Of a stretch of DNA of 64,000 nt, positions 1 to 64,000 are shown piece after piece. Below the pieces are notes generated by a model. That model was not told where the DNA came from. It did no database searches and saw only the letters and a list, made by a program, of their open reading frames with translations. How positions within the stretch are numbered: the first letter of the stretch is position 1; every line of letters begins with the position of its first letter. The position numbers and the translations under genes are program-made. Location of the stretch: contig JAJEKV010000054.1 of assembly GCA_021234155.1 (NCBI GenBank), positions 5,503,962 to 5,567,961 of the forward strand, in the 5' to 3' direction. The DNA is from Isoetes taiwanensis. Lineage: Eukaryota; Streptophyta; Lycopodiopsida; Isoetales; Isoetaceae.

Positions 1-1947
1 AGATGTTCGCAATCAAGAGTTTAAGCAACAAAATGAACAAATCAATCCCCCAATGGTACTCATCTAAAATGTACAAGACAAACTATAATATATTTGGTTT
101 GATGGTTTTTGTTATTTTGAAAGATTGTTCTGTGCAAACCTTCCTGAATTTGGGCGCTTGAAATGCCAAATGAAATGTTAACGAATCAACGTATGTGGTT
201 TTGCTTGCTTCTTGCCTTTATTTTTAATATTCAGATCATGAGAAGAAATAATTACGTTTTGTCTCATCGGCATGTGAATGAAGAAGACTGCATTGCATGA
301 CTTTGGTGCAAGAAATGCAGACATATTATATGAAGTATGCTCTCATTGAAGTATTTTGAATTCTTTTGAGGTAACTGCGACATGACACTTACGCCTTTTC
401 TTCAACTAAGATTCGATCTTAAGGCCCTATACAAATTCCACAAGAAGCAGGAGGTTGACATGTAGTAGACATATGGTGCTTCACTAAAACCTGAGATCAT
501 GTTTGAACACAACTTTCCACTAACCACTATTTAAATAAAAAATGTTGGATAGATTGGCCTTATCCAAAGCATAAAATTTTCAGTAGACACTATGCTTTTT
601 GAAATCTAAATTTCATAGACAAAAACAAATTATTGTATTTCCTATATTTCAACTATAATATGAATGTTCCATGGCGAGAACCTTTGTCGATTATGGAGTA
701 TGGGGACTTGCCCATTGGATGTTTTTTTTTAATAAACTTACTTTTTTTATTTTCCTTAGCTTCGGCGATGGCACTCTCTGAGCTCATCGAGGCACTCCAG
801 TTCTTGATATGCTATTTGATATCCTACTAGTTCATGGTAGGTATCCTGCTATTTGAGATAGTCTTGCAAGCCCAAACGTAGATTAGGACTTGTTTTTTTT
901 TTTTTCACTTTTCAGGACCACGATGTAGATTTGTTACAAAGATTGGGGCTCATAAGCACAAAGGTGCTCAATAGTATTTGATCATGCTTGCAAAATGCCT
1001 TCAAAAGATCAGCCAGTATAAAAAGTGGAACCTTTTTTGTTGAAATCTAGCATTGCCTGAGCCGTTTTCGCAGCAAAATGAGAAAACCAAACTTGACTTA
1101 CATGTGGTACTACATGTTTGTGTCTCAATTGCAATAATTCTGACATGAATTCTTCCTAGTCTTGCTCTTCCTGCTACAACGGTTTGGACTCAACCTGATA
1201 TCCTTGTCAAATATGCCTCCCAAGCATTTCCCATTCACCTCTATGCCTCTTATTGCTACCCTTGATCATAAAAAATGATATGCAGATTGTGGGAGGAAAT
1301 TACAAGCACCTTCATGCATTCACTTGCTTTACTTATCCACAATCAATGAATCTGCATTAAGTTCTATAAGCTTGTGTAACCACCTTTTCCTTGAATTGTT
1401 TTCTAGTTGTAGAATCAAACTTTGCAATACCTTGGTGCAAAAGGAAAAAAGAATCAATTCAAAAAGTATTGCATGAATGCAGTGATGCCTTTCTTTCTTA
1501 TCAGTTGAAAACATGGCCCATTATCGACTTTGACTTAATATACCAATGTTGTGGTCAAAACTTGAGTCACTATAATCTTATTTGATTTCTCATGGTATTT
1601 AACATGAGAATATGCTGCAAATCATTCCCATGCAAGAATATGCATCATGCTTGGTTGCAGATCTAATATGCTTCTTCAAAGTGTCATACTCATTGTACCT
1701 TCCCCTCAAGTCTAAATAAAAACTTAGCAAGCCTTACCTTGCTAAAGCCTTCTGGTGTGCCTTTTGCTAGTTTTTTTTTTCTTTTGCTAGGCAGACACTT
1801 GAATTTTTAGAGGAGTGTCAGGCATTAGTTTTTTTTTATCGAGATGTTAGTTTTGGTAAATTTGGTATCGTTCATCCCGAGGTACATGCTATATAATTGA
1901 ATGTCATTAGCATTTGCTAGTTTTTTAACTAGGTTCCTTGTTTGCAG
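1..1947. other. AT-rich non-coding stretch
   Basis: I see no supported gene, transposon protein or structured repeat here. The open frames are short and have no recognisable motif. Several T-runs and A-runs occur. It could be intron or intergenic sequence. Confidence 0.5.
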
Positions 1948-2391
1948 GTGCTTGAGAATTTTGATATACCAAACCCAGAGTTTATATGGTGTTGGTAATG
2001 TGTTCTTGACATGTTCGAGGCTGCTGGCATCCCATAGCTTACTGAGCAAGCATGTATCAAGGTATTTTCTGAGGTTATGGCAGTCTGCCTCCATTTGCAC
2101 TCAGGTGCACCTGTGCTCCTGCACATTCCATCTAGCCAACTACAGAACTCTCTTTTCTCGCCAGCAGGCCTTTGGGCACTGAGGCCCTATTTCCATGGTG
2201 TAAGCGAGGCTAGGGAGGCGAGTATCATCCATACTGACCACCTTCTGGAAGTAGATAATGTGTATAGAAGCTATGTGATACATTTTTTCCACATAGATGT
2301 CTCCATATTGAAAGTCTATAGCAGTGGACTTTTAAACTCAAATTATACTGACAAAGCTAAAGAGCTGGAAAAATTGATAGCTGGAAATTGA
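1948..2391 (+). pseudogene. Exon-like reading frame with two in-frame stops
   Basis: A splice-acceptor-like TTTGCAG precedes position 1948. From there one frame runs 147 codons to a TGA at 2389-2391, broken only by TAA at 1996-1998 and TAG at 2035-2037. The translation looks protein-like (begins VLENFDIPNPEFIW, later EASIIHTDHLLEVDNVYRSY, ends KAKELEKLIAGN). I do not recognise the family. It is either a decayed terminal exon or an exon damaged by consensus errors; the frame shift-free length after codon 30 (117 codons) argues it was once coding. The downstream poly(A) at 2460 is the left edge of the duplication array. Confidence 0.35.
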
Positions 2392-2458
2392 GACAATTAA
2401 GACACATGGTCCACCTTGGAAAACCTTTCTGATTCTATGTTGATGAATCAAATCCCCC

Positions 2459-2459
<1 letters not shown>

Positions 2460-2489
<30 letters not shown>
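2460..2489. repeat. Poly(A) tract at left edge of duplication array
   Basis: About 30 consecutive A, preceded by a short C run, immediately followed by the first base of unit A1. The same A-tract/CC junction style recurs at the other unit boundaries. Confidence 0.9.
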
Positions 2490-2491
<2 letters not shown>

Positions 2492-5238
2492 CTTTGAGCC
2501 TGTTAAGACTATAGGAAATAACAGACTTTAGACCTTATAGTTCCATTTGGAAAAATAAGACCTTCAATTGCAATCCTAGAAATAGACAGGTGCAATCTAA
2601 TTCTAGGCCCTGATAAGGATAAATAAGACAAAAAGAATGATCTGAATCTTTAAGATTATATAACACCAAATTATTTGCAGGCTTAAATTAAGTACATTAT
2701 GCAGGCAAAAACTTAAGACAATAGGATCTTATGACGTATGACAACTCCAAGTTAGAACTGTAAGCCTATAGAGACAACAAACAGAATTCTAAGATATTAC
2801 ATCATATATTTTAGATCTGAAGATTCAAGCCAAATATAACAAATGTTTGATAGAAATAAGTATCTTGATCTCAGCAAATAGAATGTATAACCAAGGAATA
2901 CATACACTAAAAACTTGGTAAAGATAGGCATATTGAATATAGCAAAAGTTGGAAGATACGTGAAGTTATAAGATCCTACAAGAATCGATGAACTAATAGC
3001 CCAGCATAAATGTTGTTGTCATATCCTCTTTTTCACAAATTAAAAACAAGTCATTAGAGTTTTTGGATATCACCATAGACTATAGACTGAAATGTATGCT
3101 TGAGCAATAATCTTGCACAAACTTTTACTTCGAAACATCAAATGGAGGGAAGAGTCCGGTTACCTGCAGTGGAACCAAATGCAAGTTAGCCACGAGAAGG
3201 GTAAATGCATAAGCCACAAAGCAGGGTAAGCAATGAACTCATCCGGCTTAACGCCCCTTCACCATAAAATAAACACATTATAATCATAATAATAAAGCCA
3301 TGTAGTTAAGAAAATGAGTTCTGAAATATATGCAGCAGAAATAGATCCCATAGCACAGAAGCAAATTATGATTATGTTGATGCAGAAACGAAGATCTACA
3401 AGTACAATGTATGGATAATAATGACTAGAAAGAGCATTATTCACAGCACAAAATGACACCTCAATAGAAATGATAATATGGAAAAGAGGGAACAAGCTTA
3501 AGGGCGAAGCAATTTCTTGGACATCATAGAATATAAGGGTTAGTGATGAAGGCACCAAATGCATCAGGAATGAGTGCATGCTGATACAAGATCTTGCAAG
3601 TAGGAAGCCAATGCAATCTAAAAACATGCCAGCTTAGTCAAAGACATGAGAAAACAAACTCGATATATGACAACATAAAATTTAACCAGGGAGGACTATA
3701 AAGTTGCGCATATCAAATAAGGTATCCAACAGATGAGGGAAACACAACAGATTGCTCATGAAACTGAAATAAGGATCGTGAAAATAACTTGGATATAAGC
3801 CGCTAATTTGACATGATGGCAATCCTGCATTAAACTAGAAAGAATAGTTTGAGTTCATAGCCACAACGAAACTAACATGTGGAACAGGGCTCTACATTTG
3901 GTCTGTTAAAAAACTTCAGACAATCTGACAAAGGATATACCATGACTGAGGCCATTACACCAATGGTTTAATGGAAGTGGAAATAAAGCAAATATCTAGT
4001 TAGGAATTGTGTATCTATAGGAAACGGAACTACAAGCACATAAATCAAGACTAGAAATAATGATGATTAAAATATATTGACTAAAAGAACCTGATATGAC
4101 ATGTTGGCCAGATTCCAATCGATTTGATCCTGAAAATCTCTAGTAGTTTGAAGATGCAGTCGGATATGCACTAGGTCACAGAATTGGTATCTCCAATGGT
4201 TGAAGATGCGGTCGAATTCATACTAGGTTGCAGAATTGATATAACACCTCATATGTCTACAAATACAACTGCAGCAGCAGAGCTTGTAATCAAGAGGCAG
4301 AGCCTTGCTAATAGAGAGACTTGTGCAATAACATCCTGCAGATGAGGCAATACTGATACAACTGCAGCTGCAGAGCTGGAAATCATGAGGCGAAGCTTCG
4401 CTAATAGAGAGACGTGTGCAATAACGTCCTGCAGACATCTTGTGTTTATAAAGCAAGTAAAGAAACAAAAGGCAGCCAGAGCTCCATATGCGAGCTATCC
4501 GATGTAGGCCGACTATGTCAGGGAATGGAGTACATCTCCATCTATCATGAACTAGCAGTGAGAATGGTGTCTGTGCAACCCTAAACCTAATCGTAGCTAA
4601 TATCTCACATAAAAAGAAAAATGAGAAAACGTAAGGTAAGCCTTATTATTTACCATAGGAAATAAAAAAGCTTAAAGTTCCACCATTAATAAGTTGGACG
4701 TAACCATATGGTAGGCATAGAATCAACTATTTCTTGACTTTAAGAAAACTGGAATGTGAGAGCTCAACATTAGAGGTTTGTCTTGAAAATATAAAAGGGT
4801 AGACCTGGGAGTATGGACAAACACACATGTAATTTAGGAAACCTATTTTTACAGTGGGATTAACATGGAAATAGTTGTAACTTACACTGGTTAAAATGAA
4901 TTGCTTATCGCAAGACCTTTGGCGAATATTCTGTGGTACCTGGCTAAAACATTAAGCAAAGAATATTTCTGCATATATCAAGGGTCACCACTGGTCTAAA
5001 GTTCTATACAAATAGAGTATAGGATATGTTTCCTATAAAATTAGTTGCTAACAAGGACCATTGGGGGCATGTTTTTATGAAGATTCAGTAGCGCATTACG
5101 CTGGACACCATAAGTAAAATGGCTATGCAATCTATCGAAGAGGACCATTGGGGGGCAAGATATTAGAAGACGTACACAATTCATGGGGATAGAGTAAGAT
5201 GCTTTGTGTAGTCATGCAAACGTTATAATGTAATATAT
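2490..5238. repeat. Duplicated unit A, copy 1 (A1)
   Basis: About 2.75 kb that recurs almost base for base at 7112-9872 in the same orientation. It starts CCCTTTGAGCC right after an A-tract and ends in ATATAT followed by seven A. Both copies carry the same exon-like segment on the minus strand and the same intron-like T-rich minus-strand frame. Most differences between copies sit at CAG/CTG-containing spots. No TG..CA ends, primer-binding site or pol, so it is not an LTR. Confidence 0.9.
3164..3254 (-). pseudogene. Exon-like segment in A1 (unknown protein)
   Basis: Damaged twin of the A2 segment at 7786-7874. It has the same minus-strand donor (CTGCAG|GTAACC), but extra bases near 3193 and 3223 break the frame that is open in A2. 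Those differences lie at sites that read CTG or CAG in A2, so this may be a sequence error rather than real decay. Confidence 0.3.
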
Positions 5239-5410
5239 AAAAAAACCCTTCCTCCTACCACAAGTTAGGAGGCCCCTATGATCTGTCAGAAACATCTGAC
5301 TGTTCTAAAGTTGCAACAGGGAGAGTAGGGCCCTGCTGCAACACAGGGACCCTACCCAACCCATTAAAAAACTACTCAATGCAAATAAAATAGAAAAAGG
5401 TTAAGCTTAC

Positions 5411-5535
5411 ATGATTCCTCTTCAAGACTCTTGTCATGTCCACAATATCAACGGGAAGGCCTTGAACATTTGATAACCTTCAGCGTATGGAGCACAATTC
5501 TGATAGTGTCTCTTTTGAGAAATCCATTGCTGCAA
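5411..5535 (-). pseudogene. Exon-like block in U1 (first half)
   Basis: Read on the minus strand, GTTTTTGCAG acts as acceptor and GGAATCAT|GTAAGCTT as donor. Each frame of the roughly 120 bases contains a stop, but the last part reads VQGLPVDIVDMTRVLKRNH before the donor. The block aligns with the one near 6597-6745, so both descend from one exon. Product unknown. Confidence 0.3.
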
Positions 5536-5984
5536 AAACCTAAGATCAGGGCACACACATTCTCAATGAAAGTTTTTTTGTGAGTCCCGTCCTCAATGTC
5601 ATAAGGTAGCCAAGGGCTTCAACTTCAGAAACATCCTGATGATGTCCGTGTTGAGAGAATGTTGAGAGAATAATAAGATAGTGTAAAAGTTTTTTTATGA
5701 TAACAACCAGCCATGGAACATTTAAATGAACATCCATATAACCACCAATAAGTTATAACGGGAGAGATGTACTGCATCAGGAAATTCAGAATATGCAGAT
5801 CTATGCATAGCCGTATAAACTTGGTCCAGAAACAGGGAATAACTATTGACTGTAGTATGGACATGCATAATAACTATGGTTCAGAAAACATGTAACAGTA
5901 AAGACAAAAATATGGGAAAACATAGCTAGAACACAACAAGAAAAATGATAGTTAGAACACATTGTATAAGAACCTGGTTAGCTA

Positions 5985-6085
5985 TGGCGTCATGTTCGTC
6001 TGGGATCAGCCACAATAGCGTGGCTGGGATTTTCTGGAGCAACAGTATCTGGTGCCAGGATCTGTAGTAGAGTTAAGTTGCTTAG
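5985..6085 (-). pseudogene. Exon-like segment in U1 (middle)
   Basis: On the minus strand, CTACTACAG precedes a frame reading ILAPDTVAPENPSHAIVADP; shifting frame, the sequence continues DEHDAIANQ up to AACCAG|GTTCTT. The two halves look like one exon split by a small indel near a CAG site. Family not recognised. Confidence 0.3.
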
Positions 6086-6596
6086 CTGCCATTTGGTTCG
6101 CAGGTTCCTCTGGATCAAGAGAATAGAATTGATTCTCTTTGAAACTTGATATAGATTCTACATAGAGCTACCTATTCCTTCCGGATCAGCCTCTTTGAAG
6201 TTACTGGCAGAACCCATTACCTTGGCAAGTGAAGCGCGGCTCTAATCGGCAAAGAGATGGAGTTATCAGGTCCGGATTAGGTTTTTTCAAGCCCTAACCG
6301 TCAATAAAATACCCATTAGGTTTACTTATTAATGAAATTGACAGTTTCGATTAGAATAAGGAAATAGTTAAATTATCATGGAAATATTATAGGTAAAATG
6401 GCTAAAAATGGTTCTGCTCTAGCAACTCTGGCTTTTGTTCAATGGTATCTGGTATCGCAGCTTGGGGGCCCCTTAGAATTAGCATGCATCCAAAATGGAA
6501 AGCAAAGTTACAACAGGGAAAGTAGGGCCCTGTTGTAACACAGGGGTCCTACCCAACCGTACATATCTACTCATAAGCAACTAGGAGGTACTTACA

Positions 6597-6745
6597 AGAT
6601 TCCTTTGAGAGAGCGTTTCATGTCTTCAATATAAAAAAGCAGCCCAAGGAAAGTGTCATCAATCGGCGTTTGAGGCACAATCCAAACTTAATAAATTTGT
6701 TGACCCCAAATTTTAACTTCCTTTCTTCATCAAATCTGTAGAACT
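6597..6745 (-). pseudogene. Exon-like block in U1 (second half)
   Basis: Minus-strand acceptor TTCTACAG, then a frame of 38 codons (begins FDEERKLKFGVNKFIKFG, continues LCLKRRLMTLS) ending in a stop close to the donor GGAATCTT|GTAAGTAC. It is a diverged copy of the block at 5411-5535. Lysine-rich; I do not recognise the protein. Confidence 0.35.
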
Positions 6746-7111
6746 GATAGAGGCCAATATTTGTATAAAGCACATGATAATAACATTAAAGACAACATCA
6801 ATTCAAGGTAGTGTGTAATAGTGTAAAAGTTTTTTTGTTATACACAACCAACTATGGAAAAACTCTTTCCATAAAAATCCATAGCTGGTGGGACTTACAA
6901 CAGCCTTAAGATGTGATTTTTGCCTTTGTTGTGGCGTATGAGAGTCAGCTCTTTGCTCCATAAATTGTTAAAAACCGTATCTTCAATAACAGGCATAGAA
7001 TCAGGTCCAATTTTCTGTAATAGGAATCAAGTGTGAGTAGAAACAATAAAGCACCTTTTCTCCAAATCAGGGTCCCAAGTTAAACCTAGGAATTGGAGTA
7101 ACATTAAAAAA

Positions 7112-9872
7112 CCCTTTGAGCCTGTTAAGACTATAGGAAATAACAGACTTTAGACCTTATAGTTCCATTTGGAAAAATAAGACCTTCAATTGCAATCCTA
7201 GAAATAGACAGGTGCAATCTAATTCTAGGCCCTGATAAGGATAAATAAGACAAAAAGAATGATCTGAATCTTTAAGATTATATAACACCAAATTATTTGC
7301 AGGCTTAAATTAAGTACACTATGCAGGCAAAAACTTAAGACAATAGGATCTTATGACGTATGACAACTCCAAGTTAGAACTGTAAGCCTATAGAGACAAC
7401 AAACAGAATTCTAAGATATTACATCATATATTTTAGATCTGAAGATTCAAGCCAAATATAACAAATGTTTGATAGAAATAAGTATCTTGATCTCAGCAAA
7501 TAGAATGTATAACCAAGGAATACATACACTAAAAACTTGGTAAAGATAGGCATATTGAATATAGCAAAAGTTGGAAGATACGTGAAGTTATAAGATCCTA
7601 CAAGAATCGATGAACTAATAGCCCAGCATAAATGTTGTTGTCATATCCTCTTTTTCACAAATTAAAAACAAGTCATTAGAGTTTTTGGATATCACCATAG
7701 ACTATAGACTGAAATGTATGCTTGAGCAATAATCTTGCACAAACTTTTACTTCGAAACATCAAATGGAGGGAAGAGTCCGGTTACCTGCAGTGGAACCAA
7801 ATGCAAGTTAGCCTGAGAAGGGTAAATGCATAAGCCACAAACAGGTAAGCAATGAACTCATCCGGCTTAACGCCCTTCACCATAAAATAAACACGTATAA
7901 TCATAATAATAAAGCCATGTAGTTAAGAAAATGAGTTCTGAAATATATGCAGCAGAAATAGATCCCATAGCACAGAAGCAAATTATGATTATGTTGATGC
8001 AGAAACGAAGATCTACAAGTACAATGTATGGATAATAATGACTAGAAAGAGCATTATTCACAGCACAAAATGACACCTCAATAGAAATGATAATATGGAA
8101 AAGAGGGAACAAGCTTAAGGGCGAAGCAATTTCTTGGACATCATAGAATATAAGGGTTAGTGATGAAGGCACCAAATGCATCAGGAATGAGTGCATGCTG
8201 ATACAAGATCTTGCAAGTAGGAAGCCAATGCAATCTAAAAACATGCCAGCTTAGTCAAAGACATGAGAAAACAAACTCGATATATGACAACATAAAATTT
8301 AACCAGGGAGGACTATAAAGTTGCGCATATCAAATAAGGTATCCAACAGATGAGGGAAACACAACAGATTGCTCATGAAACTGAAATAAGGATCGTGAAA
8401 ATAACTTGGATATAAGCCGCTAATTTGACATGATGGCAATCCTGCATTAAACTAGAAAGAATAGTTTGAGTTCATAGCCACAACGAAACTAACATGTGGA
8501 ACAGGGCTCTACATTTGGTCTGTTAAAAAACTTCAGACAATCTGACAAAGGATATACCATGACTGAGGCCATTACACCAATGGTTTAATGGAAGTGGAAA
8601 TAAAGCAAATATCTAGTTAGGAATTGTGTATCTATAGGAAACGGAACTACAAGCACATAAATCAAGACTAGAAATAATGATGATTAAAATATATTGACTA
8701 AAAGAACCTGATATGACATGTTGGCCAGATTCCAATCGATTTGATCCTGAAAATCTCTAGTAGTTTGAAGATGCAGTCGGATATGCACTAGGTCACAGAA
8801 TTGGTATCTCCAATGGTTGAAGATGCGGTCGAATTCATACTAGGTTGCAGAATTGATATAACACCTCATATGTCTACAAATACAACTGCAGCAGCAGAGC
8901 TTGTAATCAAGAGGCAGAGCCTTGCTAATAGAGAGACTTGTGCAATAACATCCTGCAGATGAGGCAATATCGATACAAGCTGCAAAATTGCGCAGAGCTG
9001 GAAATCATGAGGCTTCGCTAATAGAGAGGCGTGTGCAATAACGTCCTGCAGACATCTTGTGTTTATAAAGCAAGTAAAGAAACAAAAGGCAGCCAGAGCT
9101 CCATATGCGAGCTATCCGATGTAGGCCGACTATGTCAGGGAATGGAGTACATCTCCATCTATCATGAACTAGCAGTGAGAATGGTGTCTGTGCAACCCTA
9201 AACCTAATCGTAGCTAATATCTCACATAAAAAGAAAAATGAGAAAACGTAAGGTAAGCCTTATTATTTACCATAGGAAATAAAAAAGCTTAAAGTTCCAC
9301 CATTAATAAGTTGGACGTAACCATATGGTAGGCATAGAATCAACTATTTCTTGACTTTAAGAAAACTGGAATGTGAGAGCTCAACATTAGAGGTTTATCT
9401 TGAAAATATAAAAGGGTAGACCTGGGAGTATGGACAAACACACATGTAATTTAGGAAACCTATTTTCTGATTGGGATTAACATGGAAATAGTTGTAACTT
9501 ACTGCTTGGTTAAAATGAATTGCTTATCGCAAGACCTTTGGCGAATATTACGTGGTACTGGCTAAAACATTAAGCAAAGAATATTTCTGCATATATCAAG
9601 GGTCACCACTGGTCTAAAGTTCTATACAAATAGAGTATAGGATATGTTTCCTATAAAATTAGTTGCTAACAAGGACCATTGGGGGCATGTTTTTATGAAG
9701 ATTCAGTAGCGCATTACGCTGGACACCATAAGTAAAATGGCTATGCAATCTATCGAAGAGGACCATTGGGGGGCAAGATATTAGAAGATTCAACAGCCAG
9801 TAACGTACACAATTCATGGGGATAGAGTAAGATGCTTTGTGTAGTCATGCAAACGTTATAATGTACTATATT
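7112..9872. repeat. Duplicated unit A, copy 2 (A2)
   Basis: Second copy of the 2490-5238 unit, direct orientation, starting after AAAAAA and ending at a 14-base A-tract. Differences from A1 cluster: for example TTTACAGTGGG (A1, near 4850) versus TTTCTGATTGGG here (near 9463), and ACACTGG versus ACTGCTTGG shortly after. Confidence 0.9.
7786..7874 (-). CDS. Exon-like segment in A2 (unknown hydrophobic peptide)
   Basis: On the minus strand, bases after GTGAAG form an open frame of about 30 codons reading GVKPDEFIAYLFVAYAF then TLLRLTCIWFHC, ending at a consensus donor CTGCAG|GTAACC. The central part is hydrophobic enough for a membrane helix. A diverged relative at 10297-10386 has the same boundaries but an in-frame TAG. 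An alternative plus-strand reading (acceptor CCTGCAG, donor CAG|GTAAGC) gives stops, so the minus strand is preferred. The gene is unidentified and a coding role is only inferred. Confidence 0.35.
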
Positions 9873-9886
9873 AAAAAAAAAAAAAA
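9873..9886. repeat. A-tract at A2/B1 junction
   Basis: Fourteen A directly joining unit A2 to unit B1. Confidence 0.85.
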
Positions 9887-10296
9887 ACCTTTTAAAATCT
9901 GTTCAAACAGACTTTTTCCATCCATGGACTTTTGCAAAGACCACTTCAGTACAATATGCAGCCTTAAGCCAAAACAGGTGTAAATTTGACTTAAGCCTTA
10001 AAAATGGTTAACATTTACTAAAGCAGATGATATTACCAGATTCTATTAACAAATAAGAATTTCCTTTCGTCAATCTCATTAATGTTTTTGTTCAATACAT
10101 TATTTTTACCTTTAAAAGAGTTCATCATTGACTCTAGAACAGTATAAGATCAAAATTAAAGTTTAGAGTTTCCCTTGTCTTTCAACACCATAGAGCTCAA
10201 TAGACTTGTCAAAACTATATCTGCAATGCCACCATGTCTTGTAGCTTTTCCAACATGAATACATGGGAAAACACACATAGGAGCAAGAAATCCCGT

Positions 10297-10386
10297 TACC
10301 TGCAGTGAAACCAGAGGACAGTTAGCCTAAGAAGGGTAAGAGCCTAAGTCACTAACAGGTAAGCTACGGATTCCTTGGGCTTATCG
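10297..10386 (-). pseudogene. B1 relative of the A-unit exon-like segment
   Basis: Same layout as 7786-7874: GTGAAG, then KPKESVAYLLVT, an in-frame TAG, then ALTLLRLTVLWFHC and the donor CTGCAG|GTAACG. B2 (about 14199-14288) has the same stop, so the stop predates the B duplication or is common to the reads. Confidence 0.35.
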
Positions 10387-10741
10387 CCCTTCACCTTGCA
10401 TGTTAACACAAACACAATAGACAGTCAATTTATCAGGCAAAGAGTGTGTAAATTACTCTGCCCTAAAAGATTAGCCTACATGCAACTTTTATCAGTATGC
10501 AAGCTTAGAAATTATTATTATTAAATGCTTCTCCACCAGCTTATGACAAGGTCTAGAAGCTTCATTCTTCCTACCCGCAATTGTCACGAGGTCTCCTCTA
10601 TTATAAGCATGCATGCAATAAAGGGATCATTTTCACATATATGAGAAGGTCTGGAAGTCCATTTTTGATGCTGCTCTCAGATACAAAATTATTATCGGCA
10701 ATATCATACCCAAAAGAATTCCAAATTGTAACCGCCCCAAA

Positions 10742-11095
10742 CTAAAGTGGCCACAAAGCGTGTGTTTCTGTTAAGAGCCCTTTAGCATTAAAAAGAGCAT
10801 CAACCCGGTGAGCATATTCTGTAAAACATCCTAGGCGGGCTTTGCACGCTTTGGATATGCAAAATGTCAAATAGAGCAAGAACCCAATCACGGATCTAGA
10901 ATTTTCGTGCAAAAATATTGAAGAGTTCAGCTTATTTTCTTCCAACCTCAGTAAATTTTTGCGAATGGCATCGAACCGCTCAGGCTGTGCTCACCATGCC
11001 ACAATTCAAGTGCCCAACTTGAAAGCCTTTGGATGAGCGAGAAAAATCTGGCATGTAGAACTCTTTTATTCGGGTTTAGGGTCCATTTTACAACT
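10742..11095 (-). pseudogene. Exon-like coding remnant in B1
   Basis: Read on the minus strand, one frame gives HARFFSLIQRLSSWALELW then HGEHSLSG; a shift leads to RFDAIRKNLLRLEENKLN then SSIFLHENSRSVIGF and on to 10742. In B2 the matching region has different local errors (GEHVNRFDAIRKNL in one frame). Taken together the copies suggest one exon damaged differently in each. Family not recognised. Confidence 0.3.
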
Positions 11096-11992
11096 CGAAA
11101 CCCACCTCAAGATTTTCGTACACTATTCCCTATTGAATCTGTAGCACTCGTTTGCCTGCATGGCTATTAAGCTATCTATATCTAGAATCCATAAAATATT
11201 AATTCGTTTACTCTGTAGCAGTGCGTAAACAATGTAACTATTGAATTTTAAACTATATAATGCATAGATCGTGTTTAATTAAGCATCAACACTCTGTCCT
11301 TTAAGCTATACCACCTGCACAATAGTCCACACTGCATAGTTCAAGACTCACAGCAGTTCTCTTAATAAGTTTTAACCAAATTTTAGATCTAATAGGAACA
11401 TGGCCACAACTCGTGTATGCTGCTCTGTCTCACGCTTAAATATCATGCATTAGTTGGCAGACTTAGAAATTAAGCTTTCTACCATCTGGAGAATGTGAAC
11501 ATAACTGTTAAAACTCATATATGTCTACTCAAATCTGCACATTATATACAACCTAGGTGTATGGACAAGTGCATGCTAGTCCCATTAACATCAGTCCTAA
11601 GTTCAATCCATCTTTTTAGTTTTTCATATCTCCATTGCTTTACAGTAGCCTTGTATCCCTGCTGGGGTGCTTAAAAGGATACCATTTCTAAACCAGAATT
11701 CTTATGCTATAATTATCCCGATTATCTTTTAAGACCTCAGGCTTTTCTGTGCTCATTCAGTGCAATCATGAAATGAAGGCATGCTGGAAGAAGGAGCAAA
11801 TACATGTTCTTTGCGGCAAACACATAGGCCACAAATGCACAACCCATGGCTCATTATAGTAGCATTAGACTAATGTAAACATCCAGTTGAAAAGAGAATA
11901 GCTCCATACGAATAGTGTCATGCCTTATTATCATATAAAGAAAAATATCCACACAAAGTATTCAGCAAATAGGGTGATTCAATTATTCAAAC

Positions 11993-12112
11993 CTGGGAGT
12001 AGACCTTTGTTCTAGCATAATTGCCTTTGGTCATGTTGATCGCAAATTGCGAAAGCTCTCCAATGCCTTGTTTACTCAAAGAAATAGTGGATGGCATCTC
12101 TATATTATTCTC
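11993..12112 (-). CDS. Probable internal exon, unknown protein (B1 copy)
   Basis: On the minus strand AATCCAG precedes exactly 120 bases, 40 codons with no stop, ending TACTCCCAG|GTTTGA. The peptide begins ENNIEMPSTISLSKQGI and ends KGNYARTKVYSQ. The B2 copy is also open but differs by compensating indels (GIGELSQF here, GIESFRQF there), which preserve the frame. Phase 0 at both ends. This is the best exon candidate in the left 20 kb. I do not recognise the family. Confidence 0.45.
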
Positions 12113-12252
12113 CTGGATTATCACATGCAAAAGAGAGTAGATTCAGTTAATGTCACCAGCATCTTTCCCTTTATTCAAATTATCATAGCTCTTCAGTCCT
12201 GTTGCTACGATAGCCTTATGGAATTGGCATATCTTTTCCATGAAGTATTTAC

Positions 12253-12437
12253 CTTCTTCTCCCAAGAAGCAGGCATCAAATCCATCTTATTTACATCTAT
12301 TTTCACAGCCTTTATGCACCGTTGCAGCCACAGTTCTATAGAAGGTCACCCATCTTGCTATGCATTTGCGGCTCCGCCATCCAAGACATGCCATAATATT
12401 CCAGCATTCTATGCCGCAAGGGCAAGTTCGGAATACC
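12253..12437 (-). CDS. Probable exon upstream of the 11993-12112 exon (one-base frame break)
   Basis: Minus strand: acceptor-like AATTAG, then NLPLRHRMLEYYGMSW, MAEPQMHSKMGD, a one-base frame break, then PSIELWLQRCIKAVKIDVNK, MDLMPASWEKK and donor AAG|GTAAAT. A second overlapping frame (FLGEEGKYFMEKICQFHKAI) runs through the donor side, so the true exon end is uncertain. A missing C in a C-run at the break would restore one frame. Same gene as the 120-base exon by order and strand. Product unknown. Confidence 0.4.
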
Positions 12438-13039
12438 CTAATTAGGGTTCAAGAAATGCATTATATTAGGCCAGGATCATAATTTACCTTTTATTTTTCT
12501 AAACCCTGGTTCTTGCATAATCGAAATCTCACCATCCATCAATGGCTAAGAGTTGCCCAATCTGTTGCAGGCCAACTGTATGGTGGCCGCTGAGCTGCCT
12601 AATAAAACTCTGTTACAGTCAAGTAGAGAGTAGAGGTTCAGGGATACAAAAAGCGTGACCATCACGTTTTTCTATTTTCCACTGTATTTTTCTTTTCCAC
12701 GAGTTTTCTTTGTGTACATATGTGGACATTTTCGATCAACACCACCATTATGCAACCATGGGTTTTCACCCCATACTCCATTTCTGTAAACAATGTCAAA
12801 CCATTGTTACATGCCCATGATAGTGCAATAATGTCTTAGATTCCTAAAGCTTATGATAGAGCACCTAGCAGTGTATCAATGTGCATCCATAAAGCCCTCG
12901 TGTCATATATATGCCATAGAACCATTGGTCTTTACCCTTGTTCAAGCAACCTGCCGTAAATAACTACATAGCTACAGACAGAGCAATAATTCCTTAGAGT
13001 CATGATGCATTAGAGCCATCATTACTTATAATAAAAAAA

Positions 13040-13789
13040 GCCTGCCTCCTACCGTAGGTCAGGGTGGGCCAAAATTCATAAATAGAGTTAGCAACAAGGA
13101 GAGTAGGACCTTGTTGCCAAAGCCCTACCCTACCTATATTGCCTAATTGTACAAGTAATTATTATTCTTTAACGAGCCAACTGGCAAGCAAGTTCACCAA
13201 TAAAATGAGTAAGAAATACCGCTTGGTAAGAGTACTAATCTGTGCCAATGCCTGCGTACCCCATATAAGTTCCAGCAATATAATCTACGCACATTACATT
13301 TTGAAAACTTGATCATAATCTTCTTTATTGTATACAATAACAGGAAGCATTTGAGTGAGAATAGATATAAGGCAAAATCTAGGAGAGGATTACCTCCAAA
13401 GCTCGCTAGTATGGTCTGCAATAGCCCAATGGCAATTCATAAAATTCATAAGCCCAATGGCAGTTTATTTCATATGACATTCTTCTTGACAAAACATGTC
13501 CAATCTCACCATGTATAAACGTTACAAAAAGGCCTTGGTGCGGTTGCATTGAATAACACTATTCAAATACAATATGCTTCACAATAAGTCATTGATAATC
13601 CAGCATTGATTATTCGTCCACATTGGCAGTCTTAGTGCGTAATTGTCCAGATTGATCGAAAATATAGAATCGTCATTTCCAGCCTATGCCAGTTCCTATA
13701 AAGATCCAAAATGTATTAGTAAGAAATTGTATACACCTGAATTTTAACCATTTTAAGGCCCCTAGTATAACTAGGGAACTGAGTTAATG
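13040..13789. other. Spacer U2 between B1 and B2
   Basis: Begins like U1 (CCTCCTACC, then a CAACAAGG hairpin at 13088-13120). The rest is AT-rich with no supported gene. Confidence 0.5.
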
Positions 13790-15896
13790 AAAAAAAAACC
13801 TTTTAAAATCTGTTCAAACAGACTTTTTCCATCCATGGACTTTTGCAAAGACCACTTCAGTACAATATGCAGCCTTAAGCCAAAACAGGTGTAAATTTGA
13901 CTTAAGCCTTAAAAATGGTTAACATTTACTAAAGCAGATGATATTACCAGATTCTATTAACAAATAAGAATTTCCTTTCGTCAATCTCATTAATGATTTT
14001 TACCTTTAAAAGAGTTCATCATTGACTCTAGAACAGTATAAGATCAAAATTAAAGTTTAGAGTTTCCCTTGTCTTTCAACACCATAGAGCTCAATAGACT
14101 TGTCAAAACTATATCTGCAATGCCACCATGTCTTGTAGCTTTTCCAACATGAATACATGGGAAAACACACATAGGAGCAAGAAATCCCGTTACCTGCAGT
14201 GAAACCAGAGGACAGTTAGCCTAAGAAGGGTAAGAGCCTAAGTCACTAACAGGTAAGCTACGGATTCCTTGGGCTTATCGCCCTTCACCTTGCATGTTAA
14301 CACAAACACAATAGACAGTCAATTTATCAGGCAAAGAGTGTGTAAATTACTCTGCCCTAAAAGATTAGCCTACATGCAACTTTTATCAGTATGCAAGCTT
14401 AGAAATTATTATTATTAAATGCTTCTCCACCAGCTTATGACAAGGTCTAGAAGCTTCATTCTTCCTACCCGCAATTGTCACGAGGTCTCCTCTATTATAA
14501 GCATGCATGCAATAAAGGGATCATTTTCACATATATGAGAAGGTCTGGAAGTCCATTTTTTGATGCTGCTCTCAGATACAAAATTATTATCAGCAATATC
14601 ATACCCAAAAGAATTCCAAATTGTAAAGCCCCAAACTAAAGTGGCCACAAACCGTGTGTTTCTGTTAAGAGCCCTTTAGCATTAAAAGAGCATCGGCCCG
14701 GTGAGCATATTCTGTCAAAAACATCCTAGGCGGGCTTTGCACGCTTTGGATATGCAAAATGTCAAATAGAGCAAGAACCCAAACGGATCTAGAATTTTCG
14801 TGCAAAAATATTGAAGAGTTCAGCTTATTTTCTTCCAACCTGTAAATTTTTGCGAATGGCATCGAATCGATTTACGTGCTCACCATGCCCCAATTCAAGT
14901 GCCCAACTTGAAAGCCCTCTTTGGATGAACGAGAAAAATCTCTTTGTGTAGAACTCTTTTATTGGGTTTGGGTCCATTTTACAACTGGAAACCCACCTTA
15001 AGATTTTCGTACACTATTCCCTATTGAATCTGTAGCACTTTCGCTTTTTGCATGGCTATTAAGCTATCTATATCTAGAATCCATAAAATATTAATTCGTT
15101 TACTCAGAAAGCGGTCGTAAAACAATGTAACTATTGAATTTTAAACTATATAATGCATAGATCGTGTTTAATTAAGCATCAACACTCTGTCCTTTAAGCT
15201 ATACCACCTGCACAATAGTCCACACTGCATAGTTCAAGACTCACAGCAGTTCTCTTAATAAGTTTTAACCAAATTTTAGATCTAATAGGAACATGGCCAC
15301 AACTCGTGTATCTTTTGCCTCGTCTCACGCTTTTTAAATATCATGCATTAGTTGGCGGACTTAGAAATTAAGCTTTCTACCATCGGAGAATGTGAACATA
15401 AGCTGTTAAAACTCATATATGTCTACTCAAATCGCACATTATATACAACCTAGGTGTATGGACAAGTGCATGCTAGTCCCATTAACATCAGTCCTAAGTT
15501 CAATCCATCTTTTTAGTTTTTCATATCTCCATTGCTTTACAGTAGCCTTGTATCCCTGTGTACAGGGTGCTTAAAAGGATACCATTTCTAAACCAGAATT
15601 CTTATGCTATAATTATCCCGATTATCTTTTAAGACCTCGGGTTTTTTTACGTTGCTCATTCGATTGCAATCATGAAATGAAGGCATCTTTGGAAGAAGGA
15701 GCAAATACATGTATTCTTGCAGCAAACACATAGGCCACAAATGCACAACCCATGGCTCATTATAGTAGCATTAGACTAATGTAAACATCCAGTTGAAAAG
15801 AGAATAGCTCCATACGAATAGTGTCATGCCTTATTATCATATAAAGAAAAATATCCACACAAAGTATTCAGCAAATAGGGTGATTCAATTATTCAA

Positions 15897-16020
15897 ACCT
15901 GGGAGTAGACCTTTGTTCTAGCATAATTGCCTTTGGTCATGTTGATCGCAAATTGCCGAAAGCTCTCAATGCCTTGTTTACTCAAAGAAATAGTGGATGG
16001 CATCTCTATATTATTCTCTG
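15897..16020 (-). CDS. Probable internal exon, unknown protein (B2 copy)
   Basis: B2 counterpart of the 11993-12112 exon. Minus-strand frame reads NNIEMPSTISLSKQGIESF then RQFAINMTKGNYARTKVYSQ before CAG|GTTTGA. Open throughout. See the B1 entry for boundaries. Confidence 0.4.
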
Positions 16021-16159
16021 GATTATCACATGCAAAAGAGAGTAGATTCAGTTAATGTCACCAGCATCTTTCCCTTTATTCAAATTATCATAGCTCTCGA
16101 TCCTCCTGTTCTACGATAGCCTTATGGAATTGGCATATCTTTTCCATGAAGTATTTACC

Positions 16160-16341
16160 TTCTTCTCCCAAGAAGCGGGCATCAAATCCATCTTATTTAC
16201 ATCTATTTTCACAGCCTTTATATGCCGTTGCGTACAGTTCTATAGAAGGTCACCCATCTTGCTATGCATTTGCGGCTCCGCCATCCAAGACATGCCATAA
16301 TATTCCAGCATTCTATGCCGCAAGGGCAAGTTCGGAATACC
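16160..16341 (-). pseudogene. B2 copy of the exon-like segment with further frame damage
   Basis: Matches 12253-12437 but three bases shorter. It keeps the MLEYYGMSWMAEPQMHSK and AVKIDVNKMDLMPASWEKK blocks in different frames. The shortened stretch lies where B1 reads GCAGCCACAG. Confidence 0.35.
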
Positions 16342-16926
16342 CTAATTAGGGTTCAAGAAATGCATTATATTAGGCGGGATCATAATTTACCTTTTATTTT
16401 TCTAAACCACGGTTCTTGCATAATCGAAATCTCACCATCCATCAATGGCTAAGAGTTGCCCAATCATTCTGGGAGCCAAGCTGTATGGTGGCGGTGCCTA
16501 ATAAAACTACATTACAGTCAAGTAGAGAGTAGAGGTTCGGGGATACAAAAAAAAGCGTGACCATCCGTTTTTCTATTTTCCACTGTATTTTTCTTTTCCA
16601 CGAGTTTTCTTTGTGTACATATGTGGACATTTTCGATCAACACCACCATTATGCAACCATGGGTTTTCACCCCATACTCCATTTCTGTAAACAATGTCAA
16701 ACCATTGTTACATGCCCATGATAGTGCAATAATGTCTTAGATTCCTAAAGCTTATGATAGAGCACCTAGCAGTGTATCAATGTGCATCCATAAAGCCCTC
16801 GTGTCATATATATGCCATAGAACCATTGGTCTTTACCCTTGTTCAAGCAACCTGCCGTAAATAACTACATAGCTACAGACAGAGCAATAATTCCTTAGAG
16901 TCATGATGCATTAGAGCCATCATTAC

Positions 16927-16930
<4 letters not shown>

Positions 16931-16959
<29 letters not shown>
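16931..16959. repeat. Poly(A) tract at right edge of duplication array
   Basis: Twenty-nine A closing unit B2. Confidence 0.9.
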
Positions 16960-16961
<2 letters not shown>

Positions 16962-17052
16962 TGCAACCATGAAGAAAATTATTTTGCAAATATCGTTATA
17001 TTCTAATTTTGTATAGTCGCAACCACATTGACGTGTAGTCTACATGAAGGGT

Positions 17053-17205
17053 GACATTCAGATGTGAAAACACTCCCTCTGCTTGTTAGATAGTGTTTGA
17101 CACATCAAAATGTATATAAAAAGAGAATGGAGACATTTAGATGTGAAAACACTGCCTCTGCCTGTTAGGTAGTGTTTGTCACATCAAAATGTATATTTAA
17201 AAAGA
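17053..17205. repeat. Two-unit tandem repeat of a palindromic unit
   Basis: Two copies with a 79-base period starting GACATT(C/T)AGATG. Each unit holds GATGTGAAAACACT facing AGTGTTTG(A/T)CACATC, so each could fold into a hairpin. May be a decayed MITE duplicated in tandem. Confidence 0.75.
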
Positions 17206-17828
17206 CTGGACTAGTCTAAACTTAGAATGGCCATTAATTTTCCCGTTGTCGAGATACCTTTGGCAGCACTGTTTTTAGAGAGCAAGCGTATCATTGCCCA
17301 TGCAACCTTATCTTAAAAGGATGGCCAAGAGAATGCCTCAAGGATTTTTAAAGGCTATGGTCGACCACTCCAATTTTGTCATGTACTTGCCTTCAATAGA
17401 TTCAGTATACTGGAGTGGAACAGTCTCCTCTCTACACAATCATGGCTCATATTATTAGTTTAAAAGTGTTTCAGAAGTCGATTCCATTTTCAAGTTCTTG
17501 GTTCAGATTCTTGCTTGAAGCTTCAAACAAGACTAAAGATGCAAAATGGGAAATGTGGAGAAAGCAATAATTCGTGGCAATGGAGGCACTGTGATCATTA
17601 TTACTCGATAAGGACTGCACAATTAATGGCAAAGATAACATATGCCAAATGCTGAGGTATTTACAAATGGCAAGAATTGTGCAACTATACCTGGAGGTAA
17701 CGATAGTTTGCTTGGCTTGCCGAACAAAGCAAGAACTCATGGTGATGGAGGTACACAAGCTCATAATTGCTATCCACAGGGAGATATGAAAGCAATGGGA
17801 TAGAGCAAAAGTCCAAATATCAGCAGTC

Positions 17829-17914
17829 AACTGGTTTCATGTACTTACCTCAGAAATTAATGCCTTGCAAATATTAGCAACTGGTTTCATGTACTTACCT
17901 CATAAATTAATGCC
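17829..17914. repeat. Two-unit tandem repeat, 50-base period
   Basis: AACTGGTTTCATGTACTTAC followed by CTCA-AAATTAATGCC occurs at 17829 and 17879. Confidence 0.8.
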
Positions 17915-20900
17915 AACAAGTAATTCAGGTTTGCAAATAGGAATTTCTTTTATGTGTGTAGTTCTCCATGTGTTTAACTACTCAATCAAGATGGTGCGGA
18001 TGGGAGGAGAACTAAAGGTAGCTAGGACCGCGAGGGAGCATTGTGTACCATTGTGAAAGATTTCTTTTCCACATGTGTTTCTTCTTCCATATTCGAAAGT
18101 TTCTTTGCCTGGTCATGCAACTTTATTTCAGTTTGTTGTTTTAGAGTTTATGCATATTCTGACTATCTCCAACCTGACTGACGCACGAACACCGACACTG
18201 ATCACAATAACTCTCAAACCCTCATAGCTACAAAGAACATCGACCACATACTAGCAGATCCACAACTGACCATCGAGCTTCCTCTGTCTACAAGAGACGA
18301 AATCAGGCAATCCAACCATCTTTGAGACAACTAAGTATAGGTGTCTACTCAACAATAGTGCATGCAGAACAATAATGCTCTACGACGACAACATGCTTGA
18401 GCTCCGCCATGAATAACAAGTCACGGAGTCCTCAGTCACAGCCATCCTCGCCACGTTCTGAGACTGCACCACGGGACCATCGTTCACACGGCCAAAATAT
18501 ACAGACACCATGGGGGAATCATGCAGCAATTCTTGAGAAGATTCTTCTAGCAAAAACAACAACAACATTTGGCCAAGCGAAGTGGCTTTCTTATTGAGCA
18601 TTCAAAAAGCAAAGTACAATACTGTAATAGTAGAAATGATTGGCTAGAAAAATACAAAGCCAAACAAACCCCAGAAGTAGACAATCACCGAGGGTTTCAA
18701 TAAGAAAGGAGGTAAGCCAGAATGAAACTCAAAGTCATAGATTTATCAACTGGAATAAAAACCCAGCACTTTCGGGTTTTCGTGGAAAACCATGGAGATA
18801 AATAACAGACTAGGAGCCACACAAGTGCATCATCCATCCATCATTTGGCAAAAACCCTTGTGCATTCGCTGTCTTCACATAACATTTTCAAAATCCAAAT
18901 GGCCATGATAACTTGATAGAATGAGGTCGTTGAAAATTCATCCATAGTTATGAAGCCACGGCTCCACTTCGAATGTGGCTTGAATTAGATATCCATAGTC
19001 ACGAATCCATATCCCAATTCAAATGTGACTTGAATAGATATAGAAGAACAAAAATTTTGAAAATGAAACACGTTACACATGTCAAAATCCATAAACAAGC
19101 ATAGGAGAATAGAATAGAATAGAATAGAATAGGAGAAAATATATCAAGTTCAATATGAAGCAAGAACTAAGCAAGCCACCCATATAAAATGAGCATAAGC
19201 GAAGGGACGAGGAAGAACATCCGCCTAGCCAGGAATAACATCTGCAAACTATTATGGGGAAGAACATCCGTCCAAACAACACAACAAATAAAATGGAGCA
19301 GGGAAGAACGTCTGCCTAGTCGAAAGATGTCAAATGCAACTAAGGCAGGGAAGAAACATCCGTCCATAAACTACCAATGAAGGAAACGTAAACAAACAAG
19401 GTGACGAGAAATGACCACACATTTCAAGTACATTGCAAAAGGGCATGGGAGGGTAGGAAGACAAAACACAAAAAGAAGGAACGCTCAAGAGGAAGGCCGA
19501 TGATGAAAACCTAGAAATGATGAAAACCTAGAAATGTTGTCATGGAACCATTGCATTCTTGAGAAAAGAAAGAAAAAGGGAAAGAGAATGAAAAACAAGG
19601 GAATATAAATGGGATAAAACCTCCAATGGGACTCCATTTGTAGCCATGAGGACAGATAGAGAAAGGCAAACATGAACATTATGTAAGGAAGAACATGTAC
19701 TTTGTATTGACCAAAAAACCAAAGTACTGCATTGCCGATAAAAAAGAACCAAAGGGCAATTGGATTGTAGACGCCAATATACATATCACTTAAGATGTAC
19801 ACATAAGCACTGCCTTGGCCGTAGGCTATAAAGAATGTAACATTAAATGGGTTAGTGCACAAAAAGACATAAACTATGGAAAACAATAGACATAGCGGAG
19901 AAGATACATAGCACATAAACAATGAGAAGAAGGTTAGCAAGACTAACACAGGGAGTAGATCACAAATAGAGGCAAAGCCAGCTTGATGAAAACATTTTGA
20001 TGTTGACCAAGGCGAGCATAAATTAGTCCAATTGAAATGATATGTGAAATATTTAAATAGTACAAAAATGATCTAAATTTATGTGAGGCTGTAAAAAGGA
20101 TATCAAGTTAAAAACATAAAAATGATGTCTAGAACCGTAGCCTAGAATGTTGAAGTATGTCAAGTCAAAAGCATAAAATGATTTGCAGAACCGTTGCCTA
20201 CAATGTTGAAGTAACCAAACGTCTGATGCCCGCAAAGAGTATGAGGTTAGTATAGTTGAGGCAAGAAATCGTTTAACAGTCTTGAATATCCCTTCCCAAA
20301 CATTAATACAAGGAAGCAAATGAATGGAGACAAACTGGCAACAATTATAACACGATTCAAAAAACAAAGGATGGAAAACCAAGAACGGCTCTTGTTGTTG
20401 TTGGAACATTACAGATCAAAAAATCTGGTCTTATCCACTGTAGGCGGAGTAAATATGGACTTGAAATCTACTAGGCCGCACATTTGCTTAGGACCTGTTA
20501 GAGAGAAAATCGTTTAGGATCCATTGGAGATAAACAAACATCCAGCCTTAACGTAATATCTAAGATAAGAGTTTGAATAATATGGTAATCGTTTATAATG
20601 ACGTGGCGTAAAAGTAATGAAAATTAAGGATCGGTGAACTTTAGAAATAAAAGAGCAATATGGATTAGCAAATGCAATTTACAAGGTTAAAAAGCAAACA
20701 ATAGACTCAAATGAGGAGAGTATAAAATAAAAGTGTGATAGGGGAAATGTAGAAAGCAAAAAGTAAGAGAATGAAAATAACTATAGAAAATAGAAAAAAA
20801 TTACAGTGGGACATCATTTGGAGCCATGTCAGTGGAACATCATTTGGACCTTATGCTAGAAAGAACAAATATTTAGGTCGACTCAAAGACTATAGTATTG

Positions 20901-21171
20901 CACCAAGTAGATAAGGTATAGCAATCAAAGTGTGCACCGAAAAACCTGAAATAAGATCCCATTAGGAATAGAATAGAATAGAAGAAGCCACAAGCGGTAT
21001 CAAAGAAGAAAATCTGGGCACTGATACGATGCAAGTTGAACCAAAAATTGCAGATGCATAAGCAAAACTTCATTCACATGAAAAGTATGTAAATAAACAT
21101 GGAAGAAAACGAAATACGAGTTTAAAGAAATTTAGGAGTTAGTACAAATTTGGAAATAATATATATATATA
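17915..21171. other. Non-coding stretch with small repeats
   Basis: No supported gene. It contains a GC-richer patch near 18170-18560 with open frames on both strands that I cannot assign, an (AATAG)n run at 19106-19132, a degenerate tandem repeat at 19211-19365, a duplicated GATGAAAACCTAGAAAT near 19500-19533, and a short AATAG run near 20965. The long minus-strand frame at 19949-19485 has hydrophobic low-complexity content without motifs. Confidence 0.5.
19211..19365. repeat. Degenerate tandem repeat, about 45-base period
   Basis: Four units begin with GGAAGAACATCCGCC or close variants at about 19211, 19258, 19302 and 19348. Confidence 0.65.
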
Positions 21172-21407
21172 TTTTTTTTTTTTTTTGGAGAAACGGCAGT
21201 GATTATATTATATTACATGCAAAAAGTACATAGTAATACAAAATACAGAGAATAAACTCTGTTATAAGGCCATATTTAAACAAAAACGGCCTATCGCTCC
21301 CAAGGAGGCTATTTTTAATAAACTAGAACACTGTTTGGATATGCAAGCCAAAGAAAGAAAGGAAATATTTTTAGCAGACCATCAAGATAAGTGTATCAGT
21401 GGCGAAA

Positions 21408-23211
21408 TCAGTCATCCATAACTCCATCCAGAGTTATAATCGCATAGGCTTGATCCGTATACTTATTGAGCAGGTAATCCAGCTCCACAGCCCCATATGC
21501 AGACGCATCCAAAATATGAAGAATCCAGGACTCCCGCGCTCCCTCACAAATACCAAGCTTATCTTGGAAATAAGGCTTGAGTTCTTGTTTGAATTGCCAT
21601 ATATCCTCATCCGCCAGAATACGCTTTAGAGCTCGGATCATAATAGTTTCTGTTTTGACCCAAAGTAGGGCTTCCAGTACCTCTTGATGTGACATTGGGT
21701 TGGTGTTATCCGGAACTATTCTGGCATGTCCTCCCTCGTGATGTTTCTTAACCAGATAATCTGTTATCAACATCAGATAAACTGTTAAAGTAAGAAGTGA
21801 AAAACGAGTAAAATCCCTGAAAGGAACCCAGCTTATCCCAATTTTTATCATAATTGGATCCCTTAGGCAATCTATGCGCCATAGCTGCATCAGCCAGTTC
21901 AAGTTGAAGGATTGTTTTAAGAGCATTTATATCAGGTGGAGAGTGGTTTATGGCCACATTGTTTCTATGCTTCCATATCGACCACATGCAGATAGTTCTG
22001 ACTGTATCCAGAAATGGGGAACTATTTGCTAAGAAGACAAAAAGATCGACCTCGTACTTTCGGGGTGACACCAATATAGGCCCCAATCCAATTCCAGAAA
22101 GGAGTGAGCCATGGGCAAATAAAAATATGGCTTGAGGATTCAACTTGGCCACAGCCTAAAGGGCAGCTATCTATTGCCTGATCATTGTATTTGGAACGGT
22201 AGGCATTGGACTTTAGGCTTTTATTCAGTACTAACCATCTGAAAAAGGTAATCTTTCTGGCACATTGTAATTTCCAGCCTTTCGATACTTGACTATAGCT
22301 TCCGAAGTCCGAAAGCAGCCCCATTGGTGGGCAACTTTCGTTCCATTAGAATTCAAGAGCATTAAGTAGATCTTAGAAACTATGTAGCCTTTACCATCCA
22401 TAGTCCAATTGAGCTCTTTTTTCTCCCCACTCCTTGGATGCCGAGTTAACACATTGTATATATTTCTATTGCATACTGTGTCTTGCACAAGGCCAGAGAT
22501 TTCTTGCCATGATCTTCAATCATCCCCTCTGACCATATTGCCCACAGTACAGAGATCTTTGAGTTTCCACTCTTTGTATTTTCTGGGATGTTTGAGGGCC
22601 AAACACCCATCATCCTCATCTGTAAGTCCCTGGTGCCAAAAGAAACTAAAGTCATCTGAAACATTTTCAACTGGGCAGGCTTTGAAGCATACAGACACTT
22701 TGTTCCAAGCTTGGATAACTCTCCTCATTATAGCAGATGTGCCCATTGCTGGATTTAGTTGATAGAAAGCAGAATCAGGCAGATGATGTGGAGTAGATGG
22801 GCTTCCCACTAAAGACGTCCTCCCAATCCAATATTTCATTAAGTAAAGAGCAGGGGACTTTGAGGAGGAAGTCAGAGATCTCCACACTAGTTTAGCTGCT
22901 AAGACTTGTGCCTGCAAGAACAAATCCTTACACCCCAAACCTCCCCTTTTTCTGGGAAGAGCTAGGTACTGCCACCCCACCATGTGAGCACCTTGCCAAA
23001 TAAATTCTTTCATAATGGCCTCTATTTCCTGATAGGACTTTTTGTCTGCTATTATTGCTGATGAGAAAAAAACATGAGAACTGGCAATAACACTGTTAAC
23101 TATCCCCACTCTACCAGCCAAAGAAAGAGTCTTAGGGTACATCTTTAGCTTCTTTTTAATTTTGGTGACTATTGGCTCCCATAAGCCATGTAGACTCATG
23201 TTGAGGGCCAA
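21408..23211 (-). pseudogene. LINE ORF2 C-terminal part: RT thumb/connection and zf-RVT domain
   Basis: From 23211 downward: SLHGLWEPIVTKIKKKLKM, LSLAGRVGIVNSVIASSHVF, IKEFIWQG-like MKEFIWQGAH, and RKRGGLGCKDLFLQ, the typical region after plant L1 RT. Next comes the zf-RVT zinc finger (FFRWLVLNKSL, then CPLGCGQVESSSHIFICPW with Cys, Cys, His, Cys spacing) near 22100-22250. The tail reads ICMWSIWKHRNNVAINH. Several frameshifts split it over four frames. Confidence 0.85.
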
Positions 23212-23383
23212 AGGTAAAACCTAATAGTTTGGTGGGTGATTGGTAACCACAAACTTTGATCCCTTCAATATAATCCTTTGGGCTAGAGGATATAATTGCA
23301 CATTTATCCTTGTTTAGAACAACTCCGAGGCTTTTCCAAACTGTTCATAGCAGCAAGAAAGTTTTGAATCTTGGCCCCCGATT

Positions 23384-24934
23384 TTAGAAAACACGAACGT
23401 ATCGCCGTGCGATCTTGCATAAATGCATGGTATCATTTGTTTCAGGAAGCTTTAAGCAATTAATCTTGTTGTTCTGCTGCAGTTTCAGAATAACCCTGGT
23501 TACCATTTCTGCAACTATCAAGAAAAGATAGGGGGCCGGAGGACAGCCCCCATCTCCTCCTCTTTTGCATTCAAAAAAGGGGGAGGGGGAGCCATTAACC
23601 AAAACTGCAGAGCAGCCTGCCACATTAAACCCAGCTATCTTCTTTATAACTGCCTCTGAAAAGCCCATTTGAGACATGGCTTTGTACAGGAAGCCCCAGT
23701 CTATTGTGTCATAAGCCCTTTTAAAGTCTAGCTTTAGTAACACACATTCTTGGCTAGAAATTCTGTTCCAATGCAGTCCTTCATATGCACCAACAAAATT
23801 ATCAAGGATGCTTCTCCCTGGTAGAAAGCCTGATTGGACTTGATTGATCTTTGACATTAAAATTTTCTTCAATCTGTTGGCAAAAATCTTGGCTATGATT
23901 TTGTATGTGACATTGGTCAGAGATATCGGCCTCCAGTCAGAAAATGTAGTAGGCTTATCTACCTTAGGGACTAAGGCAATGAGTCCAGCATTAATAGCAG
24001 GATGCAATCTCTCAGCTTGCCAAGCTCCCTGTACAAAGGTTGTAAGATCTTTGGACATTAGTCCCCAGAAATGCTCATAGAATTCTGGAGGTAGGCCATC
24101 CGGCCCTGGGCTTTTCCCATGGGCCATACTCCTTATGACTCCCAGAATTTCTGCTTCAAGAGGAACTGCCAGGAGCTGGTTATCTTCAATCATCACATCT
24201 TTAGGTCCAAGTGAACTAAAGAACTCATCCATGCAACAATTATCAATGTTTACTGCTGCAAACAACTCCTTGTACTTGTTGTGAAATAAGTTTTGGATAT
24301 CCTCCTGCTTGGACATCTCAAGCTGACTGTCATCTATTACTGAGACTATCCCATTGTTCATCAACCTGCTCTTGGCAGCCCTAAAGAAAAATTTGGAGCT
24401 GCAATCATCCATCAAATTGACATACAGGCCCCTATTTTTGATTGCCAAGCTCTTTGCCTCATGTTCCTCAATTAATTTGACTTTCCTTTCTAGGATTTCC
24501 TCTCTCTGTTGAAGAGCCAGATTGGATTTATCCATAAAAAGGTTTTGTCTAACCTCTTTCATTTCCAGATAAACTTCTCTTTTCTCCTGTTTCTTTTTCC
24601 TGCTCCATACCTTGCCCCACTGTTTAATCCAATTTTTTATCTGCTTGACCCTATTGGTGAATTCCTTCATAGAACCACTTATGTTTATGGCCTTGAGGGA
24701 GCTGTAGAACCGAGTGTAGTCATCACAGAAAACTTTATTGCTCAGCAGGCTGGTATTAAACTTAAATGGGATATCAGTGGGTTTATTTTGGGGCATATAA
24801 CCTGTGTCCAAGATCTGGGGGTAGTGATCAGAAATAGAATTGCTACAATCATTAGATATGGTCAGGTTATCCCATCCTGTCAAGGTTGATGTATTGGTAT
24901 AGTACCTGTCAAGTAAGCAGTACACCCTATCCAC
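23384..24934 (-). pseudogene. LINE ORF2: endonuclease C-terminus plus reverse transcriptase
   Basis: A 516-codon frame that starts in the endonuclease C-terminal part (SDHYP, the conserved SDH box, about residue 37). RT blocks follow: GKSPGPDGLPPEFYEHFW, RPISLTNVTYKIIAKIFANR, QSGFLPGRSILDN, LKLDFKRAYDTIDWGFLYKA (motif A, catalytic Asp) and a RQGCPLSPYLF equivalent reading GGCPPAPYLF. The frame ends near 23384 just where the YADD box should be. The ATG at its start is internal to ORF2, not a real start. Confidence 0.9.
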
Positions 24935-25030
24935 TCCTTTTCTTTTATTGCTCCAGGAATATGCATGTGAAGAAGAGGGAGCATGGTATATGAAATTATG
25001 AACTAGTTTTTCCCACTCCAGCCTTTCACC

Positions 25031-25492
25031 TCACTTTTTACCAGCCTTTTGTTCCCAAGAAGGAGTGTTGTTGAAGTCACCACTTAATATCCAATTGTTG
25101 GTGTTCTGTCCTTGTAACCAATCTGACATTTCTTTCCACTGCTCCTCTCTTTCTTCAGGGGAGGTTGAGGCATATACATTAATAATTCCAACTTGCTCCA
25201 TCTCAATTTCCAAGAAAACCACCTGCCATCTGCCTGAAGGGTGCAGGAAAGAACCTAACTTTTTCAGTCCAGTCCAAGAGATACAAATCCCACCTTTAGT
25301 ACCATCAGCTGGGGCCCAAATAGAATCCCCACTAGGGAAGATCCATTCACCCAGTTTTGAGGCCTCAAAGGCTGGAAGCCTGTGCTCCTGCAACAAGATT
25401 ATATCTGCCTTCATCTCTTTAAGAGCAATAAGAGCCCTTTTCCTTTTTAAAGGACCCTTTATTCCTCTCAAATTCCAAGTAATTATCTTCAT
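25031..25492 (-). pseudogene. LINE ORF2 start: APE-type endonuclease
   Basis: Begins MKIITWNLRGIKGPLKRKR (N of WNLRG is the metal-site Asn), then IILLQEHR (catalytic Glu), GGICISW, GIINVYAS and LSGDFNNTP (GDFN with the catalytic Asp/Asn). It stops near 25031, and the SDHYP end lies in the next frame, so ORF2 is frameshifted here. Its ATG (25492-25490) overlaps the ORF1 stop TGA (25491-25489) as ATGA, which fixes this start. Confidence 0.9.
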
Positions 25493-27540
25493 TGTACTTT
25501 GGTGCTTCTTGTAACAGGCCCATCTGCTCTAGGAGTATAGACCTTTTTCTTCCTTTTGGTGCTTTGGGGAAGTGGGAGTGGAGTAGCAAAGGATAAATCA
25601 TTTTCTTCACCTTCACTACCATCTTCATCATCCCAAAACCTACCCGACAATTTAGATGATGGATCTTTCAATTCTCTAATCTGTGCAACTGGAGTCTTGA
25701 ATAATTCTCTTTCCACTGACTCCCCAGCTCTTTCCTTAACCAATTCTTGGCCAGAAGGGCTTAAAGTTCTCCTTATGCTCACAACAAGTTCCCGGCCCGG
25801 TGGCGACCCCTCTTGGCCGGTGGGCTTAGAGGTCTCTTGGTGTGAACATAACCCATTCGGCCTTACGGAGTTACAAGCCTTTGGGTAAGTTCAATATTTT
25901 GGTCAACAAATTCAGTTTGGGACTCCACCGATACAAGTCTTTTCTTTGGAGCATCTACCCGCCGATTCGGGTTCCATATTAGGAGGAGTGATATGTATTG
26001 ACACACACACATCAGACCTACCTACCTTTGGGTCCTTAGGGAAAAGTTCTATAACCGGGAGTGGTGAGTCAATGGCACCTTTATCTGGGACACCAACGGG
26101 GATCTTGGGTGAACTAGGTTCTCCTTTTTCTTTGTACCCAAAGGACTCCTCGGAAGAGGAGTACTCTACCTCGAGGTATCCCATTATCCTTTATCTTGAT
26201 AGATAAAGATCTAGTCACTTCTGGCGATTTATCCCTCATTATTTCTTTTCCTTTAGAGCCCTGGGATTATTTAAGACTTTGACCTTGGCGAGTCCTCTTG
26301 AAATTGCACCTTTTTTTTTCCATTCACTTCTCATTTTCCTCTCCATTTGTCTACGGATTCCACCCTTGCCTTCTCCTTCTCCATGTCTTCTTTAATTTTA
26401 CGTCTCCTTCTTTTTTTTTTTTCTCACTTCCATTCACGCTTACGTCTATCATTTTTCTTCCTCTGTTAGGAGTGATCCAAACACCCTCTTTACGCCTTTC
26501 TCTGATCTGTCCCTTTGGAGGTTCTCGTTCCCCTCGACAAACTTTCCCCGCCATGCAATCTAATTCCCACAGGCAGAGAACGGTGAGGAAGACCTTGCCA
26601 TGCCAATTTCAATTGACTTGGGCTTACCAAAGTAGTCCACGAAGTCAATGGCTTAGGGATTGGCTTAAGAATATCTATTTGGGCCCAAACTCTCGGAGCT
26701 TTGTCCTGAGAAATTTCCCAACTGATAACGTTACCAGTTTGTTGGAAAAGTGTTTGAAGAGATTGTTCATTCCAATACATGGGGTTTAGCCCTTGTAAGC
26801 CGGATGGAATAGTTCTGAAAAGCCTTGAGGATCGAATGTCGGGTACCATTTCTGGAAGAAGAATTGAGTATTGGCCTTCGAAATGGTGCCCTGTTTTAGA
26901 AGAAAGGAAGCTGTTTGACTATTCCCGCATTCCACCATAAAAAAAGGGAAATCTATCCAATAGACACTGTTGATAGTGACCCCACAATCCATTTTTTCTA
27001 TTTCCCCTTTAATATACTGCAATCTTACTCCCTCATGACGAATACAGCCTATCAGACCTCTGGACTTTAAAAACTTGAGCTTACTTTCTACTGCAGCATT
27101 CCTAAGAGGCTTACCCACAAATACCGGCTCTTTAACTGTCAGCAGCTCCTTTCGCACGTCTTCCTGAACCTGATTTGCATACTCCAAAATTTGGCTGACT
27201 GCTTCCTTTTGCCTCTGCAGCGTACCAACTCCGGAAGAACGTCTTGTATTCACCATATCTGAGATCGACGTGAGAAAATCCCCGAACACAATGAATCCTT
27301 CACCTTCTCACCCTTCTCTATTGCTGCCAAATGGTTCGTAATTTCTCTAATTTGATCGTACCCTTTTTTACTAAGGGTACGGATCAAATCTATCAATTCC
27401 TCTGCCTTGGCTTCAATTTTTTCATTATTCCCCTCTGTCCCTGTCTTTCCCTTTTCCATATGGTCTGCCATCATTTGCATATTTCCCAAGAACTGACCCT
27501 CCTGCCCTTTCTGCTACATATCACCCGACATACTAACCCC
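25489..27540 (-). pseudogene. LINE ORF1 (gag-like, DUF4283 type), frame-broken
   Basis: Assembled from several minus-strand frames. The N-terminal coiled-coil part (27489-27250) reads KIEAKAEELIDLIRTLSKKG. The DUF4283-like core (27289-26786) has LKFLKSRGLIGCIRHEGVRL, FFMVECGNSQTASFLL and WYPTFDPQGF; it continues in another frame (26849-26490) with NPMYWNEQSLQTLF and APRVWAQIDILKPIPK, the usual lead-in to the zinc knuckle, whose Cys residues are split between frames. The C-terminal part (26184-25489) is Ser/Pro/Glu-rich and looks disordered. The family binds element RNA. Confidence 0.8.
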
Positions 27541-28698
27541 TGTCCCAGACAACTGATTTTTTATTATTTTTTCTGATCTTACTATCCCACTTTCCAAACT
27601 ACCACCTAAACCCACTGAAAACCAAAGACCTAACTGTAAACCTTCACCACAATTTTACTATCAGTCCAAGAACAATGTGTGTGGAAGATACCCGCTGCAC
27701 TGGCATTTCTATCACCTATAAATTCACCTAGCCACGATTCAAGAAGCAACACCTCAGATTGAGGCACTAAAGAAAAGATTGGAGAAAATAGCTCTTCAGG
27801 GAAGAATCTATTATACACCAGACTCTCCCATAGTCGTGCTCCTTCTCATCCACAAGAGAATCGCTCTCCCTGGATCAGAACCGTGAAGAACTTCATGGCT
27901 TAGGGTATGGTAGGCGTTGTTCTTCCCGCCCAGGCGCCATCTCTCGATAATACCAAATTCAGTTATGACAGATCGAAATAATATCATCCACAACAAAGTC
28001 GAAGTTACAAATGCAACAATATGACACTACGACATAGCCCTGGGCTCTTTGGATTAAAGGCACTGATACGACTTAATGTCGGCTGGGGGGAGCAGCTCAG
28101 GCTCAACACATTTAGACCTAATTTATTTTGGGAACTTAGAAATCAACTTAAATGTATTCCATGGGGTAAATAAATTAAAGTAAACCTATGAAACATTAAG
28201 CCTTTAAAATGTCTAAATGGTTGATAACGGGTCATCGACCTTTTTAGCAAAAATTGTATCAAGCCCAACAGCTTCACCGAATCTTCATGTACCACAATTG
28301 CCCCTCGTTCTTCCAGTGTCTTATTATTTTGATCAGGCCAAGGGTCGAATCAATTTATTCTTAGCCGATTCTATCCTAGCCATTCCTATTTTACCTTTTC
28401 CTAAACTATTTCGCAGTAAAAGGGATTTTCCATAAAAAGAGGGGTGTCTCATTCCATTATAAACTTCAGTTGCTTTCTACGTTAGATACAAGCTCATCCA
28501 TCTCAACCTTTGAATTCCAGCGTCCATATTTATTGCGGCTGCGTCACAGTTCAAGCCATAGACAGTTGATCCTGTGTTAGAGTTGAAATAGAAAGATAAC
28601 AATTTCTTGCTTGGATCTGAGCCCGGTTGGGAGGCAAAACATCTTTTAAGGATTGGAGTATTGTTTATGGTTCATATTATTTGTCATTGTATCAATTT

Positions 28699-28710
28699 TG
28701 GTATCAGAGC
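28699..28710 (+). promoter_or_regulatory. Primer-binding site, tRNA-iMet type
   Basis: TGGTATCAGAGC is the usual plant LTR-retrotransposon PBS complementary to the 3' end of initiator methionine tRNA. Confidence 0.9.
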
Positions 28711-28735
28711 CAAGCCCTTCCTAGAATCTGTGCTA

Positions 28736-29720
28736 ATGGCTCATCGTTTCAATATCCCTGAAAGCCAGTACCAGCAGGCATTAGGAACTGCTGATTTTAT
28801 ATTAAAAGAAATTGCTAACCAGATAACACTGCCACCGCCTACATCTCAGAGGATTATCAGCATAAATTAGAGCAGATAGCTCTACTTTATTGGTTTCTAC
28901 CCAGTGTTGCTCAACAGCCTCCGTTATCAAGTGATCCTCCACCTTCTAATCCGCCTCCACCTGAAAGTTTACCACCCATCAATCCACTACCAGCTAATTC
29001 CAACCCAGATCCTATGAATACTGCAGAAATTGACTCTCAAAACAAGAAGGGCAAGGCTCCTAAATGATTACAAAAATTGGATCTGCCATAGTTTAGTGGC
29101 GGAATAGCTGTTAAACCGATGAAGGTGATAAGTTTCCTTGGAATCTGGAAGAAGTTCTTTGAGAGAGTTACGACGACTGAACAAGAGAAACTGCAAGCCA
29201 TGGATACTTATCTAGATGAACAAGCACAAGTTTGGTGACAAGGCCGCAGATTGATGCAGCCTGAGGTTAACTCATGGAACATATTACGTAGTGCGTTTGA
29301 AGCCCATTATTTGCCTGCAAATTATCACATGATATTGCAAAGAGAGTGGGATCTTATTAAACAGGATGAGGAGAAACTATATCTGATTATTATATGAAGT
29401 TCAGTCATTTGCGCTCACAAGTTATAAACTTGGATGAAAATGAGCTTTTAAGAAAGTGTGAATGGTTTAAAGGAAGACATATTTGCAGAAATGGATCTTA
29501 TTGAACCAATAAATATGGAAGGTGCAATAAAAAAAGCAGGAGCTGCAGAACGGAAATTAAATCCCAAGACCCGCAAACTAGTTATTTGGGAAGGAGCGCC
29601 TTCTTGGGAACATAAAATATCTAGAATTAAACTATGGTGTTGGAGTGAAAATGATATGAGAGTACAATTATCTATGAAAGGCGCATGCTTCAATGAAAAA
29701 ATTATGAAGGCGAAGGCGTC
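28736..29720 (+). pseudogene. gag: Gypsy gag polyprotein remnant
   Basis: ATG at 28736 opens MAHRFNIPESQYQQAL. A Pro-rich linker follows after a frameshift (PPLSSDPPPSNPPPP), then the retrotransposon gag domain: LQAMDTYLDEQAQVW, a TGA where Trp is expected, QGRRLMQPEVNSW, FEAHYLPANYHMILQREW and, in a later frame, NGLKEDIFAEMDLIEPINM. At least one stop and two to three frameshifts. No zinc knuckle or pol follows. Capsid function in life; clearly dead here. Confidence 0.8.
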
Positions 29721-29766
29721 CAAAACAAAAACCTTATGAGCTCAACTCTAAAAACAAACGTTTAGA

Positions 29767-30015
29767 AATATGAAATACGATTTTGGATAAGTTCAAACTT
29801 TGGTCAATTAGAACAACAATATGATATATGGTCTTGGGCAAGTTCCAACTTGGGTCAATGAGATAACAACCTAAGGTCCAACCATATACCAAGAAGAAAT
29901 ATATGAAATATGGAATCAAAACAAAAGCCAATTAGAACAAAAATATGCATATGATCTTGAGCCAGTTCGAATTGAGCTAATGAGACAACAATCTAAGGTC
30001 CAACAATATAATCTA
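29767..30015 (+). repeat. Diverged two-unit tandem duplication after gag
   Basis: Two units share GAAATATG, CAATTAGAACAA, ATATG, GGTCTTG/GATCTTG, a GAG(A)T(A)ACAA block and CTAAGGTCCAAC. The second unit has an open frame (IYEIWNQNKSQLEQKYAYD). It may be a spacer region of the same LTR element. Confidence 0.6.
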
Positions 30016-30055
30016 GGAGACAATTGTTTTGGTACACCAAAAGCAAAATAAAGAA

Positions 30056-32634
30056 TGTTGTAAACTGGTAGCAACAGCATAAAGCAATAATGGATTAACT
30101 TTTGATAGCTTTGGAATGTACGAATCAGAATTCGGTTCGGATTAAAAAAAAAAAAGAGAGAAGGTCGTTTGGCTATCAGAGATCTTGTGATATACCATAC
30201 CTTAGAATATAAAAGCTTACGAATAAAATATATCAATATGTTTAATAGCATTGAACGATATGGTGGCTACGACAAGTCTGAAAACAAAGGGAGGGCGAAG
30301 CTGATTGGACATCATATGTTATAACGACTTGCACTTACATCTACACGACCAGGACAAGATCAATGGAGATCTTTAAATCTATGAAGTTGTGGCCATACCA
30401 TGGTCTGCTTATCTGAGCACTACATTAAGCAACTTGAAGCAAATTCGAAGAAAATTGTTTAAAAAGACTAGAACAAAAAATGAAATGATGGTATGAGCTT
30501 ATATAAAAATTAAAATCCAAACAACAAGTGGCAAAAAGAAACGCAAAGAATGAAGACTCAAAGAGAAGTGATTGTCTATGGTTAAAAGGCCAGCTTCAGA
30601 CTACCTCTTGCAAGCAAAGAGTGGATTGAATAGGTTAGACAAAAAGACAGTCATGGAACCATTAAAATAAAAAGGAAATCTTAGGTAATGTTTCTAATAT
30701 ATATGTATATATTTTGAAATATTCTAGGGGCCACGAAATATATATGTGGTTTTTTCTACAATAGATTGGACTATAACAACAAGGTGCTGCGCACGGAGGG
30801 TTGCCCTCCGTGACCCGAGAGTGAAATGGCTTAAATCACACTTCAAAGTCATGTTTTCGAGCATATACTGACATATACTTGGAATATGCCACAAACCCAC
30901 ATGGATGAGGGTAAATATAATATAGCTAGGATCTGTAAGACCACAAGGAAAGCTATACCTCAAAGCCAATCAACTCTCAGTCTCCAGGATGGATGGATGG
31001 ATGGAGCTAAAAAAAGGTAGCAGTTAAAAGAGCAGCCAAGCCAGTTGAAACTTTTGGCATAAGATGAAGTTTAAACTTTTTGTGGCATGCGATGTAGTTC
31101 TTGTTTTCCTGGCAGTGGAAATGGCATTAACTATATCTAAAATTTGCCTTTGAAGTACTTGAAGCAATAATCAAATGCTTCAAGTACTTGGTAGTAGATT
31201 GTTCATCTGTGTCAATCATACTATTGTCCAGAAATATTTGGCATCCTAGGAATTGGTGCCCTAGTGGTGCATCGCTCATCTCTCAATAACCAAAATCTTT
31301 TCCTAGCTGTTGTCATCATTGTTGTTATGGATAAGGTATGTCTGGTTGCTTTTGTGTATCTGTGGAAGCCCGTGGTACTTGAACATCAATGCATATAGAA
31401 TTATTTTGGATTACCCATTTCTCAAAATAGTAAAATAATGCAGTGAAACTTCCATGCTTAATTGTTGAGAGTCTCCAAACAGTTTAAGGGAATATAACAT
31501 TTTTATAGAAATGATTGTACCATATGGTAGCAGATAAATGATATACAGGAATGATAAACACACATGCAAGTGGATCCAATCTTGCCAATACTAAGCCAAG
31601 GTACCATTTAGGCTTGTTTGGCAAGTTCATCGTCTCGAGTTAGAGGTTGCCAGCTCAATGCAATTTGTACACGACCGTTTGAAGTCAAGCATCTTAAGAA
31701 ACAAATGGCACAATGGCATCCCTTCCATTTATCTCAAGATAGATATTAAGAATAGAATAGGTTTTTAGTGTCCACGGAAACTGCAACACCACATTAAAAT
31801 TTATTGGGTCATTATGAAGAAACAATCTTCTATTATAAGAAATGTATAGATTAAATATAGGTCCATTGTTGCATCCAAATAAAGTCTTACCATTTTTTAG
31901 CTCTGTTATAACCTACATCGCATCATATGGATCCCAAATATTAGATACGACACTGAATTGTGAATCATAATATAGACAACGTTTTAACTAGCAATTTTTT
32001 TGCGTGTGTTAGGCACAACTAGAACCCTCTTTTAATGAGAGAGCATCTAAATGAGTAGTAAGTTAATAAGCAACGCAACTTACATTGAGTACTTGCAAGC
32101 TACAAAATCTATATTACCCAATGGTCAAGTTAGTCAATTCCCTCGAAATAGAGCAATGAATGATCTCCTACAAAGTTGTCTACATAACACTTTGCCAGAG
32201 AACGCTTTGCCAGAGAACGCTGTCAAATTTTAATGAATGCATGTTAAGAAAAAGACAATATAGAGATATTCAATATACCAACACAAGCTCTTGAATACAA
32301 TCAGGATACAATCCTTTTCCACGTACATATAGATAGTTTTTCAATTTTCCTCTTCCTTCTTAATGCAATTAATTACCTTCATCCAGTTTAACTACAATCC
32401 TCCAAATGTTTTGCATAACCATTCAAGTGCAACTGCACACCATTCTTGAAAAGCATTCAGAGTTGCTTCTATTATTGTTGCCTTGCTTGAGCAAACGACC
32501 AGATTCTAGGAGATAATTACATCTGGAAGCAGCTCGAAACAACATTTTGACAAAGCCTTATAACCCCTGTCACCAAGTGTAAGAATAGCCGCTGCAACCT
32601 GTTTGCTTAACTCCTTGAATGGATTTCTCTGGTA
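30056..32634. other. Non-coding stretch
   Basis: AT-rich with no supported gene. Notable only for a perfect 9-bp stem hairpin (CACGGAGGG-TTG-CCCTCCGTG, 30792-30812), a GGAT run near 30988, and a block near 30860-30910 that resembles 35120-35186. Confidence 0.5.
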
Positions 32635-32763
32635 TTAAACACAAAATATGAAATATGTCTGCCATAAATGCCGTAATATTTGCATGGGTGTCACCAAATT
32701 TTGCCCTTCAGATATCCACAAAATCATGTTTCTCTGTAAAACAATTTTTGCAATTCCATGGAT
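32635..32763 (-). CDS. Probable terminal exon of an unknown gene
   Basis: On the minus strand GTATTGCAG is a good acceptor; 42 codons follow (IHGIAKIVLQRNMILWISEG, ending WQTYFIFCV) to a TAA at 32637-32635. It joins in phase 0 to the exon at 32837-32902. A GT inside (after AATTTG) might be a donor, so the C-terminus is not certain. Protein family not recognised. Confidence 0.5.
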   Translation of the reverse strand: MHGIAKIVLQRNMILWISEGQNLVTPMQILRHLWQTYFIFCV

Positions 32764-32836
32764 CTGCAATACATTCAACATTGTTAGCAAACCAGTGCTA
32801 AGTATCATGTAGAAGCTTAAAATAGATTTACCTCAC

Positions 32837-32902
32837 CTGAGGCTCTTGCCGAAAATAGAAATGTGCCTCTGCCAGTTTTTGTCTTAGCCATGATGTCCCT
32901 TC
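32837..32902 (-). CDS. Probable internal exon of the same unknown gene
   Basis: Exactly 66 bases (22 codons) between TTTTCACAG and CAG|GTGAGG on the minus strand, reading EGTSWLRQKLAEAHFYFRQE-PQ. Phase 0 at both ends and in phase with the next exon, which supports a genuine gene. Function unknown. Confidence 0.55.
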
Positions 32903-33915
32903 CTGTGAAAATGTTGACAGGAATTCAAGCACAAGAAAAATGAAGAAAAGCATCTAAAGGATTTGGACCACTACTAAACTTCTGATAAATTTTCATGCCA
33001 GTAATTAAGCCCAAAACATTGCCACTTTGAAGTATCAATATTAATTTTAAATGACTAACAATAGCAAACACATTGCCATTGAAATTCAAGGAATATATCA
33101 GCTTTTAATACCCAATGGCACAATGGACAGGCCAGAAGGAAGCTCAAATCAAAGTTCTATCCTGACTCCTAATTCCTCGAATAACAAGCTGAAATTGCAT
33201 GGTACATTGGTAGGTGAACATTTTTGTTGCACTGTTCCTAATACAGGCAATACAAATGATAGGCCACAATCATTGCAGCTCAGAAGACTGGCACTACATA
33301 ACTTTTCAATGCACAAAACTATTCTACCCCTCTGCATCAGTATTGTATCTGCTCATCCCAGACCTTACACCACTAGTCTGGTGCTGATCCAACTGGTGCA
33401 ACAAGCATATGAGCAGAGAGTGTGAGGGCATCAAAATGCCAAGCATTAATAACCTATCAAAACCAGATAAATAGGAATTTCACTGCATTATATTTGTAAG
33501 AAATAAGAAATAGGGACTTAAAATTCATGAAGCTGGACAACTGCCAGCATGCTTGACTGGATTAGTAGGAATTTCAGGGCATTATATTTGTAAGAAATAA
33601 GCAGAACCACACACGGAAGCATTACATGAAAAATTGGGACTGACACATTCAAGGACAAGTTTAGCAGTGCATGTTAACAAAATTGCTATGCCATCATGAG
33701 GCCTTTTCTAAGAGGCAGCAACATGACCCACAGTATGCATAACATAAAGGTAAAATGCAGCATAGCTATCCTCCCATATTCGTCCTTGTCAAAATTCATG
33801 AAGTTGGATAAGCGCCAAGTATTTTCCACCAACTTTGTTCTATGCATCTATTTCCGCAACACATAGAAGTCTATATAAATATACATGGCCTAAAGTCTTT
33901 GGGGTTCCAACTTAC

Positions 33916-34075
33916 CCTCTGTTTGTTTGTTTCTGAGAAGACTTGCATCAAAGATGCCCATGTCTTTATATATGGCTTCCCTGTGTCGGTCATATTGGGT
34001 GATTTTAAGGTTCAATGTGCAAATTCCTTGGCTACAATTGGATTGCACATGGTTTCCCATCATAGAATAATTCAT
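33916..34075 (-). CDS. Possible exon of the same unknown gene
   Basis: Minus-strand frame (MGNHVQSNCSQGICTLNLKI, YDRHREAIYKDMGIF, ending NKQTE) closes at a perfect donor CAGAGG|GTAAGT at phase 1. That does not match the phase 0 start of the 32902 exon, so either another exon lies between or this one is not in the transcript. Confidence 0.35.
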
Positions 34076-34521
34076 TCAACATGGCCAATAACACCCATTT
34101 TTAATGTTTATTCTTGACCAAACATAGGTTCGCACTCTGTGGGAAAGTCCTTGACACTAGTGGCAATCAGTCATCAGCAATCCACAACATTAAACACAGA
34201 GGAGCAAGATGATCAAAAACAGAAATAACATACAATAGTGCCATCAAAGTTTTCTTATTGCACAACTCAATACTAATAAATCTACAGTTTTCCTATCACA
34301 TGAGGACCAAAAAACAAAGCACAATGGATATCCAGACTTGCCGTCCGGCAAGAATATTACTCTAAATAATGCAACAAATAACTAATACGTTTATTCACTT
34401 ACCTAAGTTAAAAGGAGCATAGAATGCACAGCCAAGCCAGAACGAAATATGACAGAACAACCTAACTACAACATGATAGAATGAAAAATCACAGAACTTA
34501 AAAACTAAACATTCTACTCAC

Positions 34522-34730
34522 CGGATTAGCATTTGATCTGTTGTATCCAGATTCCCTTGTTGATTCCCTTGTTAGTTCACGGAACTGGGCAAAGAACAGG
34601 TCTGTGCCTCTGGCTATGGCTTGTGCTGTTCGCATATTGATCCCCTCGAATACCAAGCAAAGAACAGGTCTGTGGCTCAGGCTGTGGCTCAAGCTGTTGG
34701 CATAATTGATCCCGTCCAATACTTCGCCAT
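34522..34730 (-). CDS. Possible exon with internal 66-base duplication
   Basis: Minus-strand frame ends RESGYNRSNANP at donor CCG|GTGAGT. Two adjacent units, each GGATCAAT..ATGC.AACAGC and closing with CACAGACCTGTTCTTTGC, are a tandem duplication. The second unit reads MRTAQAIARGTDLFFAQFRE; the first is one base out of register with it. Start of the exon is unclear. Unknown family. Confidence 0.35.
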
Positions 34731-34928
34731 ACTGTCAATGGCATTAATTCGAGGATAATTCTAAATTAGGTTCAGGTGCCAAAAGAAGGAAATCCAAGAC
34801 AAAGAGAAGGCAGTGCTCAAAACTTCGCCATGCCGCCCCATTCCAGCAGTTTCGCTATACAAAAAGAACGATTTACATCAGCAAGATTAAAAGAAAGAAT
34901 GAATCTACTTAGCAAAGGTGATTAGAAC

Positions 34929-35231
34929 TCAGATTGGATGCTCGCCCTCTGTTTCTAATTCCGGAACTCTTTTTTCTATATAGCCACAAGCAAATTTATC
35001 GCTCCCTGCTGTGTTCTTATTCATCAGATTGGAGCTGCCAGTTACCCGGTCCAGAACATCCTTGATCCACAACGCAACTGACCGTGCATTTACAGGGAAC
35101 AAAGAGTTTTTAGCAGTCATCAACATATACTGAGTATATTCCAGCATATATTCAGTATATCCCACAAACCCACATAAACGAGGGTTTGCCCCCCTAGGGG
35201 CAACCCAAAAAAGACTGGCATGAAAAATCAA
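34929..35231 (-). CDS. Open reading frame, possible first coding exon
   Basis: A 100-codon minus-strand frame: WVAPRGANPRLCGFVGYTEY, SVALWIKDVLDRVTGSSNLM, YIEKRVPELETEGEHPI, stop. It looks somewhat protein-like but its 5' half overlaps a motif also seen near 30860-30910 with a hairpin (GGGTTTGCCCC..GGGGCAACCC, 35183-35207), so part of it is a dispersed repeat. No recognised domain. Confidence 0.25.
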   Translation of the reverse strand: MIFHASLFWVAPRGANPRLCGFVGYTEYMLEYTQYMLMTAKNSLFPVNARSVALWIKDVLDRVTGSSNLMNKNTAGSDKFACGYIEKRVPELETEGEHPI

Positions 35232-35949
35232 GGGGATTGTATATGGAAAAGCCAGAAGCGGCCGAATCTACTTAGGCCGATTCTCTACTGCAAAAGAGAA
35301 GCCGATTCTGTATACTATAAGGAAATTAAACAATCCTATTGCGTTGTTGCTAATTCTTATTGCCAATTTATAAGTTGAACTCTCAATTCTAGAAAAAAAT
35401 CCAACAACTAGAAATGGACAATGTGTTCAGATCCATGCTGGAAAAAACTAAGATCAAGTCAGCCATTGGGACATGTATGAAGAGCATATGTTTACATCAA
35501 TACCATCATGGAGAGAGGAACCTCCCTCAAACCCCATCATAGATTGAGACCATGAGAGACTGTAAGGCGCAACTCGATGCCAGGAAAAATATAACAATCA
35601 TGAGACGAAGTAGAATGCCAATGAAAATAGAGGGGAAGGAGCCCAAGAAACCCTGGAACAACTGGACTGCATAAGGCAAAGAAGGTCCACCACCAAAGCA
35701 CAAAAACTCTAGAACCAATGTACCAACAAACTACAGGGAACACCTAATGACAAGACGCTACGGAAGTAAGAACAAAAATACCTAAGCTATATCATTCATG
35801 CATAGCAGCAGACTCAAGCGAACTTTCCATAATAATAAATAAGAAAGATCAAAACCATGCACCATGGAAGGCATAAAAAGAGAAGACACGAAGACCGGAC
35901 ATAGTTAACAAGTTAAAAAGAGCACCTGAAACCAAAATTGAAGGATCAA

Positions 35950-36744
35950 CATACCAGCAGCAAACTATATTGAATACTATAACGAAAAAACACCACGACA
36001 AACAAGGACAAAAACCTGAACATATACCCTACATGCATAACCAGTCCAAGCAAACAACAGGAACAAGACGATAGGGATCCCGAGATATAAGAGCAAAAAA
36101 ATTTCATAAGGTGACAAAACGATTATGCAATTGAGAACACTGGTTAGCGAGGATGGAGTCAATGCCAAGATGAGGAATGGATGAAGACAACTGAGTGCAA
36201 CATGAAACAAGAACAAAGGCCATATAAGAAAGTAAGACGACTTACCACATGCTCTACTACAACATGCACGAATGCGCGATGATGCAACCACGTTTTGAAA
36301 TTTAAAATGCAGGCCAAAAAGGGAAATGTCGTGTGAACATCATGCAGGATGGACGTGTACCAAACAACTCTTCCAGATCGTACGCATGATGACTGACCAA
36401 CAAGGCAAGAAGAACTACGTCGATTCAAGAGATAGATAAAGGAGGAAGCCAAGATAAGCAAAGATATCTCTCAAGGAATAAAATGGAAAAAGGAGGAAAG
36501 GAATAAACATATGGTGAAAAAGACAAACAGGAGATCAAAATGAAATCGATGGAAAAAGGGATCGAGAATAGAGGAACAAAACAAAATGAAACAAAGTAGC
36601 CAAGGACACAAATTGCAAATAGCCAAAGGCCCTCAAAGGCACCAACAAGACACTAAGACTATATGACAAAGAGCGAGCGTAGGGCCTCATAAGGGCATCC
36701 ATGAGAATCACTGAGAATAGATGACAACATATAGAGTAAACTAA
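35950..36744. repeat. Purine-rich dispersed repeat, copy 1
   Basis: Shares ordered blocks with 40780-41800 and partly 43760-44240: CATGCATAAC(C/A)..TC(C/T)AAGC, ACGATAGGGA(T/C)CCCGAGA, AAATGCAGGC, and later GGGCCTCATAAGGGCATCCA with ATGAGAA. Diverged, no coding capacity seen. It lies directly left of the LINE tail. Confidence 0.6.
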
Positions 36745-36937
36745 CAAATAGAATAGAATAGAATAGAATATGATTTTATCGTCCACGGAGACCAACTGGC
36801 CTATGGGACCCAAGTACAAAGAGAGAGCAGCAGGCGTATTACTACCAGGATTAAAAAACCCCCGCCCCGAAGGGTTTCGGGAAAAACCTTAGTAGCAATA
36901 AGGATCTTCGACATACCGCTACTGATTATATATATAA

Positions 36938-37585
36938 TCACAAGTACGGTGAGGTTAATGTCGGACGAGGGGGCATAAGCGAGTCCGCAGTATCCATTAC
37001 CTCCGGAGGTACGATCCCAACAAGCCCAGAGGCCGTGCTCATTAGCTCATGCAAGGCCCGATGGGGCACAACTAACCGAGCATGCCGAGAGCCGGATATG
37101 CTCAAACGCACGGACAGGGGCACGGAGGCGTGACTTTCATCCTCAATGGCGCCGTTGACAACACGGCCGGACTCTGTCCTCACGCGGCTCCCGAATCCAT
37201 CTCCCTGTCTCTCAATGCGGAGGTGGTGTGCACAATGCGAAATGGAAGCAATCACCTGCGTTTTTTCATGGGTAGATGGGTGCGCAGGAGTAGTGGTGTG
37301 GGCCCCTCGTGAGCATGGGATTAACTCGGCTGTCGATAATTTGCCACCTTGACATGTGACGGGGCCTCTGCATCCCAAAGCTTGGCCATGAAGCAAGCAT
37401 CCAAATCGCTTCAAGGCAACGCGTTCCCCCGGTGTATGCACCGGGTCCACATCGTGTGCCCGCACATTCCATAGCGAGAACCACCGGGCTTGCTTGTCTT
37501 TCAGCCCGAGGCTTTGAGTCATTGCGGGCCCATCGCCCTTTGCCAAAGCAAGGTTGGGCAGCCGGGCTTCATCCATAGCCACCAC
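36938..37585 (-). pseudogene. LINE C-terminal domain (36.7 kb element)
   Basis: Aligns with the C-terminus of the 58.5 kb RT ORF: HHLRIERQGDGFGSRVR versus HRLRIETGHWAREAREQR, NGAIEDESHA versus QGAIEDECHA, RALHELMSTASGLVGI versus QPLHELLNMTSVGLLGS, and EVMDTADSLMPP. The zinc-finger Cys residues are largely lost here, matching damage at CTG/CAG sites. Confidence 0.75.
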
Positions 37586-38051
37586 CTTACGGAAGTAAAT
37601 AATGTGACGTTCAGTAGCGACCCCTCAGTAATGGAAGGAAGCCTGTCTCTTGGAGCAAGATCGATATGGGGACCGTGGATTTCACTCCCGGTGCGGGCCA
37701 AGAAAGCCTTACGTACACTGCTCTAGATCGTTCCAAGTGGTGAGGGATATCAGCGACCCCCACACTTACGCCCCATAGAGGAGGACCCGGTTCAACCAAG
37801 GCCACGAACAAGTGTGCTGGTGACCCCATGCATCTGACTACGCCTTGTATTTGTTGTTTTGCATTGCATCTGGGGCTTTCCGGCCTGCGGTGACCCGTAA
37901 CGATGGATGCATCCGGTGTGTGGTAGTAGAAAACTCAATGCCCAAATACTTATAAGATGAGCCACCTCCACTACCGCTCCCGGTAAGTGAATAAGGGAAG
38001 GCGTGGGTGCTGGGGATGATGGGACCAAGCGGCACCCTTGTCTTGGCCAAG

Positions 38052-38357
38052 TTAACTCTCATGTCGGTGAATTGGCGAAAGTGTCCAAAGCATCCGGTGG
38101 CGTTGCATGTCCTCCGGGGTATATGCGGCGAGGTCAACATCATCGGCATATATGAGTTGCGGATTATGTGGTGCATCAAGCTGGCGCCTCCCCGTGCTTT
38201 CGGCTAGCCATTCTTCTAGCTGGTCAATGTATAAGCCGAAGAGCGTCGGGGATAGAGAGGGCAGCCCCGGGCGCACCCCAATGCTACTAACAACGGGCTC
38301 CCCGAAGCGGTGTGAGGCGGCGGAGCAAGCCTCAGATAGTGATGCAGTATATAGCAT
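38052..38357 (-). pseudogene. LINE reverse transcriptase core with YADD (36.7 kb element)
   Basis: Reads SSIGVRPGLPSLSPTLFGLY (the RQGCPL block, altered), IDQLEEWLAES, PQLIYADDVDLAAYTPEDMQ (catalytic YADD intact). Upstream, 38795-38484 gives FRPKDSTIDHIFTLR. Frameshifted relative to both neighbours. Confidence 0.85.
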
Positions 38358-40779
38358 TCTCGCAAGTCGACGGGGTCCCTAGTCGTCTCAATCTGTCCCA
38401 CAACTTATCCCGGAGGCACTGCGTGTCAAAAGCCTTTCGCGAAATCCACAAAAACAGCGATCTGATTCTGGCGTCGATTCCGGCTATCCTCTATGAGTGT
38501 TTCGCAGAGTGAAGATATGGTCAATAGTAGAATCTTTGGGGCGGAAGCTTGCACAGCGTCTTGAGCCCGCACTTCTCCATCCTCCGCCCAAAGTGTCAAT
38601 CACGCTCAAGAATCCCGGCAAGCAACTTGGCAAAGATTTAACCGACCATAATGGTACGATAGTTGGTCGGGCTGTGGGGGTCCCCGCTTTGTATATGGGC
38701 ACTACTCTCTTGGTAGTCCGGTCGGGGGGAAGCCTTCTTGCAATGCCCCTGTTGAAGAGTGCTGCGAGAACCGGCACCATTGGGGCCCGGCCCACTTGAG
38801 AAGCTCTGCACGCATACCATCCAAATCTAGCTGCCTTCCGTTAGCAAGGCGTTGCAGGCCCATTATGACATCCCCTTCAGTAATGACTAGTGCTAGGCCC
38901 GCTCATGCGGGTATTGGTGCCCGGCTTCCCCATTGGGTCATCTGGTGCGCAAGTATCTCACCCATTGTTCGAGGGGTAATATTTCCCGTAACATGCGGGG
39001 CTTACTCAAGACCTTTCTCCGGAAGGCCCTAGGGTGGCGGTCTAGAAGACCAAACATCATTCTTTGGTGCTCTTAAAGGTACACAGCTTTCTTGGTCTTG
39101 AGGAAGGGCGGTATTGACGGACGGCTGCTGAGGCGAATGGTGGAGTCCAAAGACTTGGCGAACCATCGTTTCAACTCCCGACATTCTGCCATCGAACCCG
39201 GTGATTGCGGGGAAGGTGGTTGCAGCCCCCGTGGATCGTCGAGAGCGGTCTCTCCCAAAGCATCATCCCCCTACCCTCGGCGAGCCGGGTTCGGTTGAAT
39301 TTGGGCCATCTCTTTGTTGAAGTGTGGGGAGTTGCGGCACTCCGGCAGCTCATGCTCAAGCATCCTCGCATAGACAGCCCGCGATGATCATAGTCCGGCC
39401 ACGCATAACCGTGGTACATGGGGTGTTGGGGCAATGGGTGCTTTCGGTTGGCCTGCCAATCTATCTGCAAGAACGAGGGGTGATGGTGAGTCTACTTCCT
39501 CGTCGGCCACTGTCCCGGAACAGCGAAAGTGATCAAGTGTAGGCATTGCTCGTCCTGCGCTAGCACGCGTAATCCACCACACCGGTGCCGCCCCCACGGT
39601 TCTCCGTCTACAAGTGAAGCGGCCGGAGGGCGACCCAATGCCGACCCATTGCAAATGACCGAGGTCAAAGATCTTGCCCGGCAACAAGCAATGCCGGCCA
39701 TACAGGTGTCACCGGTCGTCATCGGCGCCCTTGGCTAAACCATCTCTGCGGGGTCCATTTGCAACACATCCTCGCCTAGAGGTGCGAATTTTGGGATCCG
39801 CTCCGCCTCGTCGGCGTGCATTGAAATCTCAAGCAACATGACCTTGCCCAATTATGCATGCTCTTTGTATGTCATCATATAGATCGACATAGGGCTCTGC
39901 CTGTCCACATCCAAGTCGCGTGTGGTAAAAGTTGCTCAAAGATGTGGGAAGTAGCAAGCCGCCACAAAGAGAGGGCTGCCATCGCCCGTTACGCACTTTC
40001 ATACCCACGTGTATCTGTTGTGCATGTCCGCCTTTACACGGGGAGACCGGATTGGGCCAAATGCGGTAATAACACGCAATTCCTCCGGTGTCCTCGTTTC
40101 CGGTGCACTCATTGAAGGCGGAGTAGCCGGTATCTGGCAAATCGGGTAGCTGTGACCAAAGCATGTTCCCATGTTTCCATGAGGAAGATAAGGTCCATGT
40201 CCATGGCAACGGAATTGAGATCTGTCCCCCTTCGCCATGGAAAGCCACGGCAATTCCAGGATACCACGCCGAGGCACGATCCCTATTTAGTGGCATGCAT
40301 CGCCACGCCAGTCCGGTGGTAGTGGTGGTCCTGTGGGGCGGAAGATGTGGATGCTGTGCCGGGGGGCCCCTCGAGGGGACTCGAGGGGCGGAGTGCTCGC
40401 ATCCCCGTTTGGCTCGACTGAACAAGCATCCTTCCCCGGACCAGCCCGCTGCCCCCTCCATGTCTGCGCGGCCCCTCGACTTTGGCAGCTCACGCCGGGT
40501 CTCTTCTTTGTCTTTGGGGTCAAGTCCGGTCAAGCGTCTGAGGCGTCCCCTTCAACCGCCGCCCCGACGCGGGATGGCCACCCGCTCCGCACGCTCTCAA
40601 GCGTGAAGATGACCACCGGGCGCATCGGGCCGAATTCCATGACGACTTCGCCTTTCCAATGGTCACAGTCTTTGGGAACATCATCAGGTCCAAGATCCGT
40701 ATGCAGGTTGGGAAGTGAGATGTTCTCCGACTCCTCAAATCAGGGGCCTCGAGCAAACAACAAATATCAAGGACTAAAA

Positions 40780-41800
40780 TTCATAAACGTATACCCACAT
40801 GCATAACAGATCTAAGCGAACTTTCAAATGTAGAAACAACATAATTTAGAACAAAACGATAGGGACCCCGAGACTCAAGAATAAGCTAGGGGACTGGACC
40901 AAAGACCCCATTATGGTGAGAGAAAGATGGAGATTAGAATAATGAATCCAAGGGACTTAAAGGGTACTATATGATATTTCTGAAAGAAGTAGAGTTCAGA
41001 GAACAATTCGATGAAGAACTTGATGACCAAGCCGGGGAGAAACAAAAAGACTGCAAAAAAGGCAAGGCAGAGAGGAGGCGACTAAGAAAGTAGGTAGACT
41101 ATGCAATAGAGTCAGCGAGAATGGAGTCAATGCTAAGATGAGAAATCCATGAAAAAATAGAGTGCACTCTGAAAAAGAGCAAAACCATATAAGAATGCAA
41201 GACAATCGAAAATAGGAACCACTACAACATGTACAAATGCAAAATGATGCAACAAAGTTTGAAAATTCAAAATACAGGCTGAAAAGGGGAATATTGTGTG
41301 AACATCATGCAGATGAATACCAAACAAACCCTTTTCCACTTGGGTATAGAAATAAAAAATCACTTATGGGAGCATGATGGGAAAGAATGCACAGAGTAAG
41401 AGAAAAAAGATTGTACCCCAAAAGGATTGGGGCAAACGAGAACTACTAGGAGAATAGGGCAAAACAGACCGAATGGAGGAAAGTGCAAATTTAGTTGACG
41501 AGGGTAAATTCGGAAGCTGAGACTAATAAGAATAAAGAAAAGGCTAAGCAAGGTGGATGAAATAATTGGGGTCAACATAGTAAAATGGCATGATGACGAG
41601 GCACCACTAGGGCAAAAAGAATAACTATGATGAGTCAAGAGGCGGACAAAGGAGGGAGTCAAGACAATAGAAGAGCAAGGACATCTCAAGGGATAAAATG
41701 AACGAATAAAGAGGAAAAAGACAAAATGCAAGATGAAAAAAGAGAGGAATAGGAGATTATAATGAAATGGATGGAATAAGGATCGGGAATATCGGATGGG
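40780..41800. repeat. Purine-rich dispersed repeat, copy 2
   Basis: Same ordered blocks as 35950-36744, e.g. ACGATAGGGACCCCGAGA near 40855 and GGACATCTCAAGGGATAAAATG near 41680. Flanks the LINE on its 5' side. Confidence 0.6.
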
Positions 41801-42603
41801 CATATTTGCCCTTTATTCCAAGATCTGGACCGTACATAACGATCCTCGTTTGTGGGGTATGCATGTACAAGTTTTTTGTATACTGTATATTAAAGTTTGT
41901 AAAATACTATAAGGTTTGAGAGAATGTACTCAATGGTGTTAATTTTGTACATGTATTGTAAATTTTTTGGGGCTCTCGCTGCCCTACGTAACCCCCCGTG
42001 TGAATATGCACCCAAACCAAAGGGGGTTTAAGGGGGATTTTAATTTAAATGTGTTAAATGCAATGGTTTGTGTTAATAATGTTAATGGTAGTTGTGTGTT
42101 GATTGCTATATTAAAAAAAATTTTGGGCCCTTCGGGCCCTAAGAAAGGCCTTCGAGCACTAAGGATAACATATTTGCATGTGGACTTAATTACGAAGAAG
42201 CTTGATAAAAAAAAAACAACCATAATACATATTTAACTAAGTGATCATAATAATAATATGATAGAACAAACATATAACAATTATTAGGATATATAATGGC
42301 TATGTAAGAGTTGAAGGCCTCCGTGAATCGAACCGGGTTACTCCAAGGCCCATTAAAGATATATGCATGCCTATGGTGCATGTTGCCACTAGCAATACAC
42401 AAACATGTAATAATAAATATATATAAAGGAGCACCACGATACATACTATTAAGTATTAAGAAGAAAGGTCCTCTAACAATGCTTTTATAAGAAGGATCTG
42501 TTGTCAAAAGGAAATTCATGCAATGAACTTGGTTGCAATATAAAAAGACTCCGGTGTGCACCAAACAAGCACGACTACAAAAACTAGAAACTAGTATTCC
42601 ATA
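41801..42603. other. Non-coding stretch with hairpin and a B-box-like motif
   Basis: No gene supported. Holds GGGCCC-TTC-GGGCCC (42125-42139) and, on the minus strand near 42318-42340, a GGTTCGATTC motif like a Pol III B box. The downstream side of the cyclin-T pseudogene begins at 42604. Confidence 0.5.
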
Positions 42604-43460
42604 TTCCCCAAATTCTTGGCACCAATCCTTCTTCCCATCGGATGGCAAAGCTTCGGGGAACTTAGCCGCTAGGAAGATGGCATCGGCAAGAATGTGGTGA
42701 GGTTTAAATCGCAGGCAGAGCGAGCGATTCTGCGACATCCCTTACTAATCGCTTCATTCGGTGTGCTAAAATTAAAGGAAAGAACTTCCTTCCTTTTACT
42801 TTGGTTGGACGACGCTAATAAGCGTTGAATTGCCCTCTTGTGCAAATCAAATTACTTACTGTCATTGAGAAAGTTCCATGCCACTTGTGCTAGGGCAGCA
42901 TTTTGGACAATTTTGAACTTCTTGATAGCTGCAACCCGATTGGTTTGTATGAATGATGAATATTGAGATCAAAGCCCAATGTCGTCGGCACCAAGCTCCC
43001 CAACAACAACGAGCTCGGCGTGCATCATAAACCCCCGACGAAATGCATCTAGATTAAGCAGGTGCAAAGACCGAAATGATACAACCCATAAGATCAAATA
43101 GACAACAGGTTATAAAACTTGACATGAAATACCTTCTGCCACTTCATTCTCTCACAAGCAGCTAAATCTTTGTTGTTGCGGATCTCATATGACACAAGTA
43201 TAACATCCTTTAGTTGTCTAGGTGTTTCTTCTTTGCCCGCCAGAAACATACAGATAGTGGCAGCCATCTACAAAATAAGGACAATAATGAAAACGGGTCT
43301 GTAGGTAGTATATGAAATTGGAATCATGAAACTCTAGAGTATACTGACATTGGAATAAGATCTGAACAAGATATTGATGCCATTTCTCTGCCACAGACGA
43401 GTTCGATGGTGTCCTGCCTTTGCCATCTATTGCGAGATCCCATGAATTGCTGCAAAACCC
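42604..43460 (-). pseudogene. CYCT1-like: Cyclin T (P-TEFb cyclin) pseudogene with retained introns
   Basis: Cyclin T partners CDK9 to phosphorylate RNA polymerase II. Minus-strand pieces in the right order: an N-terminal piece (about 43445-43350) reading DLAIDGKGRTPSNSSVAEKW; exon 43267-43133, exactly 45 codons between TTTTGTAG and AAG|GTATTT, reading [20 protein letters not shown] then VSYEIRN; exon 43048-42860 with LGFDLNIHHSYKP, a frame break, then AAIKKFKIVQNAALAQVAWN-FLND; and 42741-42604 reading [35 protein letters not shown]. The roughly 60-residue first half of cyclin box 1 is missing (only about 60 bases lie between the first two pieces) and the C-terminus after QEF is lost. Introns show it is not a processed copy. 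Confidence 0.85.
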
Positions 43461-43471
43461 CTTTCCTACAC

Positions 43472-43514
43472 AAACCCTAGAGCAGAGATCGACATAAACC
43501 CTAAAGCAGAGATC
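43472..43514 (-). promoter_or_regulatory. Duplicated telo-box-like motif upstream of the cyclin-T pseudogene
   Basis: AAACCCTAGAGCAGAGATC and AAACCCTAAAGCAGAGATC lie 24 bases apart just upstream of the first coding piece. Telo-boxes (AAACCCTAA) are common in plant promoters and leaders of housekeeping genes. This suggests the copied segment included the 5' leader. Confidence 0.45.
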
Positions 43515-45089
43515 CCCGATGCTTGCATGCTGTTCAAGAAATTAATACAAATAATTCTTTTGTGAATAGGAACTATATAATGCGCAACCATTGCAAAACC
43601 ATAGCTAAAACGCCATTCAAATATAAAAATCCAATGTGCACTCTAGATATACTGATTAGTATGCCTCATGCAATACGCCCATGAAATCATATGAAAACCA
43701 TGCCAAAAAGCGTATAAAATTACAAAAAAAACCCCCTGTTATAATGCTACATATAGGACTGAGCAAATTGGGATAAAGGAGCTAAAGTCACAAATACAAA
43801 TGTCTAAAAAGCCCTCAAGGGCATTCACGAGATACTAAGAATTTATAATAAAAGAGAGTAAAGGCCCTCATAAGGGCATCCATGAGAACAACTGAGAACA
43901 TATGAGAAAGAAGCATGCACTTACCTACCTACGCATACACCTAGAAACAAAGCTCAAGAAACTTAGAGCAAAAAAGGAAACAGAAGCAAATGAAATGGAT
44001 GGAGAAATGGGATTAAGACAAGAGGATGGGAGCACAACAAATCAAAAGATATCGAGGAATGAAAAACCAAACGAAGGGAACATCGTGAGATGGAGTAAGA
44101 ACAAATAGAGCAATTGGTACCACTGATGCAGCAAAGGTTGAATGGGACGAGACATTTATACAAAAGGGAAGGAAGAAGGAAGGGGGAAAGTCATGAGGTA
44201 AAAGAAATAGAGCAAGCATAGGGAGTACCAAATGAAACTACAGGTAGGAGAGAATGGAGAGAAATGAGCCACTTCCAATTAACCCAACGAACCATGTAAC
44301 CGCAAAAATAAATTATCGATGACTGGGAACCCCATATCATGCAGAACGAAATCAACAAATTCCAATAAGATGTGAAATGGACAAATAAATGAGCATCCCT
44401 CAACTAAGAAACCTATGGTGCCAAGGACGCTACCATAGACTGCAAAGATAGAAATACATGGAATAGCCAAGCAAAGAATTAGACATTCGACTGAAGTTAC
44501 TTTATGCCCAAATGGATGCCCCCACCCTAAAGAATGAAAAATGTCAGTGAAAATGCTCCTGCGCAAAGCGAAATCACCTGTAGAACATGCAAAAGCCAAA
44601 GAGCAAATTGAAATTATAGATACCTAATTGTGAAAATAGTGTCTCCCAGCACATCCAATTTCCATCCTGTCATCAAGGAGATATAAACCCCTACCATTTA
44701 CTACGCATGCCCAGGGTTTGGCAACACTTGTATAAGGTGGCATATCGCAAGTACTTGTATGGGTCGAGCAATATCAAAATGAATCATTTAGCAAATAACA
44801 AGAGGGCCAAACGGGATTTGACAAGTGCATGTACATATTTACTTTACAAATGAACTATTTTAGCCGATAAAATATAAAATAGAATATGCACTTTAAAAAA
44901 TGAACAATGTAATTATCAAGATAAGTAGAAGATGCATGTACACATGAACTATAGAGCTAACAATAGAATATATAATCTAAAATAAATTGTCTAGATAATG
45001 ACATAAAACATGGCAAAGATGAGACTATAATGTATGCATGGACTGCAATTTCGAGGGAAATTTCCGATACTAAGCCAACTTAAGTAGAA
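43515..45089. other. Non-coding stretch with purine-rich repeat copy 3
   Basis: No gene supported. 43760-44240 carries blocks of the purine-rich repeat (AAAGGCCCTCATAAGGGCAT followed by CCATGAGAA). The rest is AT-rich. Confidence 0.5.
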
Positions 45090-45117
45090 CTAGTTATGGT
45101 GCCCGGCGTTGCCGGGC
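45090..45117 (-). mobile_element. Helitron 3' terminus
   Basis: Read on the minus strand: perfect 7-bp hairpin GCCCGGC-AAC-GCCGGGC, then ACCATAA, then CTAG followed by T. A GC hairpin a few bases before a terminal CTRR, inserted before T, is the diagnostic Helitron 3' end. The element would extend to the right. I could not find its 5' TC end, and no Rep/helicase is visible, so it is non-autonomous or broken up by later insertions. Confidence 0.65.
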
Positions 45118-45191
45118 TTTAGTAACAACTTGACAGGGGAGGGGAGGAAGGAGATTATTGATAGCTGGCTAGAAAATATGGCTTTTTGGGA

Positions 45192-45830
45192 GGAAAGGAG
45201 GAAGGAAGGAAGGAAGGAAAAATTTTTAACGTCCACGGAACCCAATCGGGTTATGGGACCAAGTACATAAGGGACCGAAGTCCTGGACCGAAGTCCAAAC
45301 AAGAACATGGGCCGAAGCCCTTAAACCAAAGCACAACGTGAGCTAGAACACAACCATCCTGACCCGGATTAAAAACCACCTGGGAAAAAACCGTTGCCAG
45401 GATGACTATGACTGCTCACCGATCCAAAAATCCATGCTGTTGCACAAGCAACAAGCATACCTTCATACCTCCAGCAGACAAGGCTTCACCAAGCAGCTCC
45501 GAACCGTAACCTGGGTGCTGGAAAACAGACGCCCCCAACGCCAATCGCCCAGACGCGCAGGGAAGGCGGCGCTCAGAAAAACCGCTCAGGGAAGTCGCCC
45601 ATCGGAGGTGCCTCCTCATCTATCCTCCAGCCCTGCGCCAAGGCGCCAGCACCCCCAGGTATGCGCGCAGGCGGACATCCACTCAGGCACACACAAGGTC
45701 GCCATCCTTCACTGCCGCTGCTCCAACGCCATCCGTCACTGCATCTGCTCGGGCAGGCCTCAGGCAGCGCCTCAGGCAGGCGCCAGGCGCTAAGCGCCAG
45801 GCGCGAGAAGGAGGAGGGAGGGGGTACTAT
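45192..45830 (-). mobile_element. LINE 3' fragment (same family as 36.7 and 58 kb) with GGAA-type tail
   Basis: The tail run GGAAGGAAGGAAGGAA is followed by TTTTTAACGTCCACGGA and GGGTTATGGGACC, the same 3' end sequence as the AATAG-tailed LINEs. The adjoining 45400-45830 is GC-rich with repeated GGCGCCAGGCGC-like words; I cannot assign a protein there, so it may be 3' UTR or unrelated captured DNA. Confidence 0.65.
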
Positions 45831-46605
45831 ACAACAACCCTTGAAGATTCATGGATGAAGATAAAAGCCCATTGTGCACGAAATTATGAATTTGATCTCA
45901 GATGTTGAACTGTAAATATGTTACAGTACGACCTTAACTTAGATGCAATGCAAAGGCATGTTGTAATGTACAATGCTAATTGACTAAATCATACAGTTCC
46001 AAGAAAATTATCAAAATAAATATGTGGGGACTGGAGTCTTTCTTAGCAATGTTATGCACTATAAATATGTGGGGATTGGGGAGAAATTGCCGTATGTCAA
46101 GGCATAATTCGCATTAATCCACATTTTATTTATAGTGGTTATGCTAATGGCAACAATGTGAAACGATTTGAATAATAGGAGTTATATAATGCTCATTTTA
46201 TTTATGGAGGTTATGCTAATGGCAACATATTGTAGCTAGAAAGACCTTAAAGGCTCATTGAAAACCTAGTTTGGCCAAGTCCAACTATGGAGTCGTGTTC
46301 TAATGCTACTTAAATATCAAGAAAAAGCGACTATTTTGTATTGCGTATAGATTTGAGACCAAGCAACGGTGTAAGAGCAAACATGGATCATGTATATGGA
46401 TCACAATCCAAAGCCTTTTCTATACTGGCTCCAGCCTTGAGCAGGACAGTGATCCGTGAAGCACATCTTCTATTTGCAGTTGAATTCGGCAAAAAGACGC
46501 ATGGGAAGCAAGAGGACGCATTTACAACAGCAGATTTCCAAGATCATGCTGGGAAAAACATATTTAAGAAAACTTTATGAGAAAAAATTACTACAAAGAC
46601 AGAAT
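45831..46605. other. Non-coding stretch
   Basis: No supported gene. One minus-strand frame around 46400-46550 (VVNASSCFPCVFLPNSTANR, then ITVLLKAGASIEKALDCD) looks protein-like and may belong to the fragment to its right. Confidence 0.4.
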
Positions 46606-46908
46606 TCACATTTGAGAGCAGCCTGTTGTGGAAGTAGGTTTCTCGAAAGCCCTTTCAGTGTTCTTTCTGAAAATGCCTGTGAGATCACTGGCAAGCTCAG
46701 AACTTTTATCACCTAAGTTCATGCACCCACTCAATTTAGTAGCGGATGTTTCAGAAATGTCTATTCAACAGATGCATGAATATCTACCAGCATGCAATAC
46801 CTGGCTCCACTAATAGCAACACAACTCTTTGCTTTCTTTGGAGTGCAAAATGAAAGAGCATGCTCTGCAGAAACATAATCAGACATTGATGCGCACACTG
46901 CAGAGGTT
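46606..46908 (-). pseudogene. Exon-like fragment, unknown protein, one-base frame break
   Basis: Minus strand: acceptor TTGTGCAG, then SAVCASMSDYVSAEHALSF, CTPKKAKSCVAISGARYCML, VDIHASVE, stop; the next frame continues DISETSATKLSGCMNLGDKS, SELASDLTGIFRKNTERAFE and ends QM-stop at 46606. The two frames meet within a few bases, so one indel separates them. Ser/Ala-rich. Family not recognised. Confidence 0.4.
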
Positions 46909-47467
46909 CTGCACAACACAAAGGAGTATTAGCCTTCTGTGTCAAGTTTTGTATCAAATGCTTTTTCGGATAATAGGAACCAGGAAGAAACTTTTTTCAT
47001 CTGCAAAAAACAATCAGCGTGCATCATCTAAGCTCCGCTAATTTCAAATACCAATTAATAAGGTGAATGCCACCTCCATTATATTATTCACGACATCAAG
47101 AATTCAAGATTGTGCTCCTGGTTTTCCAAATTTTATGGTTATATCCCTGAATTTATAGCGAGGTTTAGCATGTCATAAGAAAATCACCTCAGACTGGTTG
47201 AGGGATTTGCAACATTTAGAAAATATTAAACCTGGTAAGGTTACATATATTTCATTTGGGCATTTGAGAGCCTAGCAGACATGGAACAAATTATGTGTAT
47301 CCCCTGACTAACATGTACCAGAATTGAGTAACAGAAAATGTGTTACAAATATATCTAATAAAGTAAAAGGAAAATGACATCATCAAAACAATACGCAATA
47401 TTGATTGTTATTATGGAAGTCTGGCCTTCTAGATAAAATAGCAACACAGAAAGGCAGATAATAGTAC

Positions 47468-47600
47468 CTTTGCAGTACTTCCTAGTCCATTCTGGTGCAG
47501 TAAACTTCTTTCATAATTGTGTATTGGATTGCCATCTTGGGTCAGACATTTTACTTTAAGAGGTAATGCTGGCCCATCCATCAACGGATACATATTTTAG
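47468..47600 (-). CDS. Exon-like fragment, unknown protein
   Basis: Minus-strand frame reads MDGPALPLKVKCLTQDGNP then IHNYERSLLHQNGLGSTAK and ends at donor AAG|GTACT. The upstream edge is unclear. It lies between the OTU fragment and the 46.6 kb fragment on the same strand, so the three may be parts of one gene or of one captured segment. Confidence 0.35.
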
Positions 47601-47889
47601 ATTTAAATGCAGGGTTTCATATGTAACAATATGAAGGGCAGAACATTGCGTGTGAGTTTTTAGATCACCCTGCAACTCTACTGGATGGACTGCCATGGAT
47701 GCTCATCCCAAAAGAATCCTTACTGTTTACTAAGAAGACAATATCAATTTGTCAATGAACTATGTTGGAGGAATTACTGATGTCCAAACTAAGTGCAGCA
47801 ACTAAAAGTTCGAAAATATCAAATAAAATTATAGGGTTGATTGTAATGCTATAAATATCTTGCACCAACTAAATCTATAGGACTTATCT

Positions 47890-48208
47890 GGCCATAAAGG
47901 GTTGTAGTTTGAACATCAATTTTAGTCTTCTAATATTCAGCCAGAATTGCAAGCTCAATAGCGTCTGCCATTGAATAACATATAAAACATAATAAAATCA
48001 AGTTAGATGTCAATATAAAACTTGTTGAAGTTGAAATACAAAGGTTTGCCCATGATAAGAGAGCTACATGGCCTAACCTACCAAAGAAATCTTTACTAAC
48101 CTCCCCACTTTTTAGGATTCCGTATCCAATCACAATACTCCTGGTTATGTTTGCCAAGGAATGCTTCAGAATATGTCCCCTCGTCACCTATAACAGTGCT
48201 GCAATAAC
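47890..48208 (-). pseudogene. OTU-domain deubiquitinase fragment (OTU1/YOD1-like)
   Basis: Two minus-strand exons. Exon 48208-48101 (acceptor CTCTACAG, donor GGGGAG|GTTAGT) reads VIAA, a one-base frame break, then TVIGDEGTYSEAFLGKHNQE then YCDWIRNPKKWG. It splices in phase with 47964 downward: DAIELAILAEY, an in-frame TAG, then IDVQTTTLYGQ. This matches the plant OTU1-type core (AFLGK..EYC.WI..P.KWGGAIELSILA.YY...I..YDIQT...LYGQ). The N-terminal exon with the catalytic Cys and the C-terminal part with the catalytic His are absent nearby, so it cannot be an active protease. The frame break sits at a GCAGCACTG site. Confidence 0.8.
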
Positions 48209-49090
48209 CTGTAGAGGATAGCAGTTCCAAATATATCAAAACGTAATCTTTATAAGACATAACAGAAGTGGACTGGAACTGAAAAATGCCTAAATACAGA
48301 TGCACAAAATCATTTATACCGTTGTTCATAAATGCACAAATCCTTTCCACAAAAATCGCAGTATGATCTCTCCTTAATTCGTATTCGAGTTACAGTAGCT
48401 TGCTTATGCCTAGGGCAAAACCCATCTCCAGTCACAACACAAAATTATTTATAAGGCAATTTACAGATGCACAAAATTATTACAGTGTAGTCTCTACTTA
48501 CATAAAATGCTTGCTAATGCCCACGGCAAAACAAATCTCCATCCACAAAATTTAGCGGAGCTTGTTCAAGAAGAATATATAGCTTCTATAGAGCTGCCAA
48601 AATCCCCATGCAACCCTTAAAAAGAAAGAACCTAAATCTGTTGTAAAACTTTGTCAGGAATGATTTCACGGTGATCTGATATAGAATAGAATAGAATATA
48701 CATTAACGTCCCTCAGGCCGTGAGGCCCCCGGACTTATGTAGCATCCTGCGAGCTCCCATAGGGTGCTTCCAGCAAACAGACGCATAGGTTTTATGTAGC
48801 CATCTAGCGGGCTTCACTTGTTCTTTATATATTACCCGCATCGTGCTTATAGCTGGCTTCTTGGCCATACACAAATGCATCGTTATAAACAGTTTTGAGC
48901 GTACTTTTGGGCTACTCGATCCGCCTCATGCGTGCTTTTCAGATTATTAGCCCCTCTCTTTGTGCACCCCAGGTGTCTTATTATCATTTCTTTTATAGCT
49001 TTTAGCGATATCGTGAGTGTCTCTTCTTTGTCCATCGGTCTTTGGGAGTGGGAGATCCCACGACCTTGTCAAATTTGGACCTTATATCGT

Positions 49091-50558
49091 TTATGTAAAG
49101 GGCATTCCTTTACCATGTGCTCTTCGTCCTCTATTTTTCCCTGAGTCACATACTTTCGACATATTAAGCTCTGCTCTATCTATTTTCCTCCATCTATCTT
49201 TCTCAATTCGGAGGTCATGGCTTCCCATCACGAATCGGCGGCGTTCCCCTGTTACTCTTTTTCGGCCTTTGCTTTTGTATGTGACATGCCCTATCTGTCC
49301 CCACAGGTTGAAGGTTTCCAATAGCCGGTTGCCTTGGGCCCCTGTGTGCCGTGCCGGCCGGTTTCTCATTGCCTGTCTATCCATTCTTCGTCCCATTCTT
49401 ACGCTTGTATGGTCGACTCAATTCGTTAAACCATCCCTTGCCCGTTGTTATGTCTTTGTTTTTGCCGATTCATCTATCGCTAGTGACGACGGTTTGTCCT
49501 CTTCCCATAGCTATTGTCCTTTATTAGGTATCTAAGCATTTCTTTCCCGGACTCTCACTTCCATTGGTTTTCCCCGTTTTTGTATAAGATTATTGCCCGA
49601 TTGATGTACCTGTCTTCACGGAATTCTGTCAGTGCCATTGCCTCGGTATGCCTTCTGCTTTTCCCACTTCTTTTTCGACGGGCCTGGTCCCCATGTCTCG
49701 CATCAGGTACAATTGTGTTGATGCTACTATCGTGCTGAATAGGTATGCTTTGATCTCCCAATTGGTGATCCTGTTGTTGTTGCAATAATTCATCATGATG
49801 TAGTAATTGCCTATTGCTGCTTGAAATCTGGTATCTGCTCCTTTTGACCATCTCCCCTCTCATGTGTGTCGTACCCTAGATACCTGTATCCTGTGGCTTC
49901 CTCTAGTTCTTCCCCCCTTGTATCTAAATGGCTTTGTGTTAGTATCTTTGTCCGAAGGTCACTATTTTTTGTTTTTCCCGGTTGATTTGTCGGATCCCTG
50001 TCTCCTCACAAAATTCCTCTAGTATTTCTAGCATTCTCTGCATCCCCTTGGCTTTGGTCGCCATCATACCCAAATCATCTGCATATAGCATTATTGGGAC
50101 TTTTGTTTTCCCTATCATTGGTGCCTCACTGTCTCCTTGTCTTTCCCTGACAAATTCCTGTAGTGCATCTATATATATCCCAAATAGTGTCGGCGATAAT
50201 GGACATGACCTTGTTTAACTCCTGTATCACATTCTATGGCTTCTTCTCCCTCTGCTGTTTTGGCATACACCTTTTGGTATAGCCTTGCGATTGATCCTAC
50301 TAGCCCTTCTGGTGCTTTTAGTCCTATTAGCCTAAGTAGAAGTTTATCCCTAGGCACTGTGTCAAAGGCCTTTTTAAAGTCCACGAAGCAGCATATGATC
50401 TTCTTGTTATTTTCCTTTATGCGCTCTATCATTATCCTTAGAGTCACCAAATAGTGCGTAGTCGAATACTCGATTCGAAAACACCTTGACCTTGTGCTCA
50501 CGAGCTTCCACCTACGCCCACGTTTTGGATTTTTTGGTCCGGTGTTTTCCCGAACCAT
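49091..50558 (-). pseudogene. LINE RT core and C-terminus
   Basis: From 50558: IICCFVDFKKAFDTVPRDKL (motif A), YQKVYAKTAEGEEAIE, DTGVKQG, then a two-base frame shift into CPLSPTLFGIYIDALQEF, and MLYADDLGMMATKAKGMQRM (catalytic YADD, about 50090). Downstream frames to 48930 hold the C-terminal part, badly broken. Confidence 0.85.
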
Positions 50559-50681
50559 TTCGCGAATATTGAGTGACCATAATAGTCCTGTAATTGCTTT
50601 CGGTTCCTCCTTGTCTCCTCCTTTGTGAAGCGGGATTACCTTGTTAAACCGCCATCTTTAGGAAGACCCAAATGTACTATC

Positions 50682-51020
50682 TCATTGAATACTTTTGTTA
50701 TAATCCCTATTATCTCTCGTTCCTACGCATTTCGGCATTTCCGCTGTTAGCCCATATAGATCCGGAGCCTTGTTGTTTGCCATTTTATTTAGTGTCCATG
50801 TCACTTCTTCCTGGGAGAAAGGGGGTTTGTGTCTACCTTCTGGGTCCATGATTGGTGCAGCTCCTGTTTTGTACAACCGTTCTAGGTATCTTGTCCAGTC
50901 TATTTCTATTTCCGTTCTTCTCCCCTCCTCCCCTTTTGATGTACACCTTTTTGCTTTTGAGCCCCTTTTCATATTGTTCGAATACCTTAGGTCTCCTTTT
51001 TGGTCTTGGCCAATCCCCAT
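50682..51020 (-). pseudogene. LINE ORF2, N-terminal RT region
   Basis: Contains RYLERLYKTGAAP, PFSQEEVTWTLNKMANNKAP (the K.APG.D block opening the RT) and LTAEMPK. In-frame stop follows before the motif A frame at 50558. Confidence 0.75.
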
Positions 51021-51359
51021 TGATGGTTTTCAGGTCACGGGTTCTCTTTCTTTTTAATTTTCCGCATTACTTTGCTGCGTTCCTCTTGGTATGCCTCAGT
51101 CCCTCTTGCCTGTTTGGCTTTCCTTCGTTGCTCCATGCACCCTTCATCAAAACCATGTTGACCTCCGAAATGCCATTGCCCTCTTTCCTCTTTCTCTTCT
51201 CCCGAATGCCACTCTAGCTGCTTCCTCCAAGATGTCGTTCATATCATTCCCTCATCTTTCATTCCCTCTCCCCATTCCTTTGCTTTTATTTCCTTTTGTA
51301 CCTTTTTTATGAATGTTCCCACTCTGTTTTCTCTGAATTTAATTGTTATCTCGGCCCGT

Positions 51360-52190
51360 TTACCTCTTCCTTGCTCGCCATCTGTTCTTCCTCTTGTCAC
51401 ATTTATCTTGAGCAATATGGGTCTGTGTCCCTCCCTCCTTCCTATCGGCCATTCCCCTAATTCCATCTTTCCGATTTCCTTTATTGCTTCCTCGTTTGCT
51501 ATCACATAGTCTACTATCTTTGCTCCGTGGGCATTTGTGCTTGTGGTGACCTGACTCCTCCCATCTTCTTAAACCATTGCATATAATTGTATCTGTCATT
51601 TGTACATACCTCCACGATTGCTTCTCCTCTTCTTTGTCATCTCCGCCGTCTCTACCGTGTCCCATTTGCCATTCCTTCCCTCTTATAATTTGGGTCCACT
51701 GTCTACTCTCGTTGTCTATCCCTGCTTTATGTGACTGTTCCTGTCCCGTCCTTGCATTAATATCCCCCACTATGATCAACATTCCCTTATCCCTATGTCT
51801 CATGACGATCCCTCCCATGCTTAATAGCTCCAGTTTATCACATTGGGGTGGATAGTATACTATTAGCAAATACAGATTTCCGTAATCAAGCAACACAACA
51901 TTTATAAGCATGTATCTTTTATTAATGTCATTTTCCAAAATACATGCTTTTCTGATACTGCTATTTCTAATGTAACAGGCTAGCCCTGCGCTACCCCTTC
52001 CTATTTTGTAGTTCTTTTCCCTCCAACAAGTGAACAAAGTGTAGCCTGGTTCATCTGGTAGCCTCTTTGTGCTGTGTTCCCATGTCTCTACTAGACATAT
52101 GATGTCCTTGTCTCGTGCTTCGTTTAGGCGTTCTCCATCATCCCATGGATATCCCGTACAGTTCCAGTACCAGATCGTTACTTCTTCCTT
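51360..52190 (-). pseudogene. LINE APE-type endonuclease
   Basis: Upstream frame begins IWYWNCTGYPWDDGE and IICLVETWEH (catalytic Glu), joined to 52037 downward: AGLACYIRNSS, LYLLIVYYPPQ, LIIVGDINARTGQEQ (GD.NAR catalytic block), then TDTIICNGLRRW. The last part is frameshifted near 51590. Confidence 0.8.
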
Positions 52191-52406
52191 CCTTTCGCCC
52201 CGCCCCCCTATTTTGTTCTATTACGTGTCCTTTCCTTAGCTGTCCTCTCGTTCTTGCTCCCTGATCTCCCACTCTCTCCCTTGTCATCTTTATGCTCTTG
52301 TCTAGGTCCCTTCCGATCTCTTTTCCGTTTCCCCATCCTAACTGTGTTTGTGTTAGAATCTTTGGGGCTGTTTCCCGGTCTGTTGCTCCGGATGGTGTTA
52401 TTTCCC

Positions 52407-53300
52407 TCATCGCTTCCCATTTTGTCCCTGCCCTCTTACTACCTCCGTTTCTTGATTCCCATCTCCCTCGGCCCTGGCGGGTCCATTTCCATCCTTCCAG
52501 CGTTGCGGTTCTTGCGATGTGTTCTCCTTCCTCTTTTTGAGGTATAGTTTCCCATTCTTTACCCCCTGCTTGTACTCCTTGGGCTTCGGTTCTCGACTTT
52601 CGCTTTGATTCTCTGTGTAACCCCTGTCTCTCTGCATGGGTGTCGGGGCCTCTTGTACTTTGAGTCCATTCCTGAGTTTGAACCCTGCGTGGATGATCCT
52701 TTCTTTGGCTGCCAGGTCTCTCATAGTCACATTTATATGTCTCGCTCTCCCTCTCCAAGCTCTGCCCGTCTTTGCTTTCACTATCACATTCTGTGTTCAC
52801 GAAACACGTTCTCCATTATCTCTGCGGTGACCACGAAAGCGTGTCTTCGTTAGGCCTCTCGGCTACTCCTATCAATCTTACATCAAGTTTAATCCTTTCT
52901 GTTCTTTGAACTCCACTATGTGCGGTTTAATCCTATCAAAACTACGCCACGCATCTAGATCTATTTGTTGCTTTTCTAATATCACCAACCTTTGTATGAT
53001 TTCCGCTTTTCCTTTTCTACCTCTTCCATCCTCTTAGATTTTCCACCTCTGTATCTTCCACCACCTGCACCCGTTCTTCCACTTTCCCTATTGCCTCCTT
53101 GTTACATTTGCACAGCGCTTGCCGATGTGTTGGTGCTTCCATCCTCGGGGACCACGGCTTCCGGCCTTCACGTCCATCTGCGCCAAGAAGTCTTCAGATC
53201 TTGCTTGAGTTCCTCCTGCTTGCCCCAGCTCTGCTTGGCTAGCCATTCTTCTTTGTTGTTGCGATGGTTTCGCCGTCCGAATTCCTTTCCGCCCGCTCAC
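52407..53300 (-). pseudogene. LINE ORF1 (RNA-binding protein)
   Basis: Frames 53300-53088 (RTAKPSQQQRRMASQAEL) and a Glu/Lys-rich coiled-coil stretch lead to ERIKLDVRLIGVAERPNED and, at 52787-52407, VKAKTGRAWRGRARHINVTM then RDLAAKERIIHAGFKLRNG. The VRLIGVAE and RDLA.K..IIHAGFKLR blocks resemble the RRM-like region of LINE ORF1 proteins. Two or more frame breaks. Confidence 0.6.
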
Positions 53301-53594
53301 TCTCTCTGTGCTTTCTGTTTCCTATCTCTCTCTTCGCGGGCTTGCTATATGTTGTTCCTTTATTTATCCGTTCGAGCCTTTTCCCCCATATTCTTTTCGG
53401 TTTTTGAATTTCAAAATTGAATCATCCTACCTAAGATATGATTTTGGGTGTTTGCGTCCGCCATTTACTATCGGCGTCTTATGTGTGGCACTTAGGTTTG
53501 TATTCAATTCCCTGGATTCGGTAATTTTCGGTATCAACTGGACTGTTTTGGTTTCTTTGTATCCTTTTTGGGAGTGGGTTTTATGTGACTTTGG

Positions 53595-53815
53595 TGCACC
53601 AGCCGGAGGATTGGATCCTCACTGTCCTGGTGTACGGTCGGGGAGTTGCCTCCCACTATCCCGTACTTGGCAACCTCTGTCTTTCCACTTCCATTTTCGT
53701 TTCCATTCTATGGGCCGGGTAAGTTGGTGTCTGTTGCTTGGCAGTCGGCACCAGCCGGTGGGCTATTTTCCCACCCTGTCCTGGTGTATGGCGGAGACAC
53801 CCGTCCCTCTGTCCC
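53595..53815. repeat. Two-unit repeat in the LINE 5' region
   Basis: GCACCAGCCGG..TCC(T/C)..TGTCCTGGTGTA occurs at about 53597 and 53742 (period about 145). Each unit pairs CACCAG with CTGGTG, so it could fold. Tandem 5' UTR repeats are common in LINEs and may carry promoter activity. Confidence 0.55.
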
Positions 53816-54240
53816 ATAGCTTAGCCTTCCACCCTTTGCACCATCTACTCCTGGACCCCCTATCTTTCTGGTTCCTGTTCGTCTCTTCCTCGATTTTTGT
53901 CGTATCCGCCCAACTTCTCCTTTTCACTTGTATTTCTACTAGGCCCTTTGTGTACGTCCGCGTTCGTACCTATCATGTACCTCCCTTCAATTATATCTAT
54001 CCTTTCCTTAATACCTTACGACCTCAATGCATCCTTGATACCATCTATATATTATATTTTACATTCTATATGCCTTGTTGTATTACTATAATTCTACTAC
54101 TACTACATTTCTATATTTCTTCCGTCCCCTGTGTGGGCCCATACCCGGGGGGTCGTTACCACCTTACACATACGTCCTCTTTTACCTTCAATCGTGTTTC
54201 TGCCAACCTGCTTATATGCTTCTTCCTAGATTCATAAGTC

Positions 54241-54988
54241 TCCTAAGTCTGTTACTTGTTGACAAGTAACGGTTTCCGTTCATGCATGGTTTATCGATAA
54301 GCCGGCCACCCCTGTTAGTTCTTGTTTGTCGTGTCTAGCTGAGTCTTGGATACCCTTACTTAAATTACTACGTATCACCCAATATGTTCTTCGTATCCCT
54401 CGAGATGTATGCGGGCATCCCCGTTTACAGCAGTTAGCTCGCTGATTTAGCTACATCATATTAGTTCACGAAATACAGATATGGTATACGTCTCTTTTTG
54501 CTTTAGGGGAAGAATAACCAACACTGGGACACGAAGTTACTGTGGATAACATCCGATGTTATATTTACTGCAAAAAATCTACATGAAAAGGAGAGTTCTT
54601 CTCTCACAAACATTGCTTATCTTTTCAGCCATTCTTATACAAAATCTTTTCTCATACAGACATACAAACAAACCGGTTTTCTTTCCCTTCTGCCCGGGAT
54701 TACTTACACTTCGCGACCGATCATTCTGGTCCGATCTTTGGTGCCTATTATCTTTTCATAGTATCATCTAAAAAGTCGATGCAGTTTCTGAACCTAACTT
54801 GTTTGAACAAATGATTGTTTTGAACAGACAACAGAAAAAGAGAATTGCAAGAGGACAAAAAGATATAAAAGGTAAAAGGATAAAAAGGTCAAAAAGATAA
54901 AAAAGAGTAGCACAAAAGGAGAGCATGGCATGCATCTGCTCGGGCCTCCCCTGATTTCATACTGGTCCGACTCTTTTCCTGCCCATAA
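54241..54988. other. Non-coding stretch
   Basis: No supported gene. A perfect inverted repeat GTTACTTGT-TG-ACAAGTAAC lies at 54250-54269, near where the LINE 5' end should be. A purine-rich, AAAAGG-repeating stretch spans 54830-54920. Confidence 0.5.
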
Positions 54989-55537
54989 CTAATTCTTTAG
55001 CTTCTTTTCCTCTGATGGTTCCCCGATCTTTTTAACTTTTTCGAGATTCCTCCCCATATACGCCCGGCACAAAAAATCGACGGGATTCTTCTCGCAGCAG
55101 TAAATACAAACCTTGCCGAAATCACATACCAGAAGATTGTGCTGATAGCTCGAAGACCTTTGTATGGCGGCATGAACCTGCAGTCTATTGAAGCATTGCA
55201 TTGTGCGATCCATGTCTTGGCGCCTCACCGAATCGTTTTTGTCGCCTAAAACTCCGAGTACTTCAAGCAACCCTAGGGTATACTGGCTATCCCGCATGGA
55301 CTGAGCATGATGGATTCTGTCACAGTACAGACAGTGCACTCGGCCGCAGCTGATGCATGAAGGCAAGCCTCTGCTCAGGCACATACAACTGTCGAAGCAG
55401 ATACACCACGGATTGAGCTCCTCAAGCTCGGGATTGAATGGCACTGTCAAGTTGCCTGGGGTGCCGGAGTTGGGACGCTTCTTGCCAATCTTCTTCTCCC
55501 CATCTACACTCACAAGAACCTTTTTCCCCTTGTCCAT
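54989..55537 (-). CDS. Intronless Cys-rich protein of unknown function, 182 aa
   Basis: I choose ATG 55537-55535 (MDKGKKVLVSVDGEKKIGKK) because upstream in-frame codons run to a stop without another ATG. A Lys-rich N-terminus leads to a Cys cluster at about residues 44-80: NPWCICFDSCMCLSRG, PSCISCGRVHCLYCDRIHH. A helical middle follows (YTLGLLEVLGVLGDKND), then VCDFGKVCIYCCEKN and a basic C-terminus (KVKKIGEPSEEKKLKN). The Cys/His spacing suggests one or two zinc-binding modules, so nucleic-acid or protein binding is possible. No known family recognised. Frame is intact and a TATA box lies about 155 bases upstream. Confidence 0.6.
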   Translation of the reverse strand: MDKGKKVLVSVDGEKKIGKKRPNSGTPGNLTVPFNPELEELNPWCICFDSCMCLSRGLPSCISCGRVHCLYCDRIHHAQSMRDSQYTLGLLEVLGVLGDKNDSVRRQDMDRTMQCFNRLQVHAAIQRSSSYQHNLLVCDFGKVCIYCCEKNPVDFLCRAYMGRNLEKVKKIGEPSEEKKLKN

Positions 55538-55690
55538 ACTTGATCCTGAGCTGGGGCGGGTGCTGATGCTTGTTGGCACTTCCTTGCTCGGCTGAATTTC
55601 CAGCGCCTCATGATCAGACGCTCAAGCGATCTGGAGAAACTGAATTCTAAAGGGCGCCTTCACTATCACTCTTTCTCTCGTTGTAACTGT

Positions 55691-55722
55691 TATATATAGG
55701 GTTTTAGAATATTTAGGGTTTA
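55691..55722 (-). promoter_or_regulatory. TATA box and telo-box upstream of the Cys-rich ORF
   Basis: Read on the minus strand: AAACCCTAA, then AAAACCC and TATATATA (55698-55691), about 155 bases before the chosen ATG. An out-of-frame ATG (TCATGAGGCGC, near 55611) lies between them and could reduce initiation at the main ATG. Confidence 0.5.
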
Positions 55723-58270
55723 CGAAAATTTGTCCGATTTCCCGCCTACTTAATTCCGGCCGTCCGTCTTAAATGCCAGTCTTGTCCTATCCTGTCCCAA
55801 GAGTTTTCGTCTGCTAATCCCCGCCACACATCCTATCCCTATAGCTGACATGTGTACCTTTCCTATTTTCTCTATACTACTCATTATTATGGCTATCCGT
55901 AGCTGTCATGATCACTACTACCCTATTCGTTATTTTACGACCCCCTTTTTTTTTTTTACCCCCTTTCCCATCGCCCGCGTGCCCTATTCTTTTTGCATTT
56001 GGACCGTCCGCTCGATGTTATCTCGCCACTTTGCCACGTTTCGCCCCCCTTGTTTCCAAATTCCTTAATTTTCCCCATTTTTTGATTTATTTTATTTTAT
56101 GCCTATCCTTATTTCTCAACGGCTCCGAGGTTTTGAATCTTCTGTCGCCGAAACTTTGAGCTCCTCTTCCCTGTGCCCTCTTGTATTCTACAATTGTGTC
56201 TGTTGTGTCGCGTGTTATCGCTCCTTTATCTACCTTGAATTTCAAATTATCTATAGCAACGATCTGTCCTGATCTAATAGTGTTGTGTCCTGCTCATGCA
56301 CCGATATCTATCTGTTCTTTCTCGTCCAGATCAATCATACATTTGTATACTACATAATTTATCTCCTAAGAAGTATGAACATAGTATAATCCTGAACAAA
56401 TTTTGAGAAAACTAGTGTGTTAAGAATCATGAGAGCTGGGAGATATGCACTTAGCTGGATATTTAGCTGGGTTTTTCCGTCGGATCGCCTCCCCCCGTCG
56501 CCTCCCCCCGTCGCCTCCCCCCTTGTTATTGTCTCGAAAATACAAATATGAGTTCAAAACACAAATAATGCATCAATGATGGAATGGTACCTGAGATCCA
56601 ATCACTGGGCACAAAATTTGAAGATGGGGCCTCGTCTTTCCAAAGTCACACACCTCCTGCAAATCTGATGCAAATAATAGAAAATATATGGGCGGTGCGA
56701 AGATCATTCCGAAGAGTTTCTATAACAGAAATCCCTTTTGATCTGTATAACAATTTATGATAAATCGTTCTTATCGGGTGAGAAAATGGTAAATGGAAGA
56801 AGTATGAATTTCCAAATCATAGTAAAAGGCACAGACCCGGTTTTTGGAAGTACCACTCTTCCTGCCCTAGAAAACGGAGCTATTGACAGTCATCTGTCAT
56901 GCTTTTGAACCTACATTAAAAAAACTGCAATAAGGTAGTTAGGATGTGATTTTGATACCCTAGCGCATGATCTTGAAGGAAAGAGGCAGGATTTTAAGGC
57001 AAGATCTTGAAGGATCGGATTAACCCACACCCACAGAGAAAATGTCTAAAAACTCATCCTGATTTTTGAGCACCGGAGGCAGATTCGCGCATGTCTGAAG
57101 ACTCGTCCTAATTTTTGAGCACCAGAGGCAGATTCGTGCATGCATGGTATAGATAGATTCGTGGAATGAAAGGGGAAAACAGGAAATAAATTAGAGCCTA
57201 AAATTCTTTCACGATTTTTGGAGAATCGGGATTTCTTTCCGGCAACAAAAACCTCTAAAATCTTAGGAAATCATTTAAAATAAATTCCAAAAATATTTTT
57301 TGCCAGGCCTGAAAATCCCAAATTAACAAGGTAGATACATCTTTTAAAGAACACCATATTAACAAAAAAGCCATCGCATGATAAGACCAGAAAAACAAAG
57401 CTAAAAGACTGAACCAGCATAAATCCAACCTATCTTGGAACTGGGTACATGGTTATAGCACATGTATAGACGCACTATTGGAGAATAGAGAATGCTCAAG
57501 GAACAAAGAAATCTGCAAGGACCTAGAGCATGCATCCACGGAATACAATTTCAAGGAAAAGAAATATATAAACAAATATGAGCTCAATTTAGGGCATTCG
57601 ATAGCAAAAAAGCTTGAACCTGTAAAAGTGGTCGAGGCACCCTATGTGCTAGCCACCAGACCGAGACTAAGATGTCAAACAACAACACAATCTTAAAAAT
57701 ATAAAAGCTTACGAGAAAGGAAGCCTGGTGTGGTTGAGTCGACAATATAAGCACCAAACACTATGTAAAATATACTTGCCTAATCCAAAATGAATAAAAA
57801 GCCATATCTCGTTCTTCAATAAACATCGAGCCTGTTAATGCCTAGGCCTAAAGCAACCTCTTGTTGAAGAGGCAAGCCAGAGCCGGGACAACCATATCCA
57901 GTGGAAAATAACCAAGCAAATCATTAAGAAAACCATGCAACATATAAAAATTGGATGGGATACCAGCATCCAAAAATACCCTTAGAACTAACAACCTTCA
58001 TGGGAATACCTCAAACTAAGCCTGCCTTAAAGTGAAACACACGCAAACCAAAATGCTTCCCACACCAAAAAAAGCCTAATCTTTATGACCCAATAACTCG
58101 ACAAGATTCATGAAACCATGTCCAAACAAACCAACCTATGCAATAAACTGAAAAACAGGGAAACATGGAATAAAAACAAGGATTGAGTGTTCATAAAAAA
58201 AACAAAAAAGTATCTAGGCTATGCTGTACTGGACCCAGGAAGCAAGACAATAGACCCTAGACTCAAAATG
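55723..58270. other. Non-coding stretch with a C-rich minisatellite
   Basis: Pyrimidine-rich on the plus strand to about 56280, AT-rich beyond. No supported gene. The short frame at 57478-57696 has no motif. Confidence 0.5.
56484..56522. repeat. Three-unit 13-base minisatellite
   Basis: TCGCCTCCCCCC(G) repeated three times in perfect register. Confidence 0.9.
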
Positions 58271-58274
58271 CCTC

Positions 58275-59945
58275 AAAAACCACCATTCCACCATTGATCA
58301 TATCTTCACTTTGCGCACATTGATTGAGGATAGCAGGAATCACCGACAAAACCTGTACTATTGTTTCGTGGATTCACAAAAGCTTTTGACACAGTGCGGG
58401 ACAAGTTATGGGACAGACTGCGGCAACTGGGGACTCCCCTTGACTTGCAGAATGCAGTGTATAGGCTGTAGGAGGCATGCTCAGGCTGTATCACATCGTC
58501 AGGACAGCCCGTAATCAGTAGTATTGGAGTGCGTCAAGGTTGCCCCCTCCCCCCCACACTCTTTGGCCTGTACATTGACCAGTTGGAAGATTGGCTCTCT
58601 GAGCATGGAGGTGCGGGCGCCCATCTCATGCATCACTCAATCCGGAAACTCATATATGCTGACGATGTCAACCTTCTGGCCTATGCTCCAGAGGACATGC
58701 AACATCACCTGGATGCTCTCGACACTTTTTGCCGATTCACCGGCATGCGAGTTAACTTGGCCAAAACTAGGGTGCTGCTAGTCTCATCATCCCATCAGCC
58801 AAGGCTTCCCTCATTCACTTACCAGGGACAGGATGTAGAGGTGGCTCCGACCTACAAGTACTTGGGGATCGAGTTCTCTACTACCACCCATTGGGATGCT
58901 GCCATCAGGTTGCGGGTCACGGCAGGTTGGAAAGCACTCTATGCCATGCAGAACAACAGCCACAAGGCAGAGTTGTATGCCTGGGGCCACCAGTCACACT
59001 TATTTCGGGCATTGGTCGAGCCGGTCCTTTTATATGGGGCAGAAGTATGGGGTCCGGTGATATCCCTCAACACCTGGAATGACCTCGAGCAGGTGCAGAA
59101 AGCCTTCTTGGCACGAGCCCTTGGGGTAAAGTCCACAGTTCCATACCAGTTCCTACTCCAGGAGACAGGTTTTCTACCCCTGCAACGGGCTGCATTGGAA
59201 CGCCATATCATTTACTTCCAGAAGGTGGTCGCTATGGGTGATACACGTTTGCCCAACCTTGCTTTGGCCAGATGTGTACATGTAAGGACAAAGAAAGATC
59301 ACAAGGCACTTAAGTTGTACCTAGATGCTACTTTCCTTCGCAATGCAGATGCTCTGACGCACGTTAAGCTGGCACACTATCAGCAGCAAGTCAATCCCAG
59401 GCTCACGAGAGGCCCACACCAGTACTTATACACTCAGTTGCCCATGAAGAAGCACAGACTTATAGCTTCCATTCGCACGGGTGCACATCGCCTCCGTATT
59501 GAGACAGGACATTGGGCTCGGGAAGCACGAGAGCAAAGGCTTTGCCAGTGTTGCCATCAGGGCGCCATTGAGGATGAATGTCATGCCCTCCAGATCTGCC
59601 CAGCGTTTGCCCATATCAGAGAGCGGTATGTTCGATTACTAGTGCCTGGCCAACCGTTGCATGAGTTGTTGAATATGACGTCAGTGGGTTTGTTGGGGTC
59701 ATACCTCCAGGAGGTTATGGATGCACGGACTCAGTTGTGTCTTCTGGGACGGCATTGAACTGTCCTACACAATTGTACAACATGCCAGCAGACTTATTAC
59801 TGCTAAGGTTTTTCCCTCGAAAACCCTTCGGGGCGGGGGTTTTTTAATCCTGTCAGTAATACGTTTGCTGCTCTCTTTTTTGTTTGGGTCCCATAGGCCA
59901 GTCGGTCTCCGTGGACGCTAAAAATCTATTCTATTCTATTCTATT
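58275..59945 (+). mobile_element. 5'-truncated LINE (TTCTA-tailed family)
   Basis: Starts inside the RT at the STIDHIFTLR block and runs to the tail (TTCTA)n at 59925-59945. The 3' UTR shares CCGTGGACG and CCCATAGGCCAGTCGGTCTC with the 36.7 kb element in opposite orientation. 5' truncation is normal for LINE insertions. Sequences resembling each other (TATCTAGGCTATGCT) flank it on both sides (58211 and 59997), which suggests it sits in an older repeat. Confidence 0.9.
58529..59758 (+). CDS. LINE reverse transcriptase, C-terminal 409 codons, intact frame
   Basis: Opens at the RQGCPLPPTLFGLY block, then LIYADDVNLLAYAPEDMQ (catalytic YADD), FCRFTGMRVNLAKTRVL, TYKYLGIEFS, WKALYAMQNN, LFRALVEPVLLYGAEVWG, FLPLQRAALERHIIYFQ. 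The C-terminal part carries a zinc-finger-like cluster LCQCCHQGAIEDECHALQIC. The real protein started further 5'; YYCFVD and VRDKLWDR (motif A region) lie in other frames just upstream (58311-58500). The first Met is not a true start. Confidence 0.9.
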   Translation: MRQGCPLPPTLFGLYIDQLEDWLSEHGGAGAHLMHHSIRKLIYADDVNLLAYAPEDMQHHLDALDTFCRFTGMRVNLAKTRVLLVSSSHQPRLPSFTYQGQDVEVAPTYKYLGIEFSTTTHWDAAIRLRVTAGWKALYAMQNNSHKAELYAWGHQSHLFRALVEPVLLYGAEVWGPVISLNTWNDLEQVQKAFLARALGVKSTVPYQFLLQETGFLPLQRAALERHIIYFQKVVAMGDTRLPNLALARCVHVRTKKDHKALKLYLDATFLRNADALTHVKLAHYQQQVNPRLTRGPHQYLYTQLPMKKHRLIASIRTGAHRLRIETGHWAREAREQRLCQCCHQGAIEDECHALQICPAFAHIRERYVRLLVPGQPLHELLNMTSVGLLGSYLQEVMDARTQLCLLGRH

Positions 59946-61890
59946 ATTATCAAACCAAACCAAACAACACAATCTAAGGGACACCTAAAGCATAGCATCT
60001 AGGCTATGCTTTTAATCTAGGAACATAAGACCCAAGACCTTAGAATCCAACCTTATCTAACTTAAAGGACAAAGTGAAAGCAAGAACTCCTTTCCAACAA
60101 AACAAGATGACATGTTTAGAACACGAAATTAAGGGACATGCACCCCAATCTATGAAGATCCAGCAAAAACAAGGGATTGACGGAGCAAGACGCCAGGCCA
60201 ACATGCCAACCCTACGAGCATAAAACGAGAACAACAACCAAAAAGCATTATGCTATAAAAGACCCATGTCCTAGCTACCAACTACAAACAAGCTTAAGTA
60301 GCATATCTTCACATAACCCACGCAAGCACTAGGCATCCAAGGAATTGATGGTGTAAGACCCAAGACTGACCTTAGACTCCAAGCTCATGCACATCAACGA
60401 CAACTGAACAAAGGAGAACCATCAAACAAGAAAATTCTCATCAAAATGAATCTAATAAAAGGGGTCACACATTCCAACCTGACCAATACATGATCTCCAA
60501 AAAACAAGATGGGCATAAACCCCGACCGACCACTCCAAGACTGAAAAGTTGAGGTGCTCGAATATTTACATAAAAAGTGGGTACTAGAGTTGTGCAAGCA
60601 TGGGTAAACACAACTATACTTGGATGAATGAAACTAAGAAGGTATAAAAACAACCCTAGACCAACAAAGCATCTAAAGACATATCTAACAACCAAGTATG
60701 GCTCAAAGCAAGATGTACAAGCGGAAAAATGCACCCCACAAAAACAACTTGATAAAATAAACAAAGAACCTATGCAACAATTTGGCAGACTATAAGTGCA
60801 ACAAAAATCTTGAAGGCATCTAGGCGAAGTTGCATCTGCAACAAAAAGTTTCTAAGGCATCTAAGATCCAAAAAAATTAACAAACTTCTTCTCGATTCCA
60901 AGGTCCAAAAACATTGTCAACGATTCACAATTCTCTCACCCATGAGTTAATGTCCACAAGACTCGAATCTGCATCTCCACAAATCCATGCAATAAAATAT
61001 AAGATTTGCAAGCTAAATGTCTATTTTATCGTATTTATTTTTGCAAAACCTAGCAAAAAACATAAACCTGTACACAGATGCAGCCACCGCCCATGGATCC
61101 GACCTGCTCAAGGACGGCGGCCCACTTGCTCGAAGCATTTTGAAAAACCACGGAAGTCGTCCATATCCATCCATTTTTAAAATGACATGACAAGCAAATC
61201 CGGTCCCAACACCAGCTACAAAGGGATCCGTTACCCTGCATGATCTTCATAATTCAAATGTTCTAATTACAGAGGCAACTGGTGTTCTTTGGTCCCTTCC
61301 TGAAATGGACTACTCCATAATCTAGACACCTCCTTCCATATATAAACTTTATAGCAAGTCCTGCTAGTTTAAATAAAATGTCATAATTGTTGGCTTCCAA
61401 ATTTGGCAAAAAAAATGCCTCCTTAACTATGTCAAACTACATGGCTGTCTACAGTACAACATAACAACTTGGAATAAGCAGAGGAAAAGCAAAAGCTGGA
61501 TCATTTATGACTAGAATTACTTGAAGGAGAAAGAAGCTCACCTATTGAAAGATGCCGATTATAACACAAGAAATGGCGCATACCCAGTTTGAGAGCGATC
61601 GACTGCAGCAACGCCCGATGCAGGGGTAACATGGTCAGATCACCATTAGACGACAGATTCGCCCCTGCCCCTGCCCACTGCCCTTGCCCATTGCATATCC
61701 ACCTTACATTTATCTGCCAGAAAAATCCCAAACAATCGCTACCGTGTAAGCATCAGAATCTTCACAAACCCCCCAACAAAAATCCCAGACAATCGAAACC
61801 ATGTATTTAAAATATTGTAGAATATGCTAAAAATTTCTTCGTCCAAACTAAATCAGGCCGTCTAAAGGGGCACTCCGCCTACGAGCAACC
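59946..61890. other. Non-coding stretch
   Basis: AT-rich. No supported gene. Scattered words such as GACCCAAGACC(T/G) and ATCTAGGCTATGC recur between 58.2 and 60.4 kb, probably an old dispersed repeat. Confidence 0.5.
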
Positions 61891-61894
61891 CAAA

Positions 61895-61944
61895 AAACCC
61901 TAATACGTGGATATGGATAGTATACGTGTATTTCCACGTCACGT
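61895..61944 (+). promoter_or_regulatory. Telo-box and four ACGT cores upstream of the right-end gene
   Basis: AAACCCTAA at 61895-61903, then ACGT cores at 61904, 61924, 61936 and 61941 (TACGTGG, TACGTGTA, CCACGTCACGTCC). ACGT cores are bZIP/ABRE-type sites in plants. They lie 50-90 bases before the coding start, a typical proximal promoter position. Confidence 0.5.
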
Positions 61945-61956
61945 CCACCCTAAACA

Positions 61957-62055
61957 ATGGAGCTATGGCACAGATGAACAAGCATACTAGATATGTCGGA
62001 GCAAACGCCGCAGCTAAGAATTTTACTTCATCAGCACCAGCATCAGCACCGTCAC
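61957..62055 (+). promoter_or_regulatory. Upstream ORFs before the right-end gene
   Basis: ATG at 61957 opens a 6-codon ORF. ATG at 61964 (and in-frame 61973) opens a 31-codon ORF that overlaps the main start out of frame. If the transcript starts before 61957 these would lower translation of the main ORF. Confidence 0.4.
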
Positions 62056-62995
62056 CATAATCAGCCTGCTGTACAGCCGTCTCCTCCGTCTCCGTCGTCT
62101 GCACCTGTCGAAACAATATACAATGTAGATGATGATACAGAGCCTGGGCAATTTCTTCCCGATTCGCCATATTCCCCAGTTCGGGAGCATGACAATGTCT
62201 ACCTCTCCTTCCAATCCGATCGAAAACGTGTGCTGGTAAGTATATGAGAAGAAATGAGCTAGTCATGGCACCAAAATTCTGAATATAGACCAGTGGATTG
62301 ACATTTCACGAATTTCAAACAGCAGTAACAGTGTTATTTTGACGCTTGAGGATTGGTAGATTCTTGTCTGATAGAATTTGTAGATGTTTATTGTACTGAC
62401 GAGCATAGTGCTTCTTCTGTTAGGACGTTTTTAAGGAAGCAATTGCAAAACCCTTACCGTCCAATGCAGTCGCATTAGCTGCCATGCAAGATGCAATGAA
62501 ACCACAGGTTAGTTATTATCTAATACTGGATATTGATTTTTGCGAGAAAAGTGGCCAAGGATAGCTGAAATAGATGAAATAAATAGTTGAAATAGGTTGG
62601 GTAATTCATTTATTTTTCTATGTTTTTAACTGGAGAATAAAAAGATCATGGCAACCATATACAAGGAGAATCAAAGTTACTCGTTCGTGGGTTTCAAATT
62701 GAGAAACCAAAACTTGCTTATAAACTGAAGAAACCTGATTAATCTCGCGAACCTGTTTCAAAATGAAGAGAGAGCTTGATGGTAAATAGGACTGGAATTG
62801 TTGTATGGTACCTTATAAATTGATAGAATATTATTTGAATCTGTGCCCAAATCTTTGACTGATCAGAAGTATTAAAAATAGCTTGGAGATTCAGAAATTG
62901 ACAAAAGGTCTCTTGTGCAGAAGCAAGCTGTTTTAGTTCAAGATGAGAATCAATTGTTAGAGAATGGACTTCGTAGTCTACTTCAGGAGCTTGTG
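61993..62995 (+). CDS. 5' part of a multi-exon plant gene, unknown family
   Basis: Three exons, all phase 0: 61993-62235 (81 codons, donor CTG|GTAAGT), 62424-62507 (28 codons, acceptor TTCTGTTAG, donor CAG|GTTAGT) and 62882-62995 (38 codons, acceptor AAAATAG, donor GTG|GTATGT). Exon 1 reads MSEQTPQLRILL, a Gln/His-rich run, a Pro/Ser-rich stretch, then YNVDDDTEPGQFLPDSPYSP and LSFQSDRKRVL. Exon 2 is DVFKEAIAKPLPSNAVALAA-MQDAMKPQ. Exon 3 (VQKQAVLVQDENQLLENGLR) looks like a coiled coil. Perfect phase and clean splice sites make this the best intact gene here. Later exons are not seen before the window ends, so it is partial or broken by the repeats at 63.3-64 kb. I do not recognise the family. 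Confidence 0.7.
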
Positions 62996-63505
62996 GTATG
63001 TAACTCACCTTCATTGTGATACGTGAGTTTTTCATAGGAATAAATCATAGGTGTTAGTGCCATACTTAAACCTTATCATACTTTGAATTGTACATATATT
63101 CCTAAATCCATCAGTTGAGACACATTTTATACTCACACTGCGTACATAATCTCACTTCATCCCACCCTGAATACCTCTCCACTCCAGCTTCTGGAGGTTG
63201 TATTTTTGGTTTGCGGAAAAGCAAGATGGGGATTGGACACTCTGAGTGGGTCAAAATTGTGGGCATTGGATTTGCAAGACTTGTACAGTAATTGGCCCTA
63301 TCATTCACTTCACAAGTGGAGAATGATGATAATGGTATAATTAGGAATGTAATCTGTGGAGGTAGTGATTCAGTACCTCCACAGATTACATTCTTAACTA
63401 TACCATTAACTATACTGGGCTCATATAAACTCAACAGGAATAGTCTAATAGAACTGCATTTTCTTGCAAAAGAGATGTTATAAGTTCTATATTTCCAATC
63501 ACTCT

Positions 63506-63507
<2 letters not shown>
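62996..63507. other. Intron or 3' flank with foldback repeat
   Basis: No further exon could be assigned. Contains the inverted repeat at 63331-63407. Open frames on both strands here are explained by that palindrome. Confidence 0.45.
63331..63407. repeat. Foldback inverted repeat, 34-base arms
   Basis: Arms 63331-63364 and 63374-63407 are complementary with very few mismatches (core AATGTAATCTGTGGAGGTA) around a 9-base loop GTGATTCAG. It may be a small foldback element or part of a MITE. The transcript would form a strong hairpin. Confidence 0.85.

Positions 63508-63561
<54 letters not shown>
63508..63561. repeat. (AAT)n microsatellite, tail of the edge LINE
   Basis: About 18 AAT units directly next to the 3' end of a minus-strand LINE; on that strand it is a (TTA)n tail. 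Confidence 0.9.
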
Positions 63562-63565
<4 letters not shown>

Positions 63566-63621
63566 TAATGTCTATTGCTCTCTTGGGCCTCAAGAGGCCA
63601 TAGAGCACATGAACAGCAATT

Positions 63622-63990
63622 TTACAACTTTAAATGTAAGGAACGGTGTGCATCCACCGCCCTTATGTATGGTCCTAATGTCATTTGCGGTATTGATAAC
63701 AAAGAATAAAAGTCTGCCGCCCGAATGCCAAAATTGTATCTAATGTGAGCATACTCAGAGCATTGCAGGAAAACATGATTTTCGTCCTCAATATGTCCTG
63801 TTCTACATACCTTACATAACTGGTCTTCCACCGGATTTTTCGCCCATCTTCCTGTTTCTATTTCCAATTTATGTGACCCTGTCCTATATCTAGCAATCAA
63901 TTGTCTTTGTATCTTGGGTATGCTTGCCTTAAGATAGTTTTGACTCTCATATGTTGTCATGTGATTGACGTTGGCTTGATACTGTAGCAT
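63622..63990 (-). CDS. LINE ORF2 C-terminal domain (partial)
   Basis: Reads IPKIQRQLIARYRTGSHKLE, IETGRWAKNPVEDQLCKVCR, TGHIEDENHVFLQCSEYAHI then PYIRAVDAHRSL. This aligns with the C-terminus of the 58.5 kb ORF (RLIASIRTGAHRLRIETGHWA; CQCC..GAIEDECHALQIC). CxxC, His and Cys of the zinc-finger-like cluster are kept. Open from the window edge to its stop at 63622. Confidence 0.85.
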   Translation of the reverse strand: MLQYQANVNHMTTYESQNYLKASIPKIQRQLIARYRTGSHKLEIETGRWAKNPVEDQLCKVCRTGHIEDENHVFLQCSEYAHIRYNFGIRAADFYSLLSIPQMTLGPYIRAVDAHRSLHLKL

Positions 63991-64000
63991 TCTTTTCCCA

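Follow-up and report, generated by a model that had tools for sequence, protein, structure and literature searches.

Many, and probably most, of the differences between the copies of two repeat pairs, A and B, in the 64,000-nt window analyzed here are very likely errors of the assembled consensus and not mutations. The errors appear to be driven by a base modification and probably stem from nanopore sequencing; we infer both methylation and platform from the sequence. This reading rests on the enrichment of differences at CAG/CTG (hereafter CWG), the one-way replacement of CWG by CG, the richness in indels, recurrent spellings, a polarized patch in A1 and an unrelated pair of repeats, two LINE copies, with a bias of the same sign. 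All coordinates are positions within the window.

The repeats lie on the forward strand as two sets of direct copies. Copies A1 (2484..5245) and A2 (7106..9879) share 98.2% identity, and copies B1 (9879..13039) and B2 (13790..16940) share 95.7%. B1 is mostly clean, with observed/expected ratios in its core (10660–12670) of 0.93 for CWG and 0.48 for CpG. The core of B2 (14555..16570, forward strand) is the main deviating patch, with ratios of 0.69 and 0.65, respectively, and of the 56 CWG sites that the B1 core contains, 30 coincide with differences between the two cores. Outside the core, the two B copies differ over approximately 1150 bases by only a 17-base indel and a single base change. 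An LTR structure of the A-x-A or B-y-B type was considered and dropped, as the boundaries, inspected by eye, are without TG...CA ends. A Pfam search of all six frames of the A/B region revealed no family above the cut-off; a viral NS1 match of 16.7 bits (cut-off 25) was taken as noise. Searches for Rfam families and tRNAs found none.

The A1/A2 and B1/B2 alignments contain 62 difference clusters (16 in A and 46 in B), where differences no more than six columns apart were merged. CAG/CTG is present in at least one copy within two bases of 33 clusters (53%), against about 10 expected. The preliminary description had estimated about 45 clustered differences, two thirds of them with CAG/CTG; both figures need correction, and the clustering at this motif is confirmed. 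Its four quoted examples were all found (11050/14942, 11487/15385, 11459/15357 and 12271/16177), and the alignment and permutation test of CWG sites that it called for demonstrated enrichment in both pairs. For B the count was 25 of 46 clusters versus 7.6 ± 2.3 expected, a value that none of 1000 circular shifts reached, and for A 8 of 16 versus 2.5 ± 1.3 (1 of 1000). The result was stable over four aligner settings and three cluster definitions, with 0/1000 shifts for B in every case and 0 to 4/1000 for A. The differences are thus concentrated on one modifiable motif, though 29 clusters have no CWG in either copy within two bases. Eleven of these 29 contain CpG, and some of the remaining ones are homopolymer length changes or plausible real changes (the 17-base indel, isolated T/C and G/A).

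Among strand-merged trimers, CAG/CTG is the most enriched in both first copies: 30 of 82 sites are hit in B1 (7.2 expected, 0/2000 shifts) and 8 of 71 in A1 (1.9 expected, 2/2000 shifts). B1 shows no enrichment at CAA, CAC or ACT, and only 7 of its 171 CAT sites are changed. Counted as changed sites, 29/82 CAG/CTG stand against 24/379 CAA, CAC and CAT taken together (Fisher p = 5 × 10−11, with the caveat that sites sharing one cluster are not independent). Enrichment in B1 extends to some C+G-rich trimers, namely CGC (9/19), GCC, AGC and CCG. In A2 and B2, CpG trimers and not CAG/CTG top the list: CWG is third in A2, after two CpG trimers, and only weakly enriched in B2 (9/61 sites, 165/2000 shifts as high). 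Such weakness is expected if that copy is the misread one, and the test is thereby one-sided.

These distributions bear on the assumption of consensus error without methylation, arising either from general long-read noise in a poorly covered or polished patch or from a basecaller that handles the CWG sequence context badly. The patchiness of the damage, its location in repeats where short reads would map ambiguously and the presence of homopolymer length changes among the differences speak for it. However, general noise would neither favor CAG/CTG nor spare CAA, CAC and ACT, and a pure sequence weakness predicts that both copies are affected alike, whereas CAG/CTG in the B clusters is found in copy 1 only in 17 cases, in copy 2 only in 3, in both in 5 and in neither in 21. 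Pair B is affected far more than A, chiefly in B2. This explanation is considered very unlikely.

The changes have a direction. In 28 clusters the copies have unequal CWG counts, and the CWG-poorer copy contains more CG in 21 of them, an equal number in 7 and fewer in none. CTG stands opposite ACG in five separate clusters (counted by eye), of which A contributes two and B three, so that the differences are both directional and repetitive in spelling. A 10-base spelling suspected of recurring turned up a single time, at chance level, in a search that also allowed one mismatch.

Ordinary divergence between methylated duplicates of plant DNA, through CpG and CHG deamination and random indels, is a very unlikely source of this pattern, though several features are compatible with it. 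Transitions exceed transversions in the mismatch columns (57:35 in B and 13:8 in A), and four CWG clusters out of 33 consist of a single CAG/CGG change, the product expected from CpG deamination of CGG. Isolated C-to-T or G-to-A changes at CpG or CHG are nevertheless not the pattern of the CWG clusters: 23 contain indels, 5 several substitutions and 5 one substitution, and among the single changes none is a CHG deamination, the four just mentioned being the CpG-type transitions. The earlier statement that this is not a deamination pattern therefore holds overall and fails for those four clusters. In addition, 40 of all 62 clusters span several columns. The spectrum reported for a natural plant case also counts against ordinary divergence: the 425 SNVs included 270 transitions, of which 235 were GC to AT, with 175 of the 235 at CpG or CHG, and there were only 44 indels (PMC9071559). 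Finally, the CpG-rich, CWG-poor copy is B2, and among the LINE elements described below it is the copy without a long open frame that is CpG-rich, which is the opposite of older-copy decay.

A biological process mutating CWG sites in clusters, such as error-prone repair of a modified cytosine or hairpin instability of CAG/CTG, would account for clustered changes enriched at one symmetric motif. The flanks of the affected sites are, however, varied (14 of 16 NCAGN contexts are hit in the B1 core), and the wrong spellings repeat at separate sites. Tract hairpin instability was rejected, since a tandem tract of at least three units occurs in 2484–16940 only as GCAGCAGCA, once per A copy. To our knowledge, no such process has been described, and we regard it as extremely improbable.

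A comparison of A with B allows the deviating copy to be identified at one alignable place. In the four-way alignment of A1, A2, B1 and B2, the patch 3192..3254 (forward strand) contains three differences, and A2, B1 and B2 agree in the differing columns while A1 alone deviates. The first difference involves CTG in A2 and CTA in B, the second CAG in A2, B1 and B2, and the third the length of a C-run. At a fourth difference (3277), A2 departs from B, and A1 matches B in one column, the rest being gapped. A1 is hence the odd sequence at three of four differences, only one of which is a CAG kept in the other three sequences.

A second comparison was possible with LINE copies elsewhere in the window. 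The copy at 58285..59960 (forward strand), whose frame stays open over 428 aa (58472–59758), served as the reference for a divergent copy at 36740..38533 (reverse strand), 73.3% identical outside gaps. Relative to the open copy, the divergent one has half the CWG (37 vs. 74) and twice the CpG (110 vs. 55). CWG of the open copy is lost in the divergent copy at 56 of 68 sites (40.3 expected, 0/1502 shifts), and CG stands in place at 30 of the 68, versus 30 of 190 CAA, CAC and CAT sites. Conservation of CGA (0.14) is lower still than that of CAG (0.18). Indels on the open-copy CWG sites (11, 7.5 expected, 161/1502 shifts) were not significantly enriched, and 13 of the 68 sites resemble ordinary CHG deamination, a point in favor of ordinary divergence for this pair. 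A third element, at 23150..23560 (reverse strand), belongs to a plant-type LINE reverse transcriptase and contains a frame break. It reads GGDGGCPPAP in the place of TRQGCPLSP in human LINE-1, and its RVT_1 match stops near 23465. The frame does not continue through the YADD motif, which fits the earlier proposal that this frameshift is an artifact. Pfam matches of the LINEs were RVT_1 and Exo_endo_phos, with zf-RVT below the threshold (24.3 bits, cut-off 27.5), a set compatible with a plant origin. Close relatives of two LINE proteins were sought in viral contigs, and none were found.

As to the other two broken genes named in the preliminary description, OTU and cyclin T, Pfam found no OTU domain in the scanned parts, where a Cyclin_N match at about 45905–46021 (reverse strand) was sub-threshold (16.8 bits, cut-off 23). 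The frame 42193–42741 (reverse strand), which looked cyclin-like, matched nothing in PDB up to E = 1. A PspC match outside the A/B region (16.2 bits, cut-off 27) was taken as noise, and a microvirus lysis match at about 43.4 kb was sub-threshold (19.9 bits, cut-off 25), the interval 43100–43700 being without a DNA match in the phage collection.

CHG methylation is well established in plants. CAG/CTG falls in this context, and its cytosines would be methylated on both strands in native plant DNA; a basecaller trained on 5-methylcytosine in CpG only, or on none, may misread their signals alike in nearly all reads. As the same misread would occur in nearly every read, a majority consensus would retain the mistake. 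The miscall would often be CG (CAG to CGG or CGA, CTG to ACG or CG), sometimes with bases added or lost. The motif enrichment, the indels in 23 of 33 CWG clusters, the one-way CG replacement and the LINE pair support the suggestion of base-calling error on methylated DNA made in the preliminary description. As to the patchiness, we infer that patches and copies differed in how well they were polished with accurate reads, or in their methylation.

If the copy differences are consensus errors, the copy ages and broken genes read here are unsafe. The raw B1/B2 identity of 95.7% would overstate the divergence, given how little B differs outside the core, and wherever patches of this kind persist in the assembly, they would bias the dating of insertions or duplications, the calling of pseudogenes and CpG statistics. 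It is possible, though doubtful, that the deviating spellings are a methylation trace in the finished assembly, with CHG methylation present in B2 and absent or lower in B1. In that case, copy-specific CHG methylation of recent duplicates would be mappable from FASTA by CWG deficit and CpG excess. This test requires FASTA only and could in principle be applied to other plant assemblies.

A literature search within a limited collection found no paper on such an error at plant CHG, but related cases are on record. Native plant DNA was reported to give reduced nanopore accuracy, improved with species-specific basecallers (PMC9749173). As here, the DNA is of plant origin and methylation is named as a likely cause of the accuracy loss; however, that study gives no such motif, and CHG, CAG and CTG are absent from its main text. 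In Listeria, modification-mediated nanopore errors were described at GCAGC/GCTGG (PMC10687267). These motifs share the CAG/CTG core with the present case, and the errors survived ordinary polishing, but they are five-base bacterial motifs with mechanisms that the authors call unclear, unlike the general CWG observed here. Nanopore consensus errors are also reported at the bacterial Dcm sites CCAGG/CCTGG, where about 70% of consensus errors of the then-current ONT basecallers fell within the motif and were attributed to training data without that modification (PMC6591954). The Dcm case concerns a bacterial five-base motif with a known modification and a reference, whereas ours concerns general CWG in a eukaryote, read from the assembly alone. 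On the reading favored here, both feature systematic errors of the majority consensus at a symmetric, CWG-containing motif, with 5-methylcytosine established for Dcm (PMC6591954) and probable here.

The segment 2460-16959 has the unit order A-x-A-B-y-B, with poly-A tracts at the unit junctions and A30 and A29 as its outer ends. According to blastn, the direct-repeat copies A1 (2484-5245) and A2 (7106-9879) share 98.2% identity, and copies B1 (9879-13039) and B2 (13790-16940) share 95.7%. The ends of spacer x (5246-7105) and of spacer y (13040-13789) are mutually similar, and x holds two more repeated modules (5307-5387/6504-6583 and 5678-5738/6818-6883). The sole A/B similarity among the blastn matches listed is a module of about 105 bases (3155-3263 in A, 10291-10395 in B; 77-81% identity). 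The array could originate from poly-A recombination, from a chain of poly-A-ended units, or from two haplotypes assembled serially.

Global alignment gave 21 mismatch and 34 gap columns for pair A, and 92 and 70, respectively, for pair B. When differences lying up to 6 columns apart were pooled, A had 16 clusters and B 46; 40 of the 62 are multi-column, and the stretches between clusters are identical. The preliminary description placed CAG or CTG (hereafter CWG, a plant CHG methylation context) at about two thirds of some 45 differences and proposed consensus error on methylated DNA. Its four quoted examples were all found in the alignments, and the enrichment stands, though its figures were approximate: 33 of the 62 clusters have the motif within 2 bases in at least one copy. 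Circular-shift permutation placed CWG above chance in both pairs, with 25/46 clusters in B (expected 7.6 ± 2.3; 0/1000 shifts as high) and 8/16 in A (expected 2.5 ± 1.3; 1/1000). The result was similar whichever of four aligner settings or three definitions of a cluster was used (B always 0/1000, A 0-4/1000). A 15-base indel at 5170 looks like a real change, though it touches CWG and is included in the 33. Eleven of the 29 CWG-free clusters contain CpG; some of the others look like homopolymer length changes or genuine changes, one of them a 17-base indel at 10085.

Trimers were ranked strand-merged, with at least 8 sites each and 2000 circular shifts. CWG is the top trimer in B1 (30/82 sites hit, expected 7.2; 0/2000 shifts) and in A1 (8/71, expected 1.9; 2/2000). 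CGC (9/19), GCC, AGC and CCG are also enriched in B1, more weakly, while CAA, CAC and ACT are hit about as expected and 7/171 CAT sites are altered. In B2, differences are marked by CpG trimers instead (CCG 13/27, CGA 15/38), with weak CWG enrichment (9/61; 165/2000 shifts as high); in A2, CWG ranks third (7/70; 12/2000), below two CpG trimers. Since 14 of the 16 NCAGN contexts in the B1 core (10660-12670) were hit at least once, a general CHG mark fits better than a longer motif.

The change has a direction. CWG counts are unequal between copies in 28 clusters, and the CWG-poorer copy has more CG in 21 (A 4/5, B 17/23), equal CG in 7 and less in none. The observed/expected ratios are 0.69 for CWG and 0.65 for CpG in the B2 core (14555-16570), against 0.93 and 0.48 in the B1 core and a CpG ratio of 0.42-0.44 in the adjoining A copies; B2 is therefore the outlier. 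One A stretch (A1 3150-3300), holding four A1/A2 differences, could be aligned to B as an outgroup. At three of the four (3192-3254) A1 is odd, with A2 matching both B copies in the columns that differ; the first reads CTG in A2 and CTA in B, the second CAG in A2, B1 and B2, and the third is a C-run length. At the fourth (3277), A2 deviates from B in one column, the remainder being gapped. Damage is thus not limited to second copies, on this small outgroup evidence.

Among the 33 CWG clusters, 23 contain indels, 5 several substitutions and 5 a single substitution. No single CHG deamination occurs among the 33 (A and B together), and single CAG/CGG changes, also explicable by CpG deamination, account for four. 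Wrong spellings are shared between distinct sites. Counted by eye, CTG stands opposite ACG in five clusters (two A, three B), opposite (C)TTTG in four, and CAG opposite CGG or CGA in several.

A second comparison used a LINE with an open frame of 428 aa (58285-59960, +) and its other copy (36740-38533, -; 73.3% identity outside gaps), after masking of long gaps and of one poorly aligned segment. In the open copy, 56/68 CWG sites are not conserved (expected 40.3; 0/1502 shifts), and CGA is the only trimer less conserved. CG replaces CWG at 30/68 sites versus 30/190 CAA, CAC and CAT sites, and CG/CWG counts are 110/37 in the other copy and 55/74 in the open one. Two observations count against the error reading: indels at open-copy CWG show no significant excess (11 vs 7.5; 161/1502 shifts), and 13/68 sites are deamination-like. 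In the reverse view, 21 CWG of the other copy are changed (expected 19.6; 543/1505 shifts), which is not unusual, but indels hit 9 of that copy's CWG, more than the 3.7 expected (12 shifts). As the pair is divergent, natural change is mixed into its signal. The divergent copy forms part of a GC-rich stretch (36000-42000; 81-130 CpG and 35-38 CWG per 2 kb) where CWG/CpG ratios are lower than anywhere else in the window.

The preliminary description named OTU, cyclin T and LINE YADD frameshifts as possible artefacts. A plant-type LINE (-) has Exo_endo_phos and RVT_1 Pfam matches, with zf-RVT below the cut-off. Its RVT_1 match ends at about 23465, where TGTRQGCPLSPLLF stands opposite RGGDGGCPPAPYLF in the alignment to human LINE-1, and the frame is lost at about 23400, at what we take to be the YADD motif. 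Q and L codons can be CAG and CTG, so this break is compatible with such an artefact; a search of viral contigs gave no relative near enough for proof. The OTU gene was not confirmed in the parts scanned with Pfam, and a Cyclin_N match (45905-46021, -), possibly the described cyclin T, scores 16.8 bits, below the cut-off of 23. Pfam was run in all six frames on 1-21002, 27001-36702 and 60001-63992 and on some strands elsewhere, with 39703-41000, 48003-49000 and 53003-54000 omitted. In a third LINE (about 50 kb, 49957-50450, -), the RVT_1 match is divided between two frames near 50205-50241, its first piece below the cut-off; the split falls just after a VKQG motif.

Methylated CHG may have been written as CG because the basecaller model would have met 5mC in the CpG context. 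The patchiness can be read either as polishing or as copy-specific methylation. Within the limited literature searched, no paper on consensus errors at plant CHG was found. In a Dcm-methylated bacterium, about 70% of consensus errors under default models of then-current nanopore basecallers were reported in CCAGG/CCTGG and ascribed to training sets in which that modification was missing (PMC6591954). GCAGC and GCTGG errors survived polishing in Listeria genomes (PMC10687267). For plants, accuracy is reported to be higher with species-specific basecallers, with methylation named as a likely cause (PMC9749173). A natural nuclear insertion in Arabidopsis provides the contrast: as reported there, 270/425 SNVs are transitions, 235 of them GC to AT, 175 of these at CpG or CHG, with 44 indels (PMC9071559). 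Transitions predominate in that insertion, whereas indels occur in 23 of the 33 CWG clusters here.
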